Below, piece after piece: positions 1 through 64,000 of a stretch of 64,000 bases of DNA (positions are counted from its first letter, which is position 1; each line of letters begins with the position of its first letter). The stretch lies in contig NC_041004.1 of the NCBI RefSeq assembly GCF_004193775.1, positions 29,722,411 through 29,786,410 of the forward strand, given 5' to 3'. Made by a program: the position numbers and the translations under genes. This DNA comes from Glycine soja. Taxonomy: Eukaryota > Streptophyta > Magnoliopsida > Fabales > Fabaceae. The notes below the pieces were generated by a model. It made no database searches and was not told the origin of the DNA. It saw nothing but the letters and a program-made list of their open reading frames with translations.

Positions 1-3000
1 AAATTATAAAGAAAAAAACTTTCTTATTTTTTGTTTTAAAATAATATTATCAATAAAGTATTTAAATATTAAACACTATAATTCTAATAAATTTTATTTC
101 TTTTAATTTCACTTTTTCAAATTTTTTTACCATTTTGTTATAATACAAAATATAAAAAGTTATTATTGATAACTTATTAGAATATAATTCAAATATTAGA
201 AATATTAATTATTTCCTTTTACATCATTTGATATTTATCAATTAATTTATTAGTTAATATTATCAAATATTTCCAATTAAATAAGCTAGATTATAAATTT
301 TCAATCTTTCAACCATCTTCTTATTTTTTTAACTCTTAGTTAGTAGCTTACGAGCTTTCATATAGTTTTGCACTAGTTGTTGGACCCGCGCAATGCACAG
401 GTTTTTAAAAATATTATATAAGAATTACTATGAATATAGATATTTCATAAAAAAATAATGTCATGATATCTTATAGAATAAATAAGTTGGAGAACAAATC
501 AAATTTACTAAATTAAAGAAACAAACAAAATTTATCTAAAAACTATCTAATAGATGGACAACAAATCAAAAAATGATATCTAAGTTTTGTGTTTATTTGT
601 TATTCATGAACACATTTGTTTACAATAAATACAGGACATATTTCATATTTTAATATATAATTTCTATTTTTGGTGAAAAAGTTCTTCCCCTAAAATTGAG
701 TGTAAGTTTTCTGACTTGCTTTTAAAAAAATCATATTTTATATTTTATATGTTATTTCTATTTTTAGGAAAAATTTTATAAGATAAATTTTAAAATTACC
801 TGGGTAAAAATAGTAATTTGTTATTAAAACATTTGTTTAAGAAAATAATAAATAATAAAAGAATAATAAGAAAAAAGGGACAAATTATAGAAATGTAAAA
901 TAAATTTGATTTTTTTGTAAGACATGTATAGTCTCACCACTTAAAATGATTAATCATTCCATTACCTGGCCAATAACCATGGCGGATAGATTTTTTTTTT
1001 TTTATAAAAAAAATAAGACTTTGAAAATTACATATTGAGAGAGTTTTTAATAATAAGTTTATAAAACTTTGTTACGTAACTTAAACATGGTTTGTTTTCA
1101 ATCCTTTCATACAATAACATTATAAGCCTAACTTTTATAATTACTTCAATGTTATCTCTGACGTACTTTCCTCCTTCTGAATCTACCTTTTGTCATATTT
1201 TTCTTGGATCTGTTTACTCTTTGGTTTCAAGTTTTACTCTTTGATTTTCAGATATATAATTTCTATTTTTACTAAAAAAAATTCTCCCCATAAATTATGT
1301 ATAGATTTTGTTATTTGCTTTAAAAAATCATCATATTTGATAATTTTTATCATTAATAAAAAAATTCCTCCCCATAAGTTAAGTAAATTTTTTTACCTCC
1401 TTTAAAAAAATAATTTTCATATTTTATTTTTTCTATGTAATTAATATCTTTAGGAAAAAAGATCCTTCTAACAAATCAAGTATAAATTTTCTTACTTTCT
1501 TTTAAAAAATTGATTTTCGTATTTTGTATATAATTTCTGACTTTAGTAAAAAAGTTCATTCTTGTATATTAAGTATCAATCTTTATACTTGTTTTTAATC
1601 AATCATCTTTATATTTTATATTTATTTTTTATCTTTAGTAAAAAAGTTACTCTTCATAAATTAATATAAATTTTGCTACTTGTTTTAGAAAAATCATCTT
1701 TCGGTTAGTACTCGAGTTCAATCCTTGATGAAAATAATTATTGACTAGGTTTTACTTACTCCGGTTGAACTTTATTGATTAGGGTCCCTTCCCCCTAAAG
1801 AATGGGAGGATTAAGACCATAAAAAATCATCTTCATATTTTATATTTAAATTATAATTTTATTGATTTAAATTACTTTTTTTGTAATTAAATATATATTA
1901 ATTAGATTGAATAGATTTTAATTTTAATAGAAACAATCTTTAGTAAAAAATTTCATCTCCATTGAGTATAAACTCTCCTATTTGTTTTTAAAAAAATAGT
2001 ACATCTCCATGTGTTATATTTATATATTTTATATTTTAAGAAAAGTTTAAATTTCACTTCATATCTTCATGAAATTATTCATCTTCATTTTGAATAATAC
2101 AAATGATTAATAAATCATTATGAAGTAAAATTAAATTTTCTTGCTTCATATTTTATATTTTAAGAAAAGTATAAATTTAAATTCAAATTTTATATATAAT
2201 AATTTCTATCTTAGAAAATATATAATTTTTTATTTTCTTTGACTGATAAAAAATTATAAATTCTATCATTACTAAAAAAAGGTGCTTTCTCCCCATAAAT
2301 TAAATGTATATTTTCTTACTTGATTTTAAAAAAATTATCTTCATATTTATATTTTAAATATAATTTATATTTCTTTGAATAATAAGAAAAACATATAATT
2401 TTTATCTTTGGTAAAAGAAAAAAGTTCCTCCCTCTAATTAAGCATAGACTTTCAAATGTATAATTTAAATCTTTACTAAAAAAAGTTTTTTTTTTCATAA
2501 ATTAATTATAGATTTTCTTAGTTGCTCTTAAAATATCATCTTCACATTTTATGTTTTAAATATAATTTCTATTTTTTTCTGACTAATAACAAAAATGTAT
2601 AATTTTTATCTTTAGTAAAAAAAAGTTTCTCCCAATTAAGGATATTTTTTGTTACTTGCTTTAAAATATCATGTTCACATTTTATATTTTATTCATAATT
2701 TTTATCTTTAGTTAAAAAAACTTTCTCCCCATAAATTAAATATATATTTTCTTACTTGATTTAAAAAAATATCTTCATATTTATATTTTAAATATAATTT
2801 ATAATTTTTTTGAATAATAAGAAAACCATATAATTTTTATCTTTAGTAAAAGAAAAAAGTTTCTCCCTGTACTTAAGTATAGATTTTCAAATATATAATT
2901 TCCATCTTTACTTTAAAAAAGCTTCTCTCCATAAATTGAATATAGATTTTCTTACTTGCTTTTAAAAAAATCATCTTAACATTTTATATTTTCAATATAA

Positions 3001-4700
3001 TTTCTATTTTTTCTGACTAATAACAAAAATATATAATTTTTATGTTTAGTAAAAAAAAAATCATCCTCATAAATTAGTTATAGTTTTTGTTACTTGTTTT
3101 AAAAAAGTCATCCTCGTATTTTATACATAATTTTTATCTTTGCCAATTTTTTTTCCCGGAAAATTAAGTAAATTTTTTACTTGCTTTAAAAAAATTACTT
3201 ATATTTTATATTTTACTTTTTTCTATGTAATTACTATCTTTAGGAAAAAAAGTTCCTCCTCACAAATAAAATATAAAATTTCTTATTTTCTTTAAAAATA
3301 ATTATCCCTATTTTGTATTTTATGTATAATTTCTATCTTTTGTAAAAAAGTTTTTCTCATAGTATTGTCATTCTTGCATACTTTTAAATAATCATCTTTA
3401 TATTTTATATTTATTATCTATCTTTAGTAAAAAAGTTACTATCCTTAAATTAAGTATAAATTTTGTTACTTGTTTTTAAAAATAGTCATTTTTCAAGTAG
3501 TATCCAAGTTTGATCCTTGATCAAAATAATTTTTTACTAGACTTTACTTATCTCCCATCGAAATCTAGATTAATCAAGGTTTCATTCTCGTGACGAACTA
3601 GAAGATTAAGGCCATAAAAAATATCTTATATTTTGTATTTAAATTATAATTTTATTGATTTAAATTACTTTTTGTTTTGTAACTAAATATATATTAATTA
3701 GATTGAGATTGAATAAATTTCAATTTTAATAAAAAGAATCTTTAATAAAAAAGTTCATCTCCATGAATTGAGTATGAATTCTCCTATTTGTTTTCATAAA
3801 ATAGTGCATCCCCATGTGTTATATTTATATGTTTTATATTTTGAGAAAAATCTAAATTTCACTTTATATCTTCATAAAATTATTGATCTCCATTTTGAAT
3901 AATTCAAATGATCAATAAATCATTATAAAGTAAAATTACATTTTCTTGCTTCATATTTTATCTTTTAAGAAAAGTATATATTTAAATTCATATGTTATAT
4001 ATAATAATGTCTATCTTAGTTAATATATAATTTAAATATAATTATATTTTTTCTAATTGATAAAGAAATATATTATTTCTATCATTATTAAAAAAAAGTT
4101 CCTCCCCATAAATTAAATATAGATTTTCTTACTTGATTTTAAAAAAATCATCTTCATATTTATATTTTAAATATAATTTATATTTTTTTGAATGATAATA
4201 AAAATATATAATTTTTATCTTTAGTAAAAGAAAAAAAGTCTCTCCCTGTACTTAAGTATAGATTTTCAAATATATAATTTCTATCTTTACTAAAAAAGTT
4301 TCTCTCCGTAAATTGAATATAGATTTTCTTATATGCTATTAAAAAAGTCATGTTAACATTTTATATTTTAAATATAATTTCTATTTTATTCTGACCAATA
4401 ACAAAAATATACAATTTTTACCTTTAGTAAAAAAAAATTCCTCTTCATAAATTAGGTATAATTTTTGTTACTTACTTTAAAAAGTCATCTTCATATTTTA
4501 TACATAATTTTTATCTTTAGCAAAAAAGTTTCTCTCCGCAAATTAAGTAAATTTTTTACTTGCTTTAAAAAAATAACTTATATTTTATATTTTATTTTTT
4601 CTATGTAATAACTATCTTTAGGAAAAAAGTTCCTCCTCACAAATAAAATATAAATTTTCTTACTTAAAAAAATCATTTTTTGTATTTTGTATGCTGTCTA
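1..4700. repeat. AT-rich degenerate tandem-repeat block with higher-order structure
   Basis: No gene is visible. The block is built from roughly 100-200 bp degenerate units with a recurring pattern: a pyrimidine-rich ctcccc/cctcc stretch, then cataaatta, then ttttcttacttg, a run of A, tcatcttcatatttt and an AT-rich tail. On top of this lies a longer period. The stretch starting atccttgat near 1721 recurs near 3513, and the stretch aaatgatYaataaatcatta near 2101 recurs near 3906, an offset of about 1.8 kb. A shorter module at about 2287-2486 recurs at 2722-2921 and 4098-4300. The short open frames here are chance products of AT-rich repeats. I do not recognise a named satellite family. Confidence 0.7.
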
Positions 4701-4975
4701 TGATCATTCTAGAATTTAATTCTAACAGATTTTGGCTTCTTCTGGGCCTTGAAGGAATTGAGAAATTGAGAAATGCACTGCGTGATTGCCTTGGGGTTGA
4801 GGTACAACTTTTCTAACGACAAATTTCTAGAGCCTTGCTAACGTGGCTGCTGTCATTTGGGTGTGTAGTCATCCAGGTACCTTGGTCTGATGATTCTCCT
4901 TTTTGCCCCTGCTTCTTCTTCCTTGTGTTGCTCTGTTCTTGGTGTTCGTTCTGTGTTCATAACATCTTCCTAGGA
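4701..4975. other. Unassigned transition between repeat block and LINE
   Basis: This stretch has higher GC than the repeats to its left but no continuous reading frame. On the minus strand one frame has a basic, proline-containing segment (about 4830-4900) that loosely resembles retroelement linker sequence, with stops on both sides. The LINE homology to the right ends close to 4976. The segment may therefore be a separate inserted fragment or a rearranged LINE end. I cannot identify it. Confidence 0.3.
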
Positions 4976-5533
4976 AAGAATTGCATTATTAGTTGTGCCT
5001 CTGTTGGGTATGAAACTACTCTGAAGCGGACCAATAATGGAGTCCATGTGTGGACGGATTTTGTGCACTAACACCTTGGGGATAATTTTGAAGAAGACGT
5101 TACATAAGCTGATGGGGAGAAACTCCTTCAAGGTAGTTGGGTTATCAACCTTGGGGATGGGGATGATTAGCGTCTCTGCCAAAGTTGGTGGGAAAGTGTC
5201 AAAATCAAAAGCAGTGCGGACTATATCCCAAACATCATATGCAGCAGTGTCTCAGTATGTCTTATAGAAAAAAGGCTGGAAGCCATTAGGCCCTGGGGCT
5301 TTGTAAAGGCTCATGGAGAAAACTATGTGCTTCACTTCCTCTATGGAGACAGGCTTAATAAGATACTTAACCATATCAATACTAATAGGGCAAATATTAT
5401 CAAGCTGAAGGCTATGGGGTTCACAATGATAATTGGAAATGAATAGCTTCTTAAAGAAAGATTGTGCCTCTGCTTTAAGTAAATCTACATCCGTGCACCA
5501 TGTATCAATAATCGAAAGGGCCGTAATAGAATT
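4976..5533 (-). mobile_element. LINE (L1-like) reverse transcriptase part, left half of split element
   Basis: On the minus strand this encodes the start of a plant non-LTR retrotransposon reverse transcriptase. Visible landmarks in order are the YKAPGPNGF block (about 5310-5280), then AETLIIPIPKVDNP and FLPISLCNVFFKIIPKVL, then a QSSFIPNRGTTNNAIL block ending near 4976. These are the usual fingers-domain motifs of L1-clade RTs. The catalytic FxDD region that should follow is missing, so the element is truncated within RT, which is not the usual 5' truncation of LINEs. At least one in-frame stop interrupts the frame (after the FFYKTY segment). The reading frame picks up on the other side of the copia insertion at 9712, so this and 9712-12243 are one interrupted element. 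Confidence 0.85.
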
Positions 5534-5538
5534 CTTCC
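5534..5538. repeat. Target-site duplication, left copy (copia in LINE)
   Basis: The 5 bp before the left LTR read cttcc and the 5 bp after the right LTR (9707-9711) read cttca, a one-mismatch pair. The LINE reading frame on the minus strand is continuous if the inserted copia and one copy of these 5 bp are ignored, which supports this as the true target duplication. Confidence 0.7.
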
Positions 5539-5853
5539 TAATAGAGGAAACATATAATCCTAGCTTAAATGCTACATAATAGAGGAAACATATAATCCTA
5601 GCTTAAATAAGGAAACATATAATCCTAGCTTAAATTATTTGACAACAGAACATTATTTTCCTTTCCTTATTTTTCCTTCCATATATTTATGAGCATATAT
5701 ATTACATTTATGAGAATATGATTTGATTCCATTTTATCCTCCTAGGTTTTAGGTCATTCTATTCCCATTACTATAAATAATGTAATCATTGATATATTGA
5801 ATGAAGAATTTTATACCAATTTTATTTGTCTCATTTCTTTTAGTTTTCTATTA
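5539..5853 (+). repeat. 5' LTR of copia element (315 bp, with 38-bp duplication)
   Basis: Matches the 3' LTR at 9430-9706 closely. The first 38 bp (5539-5576) repeat the LTR head: the AATAGAGGAAACATATAATC block occurs at 5540 and again at 5578. A shortened copy follows inside the LTR, so the 5' LTR has three related units and the 3' LTR two. Counting from 5577 the LTR is 277 bp, exactly the 3' LTR length. Choosing 5539 as the boundary rests on the continuity of the LINE frame and on the cttcc/cttca target duplication. Confidence 0.85.
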
Positions 5854-5867
5854 TGGTATCAAGAGCC
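5854..5867 (+). promoter_or_regulatory. Primer-binding site (initiator tRNA-Met type)
   Basis: tggtatcaagagcc directly follows the 5' LTR. It matches the common copia PBS TGGTATCAGAGC, complementary to the 3' end of initiator tRNA-Met, with one extra A. Confidence 0.8.
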
Positions 5868-5894
5868 TTTTAAGTTTCCAGTCGCCATCTTCCT

Positions 5895-7265
5895 ATGGCT
5901 ACTTCCGGCTCATCTAGTGAGGACGATCTTACTCCACCACCACCACCACCTTCCTTGTCTCACATCACAATGGCCCAATACCAACAATTGATGAATCTTC
6001 TCAGCAAATTCTCTGGACCTGGTGGTGCAAGCTCAGAGACTACTCTTACACGAGCCAACCTCACTCATTCTAACCCAAATCAAATTCACAATTCTGGTTT
6101 TGGTAGTCATTTTGTTTTTTCTATTCCTACCACACACACACCTAACACTCTTAGTTCACACACGACACCATGGATAATTGATTCTGGAGCCACAGACCAT
6201 ATAACTTGTTCCTTAGATTGTTTTTATACATATTTTACCATTGCACCAGTAAAGATTCATTTACCCAATGGATCAACTGTCCAAGCCCACATTTCGGGCA
6301 GCATAAAATTCACTCCAGATTTTATCATCCATAATATTCTTTTTGTCCCTGATTTTAGCTTCAATCTTTTGTCTATCCCAAAGTTATTATATACTTTCCT
6401 ATGTCGTATTATTTTTTCTAGTGATCTTTCTAAAATTTCTTGTGAAATACAGGACATGAGCACTTTGAAGACGATTAGTTTGGTTGACTTGAAGGAAGAC
6501 CTTTTTCACTTGATAGTTGGAAAGGATAAAAGCCCATCTACCAATAATATCACTACCACCAACACCAATACCTCTAAGCTTTGGCATTTTAGATTAGGTC
6601 ATTTATCTGGTAATCGTCTTAATGTCTTAAATCAACAATTCCCTTTTATTTCAAAAGATTCTAATGAAATTTGTGACATTTGTCATTTAGCTAAACAAAA
6701 ACGATTGCCCTATTCTCTTAGTTCGAGTAGAAACTCTAAAATTTTTGAGTTGATTCATATGGATATTTGGGGACCATTTTCTAAATCATCAATTCATGGA
6801 CATAGATATTTTTTAACTATACTTGATGATTTTAGTAGATATACTTGGGTGGTTTTATTAAAATCAAAAAGTGAAGTGAAAACAAATGTTCAAAATTTTA
6901 TTAATTTGATTGAAAATCAATTTGAAACAAAAATTAAATGCATTCGATCCGATAATAGTCTTGAATTTTTTCTTAAAGATTTTTTTTCAAAGGGTATAAT
7001 TCACCAAACTAGTTATGTGTATACCCCTCAACAAAATGGAAGAGTGGAACACAAACATCAACATATCCTTAACGTAGCTAGGGCCCTTATGTTTCAATCT
7101 GAACTTCCAACAAATTTTTGGTCCTATGCTATAAAACATGCCGTTTTCCTCATAAATCGTGTTCCCTCTCCTGTTATTTCTTATAAAACACCATTTGAGC
7201 TTTTATACAAAACTCACCTAGATTTTTCTATGATCAAAGTTTTTGGTTGCTTATGCTATGCATGA
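5895..7265 (+). pseudogene. Copia protease-integrase region (broken pol)
   Basis: The frame opens with ATG at 5895 and runs 456 codons. Residues about 1-45 are a serine/proline-rich leader with a MAQYQQLMNLL segment, which in related elements lies between gag and protease. The capsid domain and CCHC knuckle are absent. The aspartic protease motif IDSGATDHIT is near residue 95. A GAG-pre-integrase zinc-binding module follows, with paired histidines in FRLGHLSG (about 230) and CDICHLAKQ (about 260). The integrase core then has MDIWGPF, DDFSRYTW and an NGRVEHKHQ segment, close to the family's NGxxER/KH block. A TGA at 7263-7265 ends the frame early. Integrase-like sequence continues to about 7400, so this is a nonsense-truncated product. 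Confidence 0.85.
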
Positions 7266-7860
7266 ACTCATAATCAAACTCACAAGTTTCAACCTCGTTC
7301 AAGAAAAGGGGCATTCTTAGGTTTTCAAAATGGTACCAAGGGATATGTTGTTTTAGACATTAACACGAGAAATATTCATTTCCAGAAATGTTGTTTTCCA
7401 TGAATCTTTCTTTCCCTTCCACACAAACCAAAACCTCTCTACTAGCAAAGCCCAACCACATTCACATATAGACCCAATTTCACATACAATACATATAGAC
7501 CCAATTTCATATACGCTACCTACACCACCCCAATTTACCCCATCCACACCTATCACAACAAACACTGAACCAACAATTCCTCAACCCAATGGCTCACCAT
7601 CACCTTTCCCAAATCCTTCAACTCCTCCTACAATCGACACACCAAATCCCAACATCATTGATCAACACATCCAAGAACCACCATCTAACCATGCTTTACC
7701 ACGTCGCTCCAACCGCGACACTCATCCTCCTTCTTACCTTTCTGATTATCAGTTTCAAATTCCTTCCCTCAATTCTGCTCAATCATCATCAACATGCACA
7801 TATCCAATTCAGAGTTTCCTCTCATACACTCATGTCTCTCCTTCTCATCGCCATTTCCTT
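7266..7860 (+). pseudogene. Copia integrase C-terminus and linker, disrupted
   Basis: Directly after the stop at 7263, the same element continues with sequence resembling the integrase tail (a KGAFLGFQNGTKGYVV-like segment near 7300-7350). A proline/serine/threonine-rich linker up to about 7860 follows. Frameshifts and stops prevent a single frame. The linker is poorly conserved in all copia elements, so its exact reading is uncertain. Confidence 0.65.
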
Positions 7861-8703
7861 ATGACTCTGTCATCTGAGCACGAACCCACCAGTTTTCATG
7901 AAGCTGTGAAACATCAATGTTGGCGTGATGCCATGAAATGTGAGATCAAGGCTCTACAGTTAAATCAAACCTGGGACATTGTTCAAACCCCTTCTCATGT
8001 ACGACCAATTGGGTGCAAGTGGGTATATAAAATCAAACGACTACCGAATGGATGTGTCGAGCGTCACAAGGCTCGTCTTGTTGCAAAAGGATACTCTCAA
8101 ATTGAGGGCATAAATTACTTTGAAACCTTCTCCCCTGTTGTTAAGATGGCCACTATTAGAGTTTTTCTTGCTCTAACATAGATTAATCGAAGGCACCTCC
8201 ATCAATTAGATGTTAGCAACGCTTTCTTACACGAGGACCTCAGGGAGGACGTTTACATGGAGATCTCTCCTGGCTTGCTTGGTTACACATCAAGTCAGAG
8301 TTGCAAATTGAAGAAATCACTTTATGGATTAAAGCAATCCAGCAACCAATGGTATGAAAAATTATCTAATCTATTGCTGATTTGTGGTTATTCACATGCC
8401 CATGCTGATCATAGTCTATTCATCAAGGCTCATAATTCTGAATTTACTGCTTTAATTGTATATGTTGATGACATTGTGTTGACCGGTAATTCCCTTGCTG
8501 AGATTGAACGCATTAAGCATGTTCTTCACACTAATTTTCACATTAAGGATTTGGGGAAACTGAAATATTTTTTGGGGATTGAAGTTGCACATTCTGATAA
8601 AGGAATTTCATTATGCCAACGTAAGTATTGTTTGGATTTACTGAAAGATTCAGGTATGCTTGGGCGTAAGCCATCCTCCACTCCTATGGATAGTTCTCTT
8701 TGA
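7861..8703 (+). pseudogene. Copia reverse transcriptase, broken
   Basis: Two open segments in the same element encode RT_copia. 7861-8181 holds the N-terminal part with EAVKHQCWRDAMKCEIKAL, GCKWVYKIKR, ARLVAKGYSQ and FSPVVKMATIR, ending at a TAG (8179-8181). 8257-8703 resumes with KLKKSLYGLKQS, the active-site box YVDDIVLTG, and GISLCQRKYCLDLL with TPMD, ending at another stop. The catalytic YVDD is intact, but the stops at 8179 and 8701 make the protein non-functional as a unit. Confidence 0.9.
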
Positions 8704-9420
8704 CTCCATAATGATTCCTCTGGTTTTCTTGATGATCCCCTATCTTATAAACGCATAGTTGGAAGACTAGTCTATTTGGCAAGCACACGCCCTGATATAT
8801 TGCCTTTGCTACACAACAACCAAGTCAATTTATGTCCAAACCAACAAAAGCCCATCATGCTGCAGCTATCCGTGTTCTTCGATATCTCAAAGGTTGTCCA
8901 GGAAAAGGCTTATTTTTTCCAAGGACTTGCTCTCCTCATCTACTTGGGTTTAGTGATGCTGATTGGGCAACATGTATTGACTCTAGGCGCTTTATTACTG
9001 GTTATTGCTTCTTTATAGGCAATTCGCTTGTTTCATGGAAAACCAAGAAGCAAACTACAGTATCACGTTCCTCTTCTGAGGCTGAATATTGAGCACTTGC
9101 TTTTGCAACTTGTGAATTACAATAGCTTTCTTACCTTCTAAGAGATCTACGAATTCCCCTTTCCAAGACTCCCGTACTTTACTGTGATAATCATAGTGCT
9201 CTTCACATTGCTGTCAATCCAGTCTTTCATGAACGCACCAAACACTTGGACATTGATTGTCATCTAGTCCGTGAAAAGTCCCAAGCTGGACTCATGTTAC
9301 TGCTCCCAGTCCCTTCTTCAAATCAACTTGTGGATATATTCACAAAGGCTCTCCCTCCTCAATCTTTCAACACCAATCTTTCCAAGCTGCAGTTACAAAA
9401 CATTTTTGCACCTCCAACTT
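8704..9420 (+). pseudogene. Copia RNase H region, broken
   Basis: Follows the RT. The fragment at 8832-9092 carries HHAAAIRVLRYLKG, GFSDADWATCIDSRR (RNase H acidic residues) and SRSSSEAEY, all typical of the copia RNase H/connection domain. It ends at a TGA after EAEY. The tail at 9246-9420 has LVDIFTKALP, the standard C-terminal motif of copia polyproteins. At least two frame breaks occur. The reading frame then runs into the 3' LTR. Confidence 0.85.
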
Positions 9421-9429
9421 GTGGAGGGC

Positions 9430-9706
9430 TAATAGAGGAAACATATAATCCTAGCTTAAATAAGGAAACATATAATCCTAGCTTAAATTATTTGACAGCA
9501 GAACATTATTTTCCTTTCCTTATTTTTCCTTCCATATATTTATGAGCATATATATTACATTTATGAGAATATGATTTGATTCCATTTTATTCACCTAGGT
9601 TCTAGGTCATTCTATTCCCATTACTATAAATAATGTAATAATTGATATATTGAATGAAGAATTTTATACCAATTTTATTTGTCTCATTTTCTTTAGTTTT
9701 CTGTTA
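9430..9706 (+). repeat. 3' LTR of copia element (277 bp)
   Basis: Near-identical to the 5' LTR apart from lacking the 38-bp head duplication. It is preceded by a short purine-rich tract (gtggaggg, 9421-9428), a plausible polypurine tract. It starts TAATAG and ends CTGTTA, followed by cttca, the right target-site duplication. Confidence 0.85.
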
Positions 9707-9711
9707 CTTCA

Positions 9712-10770
9712 TTCTCCTTATGATAGTTTGGGTGTGAAAGAACTTGGTAGTTTTATTACCAAATTTTACCCAACTTTCCTATGATTTTTGGAACCAAAGG
9801 ATCTCCTCCTAGGCTAGGACATCCCTACACTACTTCTAAAGAGTCTTTTCAAGTTGAATCATATCAGACGTGACTATGGTGCAAAGAATTTTGTGAACCC
9901 CCTTAATCCTAGCTTCTAACTCCCTTTTCTTCTAGAAGATGTTACCAAAACTTTCCCTGTTGAAGATAATCACCTTCTCCTTAACCCTATCCAGCTTGTT
10001 AATCGCATTGCCCAAAGTATTAGACCACGTTTGTGACACAAGATCCTGAAACTCTGGGTGGGTCTTCCATGCTACTTAAAAGTGGAATGTTTTCCATCTG
10101 ACACTAGGAGATTTATAACAATGCACCATGATTAGGTTGTGATTCGAACCAAAGGGGTTAAGTAGTTTAGCGAGCCCATGCGGGAAGTGTACCTGCCATG
10201 TGGGATTAGCTAAACATCTATCGAGTTTTTTCCTCACATGACCATCCTGATGAATATTCTTGCGCCAAGTGAAGCAACCACCAATAGTTTCCATGTCTAT
10301 GAGGCCACATTCAGAGAACACATATTAGCTAGGGCAAAAGCATGAGAGGGTTAGAAGATACCTTCAGACACCTCTAAAGAGAGAATAATGTCATTAAAGT
10401 CACCCAACATCAACCACCGGCCCTGAACGGTGGACTCCGATTGAATGAGATATTCCCAAAAGACTGAGCGAGCAATAGGAATAGGGGGCATATACAACTT
10501 TACAGAACCACTGAGAATTGGGTTTCTAGGTAGAAATGGTAATAGCATATGCCATAGAGTCAATGAGATCGCATGTGAGATCCTGTCTGGACGTAAGAAT
10601 CCAAATGCCCCCTGAGTGGCGCTGAGCTTCTTGGATATATCCTGGTTTATGCCAAGATTATCCCAAAATTTTTCTATCCGCATGACTAAAGAGTGAGTCT
10701 CAAATAAAAGAAGGAAAAATGGTTTGTAATTTTGAACTATTTGATGAATATGGCGCTTCCGTTCACGCAC
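9712..10770 (-). pseudogene. LINE AP-endonuclease domain and linker
   Basis: On the minus strand, 10770-10351 carries the N-terminal half of an endonuclease/exonuclease/phosphatase fold, including an FETHS-like metal-binding glutamate segment and the GRWLMLGDFNDI motif. The frame breaks, then 10321-10076 continues with GGCFTWRK, KKLDRCLANPTW and a GSNHNLI segment where the family usually has SDHxP. The aspartate of that catalytic box is therefore changed. Beyond this, a linker with several stops leads toward RT. This part would nick target DNA in a living LINE; here it is broken. Confidence 0.85.
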
Positions 10771-11145
10771 AACTACACCTTGTACATTCCATGCAATTAA
10801 CGGAATGTCGTTGAAGCTAGCAATTCATGGAAAACAAAGACGAGGAGGGAGGAAGGGTAGCTATACCCCTATGTTACCATTGTGGGATCACCATCAGTCA
10901 CTAATATTTCCTTTGAAGGAATCGCAATGTCCATGTCTGCCTCATGCGAAAAGGAAACCTGTGCCAGTAATAGTATCCTCTAGAGACATTGTTGTGATAA
11001 TATGTTGCGTGGTGGGGTCACCTCCAATCATAGGGTCTTGTCCCACATCCTTTTTAGAAGTGGTTGCCAAATTCAGACTAGGTGGGTGACGTTAATGTTT
11101 TGCACTATAGTCTTACTCTTCTGTGCATTAGCAATTAATTGCTAA

Positions 11146-11170
11146 AGAGGGGGTGGGGGGGGTGGGGGGG
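11146..11170 (+). repeat. G-rich tract
   Basis: A run of about 25 bases, almost all G with a few T, within the LINE. It lies between the zinc knuckle and the endonuclease region. It may be a slippage expansion and could form a G-quadruplex. Confidence 0.6.
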
Positions 11171-11559
11171 TCTCAATACTTACGTTAGTCTCATGTGCCA
11201 TCTTGTTCTTGGTGGAGTAAAAGGCCATGCCTGACTTCGTAGCACCTCAAATTGGTGGTCTCGTACTCCTATTAAGAGGATATTTGCCTGTTTTCCTTGT
11301 TTTAGAATTCGATGGGCCTAGATTCTGCTTCCCGTCAATTTGTTTGTTGTTGGGATTCTGTTTGGAATTACGGTGCCAGACAACAAGCCAATCACTATGT
11401 AACGAATCTTGGTCAATAATGCTCTTATCATTAGCCATAATGACTTGATCTCCCTTGTTATGATTCCCTTGATTTTTTGCGATCCTCATTAATTGCCCCT
11501 CCCCTAACTCAAATTGCCTCTGCCGCAGTGGTTGCTTGCGACGATAGTTGCACTTCCGT

Positions 11560-12195
11560 CTCTATCGGTGTTGAGACTGGGACCTCTGAATTCGTTGGCT
11601 TCAACGCACAATCTCGAGTGAGGTGTTCGTAGCACCCACAAGTAGAGCAAATGCGATGGAGCCCCTTATACTCTACCTTGTACTAGAAGTTCTTCAGCCA
11701 CACTCGACTGATCACGGGTTTCGTTAGATCAATTTCAACACAGATTCTTGCGAAGCACCCCCGACGTACATTTTTCATATGACCATCAACCTTAATGGGT
11801 TTGCCTATGGCCACCGCTAGGGCAAGGAGAATACTCTCATCATAATAGTATAGATTCAAGCCAGGGAAACAAATCCACACCATGGTTTTCCAAATCTTCG
11901 TTGTCGGGGAAATGAACTCAGGAGACCATGTTTGAACAATCAAATGGTGATAAAAAACGAGCCAGGGCCCCTTGTCTATAACCTTTATGCGGTCCTCCTT
12001 CGTGTCAAACTTAATCATGAAATAACCATTACTGATGTTGTCAAGCATGTCAAACCCAGTTAGCAATTTCCACATACGAACCGGCTTTTCTTTCAGCACA
12101 GGAAAAGCTACCCTCTTCCTAAGTAGTTTAACCACCACGGCGTCCTGCCAAGGGGCACAAAGGCCTTCGAAAACGGAGTCATGAATACGCACCAT
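11560..12195 (-). pseudogene. LINE ORF1: DUF4283 domain plus CCHC zinc knuckle
   Basis: 11683-12195 is open for 170 codons and shows a DUF4283-type domain: the PWQDAVVVKLLRKRV start, WKLLTGFDMLDNISNGYFMIKF, the GPWLVFYHHLIVQTWSPEF block and an RGCFARICVEIDLTKP end. A stop follows LKNF. In the same frame downstream lies CSTCGCYEHLTRDC (about 11670-11629), a perfect CX2CX4HX4C knuckle. Together these make the nucleic-acid-binding ORF1 product of plant LINEs, normally part of the RNP. Only the one stop between the two domains is obvious. Confidence 0.88.
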
Positions 12196-12243
12196 AGACC
12201 ATTCACAGATTCTGTAGAGAACGTAAAACCCCGCGTAGGAGTC

Positions 12244-12861
12244 ATTATATTACGTCATCTCCTTTTAGTCAAAAGAGTTTATAAACTTCTCAAGAGTCTA
12301 CATAATTGAGGGACTTAAAAAGAAATTTATAGGGAACAAAAATAAAAAAAAACCCAACTTGGAGAAATTTTTTCATATTGAAAACCCTAAAAAGAATATT
12401 ATAATGTGAATTTGCACATTGGTTTATTATGATTTTCTTAAAGATACAGATTTTTTTTTTTTTACTTAAAGATACTGTTTGTTAAAAGTTAATAAATATT
12501 TTTATTGTTATTTTTAACTATCTTCTTTATATATATACCCCTTTCTTTAAAAAAAAAACCTATATTATTAATTTCTCTTTCTTTCTTCTCTATCCGTTAA
12601 CATAAAAGGTGGTTTTTCTTTTTTCTTTTTTTTTTTCTTTTACAAACTTAAAAGGTAGTTTTGGAGAATTGAAGAAAGTTTACAAAATATCCTTAAGCAT
12701 GGAAAATGAGTGATAATAACATCCTCATTATGGTGGTTCCTTATTGCTCATTAATTTCTTTGTAGGAATGAAAATGGAGAATTGAGATTGGGAATCCAAA
12801 GAGCTGCTCGACCAAGAATGGTCTTTCTGAATCAGTTGTTGGCTTTGCTTGGGGATGAAGC

Positions 12862-12919
<58 letters not shown>

Positions 12920-14660
12920 GTTATTATTATTGTTATTGTTATTATTATTGTTATTATTGTTATTATTATTATTATTATTAATTATTATTATTATTATTAT
13001 TATTAATTAGTTAATTAATTAAATTGTTATTAATAATATAGTAGTAATAATAACCCATTTACCTTATTTTACATTTAGCAAAAAAAATTATATTCCTTCC
13101 CCCAAAAAGTAAGAAACATAGTATGGCATGCGTAAATTAAAATCGTAGTCGTAGGTACGAGTGAACACAACCCTTCAGCATCATGAATTCATGATTGCCT
13201 ACAATGACGAAGAAAAACGTAGTAAATAAATGAAAGTTGTATCTTGACTTTCTTTAAAAAATACATTACTCATTTGATATTAAAAAAAAATGTTTGGAAA
13301 GTGTTTTATGTAATTTTTCTTCCCATAATCTTGATAAATTTGGAAAGATTCTTGAATCTTTTGACAAAATAATAATTTTATTATTGCTTGATCCCCAAGC
13401 CAAGCCAACAAGTGTGCAGAATAGTGTGCTCATCGTTGTTCTTGTCCACAAATTAAAAGCCAAAATAACTTTTTCAGATATTTATTAGGCCATTGACCAA
13501 TTCACCGCTTTACCTTTCGAGAAACGAGGTGAGTGAGTATGACTAATAAGCTTTATTTAAGGGCAACGTGTTTATTCAAAAACAAAACATATTTGATAAA
13601 TAAAAAATATGAAACATTAATTCTTCTTCAATATAAATAAGAAACAATTGTATAAAGGAATTTTAAAATAATTAGAAGTAGATTTTTTAATTTTTATTTT
13701 ATTCATACAGTTTTTTCTTATATTAAAATTTTATACATCACATGAAAACCTTTTAAAAAACTAATGAAGTAATATTTTGTAATTTAAAATAAATGAAAAA
13801 TTTAATAAACGTATTATATTTTTATATAATAAATATAAATAAGTTATATTTTAATATTTTAGTAGATTACATGTGTATTGTAATTTTTTAATTATTATAT
13901 ATTTAAAAATTAAATAGAAAGTTAGTTAGCCTGATACACGACTAAATACATTTTAAAAAAAAATTAAATCTTATCATATTTAATTGAATTATTTTAAAAC
14001 CAGAATATTTTTTTCGTTAAATAACTTAAGTTAAAGTAAGTCGAGAAAAAAATTAGATTAAAAACTCCTTAAAAACATTTTTTCTACATATTTTTATACA
14101 TATTGACTATAGCTACAAAATTTAATTTATTGTCTTAAAAAACTAATTTATACTAGTATTATTTATAGTCTAAAAAATTATTTATTTCATGACACAAGGA
14201 GCGAGGACTAGAAAGCAAATAAAAATAGTTAAGGATGACACGAAAAACTAAGAGTTCCTTGGTGACCAAGCATTTGACTTTTATCTCACTATCTGAAAAT
14301 TGACCTCTGATTAAAAATCATATATGCTCAATTAATAAACTATCAATATTCTAAATTACTGGAGTATCTATAATGAATCAGTGAGTATATAGTTTTAGTA
14401 CAAAATTAAAAGAGAAAAACTAAAATTATTGGTAGTTCTAACAGCTTATACCAAATAAAACATTTCCCTTAAAAAAACAGCTTATACTAAATAATGAATT
14501 TTGGTGCTGTTCAAAGCTTTTTTAAAGTCATTAACAAATTTGAAAAGCTTCTTCTAATTTATTAGGAAATTAAGGCAATGGTATTTATGAATATTTAATT
14601 CACTAATATTTACAGGAAAAATAAAAACAAATAAACAGACAACTGAAATTAGAAACAGAA
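12244..14660. other. AT-rich intergenic region upstream of the CRF gene
   Basis: No gene is supported. It contains the ATT microsatellite at about 12861-13006 and otherwise AT-rich low-complexity DNA. The 500 bp before the CRF gene have no clear motif except the TATA-like box at 14665. The short open frames here are AT-driven. Confidence 0.6.
12861..13006 (+). repeat. ATT/TTA trinucleotide microsatellite
   Basis: About 145 bp of ATT units with scattered TTG interruptions and an AATTA phase break near 12980. One plus-strand frame reads as polyisoleucine, which is an artefact of the repeat. Confidence 0.95.
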
Positions 14661-14664
14661 CATG

Positions 14665-14673
14665 CTATAAAAC
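14665..14673 (+). promoter_or_regulatory. TATA-like box of the CRF gene
   Basis: ctataaaac lies 71-79 bp upstream of the ATG at 14744, a suitable distance for a short plant 5' leader. No other TATA match as close to the gene was noticed. The assignment is positional inference. Confidence 0.5.
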
Positions 14674-14743
14674 AGGGATTCTCTTCCAAAAATTCTCAAT
14701 ATCTGATTCTCTTTCTTTCTTGGCCTTTGGCTTTTTTGCAGCA

Positions 14744-15595
14744 ATGGAGTACCAGAGAAAAACCATCATCACAAAACTTGTGAAATCATCCAAATTTCTC
14801 CCCAAAGTTATTCGCATTTCGGTGACGGATCAAGACGCCACAGACTCTTCTAGTGATGAAGAAGGAGAACATGCAAGAGTGAAGAAAGTGATTAATGAGA
14901 TAAAGATTGTTTGTGTCAACAACAAGAAAAATCACAAAAATCACGACAACGACAGTAGTTGTTGCTATGCAAATGCAACCAAAGAGAATGAAAGTCTCAG
15001 ACCACAACAACAAAACATTAATCCATTAAATAAGGTGGGCTACATGAATCAGAATCAAAATCTCAAACAGCACAAGTTTCGTGGCGTGCGGCAACGGCCC
15101 TGGGGCCGGTGGGCAGCCGAGATAAGAGACCCTACGCGGCGGACGCGAGTGTGGCTTGGCACGTTCGACACGGCTGAAGAGGCTGCCATGGTTTACGACA
15201 AAGCCGCTATTAAATTCAGAGGCGCTGAAGCCGTCACCAATTTCATCAAACCGCGGTTGAAAGATCACGAGTCAGTGTCCCTTGAATGTGACAGTGTTGT
15301 CAACGGAACGAGTTCTGCGTGTGCTTCACCCACTTCTGTTCTCGTGTTTCAGCCTTGGATAGAACCACCGTTATTGGAAGAAACGTTCAAAGAAGAAGAA
15401 GTGTTTAATGGGTTAACTACTGATGTTTATTGTGATGATGGGTTCTTGTTTTCCAATGAAGCACTCTGTGATCAACCTCTTCCTACGACGTTTTGTAATG
15501 TTGATTGCATTGATATTCCGTTGGATGAAGATCTTGAGTCATGTAAATGGGACGTAGATAATTATTTCAGTGATGATGCTTCATGGAAACAATGA
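14744..15595 (+). CDS. AP2/ERF transcription factor, cytokinin response factor (CRF, ERF group VI) type
   Basis: A single-exon, 283-residue nuclear DNA-binding protein. Residues 20-40 ([20 protein letters not shown]) are the CRF domain that defines ERF group VI and mediates CRF protein interactions. Residues 111-168 are one AP2/ERF domain, with [32 protein letters not shown] and [14 protein letters not shown]. The alanine and aspartate of WAAEIRD mark the ERF rather than DREB subfamily, which binds GCC-box-like DNA. Residues 195-200 are SPTSVL, a putative MAP-kinase site conserved in CRFs. The C-terminus is acidic, as in activation regions. The ATG at 14744 is the first in frame. Length and layout are normal for CRFs. 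A cttttttgcag tract ends 2 bp before the ATG and resembles a 3' splice site, so a 5' UTR intron cannot be excluded. This is the only intact host gene seen; which CRF paralogue it is cannot be decided here. Confidence 0.93.
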
Positions 15596-15800
15596 ATTAA
15601 AGATGTGGATTTCTAACAAACCGTTTGGAAGTGAGTGAGAATTTTCTTAGTCTGATTGAGGGGACTGAGTGAGTAAGTGTTAATTTATGACTTTAGTTTT
15701 TTGAGGAAAAAGTTGCATCTTTGTGTTTAGTATATTCAAAAAGATGTTTGTTTATCTATGTTCAATGAAGGAATTTGTAAATAAGAAGACTACAGTGTTC
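15596..15800 (+). other. Probable 3' UTR of the CRF gene
   Basis: AT-rich sequence after the TGA at 15593-15595. A GT/T-rich stretch (about 15690-15760) and aaataag at 15780 are compatible with a plant polyadenylation region. The exact cleavage site cannot be read. Confidence 0.4.
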
Positions 15801-16096
15801 TTAACTGTCAACTCCCAAGTTTTGAATTTTTTTTTTGTGGGATATTTTTCTTGAGGCATTGTGATACATTTTTTCTTTAATTTACATTGTGCCCAAGATT
15901 TTGAGCCAACCATATTGCACTAAGCTTAAAGTGAGTCTATGTGTCAAGTTCAATGGTTGGCCACCTTAGGCACTTCATGGCCACACATATTGCATCTTTT
16001 TTTGTGTTGGGTGATGACCAACAAATAGCATTTTCATAGGCAATTAAAAAAGTCCAATGCTTTAGTTTTACAAAAATATGTTAGCAACACATTTTT

Positions 16097-16168
16097 TAAC
16101 ATGTTAATACTCTTTTGTTATTGTTAACTTAGTTAACATGCTAACACTCTTTTGTTATTGTTAACTTA
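16097..16168 (+). repeat. 36-bp tandem duplication
   Basis: Two adjacent 36-bp copies (16097-16132 and 16133-16168), differing at two or three positions. Confidence 0.85.
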
Positions 16169-16769
16169 GTTATGTTGAAGTCACTTTCTAAAGTACCTAC
16201 CTTATTTGAAGGACCACACATAAGCCTCAATTAAAGGCTTGCATTGTCAATTTGATTTTGGTACTTTCGAACATCGCATCTTGAAACAGAGGCATGTTAG
16301 TGGGTGTGATTCACATGGAACTTATCTTGAGTTTTTTTTTTTTTTTTTATGTGGTTATCTTGAGTTTAAATATAAGGTCGAAATCCCTAAAAGTGTAATG
16401 ACCCTTTTGAAACTTAAATTATTACCAACTACTTAAAAGCTTCATAAAATCATGGTTAAAACTAGTAGAGTATAGTAAATATTTAGAAGCTTAATTGGTT
16501 CAAGTGACGAAAATTTTGCTTTTCTTTAGATAAGGTTACGAATTCATCCTACTCAATTCAAAATAGTGAAAATTCAATGTGTTGTATGAAACTATGAATA
16601 ATTAGCCTTTTCCTTCTTGAAATCTCCTCACATGAACAAAGTATTGGGGTTTCACGTTCACCCAATTGACAAATTCTAATTCTGCGTCTGTACTGAAAAG
16701 GTGTTTACTAAAAGGACCAATAACATGCTTCCATCATTAATTTGGGTTTGATATTTGTTATTTTTTAAC

Positions 16770-16963
16770 ATTACCTTTTTAGAACACAGGCATGCAAGTT
16801 GGTCTGATTTGGATATCATTCCTTCACAGTTCACACATATGACAGGAAAAGTTTCCCTCTTTGCAATTCTTGCACTCCAATCTATTTTGTTGGCAGAAAG
16901 TTGACCTGGCTTTGAAACACCACAGTCCCTTTGTCCATTACAAGCAAGTTGTTGCAGTTTCAT
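16770..16963 (-). CDS. Exon-like open stretch, unknown
   Basis: On the minus strand a cysteine-containing frame starts at an ATG at 16963 (MKLQQLACNGQRDCG). It passes through FPVICVNCEGMISKSDQLACLC and reaches a donor-like AAAAAG/GTAATG near 16771. Two CxxC-like cysteine groups and the plausible donor give it an exon look. I recognise no family, and no partner exon was found nearby. It may be a gene fragment or chance. Confidence 0.2.
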
Positions 16964-18500
16964 GAAGAAAGCAACTTAAGACACTCTTTCAATATAAAAA
17001 CAAATAAAGACAATAGCTACTTCTAGGATCCTCCCTCTTAGCTCACCCTTACCAATGAGTTTTTGTCTGAAAAATTTAAGATTTTGTGGTTTCTAGAGTC
17101 TTGGACAGAACACAGATATATGTATTCAAGCAGCAGGTACAGTCACTATTTAAGGGTCAAGGCAATAAGTTATAATTTTTTTCTATAATGTTTTTCAATT
17201 AAGGACTTTTACCAAAGGTCGTGTGTAGACATCATAGTGTGTTGATCCAAATGATTCGTTAATATTACAATAAATTCCTATTTGCGAGGTTGGTATGGTT
17301 CTTATTCACATAATATACCTTTTATATCTAGTAGTACTTCACTTACTACCTTCCATACTTTGTCTTTTGTAAAGACCATGCACATGGAATTCTTCAAAAG
17401 GTCACACGCATAATAGCAAAGCTGATACCTTTATCTTTTTTAACACCATTAGAAATACGTACATTCTACCATGTGTAGAGGGCTTAGTTCCAAAAGAATT
17501 GCTAATGCACACCAACGACTCAAATATGTTAAGAAGCTTGAGAAAGTGGGTTTAACATTTCCTTTTAATAATCACCCAAATTAAACTTATGGAGTCAAAT
17601 TTCAGGTATCTCTAAAAGTTTTGGTCTTTTGGACAGAGATTAACTTTTGAGGATTTAATCACAATTTAAACTGTTCACCCTATTTTAACATGCTTAAGTT
17701 AATATTGCAAACAAAACATTTGACTTATTTAAATGCCAATGAAAATGCTATTTGTTGACATTTACACACTACAAACATTGTACCCGAAAAAGCTAAAAGT
17801 CCAACATTCAGTGTGTATTTGTGGCTGTGAAGTGCCTACGGTGGCCAACATTTGAACTTGAAACGTGGACTCAACTTTAAGCTTAGTGCTTTGGTTGGTC
17901 CAAAATTGCATAACGTATGTCAATGCCTAGTAAAAAATATCCCACAAAAATATCGAAACATGGGAGTTAAAAATCCCATAGTTTGCTTTGTTACAAATTT
18001 ATCCATCGTGAAGAAGGATATAGAAACAATTTTTTGAATAAACTAAATAAAATTTTATTTTTTCCGTATAAAGCCATAAATTAACCCACAGTCCTCTGAA
18101 GGAGACTGAAACACTAACCCAGAAACATAAAAATGAATCATTTGATAATCTAGGCAAAAGAATTTCACCCTTGTTAGAACTCAACAGTCGAACTCCAATT
18201 CCACGCCCCCTGTCAAAAAGGAAAATAATCATATCAATTTACCCTCAAAGTACAAGAAATTATTAGTGGTGTTTTTGGAACCGCTTTGAGAGTCCCATTT
18301 GACGTGAAAATGATGGAATATTAAATTAATGATAGGAAAATTTTGATATATGATGATGGAAGGTTTACTTAGATTGTTTTGTTCTTCACGTGATGAAGAT
18401 GATTTACAGGCATACACATGGGAGCATTTCTTTATGGACAAAATATCTTTCTTGTTTTTATCAATTTTTCATGTATAAACAGAATTTTTTTTTAGAAGAC

Positions 18501-18676
18501 TTCCCAGATTCTGATGCCAAAGGTTAAAGGTTCCTGAATTAGAGGTCAGGATTCCTCCATAAAAAAGGTGAGAAAGAGAATTCTGCTGAATATTCCTTGC
18601 CTTCCTCTTATTTCCATACATATATTTATAGTATTCGAAATAGAAATGGATAGCTATTGTCCTAATGGTCCAGCTA
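18501..18676 (-). mobile_element. Probable gypsy LTR segment, left of the CACTA insertion
   Basis: Read on the minus strand, this has a TATA-like actataaatatatg (about 18640-18626). A leader follows, then a segment near 18520 resembling a primer-binding site (ttggcatcagaatc, compare TGGTATCAGAGC). The minus-strand gypsy pol at 36300-41935 ends just right of the CACTA right end. This piece plus 36183-36300 would make one LTR interrupted by the CACTA insertion. The join is inferred from context; no second LTR copy is in the window to test it. Confidence 0.4.
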
Positions 18677-19120
18677 CACTATTAGAAAATATACTTTCAA
18701 TATCGGTTATTTACGGCATTCTACATCGATTTTAAAACCGAAGTTGAAAGTACCGATGTTGAATGTATTATTGTTAACATCGGTTGATGTTAACATAAAA
18801 ATGTTAACATCGGTTATTTATAACCAATGTTATATCACTACTAAAATAATAGTATTCTACATCGCGCATTCAACATCGGTGGTTCCAAAAACGATGTTGT
18901 TTTAGAGGCGGTGGTATTTTAGTAAATAAGTGATTTATTTTAACAACGTTCTTGCAAGAAATGATGTTATTTGCGCATTACAACATCGTTTTTGGAACAC
19001 CATTGTTGTTGAACAAAACACGGTGGCAATATTGTAATTAATATGAATTGAGCAACATCATTTTTGTTAAAAAATGATGTAATTTATTCTATTCAACAAC
19101 GTTTTTAAACAAACCCGTTG
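18677..19120 (+). repeat. CACTA left terminus and subterminal inverted-repeat array
   Basis: Starts with CACTATTAGAAAA. It contains several pairs of ACATCGGTT/AACCGATGT-like and ACATCRTT/AACGATGT-like motifs facing each other. Such arrays are binding regions for CACTA transposition proteins. Confidence 0.8.
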
Positions 19121-19321
19121 TGGTCTTGTGTTTTTTTTTGTTTTTTTATTCTTTCTCGCTCTTAGAATATGGAAAGGCACGAACCTAAATTCCAAGAGCA
19201 GCGCCATTTCTCTCTCAGGGATCATGAGCCTCACTCCAAGCATGGGTGATGGAAGGCTATCGTGCGCTAGGTTTGTTGGTTGTTATCCTCTTTGGCGTCT
19301 TGACTCCGCGAGGGCTCCGAC

Positions 19322-19510
19322 ATGCCGTTGATGAGATCAAGAAGAGAAGGACAGCGGCGGCGCGGCGACACGTGGCTGGTGTCGGTATTCGTGATAATCC
19401 AAATCGGGGTTTTCATCGCCACCATGCTCGTCAACGATTGTTGGAACAATTCTCACGACGATTGCGTTCTTCAAGCCCTTAGAAGGTTCTTGTTTCAGCC
19501 TCTCCCCAAG
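19322..19510 (+). pseudogene. Captured fragment of a rhomboid-like protein gene
   Basis: The plus-strand frame from ATG 19322 reads RRRGDTWLVSVFVIIQIGVF, then ATMLVNDC, a DDC and RRFLFQPLPKT. This pattern (GDTWL, hydrophobic segment, VNxC, DC, GRFxFQPL) matches the N-terminal cytosolic/first membrane region of plant rhomboid-like (RBL) membrane proteins. The usual LGRF glycine is replaced (ALRRF). Homology stops near 19510. The catalytic GxSG and His segments are absent, so it cannot be a working protease. It lies inside the CACTA and reads toward the reticulon fragment. Confidence 0.65.
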
Positions 19511-19780
19511 ACGTGCATTTTTTTGTGTGTTTTTTTGTAGAGGTAGGAATTCACGCTCCTGTATTCTCTGACCGTTAGGATTCCAATTGTGGTTTGTGAA
19601 TTTATTCTGTGTTGTTTGAATTTTTAATCGATGATGAACTTGTTTGTTTAGGGTTTGGCATGATTTTAGGTTTGTGTTTGATTAGCTTAGTTTTTGTAAT
19701 CAAATTAGCTCAGCCTTTCCCCATGTTGTTTATCGTTGATAATATCTTATGGCTTTGTTTTTTATGATAATATTTTGCAA

Positions 19781-19962
19781 CTGCTGAAATGTTATTGTGG
19801 AGGAACAAGAAAATTTCTGCTGGCGCACTTGGCAGAGCCACTGCTGTTTGGGTTCTTTTTGAGTTGCTTGAGTATCACCTTCTTACTCTGGTGTGTGACA
19901 TTTTGATACTGTTGCTCGCAGTTCTATTCTTGTGATCCAATGCCCATACTTTCATCCACAAG
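19781..19962 (+). pseudogene. Captured exon of a reticulon-like (RTNLB) gene
   Basis: The plus frame reads [20 protein letters not shown], then [30 protein letters not shown], a TGA, then SNAHTFIHK. This is the first hydrophobic hairpin of the plant reticulon domain, which shapes tubular ER membrane. The TGA replaces the tryptophan expected before SNA. The exon ends at a good donor (CACAA/GTAAGC at about 19962). The upstream acceptor-like site ends in gcaa, not gcag, so it looks mutated. It lies next to the rhomboid-like fragment in the same orientation. Confidence 0.85.
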
Positions 19963-20008
19963 TAAGCCTCTAAAACTTTGTAGTTTGTTGAACAGAGGGG
20001 TAGTATAG

Positions 20009-20296
20009 TTAAGATGAATCATTGATTGGATTGAGCCTGTTTGCAACCCAAACCACAGTTTGAATAGGGATTTTCCTGTACCAAATTCCCAGGTAACGTT
20101 TGTGGGAGTTTCCCAGGGTGAAAAATCCAAGTTCAAAGGTTCCATCTTTAGAAACCAAGGTGGTGTTTTTACCATCATCACTTAGGGACAGGTCTAGAGA
20201 AATTGAGTCAAGTGCCAAGGAAATTCCAGAAAGATAGACAAGTATGTGATAACAAAGGAAAATAATTCTCATAAAAGGCATAATATGGTTCTTCAT
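20009..20296 (-). pseudogene. Captured 5' fragment of an S-locus lectin (G-type) receptor kinase gene
   Basis: The minus frame from ATG 20296 has an N-terminal hydrophobic signal-like stretch ([20 protein letters not shown]). It then gives the start of a bulb-lectin domain with [29 protein letters not shown] and [16 protein letters not shown], where a stop occurs. These blocks are diagnostic of G-type lectin S-receptor-like kinases. The rest of the lectin, SLG, PAN and kinase domains are missing. It is opposite in orientation to the neighbouring reticulon fragment. Confidence 0.88.
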
Positions 20297-20311
20297 GTTG
20301 TAACTTTTCAA

Positions 20312-21954
20312 GAGAACTATGGTACTTCAGCTACATACATATATGGTGATTCATGATATACCAAAGGCAAAAACAACCTGGATTGTAAATTGCTTAGGTC
20401 TTTGCAGCGATGTTCTGGGTGAGTCTCTGCTTACAATCCCAACATGTTATTGACCCCTTGTCTAGTAGTAGTGGGGTGTCACCATTTTATCACTTCAAAA
20501 AAAAAAAAAAACTGGATTGTGTGAAGTGTGAACACAAGAATGACCATGATGTTTTACGGGTAAACATATCAGTGAAAAACATTCATTTAGTAACAAATAA
20601 ATGCAACTTGTGAGGTTGGTTGTAGAAACAACGTCGAACACTCGTGGACACGTTATTGGAGAGAAGAAAAGTAGAAAGAAATAGTTTTAGGTGGGCATAG
20701 TGAGAGTGGGAAAGAACAATTTGCTAGGGTGGTTTCCTTTGAAACATTGCTTAAGCAAAGTTTAGTGATTGGAAATGTGAGACTCCCAAGTCAAAGAACC
20801 TGCTCAATTGGTCCATAAGAAAATGGCTATGTATCATCACGCATAGAACACTTTTCTTGTGGGCCAAAACTTTGGAAAGAAATATCTGTATCTGTTTGTT
20901 AAGTTAGAATATTATACTCCATAGTATTTAGTTGGAAATAATTTATTTATATGTTCTATCTAATTTTTAAGGGACACATGCGTGAATTAATTTACTCCAT
21001 ATGTTAGTTACTTTCAATTCTTTTTAGGAGCCTCAGATTACTTCTGTGTTTTGTCTACACAAATCAAATCATTATCAATCAATTGTTTTTATTTCTTTTT
21101 AATACATAATGGACCATAAGGCTTTCACATAGTAAGGTCACCTTTATTATAATCCTCAGTTAACAGCTACTAATAGAGAAGGTGAGGAGTGGGAAGGGAG
21201 TGGGAAGGGAATAAAATAAAAAGCATATATATCCTCTCTTGTTTGAGAGAAGGGGGAGGGAGCAAAAAAGGGTCTCTTCATCTATTTTGTTTGGAGAGAA
21301 AAAAAAAAACCAAACAACTTGTTGTAAAACCTTTATAATTGAAAAGGTAAAATATATAAAGAGGAAGGGACTCTTTATTTAGATTGTCTCTTTTTTTATG
21401 ATTTAAAAATAACTTTGAAGTTTTAATAATCATAAAGTTATCAAATAGAGATTTAATTTTATGTGTGACAGAATTATTTTTAATCACAGTATTTTTTAAT
21501 TTCAAGTAGGATCAATGAATCGAGTTCCATAACAACAATTCACTCTTCTTTGATTCTTGTTTACACTTGCTCGTATGTAACATTAGTACATCATTATTCT
21601 AAAAGTTATATATAAGAAGATATAAGGATTTTACTCATTTAAATGTGAAATAGGTAGCTTCTCCTATTGGTGTTGAACTGTTGATCAATATATAGCTTCC
21701 AAAAGCAGTGAAGGGACATAATCTTTTAGTAATTCTCTTACTGGTGGAATGATCAAGTACTCTCCTTCCCTTTTTCTCATATGTGATCTGGTTAATGCAT
21801 ATTGGGACATTGGGGTTGCTTGACATTTTTTAGTTAGATAATATCATGCATCTTAGTTTTCTAGATTATTTTCTTATTTCATTTTATTTTTTTGGCAGGG
21901 AACTTCTTATATGTTTTAGGAGAGCTACAGGACAAAAGCCCCAACACATCATAT
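20312..21954. other. CACTA interior without recognised coding sequence
   Basis: AT-rich, non-repetitive-looking DNA between the receptor-kinase fragment and the subterminal array at 21955. It includes a 13-A run near 20498 and a polypurine stretch near 21177-21265. A minus-strand open stretch at 21635-21826 is not recognisable. It may be intron or flank of captured genes. Confidence 0.4.
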
Positions 21955-22394
21955 TCAACATCGTTGCTTTCTGTAAAATGATGTAGAAAGTGCACCTTAC
22001 TACATCAGTGCCTACGTCACCACTGATGTAGAAGTTCCCATATTCAACATCGTTGCTTTCTGTAAAACGATGTAAAAAGCGCAGCTTACTACATCGTTGC
22101 TTAATTTAAAAACGATGTAGAAAATAAGAGATCAACATCATTGCTTAATTTAAAAACGATGTAGAAAATCCGCCTTCAAAGTCGTTGTTCACATCAGCAG
22201 CGTATTTGAAACTAAGGTTTCTACATCAGTCATTAGTATAGCACCGATTTAGAAAAAAAAAAGCTTACTACAACATTCGCTTATGAACTGTTGTTGAAAT
22301 TTTTAAGTTTCAACATTATTATAATAAAAAACGGTCAAACACCATTGTTGAATCGCGATTCTGACCGATATAGAATATGCATTTTCTAGTAGTT
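21955..22394 (+). repeat. CACTA right-end-like terminus with subterminal array
   Basis: Repeated TTCAACATCGTTGCTT / AACGATGTAGAAA units in opposing orientation run up to a terminus ending ctagtagt(t) at 22394. Reverse-complemented, that end agrees with the left terminus at 18677 at about 23 of 30 positions, with the outermost base changed. It could close a smaller element, 18677-22394. The three bases outside do not match the cta at 18674-18676. Confidence 0.7.
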
Positions 22395-22554
22395 TATATA
22401 ACTAACTACAACAAAATAAGTGTATAGATGATGGACGTTGACATCGATTTTCTAGAAAAACCGATGTTAATGAATATATTAACATCAGTTTTTCTAGAAA
22501 ACCGATGTCAACATCCATCATCTATACACTTATTTTGCTGTAGTTAGTTATATA
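22395..22554. repeat. Large near-perfect hairpin (61-bp arms)
   Basis: Arms 22395-22455 and 22494-22554 are reverse complements with three mismatches by eye. The 38-bp centre is itself mostly inverted. Each arm carries an aactacaacaaaataag segment that resembles a CACTA terminus (compare CACTACTACAAAAA at 36179). The left arm could thus be the degenerate left end of a second CACTA. Confidence 0.85.
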
Positions 22555-22800
22555 TAACATCGATTATTTATACATAACCGATGTTAACGTTTGTATGTTA
22601 ACATCGGTTATGTATAAATAAATGTTAACATTGGTTATGTATAAATAACCGATGTTACTAGAAATAACCAACATCGATTTTTTGAAAACCGATGTTAATG
22701 TGCATGTTGACATCGGTTTTTCTAAATAATCGATGTTGTTTACTATATTAACATCGGTTTTTCTTAATAACCGATGTTATTTTCAAGTTTTTTTTATATA
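22555..22800. repeat. Subterminal inverted-repeat array, left side
   Basis: At least six alternating TTAACATCGGTT / AACCGATGTTA motifs separated by AT-rich spacers. It is the same kind of array as 35800-36179 and lies next to the 3' end of the Ulp1-like gene. Confidence 0.8.
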
Positions 22801-23035
22801 AACTTTCTGTTTTTATAATAAACCCAAAATTGTACCTGTAAAATGCAATTTTAGACCCAATTCACAGTAAATAAACATTTTATTCTGCTTTCAAGCAATT
22901 TTAATGGCAATAAACATTGAATAATTGATTTATTATTAACAACTATCAACAAATGAATTCAATGTTCAAATTACATAGGAAATAGCAAAAATGTTAAACC
23001 AAAGTAAACTAAGCTAAATTTAATGTCCCTAAATC

Positions 23036-26000
23036 CTAGCTATGAACTCTAACTCGAAGATAATACTGTTCCCATTGGATCCACATTGCCTTTAATCTCT
23101 CTGGCTCCAATGGTCTAGGATTGTTAAAATACTGCATCATGAAATAAATGATAATAAGTTAATAATGTAATACAAATTATAAAAAAATTGAATTTGTTTG
23201 AAATAAACATACCGCTTTCTAGTTATTCCTGAAACTTCCTAAAATGATGGTGGACATCCAGTGCATGACATCATAGCCGCACTCAATACTTCCTTTTTGT
23301 CTATTACACTAAATACATAATGAAATTTGGATATTAATTAAACAATTAGTGTACAGACACATAAGAAGTATATATAAGTATCGGTTTTATGTAAATGACG
23401 TACCTTGACGACAATCCACCTAGTAGGAGCCTTTGATTTAGGTTGTGGAGCATCATCAAGACCTTTTAAAGCACTGTTCCAAACGAGTAACAATTAAAAA
23501 GTGGTGTTGTTGAGGTATTTGAATATAAAAACATTGAAAAGAACATTGACTTTTTAATTATCCCCTTAAGGTAGTTGTCTGACCTGTTATGTAATGAACA
23601 AAACCAGAAAACTAGGTGTTCCTTGGGCACGATGACCACCATCTGCCTGTGTCCGCTACAGTGGAGATGAATATGGGTTAGTATATTAGTAAACATTAAA
23701 TAAATTAATTTATTTTGTGTGACTTACCCATTCAAGTAGGCTCCAAGGTAGACATCGTGTTTTGAACCCTGCATCCAACTCTTTATGTAACTTTCAGTCT
23801 GAAACTGCGTTTGCCCAAACCTCTGAATAGACTGTGGCTCGAGGAATCCATAGATATCAGAATTCCCCGCTTGCATACTTGTTTCAGTCATATGCCTGTT
23901 TATGTTAAATCAAAGTTAAATATTTATGAATTGAAAGCAATAAGTTAGGTAATTAAAAGTAATCTAAAATGACTTACATAATCCACAACCGTAACACTGA
24001 TATGCTGAGACATTGACCACCGTGTGCGATTTTGGAGAGGTCTTCGTGCTTTATGTAGAGCGGGAAGTCTGGATTAAAGACCCCGAACACGGTGGCATCC
24101 CATGTAACATGGTAAGGCCTCAAGAAAAGCTCTGGGATGGTCAATGTCATCAGATAAAGCGGATCATCGACCTCCGGATTCGGCTTTTGAGGTGGTTTTG
24201 CCGGAGACACAATTGGCTGTTCATGAAACAAAGTTAAATGGGTTAATTTGAGGCACACTGAATGAATTAATTCAAAAAGAAGAAACATATAGTAAGAGTA
24301 AAGTACCTGTTGTGATAAAGACTTGACCAGATGTGTCGGCCAAGCAAGAAAGGTGTGAATTGCCTATCCCACTAAGGAAACCTCATCAGTGGGTACAGGA
24401 ACTGGAACATCTGGATCTTTAACCTCCTCCACACCCACCTTTACTTGGCCAGACAACAAAGAAGTGTTATGAACAATAGTTGATCCCTCATAAACTCTGC
24501 CCAGGGCAACCAAGTGGGCATGATTTACTTCGATGTACAAGCCGCACCTATCTGAGTCACCCATCTCAGGATCGTTTCCTAAGGGATCAAAACAACTCTC
24601 CTTTGTGCTTACTCGAGGACCTGAGGGACTAACCAGATACTCCGGAGGCAGTGCAAGTCCCTGAGATTGCATCTGGGACTGAAACTGGGACTGCATTTGG
24701 CTGAACGATGCCATGAGCTACCTAGTCACTTTTTCTGTGATCGACTCCTCTAGCTGTTCCCTGATTTGCTAGGTCAGCTGCTGCAATTCTTCAGGAGGCA
24801 ACAAGGAAGAGCTGTGGGACGTCCATGGAACCGATCCAAAGTATTTCTTGATGGTGACACCAGATCCAGTAGCACGGACACGTCCAGGGTGCTCTGGACG
24901 TCCAATAGCAATGGTGAGAACATCCTGATGTCCACGGGGGACGAAGGATCCCTATGTCACCTACTCCTCAAAGGAATCCTGCATAGAAAATACAGTTGTA
25001 CATGACATTCACAAAATATTGAAATATAATTGTAATGGTTAGTTGAAAATGACTTACGATCTTCTCAGTGATTTCCTTTGCAGCCTCAGTCGTCATCTCC
25101 CCTGTTTTCTTGGTGCGGACCATCTTCGACTTCATGTGGCGTCTGACGGGGGATGGAGGGTCGATGACATCATCAACGCTTCCTGACTGTGCATCTTCCT
25201 CCAACTTCTTCCTGGTCTTCTCAGTCAGGAGCTTCTGCTCCAAATATTCATAACCCCCACGAGACAAAATGTGGGGGGCAGTGTTCTATTTCTGGATTGC
25301 CTGTGCCTTTTTCTGCACATCCTGCAAAAATAAAACAATAATCTTTCAAATTGCTAGAATGAATTATAACAAGTTAATGTTTTTTGAAAAACAACTTAAA
25401 TGACAAGGTACATACCTCCCAAGAAGGGTCTCAGCGAGTCTGGCAAAACTGGGCCGTATTTCAAATTATGTTGTATTTCTCACATACAGTGTCATCCACA
25501 CCGTCCTAATCAGCTGCAAGGGCCCATTTCCTCGTGAGGTCTGATTTAAACTGCCTTCATCTCTCGCCGACAGTCTGAAGTAACTTCCTTTTCATCCTAC
25601 TGTCAGAAGCCTCTGGGATTTCAAATTCCGCCTGATAATAACAAATAAGGTTTATTTGTTACAATAATGTATTTTTTGGTTATTAATTAAACAACATCAA
25701 ATAAGAAAAGAAAAATACCTGAATATCCTCCCAAATCAAGTCCTTCTAAGCAGTAGGGACCTCCTTCCAGCTCTTGTATGTGATGTCCACCTTATCACGT
25801 TCCACAATCCCCAAATATATTCTTAATTTCTTCCTGTGGGGACTGTCGGCCTTGCCGATAGTAGGATCAACGTGGACCACTAGTCTTTCAGCACCAGGTG
25901 GTCTAGTAGACAAGGATCGTAGACGTGAGGCTTTGCGTGTCCGCTTCACGGCAGACGACGAAGCCGATGTGTCGGAAGAAGGAGGAGGAGGAGAAGGAGG

Positions 26001-26036
26001 AGGAGGAGGAGGAGGGGAGGTAGGTGGAGAAGCCAT
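23036..26036 (-). pseudogene. CACTA-associated Ulp1/C48-like protease gene, about ten exons, decayed
   Basis: A transposon-borne gene on the minus strand. Exons inferred from homology and GT/AG sites: 26036-25719, 25631-25416, 25321-25058, 24978-24307, 24216-23978, 23895-23728, 23655 to about 23551, 23473-23404, 23308-23213, 23131-23036. The start ATG (26036) is followed by a proline/serine-rich leader, then a conserved block with TRPPGAERLVVHVDP and HRKKLRIYLGIVERDK. Later come SRGGYEYLEQKLL, a Q-rich SQMQSQ segment, PEVDDPLYLMTLTIPELFLR, and a C-terminal C48 (Ulp1-like) region. That region has GGHRQMVVIVPKE (catalytic His), CSLHNRSDNYLKGI (Asp) and IECGYDVMHWMS (Cys). It ends with PLEPERLKA and a TAG. 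In-frame stops occur in exons 1, 2, 3, 4 and 9, so no full protein can be made. Splice signals are mostly preserved. Such proteins accompany plant CACTA elements; their exact role is not settled. Confidence 0.85.
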
Positions 26037-26117
26037 GATCCTTCATACAACAACATACAAAATGTAAATTTCGATTACAGACAAATATCGACATCAACAG
26101 TTCTTTATGTAACTAAT

Positions 26118-26538
26118 TTGGAATTGTGGGGTTCAAGGGTGCTGATGCTTTATTATTGTAGGGGTGTGGGTGTGTGTGTCTCTCTCTGTGTGTGTGGGTG
26201 GGTGAGTGTCTCTCTCTGTCTCTGTGTGTGTGTGTATGTGTGTGTGTGTGGCATGGACTTGAGCTGTGGCCTGTGGTGTGTGCAGCCTTACAAAGACCAC
26301 AATGAGTTGTTTTATGACCAAATGCCTGAGGCACGTAGGAGTTTGCGTGTGCGCGTGTGTGTGTGTGGCATGGACTTGAGCTGTGGCCTGTGGTGTGTGC
26401 AGCCTTACAAAGACCAAAATGAGTTGTTTTATGACCAAATGCTTGAGGCACGTAGGAGTTTGGGGGCTGCAACATATATAGGAGTTTTGAGGATATGAGA
26501 AGTACCCTATGGGTGGGATTTCACTTATTCATTTTCAG
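26118..26538 (+). repeat. GT-rich tract and 117-bp tandem duplication
   Basis: GT/CT dinucleotide-rich DNA from 26160 contains two copies of a 117-bp unit. gcatggacttgagctgtggc starts at 26251 and again at 26368, followed by cagccttacaaagacc and cacgtaggagttt. An open frame runs through on both strands because the unit length is a multiple of three. I do not regard this as a gene. It lies just upstream of the Ulp1-like gene start. Confidence 0.8.
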
Positions 26539-26680
26539 TTTGGTAGGTGTTGTTGTAGTTATTGCTGGTTTATATGTTGTGCTTTGGGGTAAAGCCAAAG
26601 AGTTTGCTGAGAATAAACAAACTTGGCTTAGTTCCTTTCACCACTATTTAATAAGCTTAAACAAATTTTGGCAGACATGA
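26539..26680 (+). pseudogene. Captured last exon of a WAT1-type (EamA/nodulin MtN21) transporter gene
   Basis: Begins right after an acceptor-like attttcag (26531-26538). It encodes LVGVVVVIAGLYVVLWGKAK EFAENKQ, the last membrane helix and WGK motif typical of plant WAT1-related transporters. It continues to a stop at 26678-26680. The nine upstream helices are missing. Only about 30 residues carry the signature, so the family call is good but the member is unknown. Confidence 0.7.
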
Positions 26681-27682
26681 CTTAAGTGTACCTTCATTAT
26701 CTGGTTGGAGAAACACTACTTATGATTCCTGCTACAATGGTGCCATTCTCTTCTGAAATTTAATTAAGTAGATGCATGATGTTAATTATTAATGGTTTAA
26801 GGTATATAAATGTTATGTTATTAGGCTGCAGTTCTTGATATAGGACCTATCGAGGGATATAAATTGTTTCTTAGAATTTTGGTTGTTGGACGGCTATAAA
26901 ACACAGGATAGGACATAACAGGTGTTGAACCTAGAATAACAAACCATAATAAGCTTGAACCAGCAGCAGAGAATGACACTCAACCCAAATTTTGCTCAAT
27001 TGTCTGCTGACAACAATCTCAATTGCTAAAATAAAATACATCAGCTTTGAAAAAATCAATTTCTTAAGAGGATAAGTCATAAGTGAGTGGCTAATTACCT
27101 CAGTGTAGGGTACAAAGAAAGCTTTCAAAAAAGGATAAATCAAAAGAGGATAAGAGGATAAGTCATAAGTGATTTAATTGTGGTTTTTAATTGTGATTCA
27201 AAAGAGGATAAGATGTAATAGTAATGAAAATGACTAAGGAGACTTGAATTAAGAAGATGATGATTGGTGTTTCCTATCTATGAAACTTGTATTTGACTTT
27301 TGTTGGTATTTAACACACCTATGACTTTCTATTGTTAATTATGATCATGAATTCAGAATAATTTTTTTTATCATTTTTGAGAATTTGTATGCATACAATA
27401 TACATTGATAAACTATAAAAATTTCAGAATAACAGCTATCTTGCTATAGCGTTTTATGGGGTCAGTCGCTACTCACTGCCATCTGGTATTCAGAACTCTA
27501 ATTCTGTTATTTGAACCACACCAAAAGCATCTAAGGAAATACAAAGATTTATCCATAGTTATGTTAGTTTTTTGTTTTGGTCTTGTAGAATTGAGGAGTT
27601 TGTTTACTTATTTTCTTGTTAAGAATGACAATTATGATGATAATGTCTGGTATCTTTTTACACATCTCTATACGATTGACAG
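26681..27682. other. CACTA interior, no recognised coding sequence
   Basis: AT-rich DNA between the WAT1-type and DnaJ exons. It may contain intron sequence of the captured DnaJ gene, since an acceptor at 27681-27682 ends it. An agaggataa motif recurs several times between 27070 and 27210. Confidence 0.4.
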
Positions 27683-27806
27683 GTATCACCTAGACAAGAA
27701 TGCCAACAATCCTGAAGCTTCGGAGCTATTTAAAGAGGTTGCATATTCTTATAGTGTCTTGTCTGACCCAGAAAAGAGAAGGCAATATGACAGTGTTGGA
27801 TTTGAG
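27683..27806 (+). pseudogene. Captured J-domain exon of an ARG1-type DnaJ gene
   Basis: A 124-bp exon with intact borders: acceptor ttgacag/GT at 27682 and donor GAG/gtcc at 27807. It encodes [20 protein letters not shown] then [20 protein letters not shown], the second half of a J domain. The closest pattern I know is ARG1/ARL (DnaJ 15-type) plant cochaperones. The invariant HPD tripeptide that stimulates Hsp70 is HLD here, so the fragment could not work as a J domain. Helix I and all other exons are absent. Confidence 0.88.
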
Positions 27807-29809
27807 GTCCATTTCTTATTGTCCTTTTCGTGTTTTCTCTTTTTTTTTTTGTTTTTCATTTTCAACTCTTCCTACAGTGTGAAAACATAAATATGGTTTT
27901 TGACATGGATCTCGTGTTTTACTTTGTCTTCCCAGCAAGACAAACAAAACTGACGTAAAAATCTTGTTAGCAATAAAGTATAACATTTCAAACATAACAA
28001 AGGTTCAAATAACTAACCAGCAAATTGAAAGAGCATAAATTCAATTACTTGTAGAATAACTTGTGCTACAAATAACTATCTACAAATGGAATTTGAGGTG
28101 GGACTGTGAGCTCTAGTTGGAAGACGCTAATATCATATATTTCTCATAACCAAGAATGACCACATGTAACAAGATGTCTACCAAATGTAAGCATGATGTA
28201 CGAATGTAACAACATGTACAAATGTAACAAGATGTACAAATAACAAGAACTTCTGTTGGAGCTTCATGGAAAGAGATTAGATAATCTCGAAAACATTGAG
28301 GTGCAGAAAGCTCTGTTGTATGTTTTTAATTTAAATGCACTTATTTTCTATTTGTCTTAGCATAGTCTATGATCAGTAGCCCCAACTGTCAAGTAGTTAT
28401 TCAATTAGTGGTTAAGAAAAACCAGTTATCACTCAATTAGTTGGGTTTTTGTTACTGTTGTAACTGATTAACAACCAGAAATTATTGTATATAAATCCCT
28501 GGGTGTACAAAACAGATTTAGTGAAAATATCATTAATTCCTCAGATCTTCTTTAAATTCCTCTCTCTCTCTCTACTTCTCTTACTTTATCTGTATCCAAT
28601 AGTTTAGGTTGCTTAAATTAGAATGGAATAGATCAAAATGAAATGGATTCCAATCCATTGCATCCAAACCTTCAATTTGTATTCCCTCTCAATTTGGGGG
28701 ATACAGGACAAAATTAGGCTACTTTTTATTGTTTTTATTAAATTATGTTCTATCACATCTCTGCAATGCATCTGCAGCAGGTAAAACTCCTTATTCCATC
28801 CCAACCTTGTTCCTCTTGGTAAGGTAAGTCCATGCTCTGTCATATCTTGACCATGAATGCACCCCTCCAACAGTGAATAATGACATAGCCACCAGCAGTA
28901 ACTTTATTCATATTAGAAGTCCAATGTTTCAGACTATGACACAAGCTGACTCCACAAACATGATTCACATTTCTTCCAATCAAACTAAAGTTGTCTGAAC
29001 CATTATATTGGATATATAATATGATATATAACTCCAAGTAAAATTATTTCATTTTTTTTTTTTTACATTTTTGGTTCCTTTCCCTTTTCTCTACATCCTA
29101 GCATGTCTAATTATAATGTTTAGTTGAAACAAATTGTAGATTTTGTTTAATCCAGTTAACTTGTAGTTATTTTCTTTTTAATACTTACACTGGTCATTCC
29201 AATTTGATCAATGCAGAGCTTACTTATACTAGGGTTGCGAGTGAGAAGTGTGATATCTATAGGCTTCAGAGTACTATCATTGCTTCAATTAGCACTACTC
29301 ATGGCATCACATTATGTATCTCAATATTTTGTTACTAAGTTAACACCATTAAAAAGGGTATAATAAAAACTATCATACACTTTTTTAATATTAGCCATCT
29401 CTCTATCATACACTTTTTAATCCATTGGCCAATGTTAAGGTCATGCTCACTAGGCCTAATAAATAATAATAAAAACTGAGACAAACACAAAACTTGATCA
29501 TAGTCTTCACTTTCAAAGGATGCTAAATGGTATTCTGTAGATGCAACGAGTTCAAACAAAACCAATAGAATGGCTTAGATTCATGCAGTATGTCATGTTC
29601 CTTCTTAGTTCTTCCCATTGTTAAAATCACTAATCATTACTAACTTAAAACTACTGGATCAATCAACATTCAATAACAAAATATAATTAGAACAACCACA
29701 CCAGTAAATTAGTTTACTATTATCTTTGTACCCTAAAATATCTAGAACGGAAAAACAATTAGTAGAGGATCTAGATGCCTATACAAAGTACAAACAACCA
29801 ATACTTTAC
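27807..29809. other. CACTA interior with unassigned sequence
   Basis: No gene recognised. A segment at about 28370-28600 has a TATA-like tatataaatccctgg and a leader ending in a CT microsatellite (28560-28573), like a promoter or LTR fragment. A minus-strand open stretch at 28840-29037 and an exon-like plus stretch after an acceptor-like caatgcag at 29216 could not be assigned. Confidence 0.35.
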
Positions 29810-29928
29810 CTTTCCAAAAATGGGATACTCAGCCTTGTACCCTGTACAGGCAAATTCCTCTGCCTCCGTGCTACTCCCGGGCTCTTCTTTCAGAAACTGG
29901 TTGCATGGAAATGCCAGTATCTCAAGAC
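29810..29928 (-). pseudogene. Captured exon of a glutathione peroxidase gene
   Basis: A 119-bp minus-strand exon with an intact acceptor (GATCTCAG/GT at 29929) and donor (GGAAAG/GTAAAG at 29809). It encodes [17 protein letters not shown] followed by [22 protein letters not shown]. The FPCNQF segment with its glutamine, and the second cysteine in FAC, are signatures of plant thiol-dependent glutathione peroxidases. The exon with the active-site cysteine lies elsewhere and is not present. It is opposite in orientation to the DnaJ exon 2 kb away. Confidence 0.92.
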
Positions 29929-32053
29929 CTGAGATCAACCAACAATACCTTCTCAAGTGAGATCAATTTAATAATTTCTTTTAATCCTTCAGTTTAACTA
30001 AAAGTATTCGGTCACTCAAAAGGCACAAATTTGAAATCCTTCATGTCTTAATGCACTTATTTTAATACTAAATGCACTTCTTTTAGAGCTTGGCATGTCT
30101 ACTTTCTGCATATGCAATTGCTTTCAATTATACAAGTAACAAGTTTAACATAAATGTGTAGTAATTCTCTGCCATTTCTCTGCTGAAAGATATATTCACA
30201 TTTAGTGTTTGATTGTGTCTTAAACAGGATTGCTTCCGAAGGATGAGAGATGAGTTCTATATTTATACTGAATGTTTTCTGGTCACGAAGCTGACCACAA
30301 CCTATTTTTGATAAGTAAACGTAGTAGTATGCCTAAATATGTAGTGAAAGATAAGAAGCCGAGGACAAGCTGTTTTTGTCTTTTGTGGGATACGAACGTT
30401 GACTACCACGCCCGTGCGTACCATTGGTTCTTCCATTTCGGAAGTTTCTGGATTAAGCAAGTGGATTTTTTTTTGAGCTGATGGATCACAATAAAACCTA
30501 ATATTTGTGTTTTTGGGTTTGTGGAAAATACCCAGGATTTGAGGTGTTGAAGAAGAAGGGATAAAGTGTATGGTATGGGGGCGTGGTGACCGAGGGCACG
30601 AAAGGAGGAAACTATTGGCTACAGAAAGTCATTTCTTTAACCGGGTTTCTTTCAAAAAATGATGCAGAGTCTTTGTTTGATGGCTTCTCAGGGTTACTCT
30701 CCTGGCCTTGTCTTGCACCCATAAGTACTGGGCTTGCCCTGCGCTACCATGAAGGTAACATCAAAAAGTTGAGATTTTGCTGGTTTTAGCAATATTAATG
30801 GATGCAATGGTGTTATATTGGAAAAAGGGTGTGTTGATTATATTCATATTAAGTATTAACAAAGGGATTGTGACTATGTGACCTTGGTATGATCACTCTT
30901 GGGTATGTTTAGCAATGCAGGGAATGGGTGTGAATTTTTCATTTTTGGTAAATGTTCTCTAATTTTCACTTGTATATTTTATTTTTATAATGAAAGGAAT
31001 AGAATTAGACATTCTTGTGTTACTTTTAATAATTCTTATTCATAATTGATCAATCTTTGGAGGAAGGAGGTTGGACTGGGGAGGGTTAATATTTCATTTC
31101 TTAATCTATGGAAATAAAAAATGTTTAAGTAAATGAATAATGGTGATTTGAAGGTTACAAATAGTCTATCATTTCATTAGTCTGAATTGTAAATTTCTTA
31201 AACTAGGAGATGTTCACCTATAATAAAGAAATTCCCCTCCAAAACTCTTCATCTTAACTCACCCTTGGTTTTGACAGTGTTAAGAAGTGTATATGAACAT
31301 GTAATGGATCACAATTAAACTCATAGTAACATCCTCCATGAAGTAGTACTTGCCCCCCACCCTTAATTTTGAACTCAAGACATGTTTACACGATTGTAAT
31401 ACTTGTAGTATGTTTCATTACTTATGACATTCTGGCTGAGTAGTCTAGGTTATTGTGCATGCATAATTTTTAATTGCTTAGATTTTAATTTTCTTTTCGA
31501 GACAGGGCTACCAAACATTCTTTCCTTCTCCAGTAGCAAAAGCAGACCTGATCAGATATCAGTCTCGTTGTCTTAAGCCAAGTCCATGTCAGGAGTCAAC
31601 CAAATCTCAAAATGAATGGTTTGATTATAACAAGTTTGTCAATGTCGACTTCTCAATTGAAAGGCATATGCTTATTGATGATCAGAAAACACTTAGTAAA
31701 CTATATTGCATTTTGAGATTCTATATTTATTTTCTGTTATTCAGTATAATTAAGAGGGGATATTATACAATATTTGCACAACAAGTCTCATAAGCCAGAG
31801 TATATGAGTTATGGGAGTTTATTGCAAATTGTTGTAGATGCAGTTGAAACTTGATAGCAATATTATGTGTGGGAAAATAAGTCTATGGGAAATTCCATTA
31901 TTGGCTAAAAATGAGTTTAATGACTTGAACTCACCCACCACCAAACAGTTTGCAAACTTTTGATTTTAGAGTATTAGTGTATAAGTAAGTTTTACTTCAT
32001 TGAGTATGTTGTGACATTGAGTATTCTACGAAATTGTTTGATTACATAGATAG
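29929..32053. other. CACTA interior with unassigned exon-like pieces
   Basis: Two stretches look exon-like but are unassigned. One is a frame at 30583-30789. The other is a frame after an acceptor-like gagacag at 31505, reading GYQTFFPSPVAKADLIRYQS and then NEWFDYNKFVNVDFSIERH, open to about 31794. Given the neighbours they may be further captured fragments. The rest is AT-rich. Confidence 0.35.
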
Positions 32054-32054
32054 C

Positions 32055-32182
32055 AGGGAGCTGGTTTCATGGAATTCGTTGATCTCAACCTATGCCTAGA
32101 TTGGGGATATATGTGAAGTTTTGTTGCTTCTCAAGACAATGAGGTTACAAGGTTTTGGGGCTAAGCCACAGCCTATCACTTG
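32055..32182 (+). pseudogene. Captured fragment of a pentatricopeptide-repeat (PPR) gene
   Basis: The plus frame reads RELVSWNSLISTYA, a TAG, then IGDICEVLLLLKTMRLQGFG. LVSWNSLIS-YAQ-G-xxEVLxLLKxMRLQG is the typical motif of plant PLS-class PPR proteins, which bind organellar RNA. The stop sits where glutamine (YAQ) is expected. Only one repeat is left, and a TGA ends the frame at 32182. Confidence 0.8.
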
Positions 32183-33183
32183 ACTACAAGGACTCACAAT
32201 CAACTTAGTGTTATCCTTGATATGCTCTTCTCGTAAAGGAAACTATACTTGAGATTTCATTGTCCATTAGCAATATTTTCTTGCTATGTGAATGCCAATT
32301 GACACAAGTAATTAATAACACAAAATTTACTCATCCTCTCCATAAATTTGGGGATTGATTCTTCCTAATACTACTAAAATTTTTCTTCGTGAGCAACCTT
32401 CCTCTCAAAGAGACTCTTTGGCACTTGGGTAAGTACTAGTTTATTAGTTGACATTATAAAACCATCTGCGGTTTAAGCATATAAAATTTAGATGGGCCTA
32501 TGCTGATAGTCCACATATATGACTAAGGATTTGTAGTTAATTTATCCTTCCTATGAATGAGGTTGATTCTCCTAAGTTATTAAAATCCTACTTGGTGGGT
32601 AACCTTCTTTAACGAGATCTATTGATGATAAAAAAACTAGTTAAGTAGTTATGATAGATAAAATTGCTAGCGGTTTGTTTAGGCTTGTATAGTATTTTTC
32701 TTGATAGATTTTTACTAGCAACCCATCATATCATTGGCGTCCTACCAACAGTATTGACAGTGCCTACTCATTCTACCAGTATTTTGCAGGAAAATAAAAT
32801 AAAATTTCTTGCTATGATAATTCCTCCTCTTCTTCATGTCTCAAGCATCATCCAACTCATTACTTCTGATCTTGACATCAAACTTTTAGATTTCCCTCAG
32901 CCAAGTTTTCAAATTTCATATGCAAACAAGTAGAAGACCAACCATGTAGTTTTAGAATTCACTGCTCTTATCTATATTAACTAATAAGCACTAACCATAA
33001 TAAATTAACTGATTAACAAACTCTAAGTGAATTTTACTACTCCAAGTAAATTTTGGGAGGACCCTTTGTTTATAGCACATTCAATACTATCTATATTCAT
33101 TCTATTCAACTATATGGGGTTTCGTAACATGACCTATTGCCGAAGAACTCAAGTAACATGCCCCTCTCTGCCATCCCTAGAAG
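32183..33183. other. CACTA interior, unassigned
   Basis: AT-rich sequence with a short plus-strand frame at 32664-32933 that I cannot relate to a family. No repeats or RNA genes noticed. Confidence 0.4.
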
Positions 33184-33429
33184 CTAGAATGAGTCACTGC
33201 TCATTTCGGCAACAAACATTTCCATGTTTGACATTGCAGTAGCAGCTTGAAGCCACCACCTCAACCACACTCCTCCAACAATATCAACAATAATTGAGAC
33301 GTACCCGTTAGTCCACAACTCCTTATTGAGAGGAACAACACCAGTGGCAACCAAAATAGGGGAAAAATAGCCCAGAACCACTTCCCCAACAAGAGTACTA
33401 ATAGTGTCCCAGTAGTTGAGGTCCACCAA
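33184..33429 (-). pseudogene. Captured fragment of a polyamine/amino-acid transporter (PUT/LAT-type) gene
   Basis: The minus frame reads [64 protein letters not shown] and [10 protein letters not shown]. This matches plant polyamine uptake (PUT/LAT, APC superfamily) transporters, which have NYWDS/T, GYFFPLL-GTGAVP and [17 protein letters not shown]. About 15-18 residues expected between GEV and VLGY are absent, an in-frame internal deletion. Both ends of the gene are missing. Confidence 0.85.
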
Positions 33430-33706
33430 ACAACAACTTATCTGACTTCAACCCTCAACAATACCAAAGTCCAACCACAAAGAAGCCTAACTCAAATTTT
33501 TTTCATCAGGCAAAGCCATTGTCTGTGTCTACCCCTCAAACAAAGACCAATACCAATCAAGCCATTCTCTAGTGGGGGTGATTATTATTTTCTAACTCAA
33601 AAACAACCTAATAAGTCTACCCCTCAAACAACGCCCAGTGGCAATCTACCCTTCCAGAAATCACAATTCTCATTCATACAAGATAACAAACAAAAAAGTT
33701 CTAATC

Positions 33707-33711
33707 ATACT
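33707..33711. repeat. Target-site duplication of solo LTR A, left copy
   Basis: atact at 33707-33711 is repeated exactly at 35282-35286, directly flanking the LTR at 33712-35281. Confidence 0.9.
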
Positions 33712-35281
33712 TGTAGAAGCAAGCTTCATGATGTTGAATCAAGATTGATTCAAGTTGTTTTGATGATAACAAAGATGATGACAAAAAGCCCAAAGTATGA
33801 TTTCAAGATTAAATCAAGAACAATTCAAGAATCAAGAGAAGTTTGATTTCAAGATTCAAGAAAAGATGAATTCATGTTTCAAGAGAAGAAATCAAAAAGA
33901 CTTCACAAGGGAAGTATTGAAAAGATCTTTCAAAAAACAAAAATAGCACAATTTTGTTTTTCATAAGAGTTTTTCTCAAAATTTTCTAAGTTACTAGAGT
34001 TTTTATTCTCTGGTAATCGATTACCAATTTCCTGTAATCGATTACCAGCGGAAAAGTTTGTTTTCAAAAGCTTTTAACTGAATTTACAACGTTCCAATTG
34101 ATTTCAAAATGGTGTAATCGATTACAAGATATTGGTAATCGATTACTAGTGTATCTGAACGTTGAAATTCAAATTCATTTGTGAAGAGTCACATCCTTTC
34201 ATAAAAAGCCTTGTGTAATCGATTACAAGGATTTGGTAATCGATTACCAGTGACAAGTTTTGAATAAAAATCAAAAGATGTAACTCTTCCAATGATTTTC
34301 CGGTTTTTCTAAAGGTTATAACTCTTCTTATGGTTTTCTTGACCATACATGATGAGTCTATAAAAGCAAGACCTTGACTTGCATTTTAACAACAATTAAT
34401 TACAACTTTCCAACACTTTGAACTTCTTCTTCTACTTCTTCTTCCTTTGCCAAAAGCTTTCTAAATTTTTTTTGGGTTTCCAAACCTTGAAAACAAAAGT
34501 GTGTTATATCTTTTCATTCTCTTCTTCCTTTGCCAAAAAGAATTTGCCAAGGACTAACCGCCTGAATTCTTTTTGTGTTTCTCTTCTCCCTTTTCCAAAA
34601 GAACAAAGGACTAACCGCCTGAATTCTTTTGTGTCTCCCTTCTCCCTTGTCAAAGAATTCAAAACGACACAGTCTGAGAATTCTTTTGATTCTTCCCTTT
34701 CCCTAAAACAAAAGATTTCAAAGGACTAACCGCCTAAGAATTCTTTTGTTTCCCCTTCACAAAGCTTCAAAGGACTAACCGCCTGAGAACTTTGTCTTAA
34801 CACATTGGAGGGTACATCCTTTGTGGTACAAGTAGAGGGTACATCTACTTGGGTTGTTGTAACTAAGAACAAGAGAGGGTACATCTCTTGTGGATCAGTT
34901 CTAGTGGAGGGTACATCCACTAGGTTGTTCAAAGAGAACAAGGGAGGGTACATTCCTTGTGGATCTTTGCTTGTAAAGGATTTTACAAGGTTGAAAAGAA
35001 ATCTCAAGGACTATAGGTCACTTGGGGACTGTATGTAGGCACGGGTTGTTGCCGAACCAGTATAAAACTATTGTGTTTGTCTTCTTCTTCCCTACACTCT
35101 TTATTTTCCATTGTGCACTTTAATTATCGCTTTTACTTTTGGTTAAGTTTCTTTTCTATTCTTTACTTTCTTAACAACATAGTAAAAGCCTACGAAGGAT
35201 TAGATTTTTAATTAGTAAAGGTTCATTTAATAATTAATTCAACCCCCCTTCTTAATTATTCCGAGGCCACTTGATCCAACA
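33712..35281 (+). mobile_element. Solo LTR A (1570 bp), nested in the CACTA element
   Basis: Starts TGTAGAAGC and ends GATCCAACA, giving TG...CA ends, with a perfect 5-bp duplication and no internal domain: a solo LTR. It contains three pairs of the palindrome GTAATCGATTAC (34013-34247), a TATA box ctataaaag at 34358 and a transcribed-like region. That region has repeats of ctaaccgcctgaaa-type and gagggtacatc-type units (34550-34960). Related copies on the opposite strand lie at 48007-49524 and 49861-51529. No coding sequence; the short frames inside are repeat artefacts. I believe it belongs to a soybean gypsy-type family, but a name needs a library search. Confidence 0.88.
34013..34247. promoter_or_regulatory. 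Three pairs of palindromic GTAATCGATTAC sites upstream of an LTR TATA box
   Basis: Perfect 12-bp palindromes start at 34013, 34034, 34113, 34135, 34215 and 34236, so the within-pair start-to-start spacing is 21, 22 and 21 bp. They lie about 110-345 bp upstream of the TATA-like box at 34358. The first pairs of LTR copies B and C keep the 21-bp spacing. The arrangement suggests a dimeric protein-binding array, by inference. Confidence 0.6.
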
Positions 35282-35286
35282 ATACT

Positions 35287-35790
35287 CATAAACCAAAAAA
35301 GTTCTAATCATACTCTACTCTTACACGTCTAGCAAAATAACAATATTTACATAACAATACTCATAAACCAGATATAACCAAAATTATAAAATAGGCACCT
35401 TGGGAGCATGAAGCACCTCGTGAACACCAACAGACTGAAAGTTACCACCTTGAGCACCTTGCAACTTGCAAGCACGAACCTCCTTGCAGTGACCACCTGG
35501 GTAACGCGCAATTACAAAGAAGAAGAAAAGGAGAAGAAACAAACAAATAAAAACAAGAACAAGAAGAAGAACAAAAGCCTGTACCATGAGGTCGCAAAGA
35601 ACAAAACCCTGTACCATGAGGTTGTACCTGGGTAACGTGCAGTTACAAAAGCCTGTACCGTGAGGTCGCGAAGAAGAAGAAGCGAGGAAGAACAAGAAAA
35701 CCGGAGCTTGAGGAAGAAGAAGAAAACCAGAGCGCGAGGAAGAAGAAGAAAAACAGAGTGCGAGGAAAGTACTTGGGCTCATGCTCTCAT
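35287..35790. other. CACTA interior before the right terminus
   Basis: Purine-rich on the plus strand, with internal duplications: cctgtaccatgaggt-like units near 35578, 35609 and 35653, and cctgggtaacg units near 35498 and 35627. The GAAGAA-rich stretch gives long open frames on both strands that look non-coding. Confidence 0.5.
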
Positions 35791-35799
35791 ATTTTAAAT

Positions 35800-36179
35800 T
35801 ATAAGTACAACATCGGTTTTCTTCAAAAAAAACCGATGTTAATCCATAGATGTTAACGTTAACATCGGTTTTCTGAGATAAACCGATGTTAACATATCAT
35901 ACGTTAACATCCATTTTCAAAAAACCGATGTTAATGCAAACACATTAACATCAGTTTTTTGAAAAACCAATGTTAAGGTATGATATGTTAACATTGGTTT
36001 TTGAGATCGATTTTCGAAAAACCGATGTTAACGTGTATGCATTAACATCGGTTTTTTTGGAAAACCAATGTTAAGAAGAATAATTTATTTACAAATATGT
36101 CACCGCATTTAAATTAACAACGGTTTTGTCCAAAACCGATGTTAATAGGCCGATGTTAAAACTACTTTTTGTAGTAGTG
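35800..36179 (+). repeat. CACTA right terminus and subterminal inverted-repeat array
   Basis: About ten alternating TTAACATCGGTTTT / AAAACCGATGTTAA motifs run up to a terminus whose reverse complement begins CACTACTACAAAAAGTAG. It ends at 36179 and is followed by cta. Confidence 0.88.
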
Positions 36180-36182
36180 CTA

Positions 36183-36300
36183 CCTGTAAGGGGACAAGCT
36201 GAAACTAACCGAATATTTCTAGGGGGCAAGCACTTACAGCTTCGGGGAACAAGAATCCTACGGAGGAAGGATAATTCCACTAATTTGGTAAGTTCCTAAA
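36183..36300 (-). other. Gypsy 3' end between pol stop and CACTA insertion
   Basis: Short non-coding segment after the pol terminus. It probably includes the start of the gypsy 3' LTR, which would continue left of the CACTA at 18676. The boundary was not resolved. Confidence 0.4.
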
Positions 36301-37690
36301 TTACCCTTCTGATTGCTTTGTGAATGAATTCGTCCCATCCTGAGGGTCTTTTAGAAATCCTTCTGGTCCTTGTAGTTGGCGGGCTATCATTCCCTATGTC
36401 ATCAAGAAACACCTTGTCCTTAAGGTGGTAAAGGTTTTGGAGTTCAGTCCAGTTCTCCCAAGTCGAGTCCTCGAGTTGTAAACCAGTCCATTGAATAAGG
36501 ACTGATAGCTAAGGGGGATTGCTTTTGTCCCACTTATGGTCCAGAATGGCCAGTGGTGATACAATTGGATTGTTGTCCCATGAAGCAGGATGAAGGGATT
36601 GTTCTGAGATAATAGGACCCTGGTGGAGTTTGAGTTTGGAGTAGTGGAAGACGGGGTGGATTTTGGTCGTTGGAGGCAAAGTTAAGCGATAAGCTACCTT
36701 GCCCACAGAGTTTGTGATCTGATAAAGGCCATAGAAACCCTTCCCCAACTTTTGGAACTTATCAGAAAGCGAGGTTTGGTGATAGGATCGAAGTTTGACA
36801 TAGACCCAATCCCCAATGTTAAAGATGACATCACGATGATGAATATTTGCGGAGTGCTTCATCTTTGCTTGAGAATGTTTGAGTTTCCGGCGAAGGACTT
36901 CAAACAATTCTTGTCGGGATGTTAGGAGAAAATCCACTACTTCGACGAAGGCGGCTTGCCATAAGTCACCTCGAAGGGGGATAAATTTGTCGAGGAGTGA
37001 CAAGTGCTGTTGTAACACCATTCCACTAGACTGAGTAACTTTCCCCATTGAGATGGCTTCTGATGAACAAAACAACATAAATACTGCTCCAATACACGAT
37101 TGAGCACCTATGCCTGACCGACGGTCTGAGGATGGTAAGCGGTGCTCATTCGTAGTTTCGTGCCACATAGCCAAAAAAGCTCACGCCAAAACTTACTTAT
37201 GAAAATGGGATCGCGGTTGGAGATTAGACTCCAAGGAAAATCGTGGAGCTTGCACACCATATCTATGAAAAGCTGTGCTACTATGTGGGCCGTGAAATGG
37301 GAAGGGAGTGATCCAAAAATGGGCCCCCTTGGAGAAGTGATCTACAACAGTCATGATGACAGTGGTTCCCTGAAAGTTGGGTAGCCCGGTGATGAAATCC
37401 AGAGCCAAGTCTTCCCATGGTTGTGACGACAGAGGAATTGGTAGGAGAAGTCCCGCTGGTTTCTGGGGAACATATTTCATTTGCAGGCAGTCAATGCATT
37501 GACGAATGAATTGTTGCGTGTCGCAGCACATTCCCTCCCAATAGAAGCTCTGTTTCAGGCGACTGAGAGTTTTAGCCAACCCCATGTGGCCTTCTAATGG
37601 TGATTTATGAAATTCCTCCAAGAGAAGAGGAATAAATGTATTGTCGCGATTGATCCATATGCGTCCCTTATATAATAAGAGGTTATCCTG
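36300..37690 (-). pseudogene. Gypsy integrase with C-terminal tail, broken
   Basis: 37621-37193 has the zinc-binding HH-CC region (HKSPLEGHMGLAKTLSRLKQ, then CIDCLQMK) and the start of the core with WEDLALDFITGLP and [12 protein letters not shown] (catalytic Asp residues). After a frame break, 37174-36509 carries the later core and C-terminus: LRRKLKHSQAKMKHSANIHH, GDWVYVKLRSYHQTSL, KLGKGFYGLYQI and HPVFHYSKLK. A tail rich in basic residues follows to about 36300. The segment with the last catalytic residues is damaged at the frame break. Confidence 0.88.
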
Positions 37691-38400
37691 GAGGGTGAAC
37701 TCAGAGCATTGTCAGGGGTCGTCACGAGCGCAAGCAATAAGGGACTTGAATTCATCTGACTCAACGAACTCCCTTTTCAGGCCCTCCAAGAACTTAGGAT
37801 GAGGCATAGAAAGGATCGAAAAAATTGCTGCCGGCTATTCCGTCTCAGTCAGGCGTGAAAACATGTCAGCCACCACATTGTTGTGGCCTGCTTTATATTG
37901 GATCATGTAGTTATACCCGAGAAGCTTAGCAAGGTACACGTGTTGCTCCGACGTCTGCACCAGTTGTGTCATTAGTTCATGTAAGCTTTTGTGATCAATG
38001 AGGATGATGAAGGCATGGCCCAAGAGGTATTGGCGCCATCGCTTTACGGCAGAGGTGATGGCATGCAGCTCACAGATTTAAGTAGAGGAACAGAGCAGTT
38101 TAGGAAAAATTGTTTACTGAAGTAAGCAATTGGGTGGTCGCGCTGCATCAACACAACATCCATGCCTAACCCTGATGCATCTGCTCAACGAAAAAAGGAA
38201 TAGTGAAGTCCAGGAGGGATAAGATTGATTTGGTGACCATTGCGTGTTTCAAGTTATCAAAAGATGATTGGGCCATGGAAGACCACTCAAATTGGTCCTT
38301 TCGCAATGGGTCAATGGCTCCACGATTTATGCATAATTCTTGACAAAGTGGCGATAAAATCCAGTCAAACCCAGAAATCCGCGTAGCTGTTTAGGTGATG
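37691..38400 (-). pseudogene. Gypsy RNase H region, broken
   Basis: The clearest part is 38023-37835 with FIILIDHKSLHELMTQLVQT, QHVYLAKLLGYNYMIQYKAG and NNVVADMFSRL. This is the C-terminal half of the gypsy RNase H, including its last acidic residue in VADMFSR. Upstream sequence to 38400 reads as the RT connection with several stops. Confidence 0.82.
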
Positions 38401-38413
38401 ACGGGATTGGCCA

Positions 38414-38877
38414 TTATTGCATGGCTTGAATTTTTGATGGGTCAGGTTCCACTTCCTTGAAGGAGACAAAGTGGCCAAGATATTCAATGCGGCGTTGACC
38501 GACAACGCACTTGAATGATTTCAAGTGGAAAACACCCTGTTGTAGAGTTTGAAGTACGTACTCCATATGTTTAAGGCGAGCCTGGAAATCATGACTGTAA
38601 ATTATGATATCATCGAAGAAGACCAGTACGAACTTACGAATGAATGGCTGAAATAATTCGTTCATCGTGGCCTGAAACGTGGAAGGCGCATTACAGAGAC
38701 CAAAAGGCATAACGACATACTCATAGTGGCCCTGGTGAGTCCGAAAAGCTGTCCTAGGCACATCTCGTTCTACCATGCGAATTTGATGAAAACCTTGGGC
38801 AAGGTCCATTTTCGAAAATCAAGAGGAGTGGCCCAGATCATCAAGGAGCTTGTCAATTGTTGGTAGCGGGAAACAAT
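38414..38877 (-). pseudogene. Gypsy reverse transcriptase, C-terminal half
   Basis: The minus frame 38809-38414 reads MDLAQGFHQIRM, FRTHQGHYEYVVMPFGLCNA, PSTFQATMNELF, the active-site FFDDIIIYS and GQRRIEYLGHFVS. All are standard gypsy RT blocks. The upstream CFPLPTID segment abuts the insert at 38878. The second half of the RT N-terminus lies beyond it at 40264-40410. Confidence 0.9.
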
Positions 38878-40263
38878 TGTTAGTCATCATTTATGACTAA
38901 CTTTTGTATTGAAAAGCATTATGAAATTTATGTCTTTTCCCCAATTTATAATTCTTTTTCTAGGTTTGTATATATTTTTAGGTTTAGTTTAATTTTTATG
39001 CAGTAGATATTCCCTTCATTGTGAATTAATGTGTTTTCAACTTCAGTTTCAGGTGAAAAAATGAAGAATAAGAAGGTTGTTGTGGCTGGTGCCTTGCTTA
39101 GCGAGGCATATGTGCTTAGCGAGCAACATCTGCTAAGCAAGACATCAGCCCGCTTAGCGAGTGAGGAGAATCTGGAAGAGAATCTACCATGCAAGCACGC
39201 GCTCAACATGCCATTAGCTTGCCCAACGACTTATTTGTCTCTTCTGGCACCCAGCGCGCCTGACTCGCTCAGCCAAAAATCACTAACTTGCGTTCGCTTA
39301 GCGCGAAAATGACACTAAGCGAGCCTTCGAGGACAAAAAACCCTTAAAAGCCGAAGTTGGCAAAAAATAAGGAGAAGCTTGAGAACCTATGCAATAGAGA
39401 TATACGTGAGAAACGCAACAGGGCAAGGGAGCACCAAAAACCTCAACTTTCATGAGGATTCTAGGTTTTAGAGTGATTTTTAGGTTCCTAGAGGTGGAGG
39501 AGACATCCCTACCACTGTGTAATCTGAATTTTGCTTCCAAAACCTCCTATTGTAACTGAAAGGTGATAACTTGCCATGGAAGGCTAAAGCTTTTGTTGGG
39601 AATTTCTGCTGAGCCTTGATGTAAATATTCTTTACTATCTATTTAATGTTGTTATGATGTGTTCATTGCTTCTATCTGCACTTAATTCTTGCATGCTTTT
39701 GGTCTGATCATCCATTTGTGTGTAAAGTTAGGATTTTTAGCATTGGGAAATGTTTTGAATCCTTAGAACTGGATAGAGCAGGGCTAGATAACTGCATTAC
39801 TGGACACAAAGTGCAGGGTTTTAGTTTTTAATATGCTGTAATCGTAATGCAATTCGTTTAGGCTAAGTTTGACGAGACATCCAAGAACAAGGTTTAAATA
39901 GAATTAGTCCATTCACACGAGGGATTGGTGTTTGGTATATTTGCCTTCAGCATAGAACACAAAAACAACCTTAAATAGAGAAAAACTTGTAATTGCATCA
40001 AGTCACTCAGTAGAAAGGCCCAACATTTTAATCATTTGTTTATCTTGCGCATTTACATAGTTAATTTTGTAGTTATCTTTAGAATTGCAACCTTATCCTA
40101 TTTTTATTTCAATTTCATGATGTTACGCAAATGCTTACTTATTGAATGAATGTTTTTCTGAATGAAACAAACTCCTTGTGATTCGATACTCAATTCTTAC
40201 CATTTTATATTACTTGTGACTCAGTACACTTGCTGATAAATTTCGCAGTTGTAAAAGAGCGGA
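38878..40263 (+). mobile_element. LTR-like insert (copy 1) in the gypsy RT
   Basis: A 1.37-kb non-coding insert starting TGTTAGTCATCATTTATGAC. The part shared with copy 2 ends at TTTCGCA (40247), with about 16 further bases before gypsy sequence resumes. acaat (38873-38877) and acaac (40264-40268) could be the target duplication. With these limits the gypsy RT frame is continuous across the insert. The left part contains repeated gcttagcgag / ctaagc motifs. TG...CA-like ends and the size suggest a solo LTR. Copy 2 lies at 45730-47116 in the same orientation. Confidence 0.65.
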
Positions 40264-40880
40264 ACAACAGTCTTTAATGGTGATGTCATTCAAGGCGCGG
40301 TAGTCGATGCAAAATCGCCAGGTTCCATCCTCCTTCTTAACTAGCAATACCAGAGAAGAATACGGACTCCGACTTAGATGAATGAGCTTCCGACGTAGCA
40401 TGTCTTCTACCTGTTGTTCAATTTCTAGCTTTTGGAAATAGGGATACCAGTATGGCTGGACGTTGACTGGCTTTGAGTTGGGCTTAAGGTGTATGGTATG
40501 GTCTGTTGGTCGAGATGGTGGAAGAAGCGCTGGTGTTTGGAAAAGATGAGTGTACGTGTCGAGAAGACGACGTACTGAAGGGGGAGGAATGGGGGTGCCA
40601 GAAGCAACTGGTCCATGATCCTGGAGTTGGATGTGGAACAGGGCCGCTACTCACTGGGTGGTCATCAGGCGTCTCATTTGGCCGTGGTGAATCTCAGCTA
40701 GACCGGTGTCAACACCGCCTTGGATAGTGATGGGCTTTCTGTGGTGCACAAAAGTCATGGTAAGTTGTGAATAGTATGTGGTAATTGGGCCCAATAGTTG
40801 GAGCCAGGCTACACCCAACATAATATTTGTTCCCCATAATGCCATTACATACAAGTCTAGGGTAAACGTATGGCCCTAAA
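40264..40880 (-). pseudogene. Gypsy RT N-terminus and protease-RT linker, broken
   Basis: On the minus strand, [35 protein letters not shown] (about 40385-40280) is the first RT block. Upstream, to 40880, lies the linker with GTNIMLGVAWLQLLGPITTYY (about 40835-40770), the usual post-protease motif with the LGxxWL pattern. Frames change several times. Confidence 0.85.
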
Positions 40881-41120
40881 TCAAAACGGCGACACCGCGA
40901 CAAACCCGGTCGCAGGTGATTTCGAAACCATTATCCACCATGACAGTCAGAGGAGGTACGGGTTGTGTCACCAAATGGAGAAAATAGGCTAGGCGATCGT
41001 GGATGAAGTGGTGCGTACTACCACCGTCCATAAGAACAACCACGGTGTGGCCCTTAATCGAGCCCAGTACACGAAGAGTAGCCGAGGCAGGTTGACTAGA
41101 CAAGGCATGTAAGCTCAGTT
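40876..41120 (-). pseudogene. Gypsy aspartic protease domain, active-site altered
   Basis: The minus frame reads SATLRVLGSIKGHTVVVLMD followed by GGSTHHFI, then a DNGFEITCDRVC segment. In gypsy elements the active site is normally D-S/T-G. Here it reads MDGGSTHHFI, with glycine in place of the serine next to the catalytic aspartate. The aspartate itself is kept. Confidence 0.8.
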
Positions 41121-41935
41121 GGGCTGGGGGGTGGTTTGTGGGATTAGGTAAGGGAAGAGAGGTTTCGGGTGAGTCAGGGGGGATCAAAGAGTGGTTTATC
41201 GTCATCCTCGGAAGCAACAAGGAGAAAAAACTTGGCACGAAAATGGTGGTTTGGGCCGTAACGTTCGTCACAGTTATAGAACAAATAACGTCCACTGCGT
41301 GACGCCATCTCGGCCTGGGTGAGGCGTTTATAGGTGGTTTTGGGAGAAGCTGGAAAAAGGGGAAGGAGGGGTGAGGAAGGTAAGGGAGAGGGGGAAGCTG
41401 GGGTCAGTGTATGGGGTCGGGAACGGGAGGAGCGAGGTGCATCGAGGATTTTGTCTTCCTGAAGCCTGGCAAGGGCCGCAGCCTGAACCAAAGACAAAGG
41501 TTGAAGTGCCAAAACTTCGCAACGGATTTTCGGTGAGAGACCGGAAATAAAGCAACTAAGGAGGAAGGAGGTAGGGAGCCCCACAATCTTATTCACCGGG
41601 GCTTCGAACTCAGCAAGGTAAGAGGTGACTGTGCCTTGTTGGGAGAGTGTGAACAGGGCGCCTCGGGGGTCATCGTAGAGAGAAGGGGCAAAGCGGAGCT
41701 CTAATGCCTAAAGGAAAGATGCCCATGATGGTAGCTAGTCGTTATGGTACATCCACTGAAACCAGCTTAGTACGACACCATCAAGGTAAAATGATACGAC
41801 CTGGAGATGTTCGTCCTTGGGGGTTCGATGGTAATAAAAAAACTAATTGATTTTAAATATCCATGCAGGGGCGTTGGTGCCGTCGAACTTGGGAACAAGA
41901 ACTCTCATTTGAGTTTGTGTGAGTGTGTGTGAGTT
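41121..41935 (-). pseudogene. Gypsy gag remnant
   Basis: The minus frame shows a retrotransposon gag domain: KFDGTNAPAWIFKIN near 41890, then a stop in place of the next codon, a WFQWMY block, and FISGLSPKIRCEVLALQP near 41540. The region 41310-41220 resembles a CCHC knuckle, but it reads CDERYGPNHHFRAKFF, with phenylalanine where the family has cysteine. The N-terminus of gag and any 5' LTR are missing at the right boundary. Confidence 0.82.
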
Positions 41936-44900
41936 CAGTTCTTGTTCCAAATATTAATAGATCTCATTTATTAATTTGCATATATAGATGAGTCACATGT
42001 TAATGTGATCATTGAATTGATTCAATTGAAATTTTCTAATGGTTAAAATTTACCATAAACTGTCAATAGAAAATTCTCAGGAAGAGGTATAATAGCTTTC
42101 TTTGACCTGAGATTGTCATAGTAATTAACAGGTTATTTGTTGTATTTTGATTCCGGACACTTAATGCTTTAGAACAATTGTTGAATGAATATTGGATATG
42201 ATTAAATACCTGTAGAATTAATGATTAGTCAAGAAGGAATCCATCAACTCTTGGTAATGAGTTTGAACTCTATAAATAAAATTATATCCTGACCAGGGAA
42301 ATTAAATGAAAGAAGAAATGAGTTGCTAAAGTCATTATGAGTTAACTCAGTAATATCATATTCTAGAGTTAACCGAGAGTTATAAAGATGGAAAACATTA
42401 TTACACTACTTTTCTAATGGTTCTTGAAAGTAAAATGTTACTTCATGCTATCCGGACGTTAAGGAGTGTTGCTAGACGCCTACCTTGATTAGTATATTAA
42501 TTTGATTAATATATTGCCGACTTAGTATTGAATATACGGGGTCACACACAAACGAGTGCTCTAATTTATGTTAAAGAAATTATTTTAATATTTGATGATT
42601 AATTAAATTAGAGAATTTAATATGATCAAATGATTAATTGATTTCAAAAAGGTGGAATATTATTATATTTTTGCTAGCACTGAAAATATGAATAATATGA
42701 AAGATTTGGTGAAAGAAGAGAAACAAACATGTATGATTTTGTATTTGAAATTTGGGTTGAAAAGGCGATTAGATATAAGTTTGACTTGGTCAATTATTAT
42801 TTCAATTTTAATTGCTAAATGGTTAGCAATAAAAGATAACAAGAAATAATATAGCTTAAAAAAAGATACTATCAATAATGATTTTGATTTGATCATTAAT
42901 TTGATATTCTTAGCGTGCTATAAATAAAGCCTTAGGATGCACGTTAAATTAATCCCAATATCACTTCTCTATTCTTATTTTTTCACTTATTAAAGTTGTT
43001 GACAAATAGAGGTCAGTCTCGGTGTGGATACACTTAAAGTCTTCACACCATTTAAGAATTTTTATATTTCAAGAGCTCATCAACATGTACACTTTTTAAT
43101 ATGTCATCGATTTATAATATAATTTAAATACAAAATAGATTATTTTATTCCATAATTTTTGAAAACCTCTTTTTTCACATGGATATCACTTACTTGCTTG
43201 AAACCCACCTTGGTTCAATGGTGTTGCCCTAGCACATATATTAATTCCCTTCTATATTCCTACCATATTCTAAAGGGAGATAAAAAAAAAAAACTTTTGT
43301 ATGGAAGTTCTGTGAGCGGGAATTTATGTGCGCTAAGATATGATTTATTTAATATCGTACGCGATTTAAAAAAATAAGGAAATTGATCTTATATTTTATA
43401 AGTTCGATCTTTAACTGAATACCTACTTAATCTTTCCTAATTAGGTTAAAAAGTACATGTTCCGGCTTAATTAGGTTTTATAACGATTTAACAAAGCTAT
43501 GTACTATGACTAAGACACATAATTCCATGTTCATGGAATTCAAAATCGTTAACAACTTTTATGCTCCGGTCCTAAAAAATGTTAAGTCAACTTTTACTAG
43601 CTATATTTCTTGCTTTATTTTTATTTATTTTTTGCTGTTTTCTTATACAAAATTGTGATCTTGTTTTGGCATATGTAAAAAGGTTCAATTAAGTAACATT
43701 TTTATGCTGTTAAGTGCAATCCTAAAAGTGAAGATATAAAGTTGACTTTTATAATGAAAAGATAACATAAAAGAAGAGGGAGATATGTTGATTCAAATCC
43801 CCCGCTAACACATTAAAAAAATAATAATTATCCGCTAACATTTGTTTGTTGATAAAGAAAAGTACAATCCTAAAAAAAGTTTATGTGTGAGCAAAAAATC
43901 TAATTGTACCAAACTTATTCATAACTGGACAATCCAAACCATTATAAAAAAAAATTAATCGATTGGATTTTTTATCCGATACACATTTGTACATTGTACT
44001 CCATTTATAATTCCATTATCCGATTCCCATGTCGTATAGATTTTAAGTGGAATCCAAAAATCCAAAATTCAAATTTCATATACTCCAAAAACTTAATTAA
44101 TTCCATTAAAATTATTAAAAATGCTTATAATTTTTAAAAATTATATTTAAAATTACTAAAACTTATCTATTTATTGTAATTTCATTTAAAAGTAATTTTG
44201 TAAAAAACCTAATATAATAAATAATCTAAAGGGATTATTAGTAATGAAAAATGTAATATTCTATAGTTACGTTTTTTTATTTAAAATTTAGGATGTTGTA
44301 AAATTTAACTATTTCATTTTTAACTGTTACATGACTAAGATGTTTCTCATTTCAAAGAGGAGAATTTAGAACTGTATATATATTCATTTTGTAATTGAAA
44401 ATAGCATATTATAATGATAAATATAATGTCGTATTTATTTAATGATTTTTTATTAATTAGAAGAAAAAAAAGTATGGCCTTATAAGAATTTGTCTTTTCA
44501 ATCCATTTCTCTCAATTGAACTATAAAAAAGGTACGTGCTTTATGCAATGGCTACATTTTTTAATTATGATTCAAGCTTTAATTTATTTTAAATTAATTT
44601 AAAATTAAAATAAAAAATTATATAACATGGCTAAAACCATATCCCACCGGTTTTTAAAATTGAACCATTTTAAAAAATGTTTTAAACCTAAAATTAGATT
44701 TAAACTGGTTCTCAAAAAATACAAACCGGTTTATCCAAAATAAATGGATTTATTTTAAATTCAAACCTATTCATGGTTAGGTTGGGTTTTGTTTTTTTGT
44801 TTTTAAGAAAAAAAAATCATGTACTCCTCCAAAACTAGTTTTAAGTTCAAAATCGATTTTAAAATTAGTTTTGGACCACATAATCATTTTTGGCAAGTTT

Positions 44901-45729
44901 TTGGATTTAAATCACCTATGTAACCGGTTTGAAACTAGTTCACGAAAAATCCAAATCATTTTAAAAATATTGTGTAACTATTGGTTAACTAAAAAAAAGA
45001 ATTCATTGTGTAACTATTGGTACGGAATGAATTTACCGCTGTTGTCACAGACCCTTTTTCTTTTCTTTGTTTTTGGATATGTTGCCATATAGCTTTTGCT
45101 CTTAAATTGTCATTCATTAATTGCATATCAAGAATTGGATATTTTCTCATGCCAAAGCATTTCTGAAAACTTAATGTCTAATTGTTAGTCCATTTAAATG
45201 ATTCTTGTTTCACAACAATTCACGAGCTTTTAATTATTTTTCTTTTATGTCCATCCAAAGAACGAGTCAAATAAATACTTTATTTGAAATATCAATTTAT
45301 TACCGTTTGTATGATTTTGTTTAAAAGGAACATATGAATCTATCTTTTATTTCCTTTTATATGTTTAATGCTTATATTGAGTTATGAATGACAAATATGG
45401 AGAGTCTTGATCCTATCTCACATAAATGTGCAATATTTTTTTTTTTATTTCAAGTTATAAGATCAATCTGCACAACGACCATAACATTCAATTCTAAAGA
45501 TATTCTCCATAATTACAAGCATCTCTCTACCTATAAAGACGAAATCACATATTGAAGAACATTGACGAATGTACATAGAAAGAAAAGAGTCGTGAATCAA
45601 GAAACGAGATAAAAGAAAAACATTTGTTGAGAAACACACTGAGCTTAAGAGAATTCATCCTTTCACCTTTGTAGTGAATAAAGTATTAGTGAGAGATTAG
45701 AACGTTATTGTAAATCCACTCTTTGAGTG
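41936..45729. other. AT-rich region without recognised genes
   Basis: No gene, RNA or clear element identified. 42050-42620 contains a TATA-like ctataaataaaatta (about 42271) and reads like unidentified LTR or promoter DNA. 43000-43080 again looks leader-like. 44640-44960 has recurrent aaccggttt/aaactggtt motifs. A 17-bp cattgtgtaactattgg direct repeat occurs near 44970 and 45005. 45560-45729 joins 47117-47352 as the target of the copy 2 insert. Confidence 0.5.
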
Positions 45730-47116
45730 TGTTAGTCGTCATTTATGACTAACTTTTGTATTGAAAAGCTTTATTAAATTATGTCTTTTTCCCCAATTTA
45801 TGGTTCTTTTTGTAGGTTTGTACATATTTTTATGTTTAGTTTAATTTTTATTCAATAGATATTCCCTTCATTGTGAATTAATGTGGTTCAACTTCAATTT
45901 CAGGTGAAAAGATGAAGAATAAGAAGTTGAAGCAGTTGATGTCTCGTTAAGCGAGGCCTATGCGCTTAGCAAGCAACATTCGCTAAGCGAGGCACTCAGC
46001 TTGCTTAGCGAGTTAGGAGAATCTGGAAGAGGATCTGTCAAGCATGCACGCGCTCAGCGCGCCATTAGCTCACCCAACGAGTTATTTGTCTCTTCTAGCG
46101 CTAAGCGCGCCTGGCTCGCTAAACGCGCCTGGCTCGCTAAGTCAAAAATCACTAACTCTCACTTAGCGCAAAAAATGGTGCTAAGCGAGCCTTCGAGGAC
46201 AGAAAGCCCTTAAAAGCTGAAGTTGGCGAAAAAAAGGAATGCTTAGAGAGTTCTGATAGTTTTTGTGAAGAGAGTCGCAACAGAGGAAAACAGGGTAAGG
46301 GAGCACCAAAAACCTTAACTTTCAAGAGGATTCTAGGTTTTAGAGTAATTTCTAGGTTCCTAGAGGTGGAGGAGACATCCCCACCACTATGTAATTTGAA
46401 TTTTGCTTCCAAAACCCCTTATTGTAGCTTAAAGGTGATAACTTGTCATGGAAGGCTAAAGCTCTTGTTGAGAATTTCTGCTAAGCCTTGATGTAAAACT
46501 CTTTACTATCTATTGAAAGTTGTTTTTATGTGTTCATTGTTTCTATCTGCATTTAATTCTTACATGTTTGTGGACTGATCACCCATTTGTGTGTAAAGTT
46601 AGGATTTTTAGCATTGAGAAATGTTTTAAATCCTTAGAATTGGATAAAGCAGGCTAGAGAACTGTATGTCTAGACACGGAGTGTAGGGATTTAGTTTTTA
46701 ATATGCTGTAATCTTAATGCAATTCGTTTAGGCTAAGTTCGACGAGGGATTTGAGAATGAGGTTTAAATAGAATTAGCCCATTCATGCGAGGAATTGTGG
46801 TTTGGGGTAGTAGCCTTCGGCATAGAACACAGAAACAACCCTAAATAGAGAAAAATACCTAATTGCATCAAGTTACTCAGTAGAAGGACCCAACGTTTTA
46901 ATCATTTGTTTTCTCTCACATTTAGATAGTTAATTTTGTAGTTACCTTTAGGATTACAAAAAATATCTTTGCTTATTTCTATTTCATGGTTTTATACAAA
47001 TGTCTACTTATTGAATGAATATTTTTCCGAATGAAACAAACTCTCTGTGATTCGACACTCGGTTCTTACCGTTTTATATTACTTGTAACTCAGTACACTT
47101 GCTGATAAATTCCGCA
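45730..47116 (+). mobile_element. LTR-like insert (copy 2)
   Basis: Second copy of the insert at 38878: starts TGTTAGTCGTC, ends TTCCGCA, and has the same order of motifs. These include the arrays of gcgcttagc/gctaagcg palindromes (45945-46190) and the shared segment with ggctaaagctcttgttga and taatatgctgtaatc. Flanks gagtg and gtagtg are only an approximate duplication. Non-coding. Confidence 0.7.
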
Positions 47117-47352
47117 GTAGTGCAGACTGTTTCAGAGAGAGTTAACAGAGTGTTGTAAAGAATATTTGATTTTATATCAAACTTCTGTTTGTGAAAATCA
47201 GGAGTGGCTAAGTGACAAGCAATATTTGAGTGTTCTTATATTCAGGGGGAGTCTAAGGGTTGTGTTAGGATTGACCTTGAGAATACTTATAAGCCATAAG
47301 TGACAAGAAAGATACTTGTTGTTATCAAGTTTGATTAGTAGAACCCTATACT
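47117..47352. other. Flank between insert copy 2 and CACTA end
   Basis: Non-coding sequence with a polypurine-like cagggggag at 47241. Together with 45560-45729 it may be an older retroelement fragment, but I cannot assign it. Confidence 0.35.
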
Positions 47353-47960
47353 CACTACTAGAAAAATGGCTTTTTACGAAGGTTAATAAGTGCCTTTAAC
47401 GATGGTTTTAAACCGTTATTGTATATAACGTCATTAAAATCAAATTGCTTTTTACGACAGTTATTTTAAAAACCGTCTTTGAAAGTAAGAATCATTCAAA
47501 GACAGTTATTAGCTAATAACCGTCTTTGAATGCTATGTCTGTTTTGACATTCAAATACGGTTATTAGCTAATAATCGCCTTTGAATGTTATGTCTGCTTT
47601 GACATTCAAAGACGATTATTAGTTAATAATCGTCTTTGAATGTTGCTTCTTCTTTGACATTCAAAGGCGGTTATTAACTGTCATTAGTTAATAACCGCCT
47701 TTGAATGTTATGTCTTCTTTGACATTCAAAGACGGTTATTAGTTAATAACTGTCTTTAAATGTTATGTCTTCTTTGGAAGGCCTTCAACTTTCCATGCAT
47801 GAACAAACTCCATCACTCCATATGAAGCTTCATTTGAAACACATATATAGCGTACCTGATGCAGACAGAATAGTTGAATTTCATAGTACCATTTGACACA
47901 AAAGTCATCAAAATTAAACAAAGGAAACAGTAAATCCTACCTTGATTGGACTAGAAGGTT
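47353..47960 (+). mobile_element. CACTA left end with long subterminal repeats (truncated element)
   Basis: Starts CACTACTAGAAAAATGGC. Next come about five units of roughly 70 bp pairing AACCGTCTTTGAATG with CATTCAAAGACGGTTATTAG in inverted orientation (47440-47775). This array differs from the ACATCGG type at 18677. No matching right end lies within the next 6 kb; nested LTRs start near 48007. The element is either truncated or has lost its right part. Confidence 0.82.
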
Positions 47961-48006
47961 ATGGGTTTATGCTGACTAAACAAACATGCAATAGTTTGTT
48001 TTCATA

Positions 48007-49524
48007 TCTACCCTTCTTAGGCTTTTACTATAATGTTTAGAAAGTAAAGAACATAAATATAAACTTAACCAAAAGTAAAAGCGATAATTAAAGTGCACAA
48101 CGGAAATTAAAGAGTGTAGGGAAGAAGAAGACAAATATAAGAGTTTTATACTGGTTCGGCAACAACCCATGCCTACATCCAATCCCCAAGCGACCTGCGG
48201 TCCTTGAGATTTTTTTTCAACCTTGTAAAATCCTTTACAAGCAAAGATCCACAAGGGATGTACCCTCCCTTGTTCTCTTTGAACAACCGAGTGGATGTAT
48301 CCTCCACTAGAACTGATCCACAAGAGATGTACCCTTTCTTGTTCTCAGTTACAACAACCCAAATCTACTTGTACCACAAAGGATGTACCCTCCAATGTGT
48401 TAAGACAAAGTTCCCAGGCGGTTAGTCCTTGGAAAATTTGTGAAGGGGATACAAAAGATATCTCAAGCGGTTAGTCCTTTGAAATCTTTTGTATAAGGGA
48501 AAGGGAAGAATCAAAAGAATTCTCAAACTGTGTCTTATTGAATTCTTTGACAAGGGAGAAGGGAGACACAAAAGAATTAAGGCGGTTAGTCCTTTGTTCT
48601 TTTGGATAAGGGAGAAGAGAGACACAAAAAGAATTCAGGCGGTTAGTCCTTGGCGAATTCTTTTTGGCAAAGGGAGAAGAGAAAGAAAAAAATGAATAGC
48701 ACACTTTTGTTTTCAAGGTTTGGAAAACCAAAAACTTTAGAAATCTTTTTGCAAAGGAAGAAGAAGAAGAAGTTGAAGAAGATGCTCAAAGAGATTCACA
48801 GGTTGTAAAAGAATATATGAAAAGTTGTTTGTAAAGGTTGTAAGTCTTTTTAAATGCAAATCAAGGTCTTGCTTTTATAGACTCTTCAAGTCTGGTAAAA
48901 TAAACCATTGGAAGAGTTATAACCTTTAGAAAAACCTGAAAACCATTGGAAGAGTTACATCTTTTGATTTTTGTTCAAAACTTGTCACTGGTAATTGATT
49001 ACCAAATTCTTGTAATCGATTACACAATGGCTTTTTATAAAAGGATGTGACTCTTCACAATTGAATTTGAATTTCAACGTTCAAATACACTGGTAATCGA
49101 TTACCAATACCTTGTAATCGATTACACCATTTTGAAATCAATTGGAACGTTGTAAATTCAGTTAAAAGCTTTTGAAACCAAACTTTGCCACTGGTAATCG
49201 ATTACATGAAAATGGTAATCGATTACCAGAGAGTAAAAACTATGGTAACTTAGAAAATTTTGAGAAAAACTCTTTTGAAAAACAAAACTGTGCTATGTTT
49301 GTTTTTTGAAAAATCTTTTCAATACTTCCCTTGTGGAGTCTTCTTGATTTCTTCTCTTGAATCTTGAATACATCTTCTCTTGAATCTTGAAATCAAACTT
49401 CTCTTGATTCTTGAATTGTTGACTCAATCTTGAAATCATTCTCTTGGGCTTTTTGTCATCATCTTTGTTATCATCAAAAAAACTTGAATCAACTTGATTC
49501 ATCATCATGAAGCTTGCTTCTACA
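48007..49524 (-). mobile_element. LTR copy B (minus), partly truncated
   Basis: Reverse-oriented relative of solo LTR A. It has the same gagggtacatc-type and ctaaccgcct-type repeats, palindrome pairs (gtaattgattac at 48991 and gtaatcgattac at 49012, 21 bp apart), and the terminus TGTAGAAGC in reverse at 49524. About 100 bp at the ...CCAACA end are missing on the left side. Open frames within it are repeat artefacts. Confidence 0.85.
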
Positions 49525-49860
49525 TAAGCATATCCACGTGATACTCTCACTTAGGAAAACTAGGTAATAAGTGTCGAGGTCACCCTGTCGTGAACATGCA
49601 ACTCCCCCCCTCCACAGTGATCAGCCTGAGTCTCAAGGGTGTTCTAAACTGAGTGACATACCCCAAGTACAAGTATTCCTCCTCATGAGAAACTACAAGT
49701 ACTTACTGACAAAGTTTATATTATTTCCATGCAATATGAAGTATGAAACATGGGCACCATCAATGTACTGACCGTGGATAATTAAAGATTCTAAGTCATC
49801 CCCCTTCAGAGATGCTTAAAACTCTTTAATCACTCTGTCCCCCACCAGGGATATCCAACA
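49525..49860. other. Interval between LTR copies B and C
   Basis: Non-coding, GC-richer sequence with a C run at 49602-49609. It probably belongs with 51530-53283 to one LTR into which copy C inserted, because copy C has 5-bp duplications at its edges. Confidence 0.45.
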
Positions 49861-51529
49861 TGTTGGATCAAGTGGCCTCGGAATAATTAAGAAGGGGGGG
49901 GGGTTGAATTAATTATTAATGAACCTTTACTAATTAAAAATCTAATCCTTCTTAATGTTACTAGATTTAATTAGGCTTTTACTACAAAGTTAAGAAAGTA
50001 AAGAACAGAAAGAGAAACTTAACCAAAAGTAAAAGCGATAATTAAAGTGCACAACAGAAATTAAAGAGTGTAGGGAAGAAGAAGACAAACACAAGAGTTT
50101 TATACTGGTTTGACAACAACCCGTGCCTACATCCAGTCCCCAAGCGACCTGCGGTCCTTGAGATTTCTTTTCAACCTTGTAAAAACCTTTACAAGAAAAG
50201 ATCCACAAGGGATGTACCCTCCCTTGTTCTCTTTGAACAACCAAGTGGATGTACCCTCCACTTGAACTGATCCATAAGAGATGTACTCTCTCTTGTTCTC
50301 AGTTACAACAACCCAAGTAGATGTATCCTCTACTTGTACCACAAAGGATGTACCCTCCAATGTGTTAAGACAAAGTTCTCAGGCGGTTAGTCCTTTGAAA
50401 CTTTGTGAAGGGGAAACAAAAGATATCTCAGGCGGTTAGTCCTTTGAAATATTTTGTTTAAGGGAAATGGAAGAATCAAAAGAATTCTCAGACTGTGTCG
50501 CTTTGAATTCTTTGAAAAGGGAGAAGGGAGACACAAAAGAATTTAGGAGGTTAGTCATTTGTTCTTTTGGATAAAGGAGAAGAGAGACATAAAAAGAATT
50601 TAGGCGGTTAGTCCTTGGCGAATTCTTTTTGGCAAAGGGAGAAGAGAATGAAAAGATATAACACACTTTTGTTTTCTGTGAAAGAACAAGGTTTGAAAAC
50701 CAGAACACTTTAGAAAGCTTTTGGCAAAGAAAAAAAAGAAGAAGAAGTTCAAAAGGATGTTCAAAGGTTGTGTGTAAAAGATGTAAAAGTTGTAATGATT
50801 GTTCTTTTGAAATGCAAGTCAAGGTCTTGATTTTATAGACTCTTCATGTCAGGTCAAGAAAACCATTGGAAGAGTTATGACCTCGAGAAAAACCTGAAAA
50901 CCATTGGAAGAGTTACATCTTTTGATTTTTATTCAAAACTTGTCACTGGTAATTGATTACCAAAACGATGTAATCGATTACACAAAGCATTTTGTGAAAG
51001 GATGTGACTCTTCACAATTGATTTTGAATTTCAACGTTAAGATACACTGGTAATCAATTACCAAAATATTGTAATTGATTACACCATTTAAAAAACAATT
51101 CGAACGTTACAAATTCAGTTAAAAGCTTTTGAAATCAAACTTTGCACTGGTAATTGATTACAGGAAATAGGTAATCGATTACCAGAGAGTAAAAACTCTG
51201 GTAACTTGGAAAATTTTGAGAAAAAATCTTTGGAAAAACAAAATTGTGCTATTTTTGTTTTTTGAAAAATCTTTTCAATACTTCCCTTGTGAAGTCTTCT
51301 TGATTTCTTCTCTTGAATCTTGAATTCATCTTCTCTTGAATCTTGAAATCAAACTTCTCTTGATTCTTGAATCTTCTTGATTTCTTCTCATGAATCTTGA
51401 AATTAATCTTGATCTTGAACTTGTTGACTCAATCTTGAAATCATTTTCTTGGGCTTTTTGTCATCATCTTTGTCATCATCAAAACTACTTGAATAAACTT
51501 GATTCATCATCATGAAGCTTGCTTCTACA
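49861..51529 (-). mobile_element. Solo LTR copy C (1669 bp, minus)
   Basis: Complete LTR in reverse orientation. It starts tgttggatcaag (the complement of the CCAACA end) and ends gcttctaca. Flanks caaca (49856-49860) and caaga (51530-51534) form a one-mismatch 5-bp duplication. Contains the same palindrome pairs (first pair at 50949 and 50970, 21 bp apart), though several are now gtaattgattac. A poly-G run occurs at 49894-49904. No coding domain. Confidence 0.88.
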
Positions 51530-53283
51530 CAAGATGGTCATTGCACCCCTAATGCACATACACAACATACATCATCACAAACATTAACATTGTCTCATCT
51601 TAATGTCATTCTCAACATCAACATCATCTCATCTCAATATCATTCTCAACATCATCATCATCTCATCTCAATGATATTATCAACAATAACAACATCATCT
51701 TATATCAACATAATCATCAATAACAACATCACCTCATATCAATATTATCATAAATAATAACATCATCTCATATCAACATAATCACCAATAATAATATCAT
51801 CAGTAAATCACATTCCGTATATACATATATATACATTACATGCCTGAGATTCACACTCCCCAGGTCTTCAGACAACACAAGTCTAATAAAAACAATAATG
51901 TCATTTATCAATAATAGACACATCGCATCCCATTAGTCAAAACATTATTTTTCTTGAAAACTAGCATGCAACATGGACATGCATACATCCCTATAGTTAG
52001 GTTCCCTGACCCCAACTATGGTATCAAAAGCCATAAATTATAATAAACCCCCCTCACCTATCATGAGCTCTATGTTAATTCCTCTTTGTATCGCTTAGAG
52101 ACCTCTCTCGTTGACGTTCGTAAGTCCAAACACAAGGTTCTTTATACCAAATTGAAGGAAATTTAGTATAGATTTCAGAAACAAGGTTAATGACAACATT
52201 CAGGGTTAATTAGCCTTGTCAAAACATAAAGGGCTAATGGGGTGTTTCAGATTCTACTAAAAGGAGACGTCATTTTGAAATTTTGATCATGCCAATGTGA
52301 CTGGGGTTCAATGAAGGTCACGAAAATAACATTAATTTTATAAAAAGATAACTTTTACAACGTCTCATTTTCAAAGTTTTTTCAAAGGAAGTGTAAAAAC
52401 ACTTTATTACAGTACCCAAAACACAAGAGACACTAAGATAAACTCAAACTAACTAAGATAAAAACTTAGAAGTCAAGATTACCTCAGAGAAGCTACGAAA
52501 GAAAAGATTGATGAATTTTTTTCCACCGAATCCTTGAGGTGGATTCTAAGGATTTCACTCTGATTAAAACGTTCCTCTTGGTATGGTGGTTCGACGGCAA
52601 ACAACGACGGCTCATGGTAGCCACCTGTAGTCATGGGTGGTGGAGCAGAAGGTGTTAGGGTTTGGGTGGGCGTTTGGAGAGGAGGAGAGTGAAAAAATCA
52701 TGTTTTTCACGCTGAAGAACGTATTTATAATCTACAGATCTCGCTTAGCGAGCTTGTCTCGCTAAGCGGGAGTCCACTTTTGGCGCTAAGCGCGAAAACT
52801 CTCATTCAGCATAATTCCCTCTTGGATTGGAATTTGTGCTGAGTGCAACAATTCGCATTGAGCGCAATTCCTCTTGCACTAAGCACAACAATTCTCGCTC
52901 AGTGCAATTCCCTCTCGGGTTAGAATTGCGCTTAGCGTGTTTCTTGCACTAAGAGAGAGGTTAAAAATTTTCATTTTAAAAATCCCAACGGTCCGATTGT
53001 GGGGACATTTGTGAGGAACCTACGGTCAAATTTTGAAGATGATCCAACGGTTAATGAATCCATGATCACAATTTTACCGGAATATGTTTAGGTGAAGTTT
53101 GAAATCTCATAATTTCAACTTAGGTCAATAAAATTCCACATAACTGAACATCCACATCAAGAAAAATCACACATGACTAATTTATACCACACCTTAACTC
53201 ATTCAAGTCAATCATAAAATCAAATAACACGATAAATATAATTAAACATCGATTTATAATTAGCGATATTTCAGGGTATTACA
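51530..53283 (-). mobile_element. LTR-like element with CATCATCTCAT repeats and CGCTAAGCG palindromes
   Basis: Read on the minus strand it starts TGTAATACCCTGAAATATCGC (53283) and continues as non-coding LTR-like DNA. Features include ctcgcttagcgag/gcgctaagcgc palindromes (52738-52950) and a cluster of imperfect catcatctcatatcaacataa repeats (51585-51800). It was probably continuous with 49525-49860 before copy C inserted. The short frame at 51512-51757 lies in the repeats and is not a gene. Confidence 0.55.
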
Positions 53284-53590
53284 GTTAGTATTTCCCACTT
53301 TTTCTTTATCTATTGGTGGCAAATAGGTGTAGAAATAGATTACGACAAATAAAATTTTCTTATATAAGTTTGAGTTATTTAAAAGTATTAAAATTAAAGC
53401 CCGACTTACTACTTATCATAGACTTTTATTAAGACCTTGCCTATCCATGCCTTTTTTAAAGTCTCATTCTTTGTCTACATAAAAGCGACTTTCATACTCC
53501 TATGTTCTTTTTTATAAGATCTAAATTTGAAATGATGTATTTATATTTTTATAAGACTCAATCTATAATGTTTGTTCCATTAATTATCTT
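53284..53590. other. Short AT-rich interval
   Basis: Nothing recognised between the LTR-like element and the small CACTA. Confidence 0.5.
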
Positions 53591-54884
53591 CACTACTATA
53601 AAATATGGATTCAACATCGGCTAATTAACATTGATTCTAGAAAAAATGATGTTAACCAAAAGAACGATGGTATTATTGTAAATAAAGTGTCATTATTAAC
53701 AATGGTTATAAAATAAACGATGTTGAGCTAGTACCTTAACATCGGTTTTTAGTAACATAATTGTGGTGGTTTATCTCTTAACATCATTTTTTTAAGACCA
53801 AGGTTGTGGTTATTCACTTAAAATTGGTTTTTATTCAAACTAATATTGTCATTTTCTTATGTTTCTAATACCCAATTTTGAACAGGATTACACCATTTGT
53901 TCCCCCTCACTCTCAGGATATGACTAACAATATCATATTGAATATAAAGTCACATTCAAAGCAAAGAATTGAGTGTGGATATTGCGTGATGCATTGGATG
54001 TGGACCACAGTCAAGGGGAGTTTGAAGAATCAATGGAATGAGGTATATATGTTAATTTACTTAAAGATTCATTTATTATAGTTTCAATTATTTGATGTCA
54101 TTAGCTTTTGTTTAATAATATAACGACTTACTTTGACATGTTTTTATTAGATTTTTTATTACTTGGTGTGATTAACTTGTATTTATTATGTCAGAGTGGT
54201 TTAATGAAGGAATAAAATTGGAATTTGAGAATATTACAAGAGTTCACAAGGAATGAGCATGATACTTTTTAATAGTTAGGAATTAAGCATTGAACAATGT
54301 TTCATAATTAATATCTAGGATAAAGAAACTTAATTATATTGAGCATGGTTTTTTGGTTTGGCTAATGTTGTAAATCTAACAATTATATGATAAATTTTCT
54401 TGTTTTATTTACCTACTTTGATATTATGCTTCATTTATTAGTATTTATTGCTATTGCTTAATTTATTGTATAATTATTTGAATATAAATATATTTGTTAA
54501 AACTGCCATAATCTGGTTTAATGTTTCTTGAAAGTATAGGTTAGGTTTGATGTAAAAAATGGACAATTAAAAAAAAAATCTAAAAACAACATTGATTTTG
54601 AAAAACCAATGTTGAAAACGTGTTTTCTACATCGGTCTTTTACATAACCGATATGGAAGTACATTTTCAACATTAGTTTTTAAATAAACCAATATGGATA
54701 GCAAGTCATATAAGTGTTTTTACAACAATTTATTTAAAAATTGATGTAAAAGTTGAGTTCTATGGCATTTTTAAAATCGTCGTCGAAAGTGAAAGACTTT
54801 CTACGATATTGGATTCAGCAACAGTTGAAAAACATTGTTGAAAGCCTTGTAGAATCGTTTTTGAATGCCTTTTCTATAGTAGTG
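53591..54884 (+). mobile_element. Small CACTA element with C48-protease exons
   Basis: Terminal inverted repeats CACTACTATAAAATATGG (53591) and the complement ending ttttctatagtagtg (54884). The flanking trinucleotides are ctt and ttt. Subterminal arrays of ACATCGGTT/AACCGATGTT-like motifs occur at both sides (53610-53850 and 54580-54830). At 1294 bp and with only the tail of a C48-like gene, it is non-autonomous. Confidence 0.88.
53900..54265 (+). pseudogene. C48 (Ulp1-like) C-terminal exons of the small CACTA
   Basis: The plus frame contains KQRIECGYCVMHWMWTTVKG followed by SLKNQWNE at a GTATAT donor (about 54041). This corresponds to the catalytic-cysteine exon of the gene at 23036-26036 (there IECGYDVMHWMS). 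After an intron a short stretch (about 54195-54258, EWFNEGIKLEFENITRVHKE then stop) could be the last exon. Upstream exons, including the catalytic histidine, are absent. Confidence 0.75.
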
Positions 54885-55084
54885 TTTTAGACTAAAACTA
54901 CCATTCATTAAAAGAAGAGAGAGAATGTATAGACAAACAATTAGAAGAGAAAAGTATTAATGGAAAAGATAGTTTTGGAAAAATTTATAAATTTAAGACA
55001 AATTTATTGTTATCAACTAAATTAAAGACTTTTCTTAATCTTGATAAATTAGGCAATTGGGTCTTGTATGTAGGAACGTAAGGA

Positions 55085-55293
55085 GTATTAATTTTTAGAT
55101 AACCTAAAGGGTTGGCATAAGGGTGTAAGGTCCCGCTATGTTCACATGAGTGAGAATGATTTATTTAGCAATAGAACTTGTGTTCAATTCCTACCATTTG
55201 CAAAATTTCCTTAGGCCAGCTACAGCCATAAACCGTGAGCAGGATTAATCTTTGACCTAGTCAGTTAGGGGACACCCGTGATCTCTGACCCAG
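55085..55293 (+). mobile_element. SINE candidate
   Basis: A roughly 210-bp segment with a tRNA-like head: an A-box-like tggcataaggg near 55113 and a B-box-like tgttcaattcc near 55181. Then comes a unique body ending gtgatctctgacccagg, followed by a TA-rich tail (55294-55348). The layout matches plant tRNA-derived SINEs ending in a simple repeat. I found no flanking duplication, so the call is tentative. Confidence 0.35.

Positions 55294-55349
<56 letters not shown>
55294..55349. repeat. TA dinucleotide microsatellite
   Basis: About 28 uninterrupted TA units directly after the SINE-like segment. Confidence 0.95.
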
Positions 55350-55351
<2 letters not shown>

Positions 55352-56280
55352 TTAGATAGACGTGATGTAAGTAAATAAGCTAATCCACTAATAGACCAAT
55401 GGAAACACAAACTTTGTGTCAAACAAATTATAAACTATGAGAATCTTAAAACCACTACTACTCAAGGTATGGGACAAAGCCAAAAATAGGTAGGTTACAA
55501 AATTAATTGCTCATTTTTTGTCTTAACATTTCAGTTCATCAAGGAAAGACACCCTAACTAATTTGGAATTCAAATGGGAGATAAGTAAAGCCTGTCCAAG
55601 AATTGTTTTTGCCAGGGATCAAATTTAGGTAGTACCCGAACAATTAAAAAAGTTTATTTTGCAATAAGACCTTTAAACATGGCACAACTTTATTTTTCAA
55701 TGAGCTTATTGAGTTTGAACTTCTTTGTATCATATATGAATTTAGTACATTAAAAAATAGATATAATAATAGAAATACAATTTTTTTTTACTTAAATAGG
55801 TTGGCTTGTTAGACCTAAAAGAACTATTTAATGGCCTAAAGTCTAAATTTATTTTTTAACTAAATATAATTTGAAAAATGTCTTGGCCTAGTTAATTATT
55901 TTCTAAAAAACTTTGCTTTAACCTGACCCAGTGTAGGCTAGGTCATCATGGGACCCTTTTGGGAAGCCTGACATATTTCCATTGCTAGTGAAACGATGGC
56001 TACCAAACACGCAGATTGGGCTCCTAAAAAAGGTGCAACCTACACTAGAGAGAGTAATTTGTACACATTTTAATCAATCACAACAATAAATGGTTTGAAA
56101 TTTTTACAACTAATTTCAATTTGTCACATCAAATTTTCCTTTTAGAAAATTAAAAATATGTAACCTATCACCAACACTATCACTACATTCACCATCAACA
56201 TTTCCATGAGCAAAGCTATCACCATTGTAGCCACCATATTATCGAGTTATGATCGTAGTGGTGGTAGTTGTGGTTAGGGT
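55350..56280. other. AT-rich interval without a gene
   Basis: No recognisable coding or repeat feature until the truncated copia begins near 56289. The last 100 bp are rich in GTGG/GATGG-like motifs of unknown origin. Confidence 0.5.
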
Positions 56281-56288
56281 GATGGCAG

Positions 56289-56735
56289 TTGCGATGGCAA
56301 CAAAATGGAGTGGCTGAGAGGAAAAATAGACATATGTTAGAGGTGACAAGATCACTTTTGATAGATGGTAATGTCCCATCTCATTTATGGGGTGAGGCTG
56401 TGAGCTCTACAGTTTATTTGATTAATCAAACCCCTTCTAGTGTGCTTAACTTTAGAAGGCCTCTAGATGTGTTGTCTGATCATTATATCCTTCCTTCCAT
56501 GGTTTATTTACCACCTCATGTTTTTGGATGTGTTATATTTGTTCACTTACATCCACATCAATGTACAAAGCTTGAAGAACGAGCTATCAAATGTGTTTTT
56601 GTTGGGTATGGATCAACTCAAAAAGGTTATCGTGCTTACCATCCACCATCAAAGAAATTTTATATCTCTATGGATGTGACATTTAATGAGCATAAGTTTT
56701 TTATGTTGATTCTACACTTCAGGGAGGAAATATGA
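56289..56735 (+). pseudogene. Copia integrase C-terminal part
   Basis: Opens with QQNGVAERKNRHMLEVTRSLL, the conserved NGVAERKNRH block, then WGEAVSSTVYLINQTPS, FGCVIFVHLHPHQCTKLEER, CVFVGYGSTQKGYRAYHPP and FYISMDVTF. The upstream catalytic DDE part is lost. A frame break after 56735 leads into a damaged linker. Confidence 0.9.
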
Positions 56736-57180
56736 AAGTGAACTGCATAATCATGATATTAGTATGTTTGATATCTCAGATATAACATTATATTGTAAAG
56801 ATAAATTATCGTGTGAGGATCATTCTGCAAGAAGTGAGCCAATCCTAAAGATGAACAATTCTTTTTTGGATAATACAGTGCCTTCTGATCATAACCAATT
56901 GGCTCAATCTTCTCCATAGGTTCGGCTTGGCTCTTCAGAGGTACCTTCTGATCCTATCTTTGATCATGAAATTGTTTTTCTTGATCCTACCCTTGATAAT
57001 ACTAATTTAGATGAAGCTGATCATGAAATTGATCCTTGTCTGTGTGAAACCACCAACACATCAAACACTGAGTCTACTATTGTCCAATATAATCTTTAAC
57101 CCCGCTCTAATCGTGGTAAACCTCCAGCTAAATATGAACTAGACCTCCAAGCCAAAGTTAAATATCCCATTAGTAAATAT

Positions 57181-58188
57181 GTGTCATATCACAAGTTATC
57201 CCAGTCATATGCATCATTTGTATCTCAATTATCTTCCATTTCTATTCCTAGTAATATACAGGAAGCTTTGGCAGATCCTAGATGGACCAAAGCAATGGTT
57301 GATGAGATGGCAGCTTTAGAAAAAAAACAACACTTGGGATCTTGTGTCCTTACCAAGAGGAAAGAAAATTGTGGACTACAAATGGGTATTTACAATCAAA
57401 CACAAAGCTGATGGAACTATTGAGACGTATAAAGCACGACTTATGGCCAAAGGTTACACTCAGTCTTATAGAAAGAGATGTTTGCACTGATAGCCAAGCT
57501 CAACACAGTGATAATACTTTTGTCGCTAGCAGCAAACCAAGATTGGCCTCTTCTACAATTTGATGTGAAAAATGCTTTCCTACATGGAGAAACTTTAGAA
57601 GAAATTTATATGGATTCCTCACTAGGCATGACAGATTCAAATGGAATGAAGGTTTGCAAATTAAAGAATGCTTTATATGGATTAAAACAATCTCCAAGAG
57701 CATGGTTTGGAAGGTTTACCAAGTCTATGAAGGCTTTTGGCTATAGATCAAGTAACTTTGATCACACCTTATTTTTGAAGAGAGGTAAAGGAAAAATTAT
57801 AACTTTGATTATATACGTAGATGACATGATTATTACAAGAAATGACCAAGATGAAATTTCTAGTTTGCAACGATACCTTGCATCTAAACTTGAGATGAAA
57901 AAACTTAGAAACCTCAAATATTGTTTGGGTATTGAAGTAGCTAGATCAAAACATGGTATTTTTCTATGCCAAAGAAAATATAATCTTGACTTACTATCGG
58001 AAACTGGGCTGCTTGGAAGTAAATCAATTGATACACCAATTAAACAAAATCATAAACTCTCTCAATGCTCAAATTCAGCAAGCATAGACAGAGGGAGATA
58101 CCAAAGGCTGGTAGGAAAACTAATTGGTGTATCAATTTATGCAGTGAATGTCGTTAGTCAATTTATCCAGATATTACCTATGCAGTGA
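57181..58188 (+). pseudogene. Copia reverse transcriptase, frameshifted
   Basis: 57181-57411 gives the RT start (IQEALADPRWTKAMVDEMAA LEKK). A frameshift after that moves the match into other frames (VDYKWVF-like and ARLMAKGYTQ-like sequence near 57370-57460). The main frame 57478-58188 has FDVKNAFLHGETLEEIYMD, KLKNALYGLKQSPRAWF, the active site YVDDMIITRND, GIFLCQRKYNLDLL and a TPIKQNHKL end. YVDD is intact. Confidence 0.9.
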
Positions 58189-58769
58189 ATGTCGTTAATT
58201 TATGCATGACCCACGAAAACTTCATATGGATGTTGTCAAGAGGATTTTGAGATATTTGAAGTCCACTCCTAGAAAATGAATTTTGTTCTCAAATCTTGGA
58301 AACTTAAAGGTAGAAAGGTACACTGATACAGATTGGGAAGGGTTCAAAAGATGATAGAAGATCTACCTCTTGATACTTTACTTTTGTAGGAGGGAACCTT
58401 GTAACTTGGAGGAGTAAAAAACAGCCCGTAGTAGCAAGATCTAGTGCTGAAGCAGAATTCAGAGGCATGACACTCGATGCATGTGAACTTTTCGGGGTTA
58501 AAAATATACTATTAGATTTGGGTTTTAAACCCAATGAAACTATGAGTTTGTACTGTGACAATACGTCAGCTATAGAAATTGCTCACAATCATGTCCAACA
58601 TGATAGAACAAAGCATGTGGAGATTGATAGACATTTCATCAAAGAGAAGCTTGGAGCTGAAATAATTTCCTTTCCCTTTGTAAGATCTGAATTGCAGTTA
58701 GTTGATGTTCTTACCAAAGGAGTGTCAAGCAGAGTGTTTAATGAGTCTCTATTCAAGTTGGGAATGTGA
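58189..58769 (+). pseudogene. Copia RNase H and C-terminus
   Basis: Damaged up to about 58440. Then 58467-58769 reads LDACELFGVKNILLDLGFKP, SLYCDNTSAIEIAHNHVQHD, RTKHVEIDRHFIKEKL and LVDVLTKGVSS, the standard C-terminal half of copia RNase H. It ends at TGA 58767-58769 just before the polypurine tract. Confidence 0.9.
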
Positions 58770-58797
58770 GATATCCATGCACCAACTTGAGTGGGGG

Positions 58798-59086
<289 letters not shown>

Positions 59087-60760
59087 GTTAGGGTGTTTGG
59101 TTCCACATTCGACATGTTTTTCACATACCAGACATGAAAATTATAGTTTCCACATTCCAAACTTGATTTCTTACTTCTCAACCTGGCCTCTTTACATGAT
59201 ATAGGATTTGTTTTAAGGACTGACTTAGCTTTGTTTGAAACAAGGATTGCTTTGGAAACTTTTTAGAATCAGATGTAAATAATAAGTAATAAAAGGTTTC
59301 CTGTTAGTATTAAAAGAAAATCTTTTAAATTATTAACTTCTATAACATTAAAGGCTCTTTTGGTAGCCCAAATTCCTTAGTAGCACAATGAAATTTTTCT
59401 TTACCTTTTCTCTGTCACTCTGTATTTTAAGACAAAGGACTACAAATTGAACAAATTTTTGGCCACTTGCTTGCAGTCTTTCACTCTTTCCATTGGTTGT
59501 CTTCTTTTCAATTGTACTTTTTGCAGCCTTTGTTGGGTGACTTTGGTCATTACATTTGGTTTTGCTTTGACAAAACAAGTATATTAAGCAACACGTCTGT
59601 AATCTTTACTTAGATTTTTATTTTTATTTCTTAAATTGATCTTGGTTACTAAATTGGTGGTTAGCTGAATCATTGTTGTTTCTTTCTCTGAACTGATAGT
59701 ACACTATGATCTCTTCCATCATTTGGAACTATTCAGATGGCTTGTAGTGTTTTCCAAATAAAGGAAATTGCTTTTTCCACCCCTTTTAACTTACATTACA
59801 TAAATTAATATTAAATTGCAGAATTTTTTGATGTAGAAACCAAAATGAAAAAGGGTATATAGTCGTTCCTTTGATGCAATGTGAAAGATCAAACTATTTT
59901 GATGTGGTCAGGTGCTAAAAAGTATTAGTTTTCATGCTTTTTCTGAGCATACAAATTGAGATCAACTTTCTTGAGTTTCATAACCATTTGGCAACTTGAC
60001 AATGAAATCATGTGCATTAGTTGCTTTAGCCACACTTAACACAGATTCCATTGAAGCCCCTTCTTTTCCAAATAATGTTATTCCTTTTAATGGAAGTGGC
60101 CAAGAGCACAAGCTCCTGATTTACTAGGCCAAAAATGAATTCTTTTTTACTTTTTAGGGAAGTTTTACCAAAACCCCAATCTTCAATTCTTCCCAACATC
60201 AACCCCTTTGCAAAATTTGGCTTTATTCCAAATTCCAAATTCCAGTTTTTTTAAAGTGCACTACTAGAATTTTTTAATGTTTAATTTTTCCCAACATATG
60301 AATAAATTGTTCATATTAAAGATATTGCGTGTTTTGTTTCTGCTATCCAACCAACAAATCCATAAGACTCAATCATAATCTTCCCAAATAGTGCTGGAAC
60401 AATGAACATGACTGAAAGTAGTATGACTGCCAATAAAAGTCTTAATGAAAGTACAAATACAAAGATGTGGAAGAATAGGAATGTTGACATTTCAAATTCA
60501 TGTAAAGGTCAGATTCAATGGTTTTCAAAGGGCATTTGTTAAAGAATAAAAAAAGAGAAGCTTTTAGGGAAGTGTTACAAATCTATCATCGTGATTCCTA
60601 AAGCACTCTCACAAGATTTTCAACTAAAGCTTTCTATCTATTAATTCTTTAACCGGTTCTCTAAGGGTTCTTGTACGCAGTTCCATTAATTATTATACAC
60701 CAACAAGCATTTTTGATAGGAAGACTAAAAGAAATGTGTCACTAATGCACTTATTATGTG
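59087..60760. other. AT-rich interval without a gene
   Basis: No gene or repeat family recognised. Both strands have only short chance frames. Confidence 0.5.
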
Positions 60761-61040
60761 TTGGTGAATTAAAGGGAGTAAACACCGGGATATTTACACC
60801 AATGAGTCATGAGCAACCATATAAGAAAACTTGACACCACATTTAACCCAAAACCTTAAGGCTCAGGTTTATGAGTCAATTGGCTCTTATACCAACTATT
60901 GGTGAATTGAATGGAGTAAACACCGAAGAAATTTACACCAATGAGCCATGAGCAACCACATAAAGGAACTTGGCACCACACTTTAACCCAAAACCTTAAG
61001 ACTTAGGTTTGTGGATCTTCTCCTCACTTATATGGTACTC
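60761..61040 (+). repeat. 138-bp tandem duplication
   Basis: ttggtgaatt at 60761 recurs at 60899. Both units contain gagtaaacaccg, atttacaccaatgag, catgagcaacca and acccaaaaccttaag. Two imperfect copies follow each other directly. Confidence 0.88.
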
Positions 61041-61100
61041 AACTTTTCCACTTTTACTCGATGTAAGACTTCACCTCACACTTGTTCTCGAAAAAAAAAT

Positions 61101-61658
61101 TGAAGAGTTTCAAGCCAAAAGATAAGGTGCATGCATATTGGAAATTGAATTTTTATCACTAAGGTTTAGGTAATACAAAGTGGAAGATTGCATTTTACTA
61201 GATGAACCTTAGTTGAATTGATGCATTGAAATTTATTTTTGTTTCAAATTCCAAGAGAATTTATTTATTATAGTTGGTGACAATCTTCACTGTAAATAGA
61301 GAAGAGATTTAGTGGAGACACAACACATGAATAGAGAGTGTGTGAGAAGAGAGATTGTAAAACAAAGTTACTTTGTTGAGAGAAAAGTGTCTTTGTGTGA
61401 GAGCGTTATCATTTCTTGTAACCATTGAGTGGGGTACTCGGGTTTGTAGAGTGATAAGGGTGGGTTACAATCTTATAATCATTTTTGTGATGGTGAAATA
61501 CTTTTTGAGATGGTTCCGTGGACGTAGACAAGAGGTGTCGAACCACCTTAAATCCTTGTGTTTGTTATTATTTTTCCTATGGTGTAATCCTTGTTGTGTT
61601 CTCACGATCCTTTATGGGGGTGAGTAATTTTATTTGTGGGAGTGTTGATTACCCAATA
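61101..61658 (+). repeat. 5' LTR of miniature element
   Basis: Begins tgaagagtttcaagccaaaag and ends gattacccaata directly before the PBS. The short plus-strand frame inside is not a gene. Confidence 0.8.
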
Positions 61659-61659
61659 G

Positions 61660-61670
61660 TGGTATCAGAG
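61660..61670 (+). promoter_or_regulatory. Primer-binding site
   Basis: tggtatcagag matches the initiator tRNA-Met PBS used by many plant LTR elements. Confidence 0.8.
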
Positions 61671-61968
61671 ATATGGCTAGGAGCACACTAAGATTCGAGA
61701 TGGGGGAGAAGATATCACGAGGGTACTAATATGTTGGTTCAAAGTGGGGATGCAAGGTGTATATGGGGAGACACTTGTTGTTGCGAGAATAGAAACATAA
61801 GGGTAATTTTTGTTATTTGGATGGGTAAGCCTTGAAGAGGAACCATGAAAACAAAGTGAAGTTTCCTAATGTTGTAAAAATGTTGGGAGATACTTCCGTT
61901 GGAAGGAAAGTTTGTTCACTTTCAAATTGATCAAATGATATTTCTCTTTTGGCTTGAGTGGGAGAATC

Positions 61969-62507
61969 GTAGAGTTCCAAGCCAAAAGATAAGATACATG
62001 CATATTGGAAATTGAATTTTTATCACTAAGATTTAGGTGACTTAAATGTAAAGTGAAAGATTGCATTTTATTAAATGAACCTTAGTTGAATAGATGTATT
62101 GGAAGTTGTTTTTGTTTCAACTTCCAAGAGAACTTATTTATTATAGTTGGTGATAATATTCACTATAAATAAAGAAAATATTTAGTAGATACACAATACA
62201 TGAAAAGAGAGAGTGTGTGAGAAGAGAGATTGTGAAACAAAGTCACTTTGTTGAGAGAAAAACGTCTTTGTATGAGAGTTTTATCATTTCTTGTAATCAC
62301 TGAGTAGGGTACTTGAGTTTGTAGATTGATACACTATTTAGGGTGGATTATAATCTTGTAATCATTTTTGTGATGGTGAAATACTTTTTGAGACAATTTC
62401 GTGGACATAAGCAAGAGGTGTCGAACTATGATGTAATCTTTGTTGTGTTCTCATGATCATTTGTGAAAGTGAATAATTTTATTTGTGGGAATGTTGATTA
62501 CCCAACA
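61969..62507 (+). repeat. 3' LTR of miniature element
   Basis: Begins gtagagttccaagccaaaag and ends gattacccaaca. Co-linear with the 5' LTR across its length, with a small insertion near 62325 and a deletion near 62430. Confidence 0.8.
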
Positions 62508-64000
62508 TTATATACTAGTTTATGATGAGAAGACCTATATGCTTTTGTAGATACGTGGCCAAAGAGAATTTTTCATGCGCTGATGGCTTTTCATTCTGTC
62601 ATTTTACCAAAACTTACTATAATCGCCACAATCTAAAGTTTCTATTTTCTTAAATTTTATTATATCCCAATACTGAACCTCCATAAAAATTCAATATTTT
62701 CTAGTAACAATTTTTTTGTGTAATTGCTATTTTGAAGGAACTTATATATTTGTTCGTTGAAAAATTATTATCTTTCTATAATAATGAAAATCTCTATAAA
62801 TGAAGAATTTGTATTATGGAAGAATTTATTATATCTCTTTATTAAAGCATATTAAAAGCATGGTTTCACTTCTTTCCTAAGCCTTTAAAATTACATAATT
62901 TAGCATATTTGATTGAGATTTTAAATGATTTTTTTATATAAAAAAGTTTTGTGATATTCAATCAGAAGTTTTGAATGATATAAATAAATCTTGTGATATT
63001 CAAGAATTTTTTAATGATATAAATAAATCTTGTGATATTCAATTAAGACTTTTAAGATTTTTTATTGAGGACAATAAAATATAGTGGTATTCAATTAAGA
63101 TTTTTTTATAACTTATAAAAAGTCTTTTGATATTAAAAAATATACAAATTTTGATGAATTTTTTTTTTAAGAATGATCTCGATGGATTTCATTAAGACTT
63201 TTTAGTATAAAACATCTATCAAATAACTTCACCTCAACCCTTAAGATTTTGCTAGACTTTTTTTCTTTCTTTTTCTATTGGTTATCATATTTTCTTCTCT
63301 CTCATCATAATATTATCTTCTATGTTTAATATTCTTCAAGACGTGTGTGTCATATATGTTTATCTTATTCTATTGGAATAAAAAATGTCAAATAAATATA
63401 TTGATCCTCTTTGTATTTTTCTATTTGTTTTCTAAATTAATGTTTGTCTTATGTGCTAACACTCACCATGTTTTTAAAATTAATGAGTTCATCATCTGCT
63501 TAATGCAATATTTTCGATAACTGTCACACTTAATTTCATCATCCACATGACTCAGTAACTCTTACAAATTTTCTGTCCTCACTACTCCCTTTTATCTCAT
63601 TTAAACATGTCATTGGATTTATCATAAAAAATTATAGTAATTAAAAAAAACCAACATATAATTTTAAATTTATTTTTCAAATCCAAAATGTGAATGAGAA
63701 TATGCTATTGTAAGAAAAGAAGGGTTAATATTGAAGGACATAAAGTTAGAATCAATTTAACTATTAAAAGGTTAAAAAAAACTATATTGATTTTATTTTT
63801 TTTATTCAAACCTTATCATTACTCTTGTAATTTTGAATGTGTTTTTAAAAATTTATAAAATCCTTTCAAATCTTATAAATATATAAAAGTCTTTTCAAAT
63901 CTTTTAATTTATGATATAAATTCATTAAAATTCAAACTACCATACAATTCTTGTAAATAAATCTGATAAGTCATAATATTTCTACATAATCTTTAAAATT
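62508..64000. other. AT-rich end of window
   Basis: No gene. Imperfect repeats of aaatcttgtgatattcaa occur at 62950-63070, with related aagtctttt/aaatctt motifs to 63130 and again at 63840-63900. They suggest a degraded transposon or MITE pair, not resolved. Confidence 0.45.

Follow-up and report, generated by a model that had tools for sequence, protein, structure and literature searches.

How plant transposons acquire pieces of genes is poorly understood. Several host-gene-carrying systems have been described, and the statements made on them here and below concern the cited passages of each paper. In Glycine max, the CACTA element Tgm-Express1 (5.7 kb) holds pieces of five donors (PMC1947982), and in the Tgmt* family the subterminal motif consists of TTGGCAG plus AATCTTACAG (PMC2613891). 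The Tpn1 family of Ipomoea nil gives rise to chimeric transcripts (PMC5105172), and among the Pack-CACTA elements of Arabidopsis, maize and rice those of maize hold the most distinct loci, the number of loci rising with element length, in a paper whose text contains neither “soybean” nor “Glycine max” (PMC8903248). Here, we describe a locus of Glycine soja, lying in an analysed stretch of 64,000 nucleotides (the window), which was very probably formed by two gene-collecting CACTA families, one inserted in the other, with the gene pieces captured as DNA (Table 1).

Table 1. Features of the locus in window coordinates; C followed by a number denotes a contig of the genome, and percentages are identities.
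Feature	Position	Strand	Details
Outer element, left terminus and first part of left subterminal region	18677-18835	+	
Inner nested CACTA element, 3,559 bp	18836-22394	+	TAT duplication at 18833-18835 and 22395-22397
RHOMBOID-like 8 fragment	19322-19511	+	89% DNA to C6:8698127-8698324
Six-exon chimeric model	19424-32099	+	exons 19424-19485, 19803-19890, 26456-26512, 27624-27806, 31506-31695, 32050-32099
188-bp repeated stretch	19510-19697	.	86-95% at places on C19, C14, C12, C5
Reticulon fragment, in-frame stop	19737-20009	+	Pfam 3.6e-15; 95% DNA to reticulon locus C18:51578183-51578455
5' part of G-type lectin S-receptor kinase locus	20012-21737	-	95 codons (20012-20296) and ~1.4 kb upstream of start
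ACATCGTT-type subterminal repeats of inner element	21950-22260	.	
Second part of outer left subterminal region	22395-22780	.	160-bp palindrome at 22395-22554
Broken multi-exon gene remnant	22990-26036	-	90% alike in C20 sister over 23192-26345
117-bp tandem repeat, about two copies	26224-26462	.	
Repeated zone with putative WAT1 piece	26463-27144	+	93% at C15:19307059-19307740, many partial places
DnaJ 15 (ARG1-type) fragment	27211-27909	+	Pfam 2e-10; 95% DNA to C10:51030691-51031386
Glutathione peroxidase locus fragment	28351-30039	-	exon 29807-29929; Pfam 4.5e-11
03G132900-like gene fragment	30297-31684	+	97% unbroken DNA match to C19:41288752-41290142
PPR gene fragment	32007-32174	+	92% DNA to C9:450434-450601
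Captured stretch	32174-32855	.	93% to C15:10066075-10066753
Polyamine transporter fragment, 18-codon deletion	33116-33444	-	90% and 88% DNA to C16
Solo LTR, 1,570 bp	33712-35281	.	ATACT duplication on both sides
Outer element, right subterminal region and terminus	35809-36179	-	recurs elsewhere at 79-85%

The outer element occupies exactly positions 18677-36179 (17.5 kb), with CACTA...TAGTG ends and a 3-bp CTA/CTA target site duplication, which bears out at both positions the CACTA-type termini flanked by CTA that a sequence-only reading of the window had proposed. Its ends are alike in 11 of the first 13 bases and unlike beyond 13 bases. The strict CACTA end pattern, which was formulated after the ends had been seen, occurs three times against 0.065 expected per 64 kb, and for loose matches (up to three mismatches) chance alone gives 10.18 per 19 kb. 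The subterminal regions contain clustered repeats, both direct and inverted, and 21 of the 26 ACATCGG/CCGATGT motifs lie within three subterminal blocks (3.75 expected window-wide in base shuffles). TTGGCAG occurs eight times in the window (4.2 expected) and never in the subterminal blocks, and AATCTTACAG does not occur; with the published Tgm motif thus missing from these blocks, the family seen here is not Tgm as described. The outer ends are dispersed in the genome, with repeat counts that are lower bounds: left ends, right ends and, in one copy on C20, both together. The earlier reading had made its capture model depend on the termini co-occurring elsewhere, and they do recur. Two ends at 53591 and 54884 were rejected as one element on account of their unlike flanking triplets, and none of 11 weak pairs of additional terminal inverted repeats within 26050-33720 was accepted.

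The inner element has an exact left end and a right end with a mutated terminal base (reverse complement AACTACTAG), it holds the rhomboid, reticulon and S-lectin kinase pieces, and its family includes four complete relatives with AGA, AAT, GTT and ATT duplications. When the left 300 bp of the outer element were compared with the genome (1,534 candidates, of which 40, including the window itself, were scored), 29 of the 39 other scored places matched the outer side only and 10 the inner side only; none crosses the inner boundary, the matches breaking at query positions 154-163, which correspond to 18835/18836. An empty site for the inner element is visible by alignment within the outer element, in an arm of the internal palindrome. 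A complete outer sister (C20:4691642-4703710; 12,069 bp; ATC/ATC duplication) is without the inner element and without the solo LTR, having a single TAT and, at the LTR-free site, a single ATACT. The solo LTR itself has TG...CA ends, a 5-bp duplication and no interior. It and the nested element had both been missed in the first reading.

There are thus two CACTA elements, one inside the other, rather than a single element. That one Pack-CACTA element captured all the fragments by itself, as first read from the single outer end pair with CTA/CTA that does enclose everything, has practically no chance of being right in the face of the inner ends with TAT/TAT, the empty sites seen both in the C20 sister and in one arm of the palindrome, and the break of left-end matches at the inner boundary in 39 of 39 other places. 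The count of eight donors in one element was accordingly wrong: the outer element holds five, and the other three belong to the one nested within it. The search for other copies that had been suggested gave the complete C20 sister and partial outer sisters on C5, C10 and C4, with differing cargo subsets; those on C5 and C10 are counted as partial, as seen, because the stretches examined there contain no strict CACTA end.

Eight donor genes are supported, namely seven of those named in the sequence-only reading (rhomboid, reticulon, S-lectin kinase, DnaJ, glutathione peroxidase, PPR and polyamine transporter) and one that it had missed, the 03G132900-like gene; its WAT1 piece is unconfirmed. 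The parent-gene search that it called for found close source loci, at 88-98% DNA identity, on contigs C6, C9, C10, C11, C16, C18 and C19, and these same-genome loci, together with the sister copies, support well its view that CACTA elements captured unrelated host genes, in orientations that are indeed mixed. Host coding DNA lies between the ends and its donors elsewhere in the genome, a Pack-CACTA trait. The rhomboid fragment agrees with protein P0122 at 80% over 49 aa, and the C6 locus matches the same protein piecewise from residue 1 to 371. The PPR donor sits within an intact 755-aa PPR frame on C9, and the C16 locus encodes 466 aligned residues of the polyamine transporter; neither the transporter piece nor the rhomboid piece had a match in the PDB. 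The glutathione peroxidase piece matches C19:41354640-41355466 (93% DNA) and C19:41353802-41354141 (96%). The 03G132900-like piece, with protein matches to P0001 of 27/32 and 54/67 residues reaching 31697, retains exon 1 (30659-30754, one stop), the intron and exon 2. Preserved exon borders, another part of the reading, hold for this piece, intron included, and seem to hold for DnaJ (J-domain exon 27675-27806) and glutathione peroxidase, which have AG/GT flanks; in the annotated chimera described below, however, the sites used within the rhomboid and reticulon pieces look cryptic.

The glutathione peroxidase and 03G132900-like donors lie ~64 kb apart on C19, with order and orientation kept, so some pieces may have been captured together rather than separately and at random. 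The same pair would fit the view that an ordinary, gene-rich stretch full of insertions left these fragments behind, an explanation that can hardly be credited, since the remaining donors are on C6, C9, C10, C11, C16 and C18, a spread over several contigs at odds with one co-linear multi-gene region, and the cargo recurs in sister elements.

The putative WAT1 zone gave no Pfam match and no WAT1 protein in the protein search. A longer reading at C10:12.6 Mb is presumably WAT1-like. The zone is repeated in the genome, and its counterpart on C10 contains three extra stretches, each bounded by 3-bp direct repeats, so we no longer regard it as a spliced, cDNA-like copy. The broken gene remnant had no Pfam match even at a threshold of E = 10 (stops read as X), and we take it to be possibly a CACTA-associated gene of Ulp1/Ptta type.

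The kinase piece allows one capture to be compared before and after. It matches C11:46123684-46126176 in three pieces at 96-97% DNA identity, agrees with P0005 in 92 of 95 residues, and the C11 locus encodes residues 1-435 of that protein at 100%. Two inner sisters, on C18 and C10, do not have the piece. Where the C18 sister has 1,995 bp of element interior, the window has 1,730 bp of kinase-locus DNA; the flanks are preserved, and each junction carries two additional bases. If the C18 sister represents the older state, the interior was replaced, not added to; this reading depends on that sister alone being ancestral there, the C10 sister being unaligned beyond 20009. Such a replacement also bears on capture by tandem insertion, in which two neighbouring elements excise via their outer ends and take the DNA between them, a route described for Pack-CACTA and Pack-type elements (PMC13317346, PMC8903248) and in keeping with outer ends that differ beyond 13 bases. 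We consider it unlikely for this locus: donors on different contigs would require many rounds, the kinase DNA replaces interior sequence between preserved flanks, and the ends of the C20 sister are similarly unlike each other, which suggests that such dissimilarity is characteristic of the family.

Direct observations comprise the gene model, the donor loci, the sister copies, the nesting with its empty sites, the ends with their duplications and, provided that the C18 sister is ancestral, the replacement. A nested pair of gene-collecting families very probably accounts for them as follows, in an order that we infer. The outer family collected the DnaJ 15, glutathione peroxidase, 03G132900-like, PPR and polyamine transporter pieces and spread, its copies carrying their different subsets. 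An element of the inner family, which had rhomboid and reticulon pieces and had also acquired the 5' part of a kinase gene, lies within the left subterminal region here, and a retrotransposon left its solo LTR close to the right end. The gene pieces are taken up as DNA together with their introns; in the case of the kinase, a broken element may have had its gap filled with sequence from an unrelated template before it was rejoined, with repair as the presumed mechanism. Since its right end is without the terminal base, the inner element is probably immobile alone, and its cargo would be locked and travel with the outer unit. Transposase would be supplied in trans. No transposase family (tnp2) came up for 27 window frames (138 listed) and four typed window pieces. 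The lack of a transposase domain in the tested frames, and of a Pfam match for the element's own gene remnant, speaks against the explanation.

Exons of both elements are joined in a six-exon model, Glycine soja JHK87_006813 (P0141), which combines five host genes and one further stretch and of which the window reproduces 208 of 209 residues. That this chimera is a real expressed new gene built by two transposons, like the Tgm-Express1 exons in flower-colour transcripts, appears improbable. It has a complete frame, GT-AG borders at all five introns and residues almost wholly kept in another Glycine model, and spliced chimeric transcripts have been published for a soybean CACTA element (PMC1947982); it rests, however, on one model with one member sequence, the splice sites in its first two pieces look cryptic, and the near identity may mean merely the same locus in a close relative. 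Also improbable is the wider proposal that the nested pair has produced a standing new gene and that both families, which exchange parts of their interior for foreign DNA, continue to shuffle exons and thereby underlie other soybean models. If true, it would explain a rhomboid-reticulon-ARGONAUTE and an F-box-polyamine transporter model, and the upstream region captured with the kinase would be directed antisense over the rhomboid and reticulon exons. The exact chimera junctions are now available for expression tests with existing RNA data, and the presence of transposon-made chimeras in soybean gene sets calls for caution.

The locus belongs to a known kind, that of Tgm-Express1, Tpn1 and Pack-CACTA, of which it is an unusually rich member. 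It is also an unusually readable one, with nesting, sister copies and traceable donors: a single genome supplies the donor loci, the sister elements and the empty sites, the states before and after one capture can be compared, and cargo can grow through nesting. Like Tgm-Express1, it is a soybean CACTA with intronic and exonic pieces of unrelated host genes and possible cassette exons; unlike that element, for which the cited passages mention no nesting, it has eight donors in two nested elements over 17.5 kb (PMC1947982). With Tgmt* of Glycine max it shares large size, imperfect 13-bp ends, a 3-bp duplication and asymmetric subterminal palindromes, and it differs in its subterminal motif (PMC2613891). 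As in the Tpn1 family, the interior of a non-autonomous CACTA has been replaced by host genic DNA, here in another plant family and in a nested pair, which the cited passages do not describe for Tpn1 (PMC5105172). Finally, as in the Pack-CACTA elements of Arabidopsis, maize and rice, CACTA ends and a 3-bp duplication surround coding DNA, whereas nesting and the before-and-after pair of one capture distinguish this locus from the elements in the cited passages of that study (PMC8903248).

The element borders proposed in the sequence-only reading are exact, since CACTA-type ends with CTA on each side are found at 18677 and 36179: on the left, CTA precedes CACTATTAGAAAA, and on the right the reverse complement CACTACTACAAAA is followed by CTA, with 11 of the first 13 bases identical between the two ends. 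The strict CACTA end pattern was drawn up after these ends had been seen. Because looser ends (up to 3 mismatches) are common by chance, with 10.18 expected per 19 kb, the case for the element is independent of the end pattern. The motifs ACATCGG/CCGATGT are present 26 times in the window vs. 3.75 expected, and 21 of these fall within 18677-18835, 22395-22800 and 35800-36179. Other CACTA-type ends are found at 47353 and at 53591, the latter related to the outer right end and matching the final 163 bp of the element at 73%.

What had been read as a single Pack-CACTA is a nested pair: further CACTA-type ends, located at 18836 and 22394 with TAT on both sides, delimit an inner element inserted in the outer one, and three tests agree on this. 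Firstly, the right flank of the inner element (22395-22554) is a palindrome (92.5% over 160 bp) whose other arm is an insertion-free site, to which the joined flanks align with no gap at the junction. Secondly, when the genome was searched with 18677-18976 and the best 40 of 1,534 candidates, the window included, were scored, the best match covered only the outer side at 29 places (ending at query 157-163) and only the inner side at 10 (starting at query 154-160); besides the window, none of these 40 crossed the inner boundary. Thirdly, a complete outer sister copy (C20:4691642-4703710, 12,069 bp, flanks ATC/ATC) has a single TAT at the inner-element site and a single ATACT at the site of the window's solo LTR. 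Elsewhere in the window, two direct LTR-like repeats related to this solo LTR (48012-51533, 87% alike) are separated by a few hundred bases, a 1.4-kb direct repeat (84% alike) occupies 38878-40252 and 45730-47121, and direct repeats that overlap one another, each several hundred bases long, lie at 1243-4692.

The proposed capture of host genes holds for seven of the named donors, which have loci elsewhere in the genome; the WAT1-type donor is unconfirmed, and a 03G132900-like gene is additional.

Captured host-gene pieces with their donors (best match listed outside element copies) and the solo LTR; C-numbers are contigs of the same genome, P0122 (rhomboid-like), P0005 (G-type lectin S-receptor kinase) and P0241 database proteins
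Feature	Element	Position	Match or length	Remark
Rhomboid-like 8	inner	C6:8698127-8698324	89% DNA	locus matches P0122 in pieces, residues 1 to 371
Reticulon	inner	C18:51578183-51578455	95% DNA	locus matches P0241 in pieces, residues 1 to 259
Kinase	inner	C11:46123684-46126176	96-97% DNA, three pieces	encodes P0005 residues 1-435 at 100%
DnaJ	outer	C10:51030691-51031386	95%	DNA match
Glutathione peroxidase	outer	C19:41.354-41.355 Mb, two neighbouring stretches	93% and 96%	DNA match
03G132900-like	outer	C19:41288752-41290142	97%, unbroken 1,391 bp	intron included
PPR	outer	C9:450434-450601	92% over 168 bp	inside intact 755-aa PPR frame, Pfam 5.1e-82
Polyamine transporter	outer	C16	90% and 88%	locus encodes 466 aligned residues of polyamine transporter
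Anonymous captured stretch	outer	window 32174-32855	93%	from C15
Solo LTR	outer	window 33712-35281	1,570 bp	ATACT site single in C20 sister

The glutathione peroxidase and 03G132900-like sources lie about 64 kb apart (C19:41288752-41355466), in the order and orientation of the outer element, a point against simple random capture; the two may have been captured separately from a single neighbourhood, or together, with a large loss in that case. A zone related to the WAT1-candidate zone (C10:12604701-12607100) contains a pectinesterase piece (Pfam 3.7e-46) and, beside a longer WAT1-like reading, a PPR-like piece (7.2e-6, below cut-off), and is probably another gene-collecting element.

Both families recur in the genome searched, which comprises 1.014 Gb in 1,119 contigs and contains the window at C3:29722411-29786410, and copy numbers are lower bounds because the scans score only the best candidates. 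Matches to the outer right end, the window excepted, are at 79-85% (best 40 of 2,093 candidates scored), and outer cargo is found on C5 (95-96%), on C10 (94-97%, also matching the DnaJ zone up to 27752) and on C4 (94%, from 32174 onward). The cargo subsets differ between copies: in the C20 sister, 03G132900-like, PPR and transporter pieces are all present but 28130-30307, the part holding glutathione peroxidase, is missing, and the C5 and C10 copies contain that piece. Four complete inner-family members have the duplications AGA, AAT, GTT and ATT.

The rhomboid-reticulon cargo of the window is also present in two inner sisters, C10:28811001-28814048 and C18:16.66 Mb (91% and 94-96% DNA), and the kinase piece was not matched in either. 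Between the reticulon piece and the stretch matching 21740-21955, the C18 sister has 1,995 bp; in the window this interval is occupied by 1,730 bp from the kinase locus, and each junction carries two additional bases. A broken inner element may have been repaired from an unrelated template, and reading the two arrangements as before and after capture is valid only if that of C18 came first. The captured stretch takes in roughly 1.4 kb of sequence preceding the start of the kinase, so that a promoter may have been carried along, which would point leftwards over the rhomboid and reticulon pieces.

Annotated gene models join these pieces. In P0141 (Glycine soja JHK87_006813), 208 of 209 residues correspond to six spliced window exons with GT-AG at all five introns; exons 1-2 derive from the inner element and exons 3-6 from the outer one, exon 3 (26456-26512) from a separate anonymous stretch, and the splice sites within the rhomboid and reticulon pieces are cryptic-looking. 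P0152 (annotated Glycine max JHK84_028001) matches the inner sister at C10:28.81 Mb (98% over the reticulon part) and terminates in a Piwi piece (7e-13), whose closest solved structure is argonaute 10. That sister, related to window 19008-20009, is a complete element (3,048 bp, ATT/ATT) with rhomboid, reticulon and ARGONAUTE pieces, and therefore a fragment of the silencing machinery is aboard a transposon. The F-box protein P0002 (annotated Glycine max JHK84_028319) closes with the transporter piece of the C10 outer copy (residues 322-426, 105/105; C10:37769635-37769949), an apparent exonisation, and the 17 preceding residues weakly resemble the right part of the outer element (13/17, E 0.002). 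Both 03G132900-like exons are present in P0143 (annotated GLYMA_05G088550).

Gene capture by CACTA elements has precedents: the 5.7-kb Tgm-Express1 contains five host pieces and enters chimeric transcripts by splicing (PMC1947982), Tpn1 elements captured host genes (PMC5105172), and Pack-CACTAs are reported to contain the largest number of loci in maize (PMC8903248); SoyTEdb records 65 CACTA elements (PMC2830986). The subterminal blocks of the present element do not contain the motif found at this position in Tgm. Given the Tgm-Express1, Tpn1 and Pack-CACTA precedents, and since the element was not found described in a literature search with most subscription journals outside its coverage, the nested pair is of a known kind and an unusually rich, traceable member of it.
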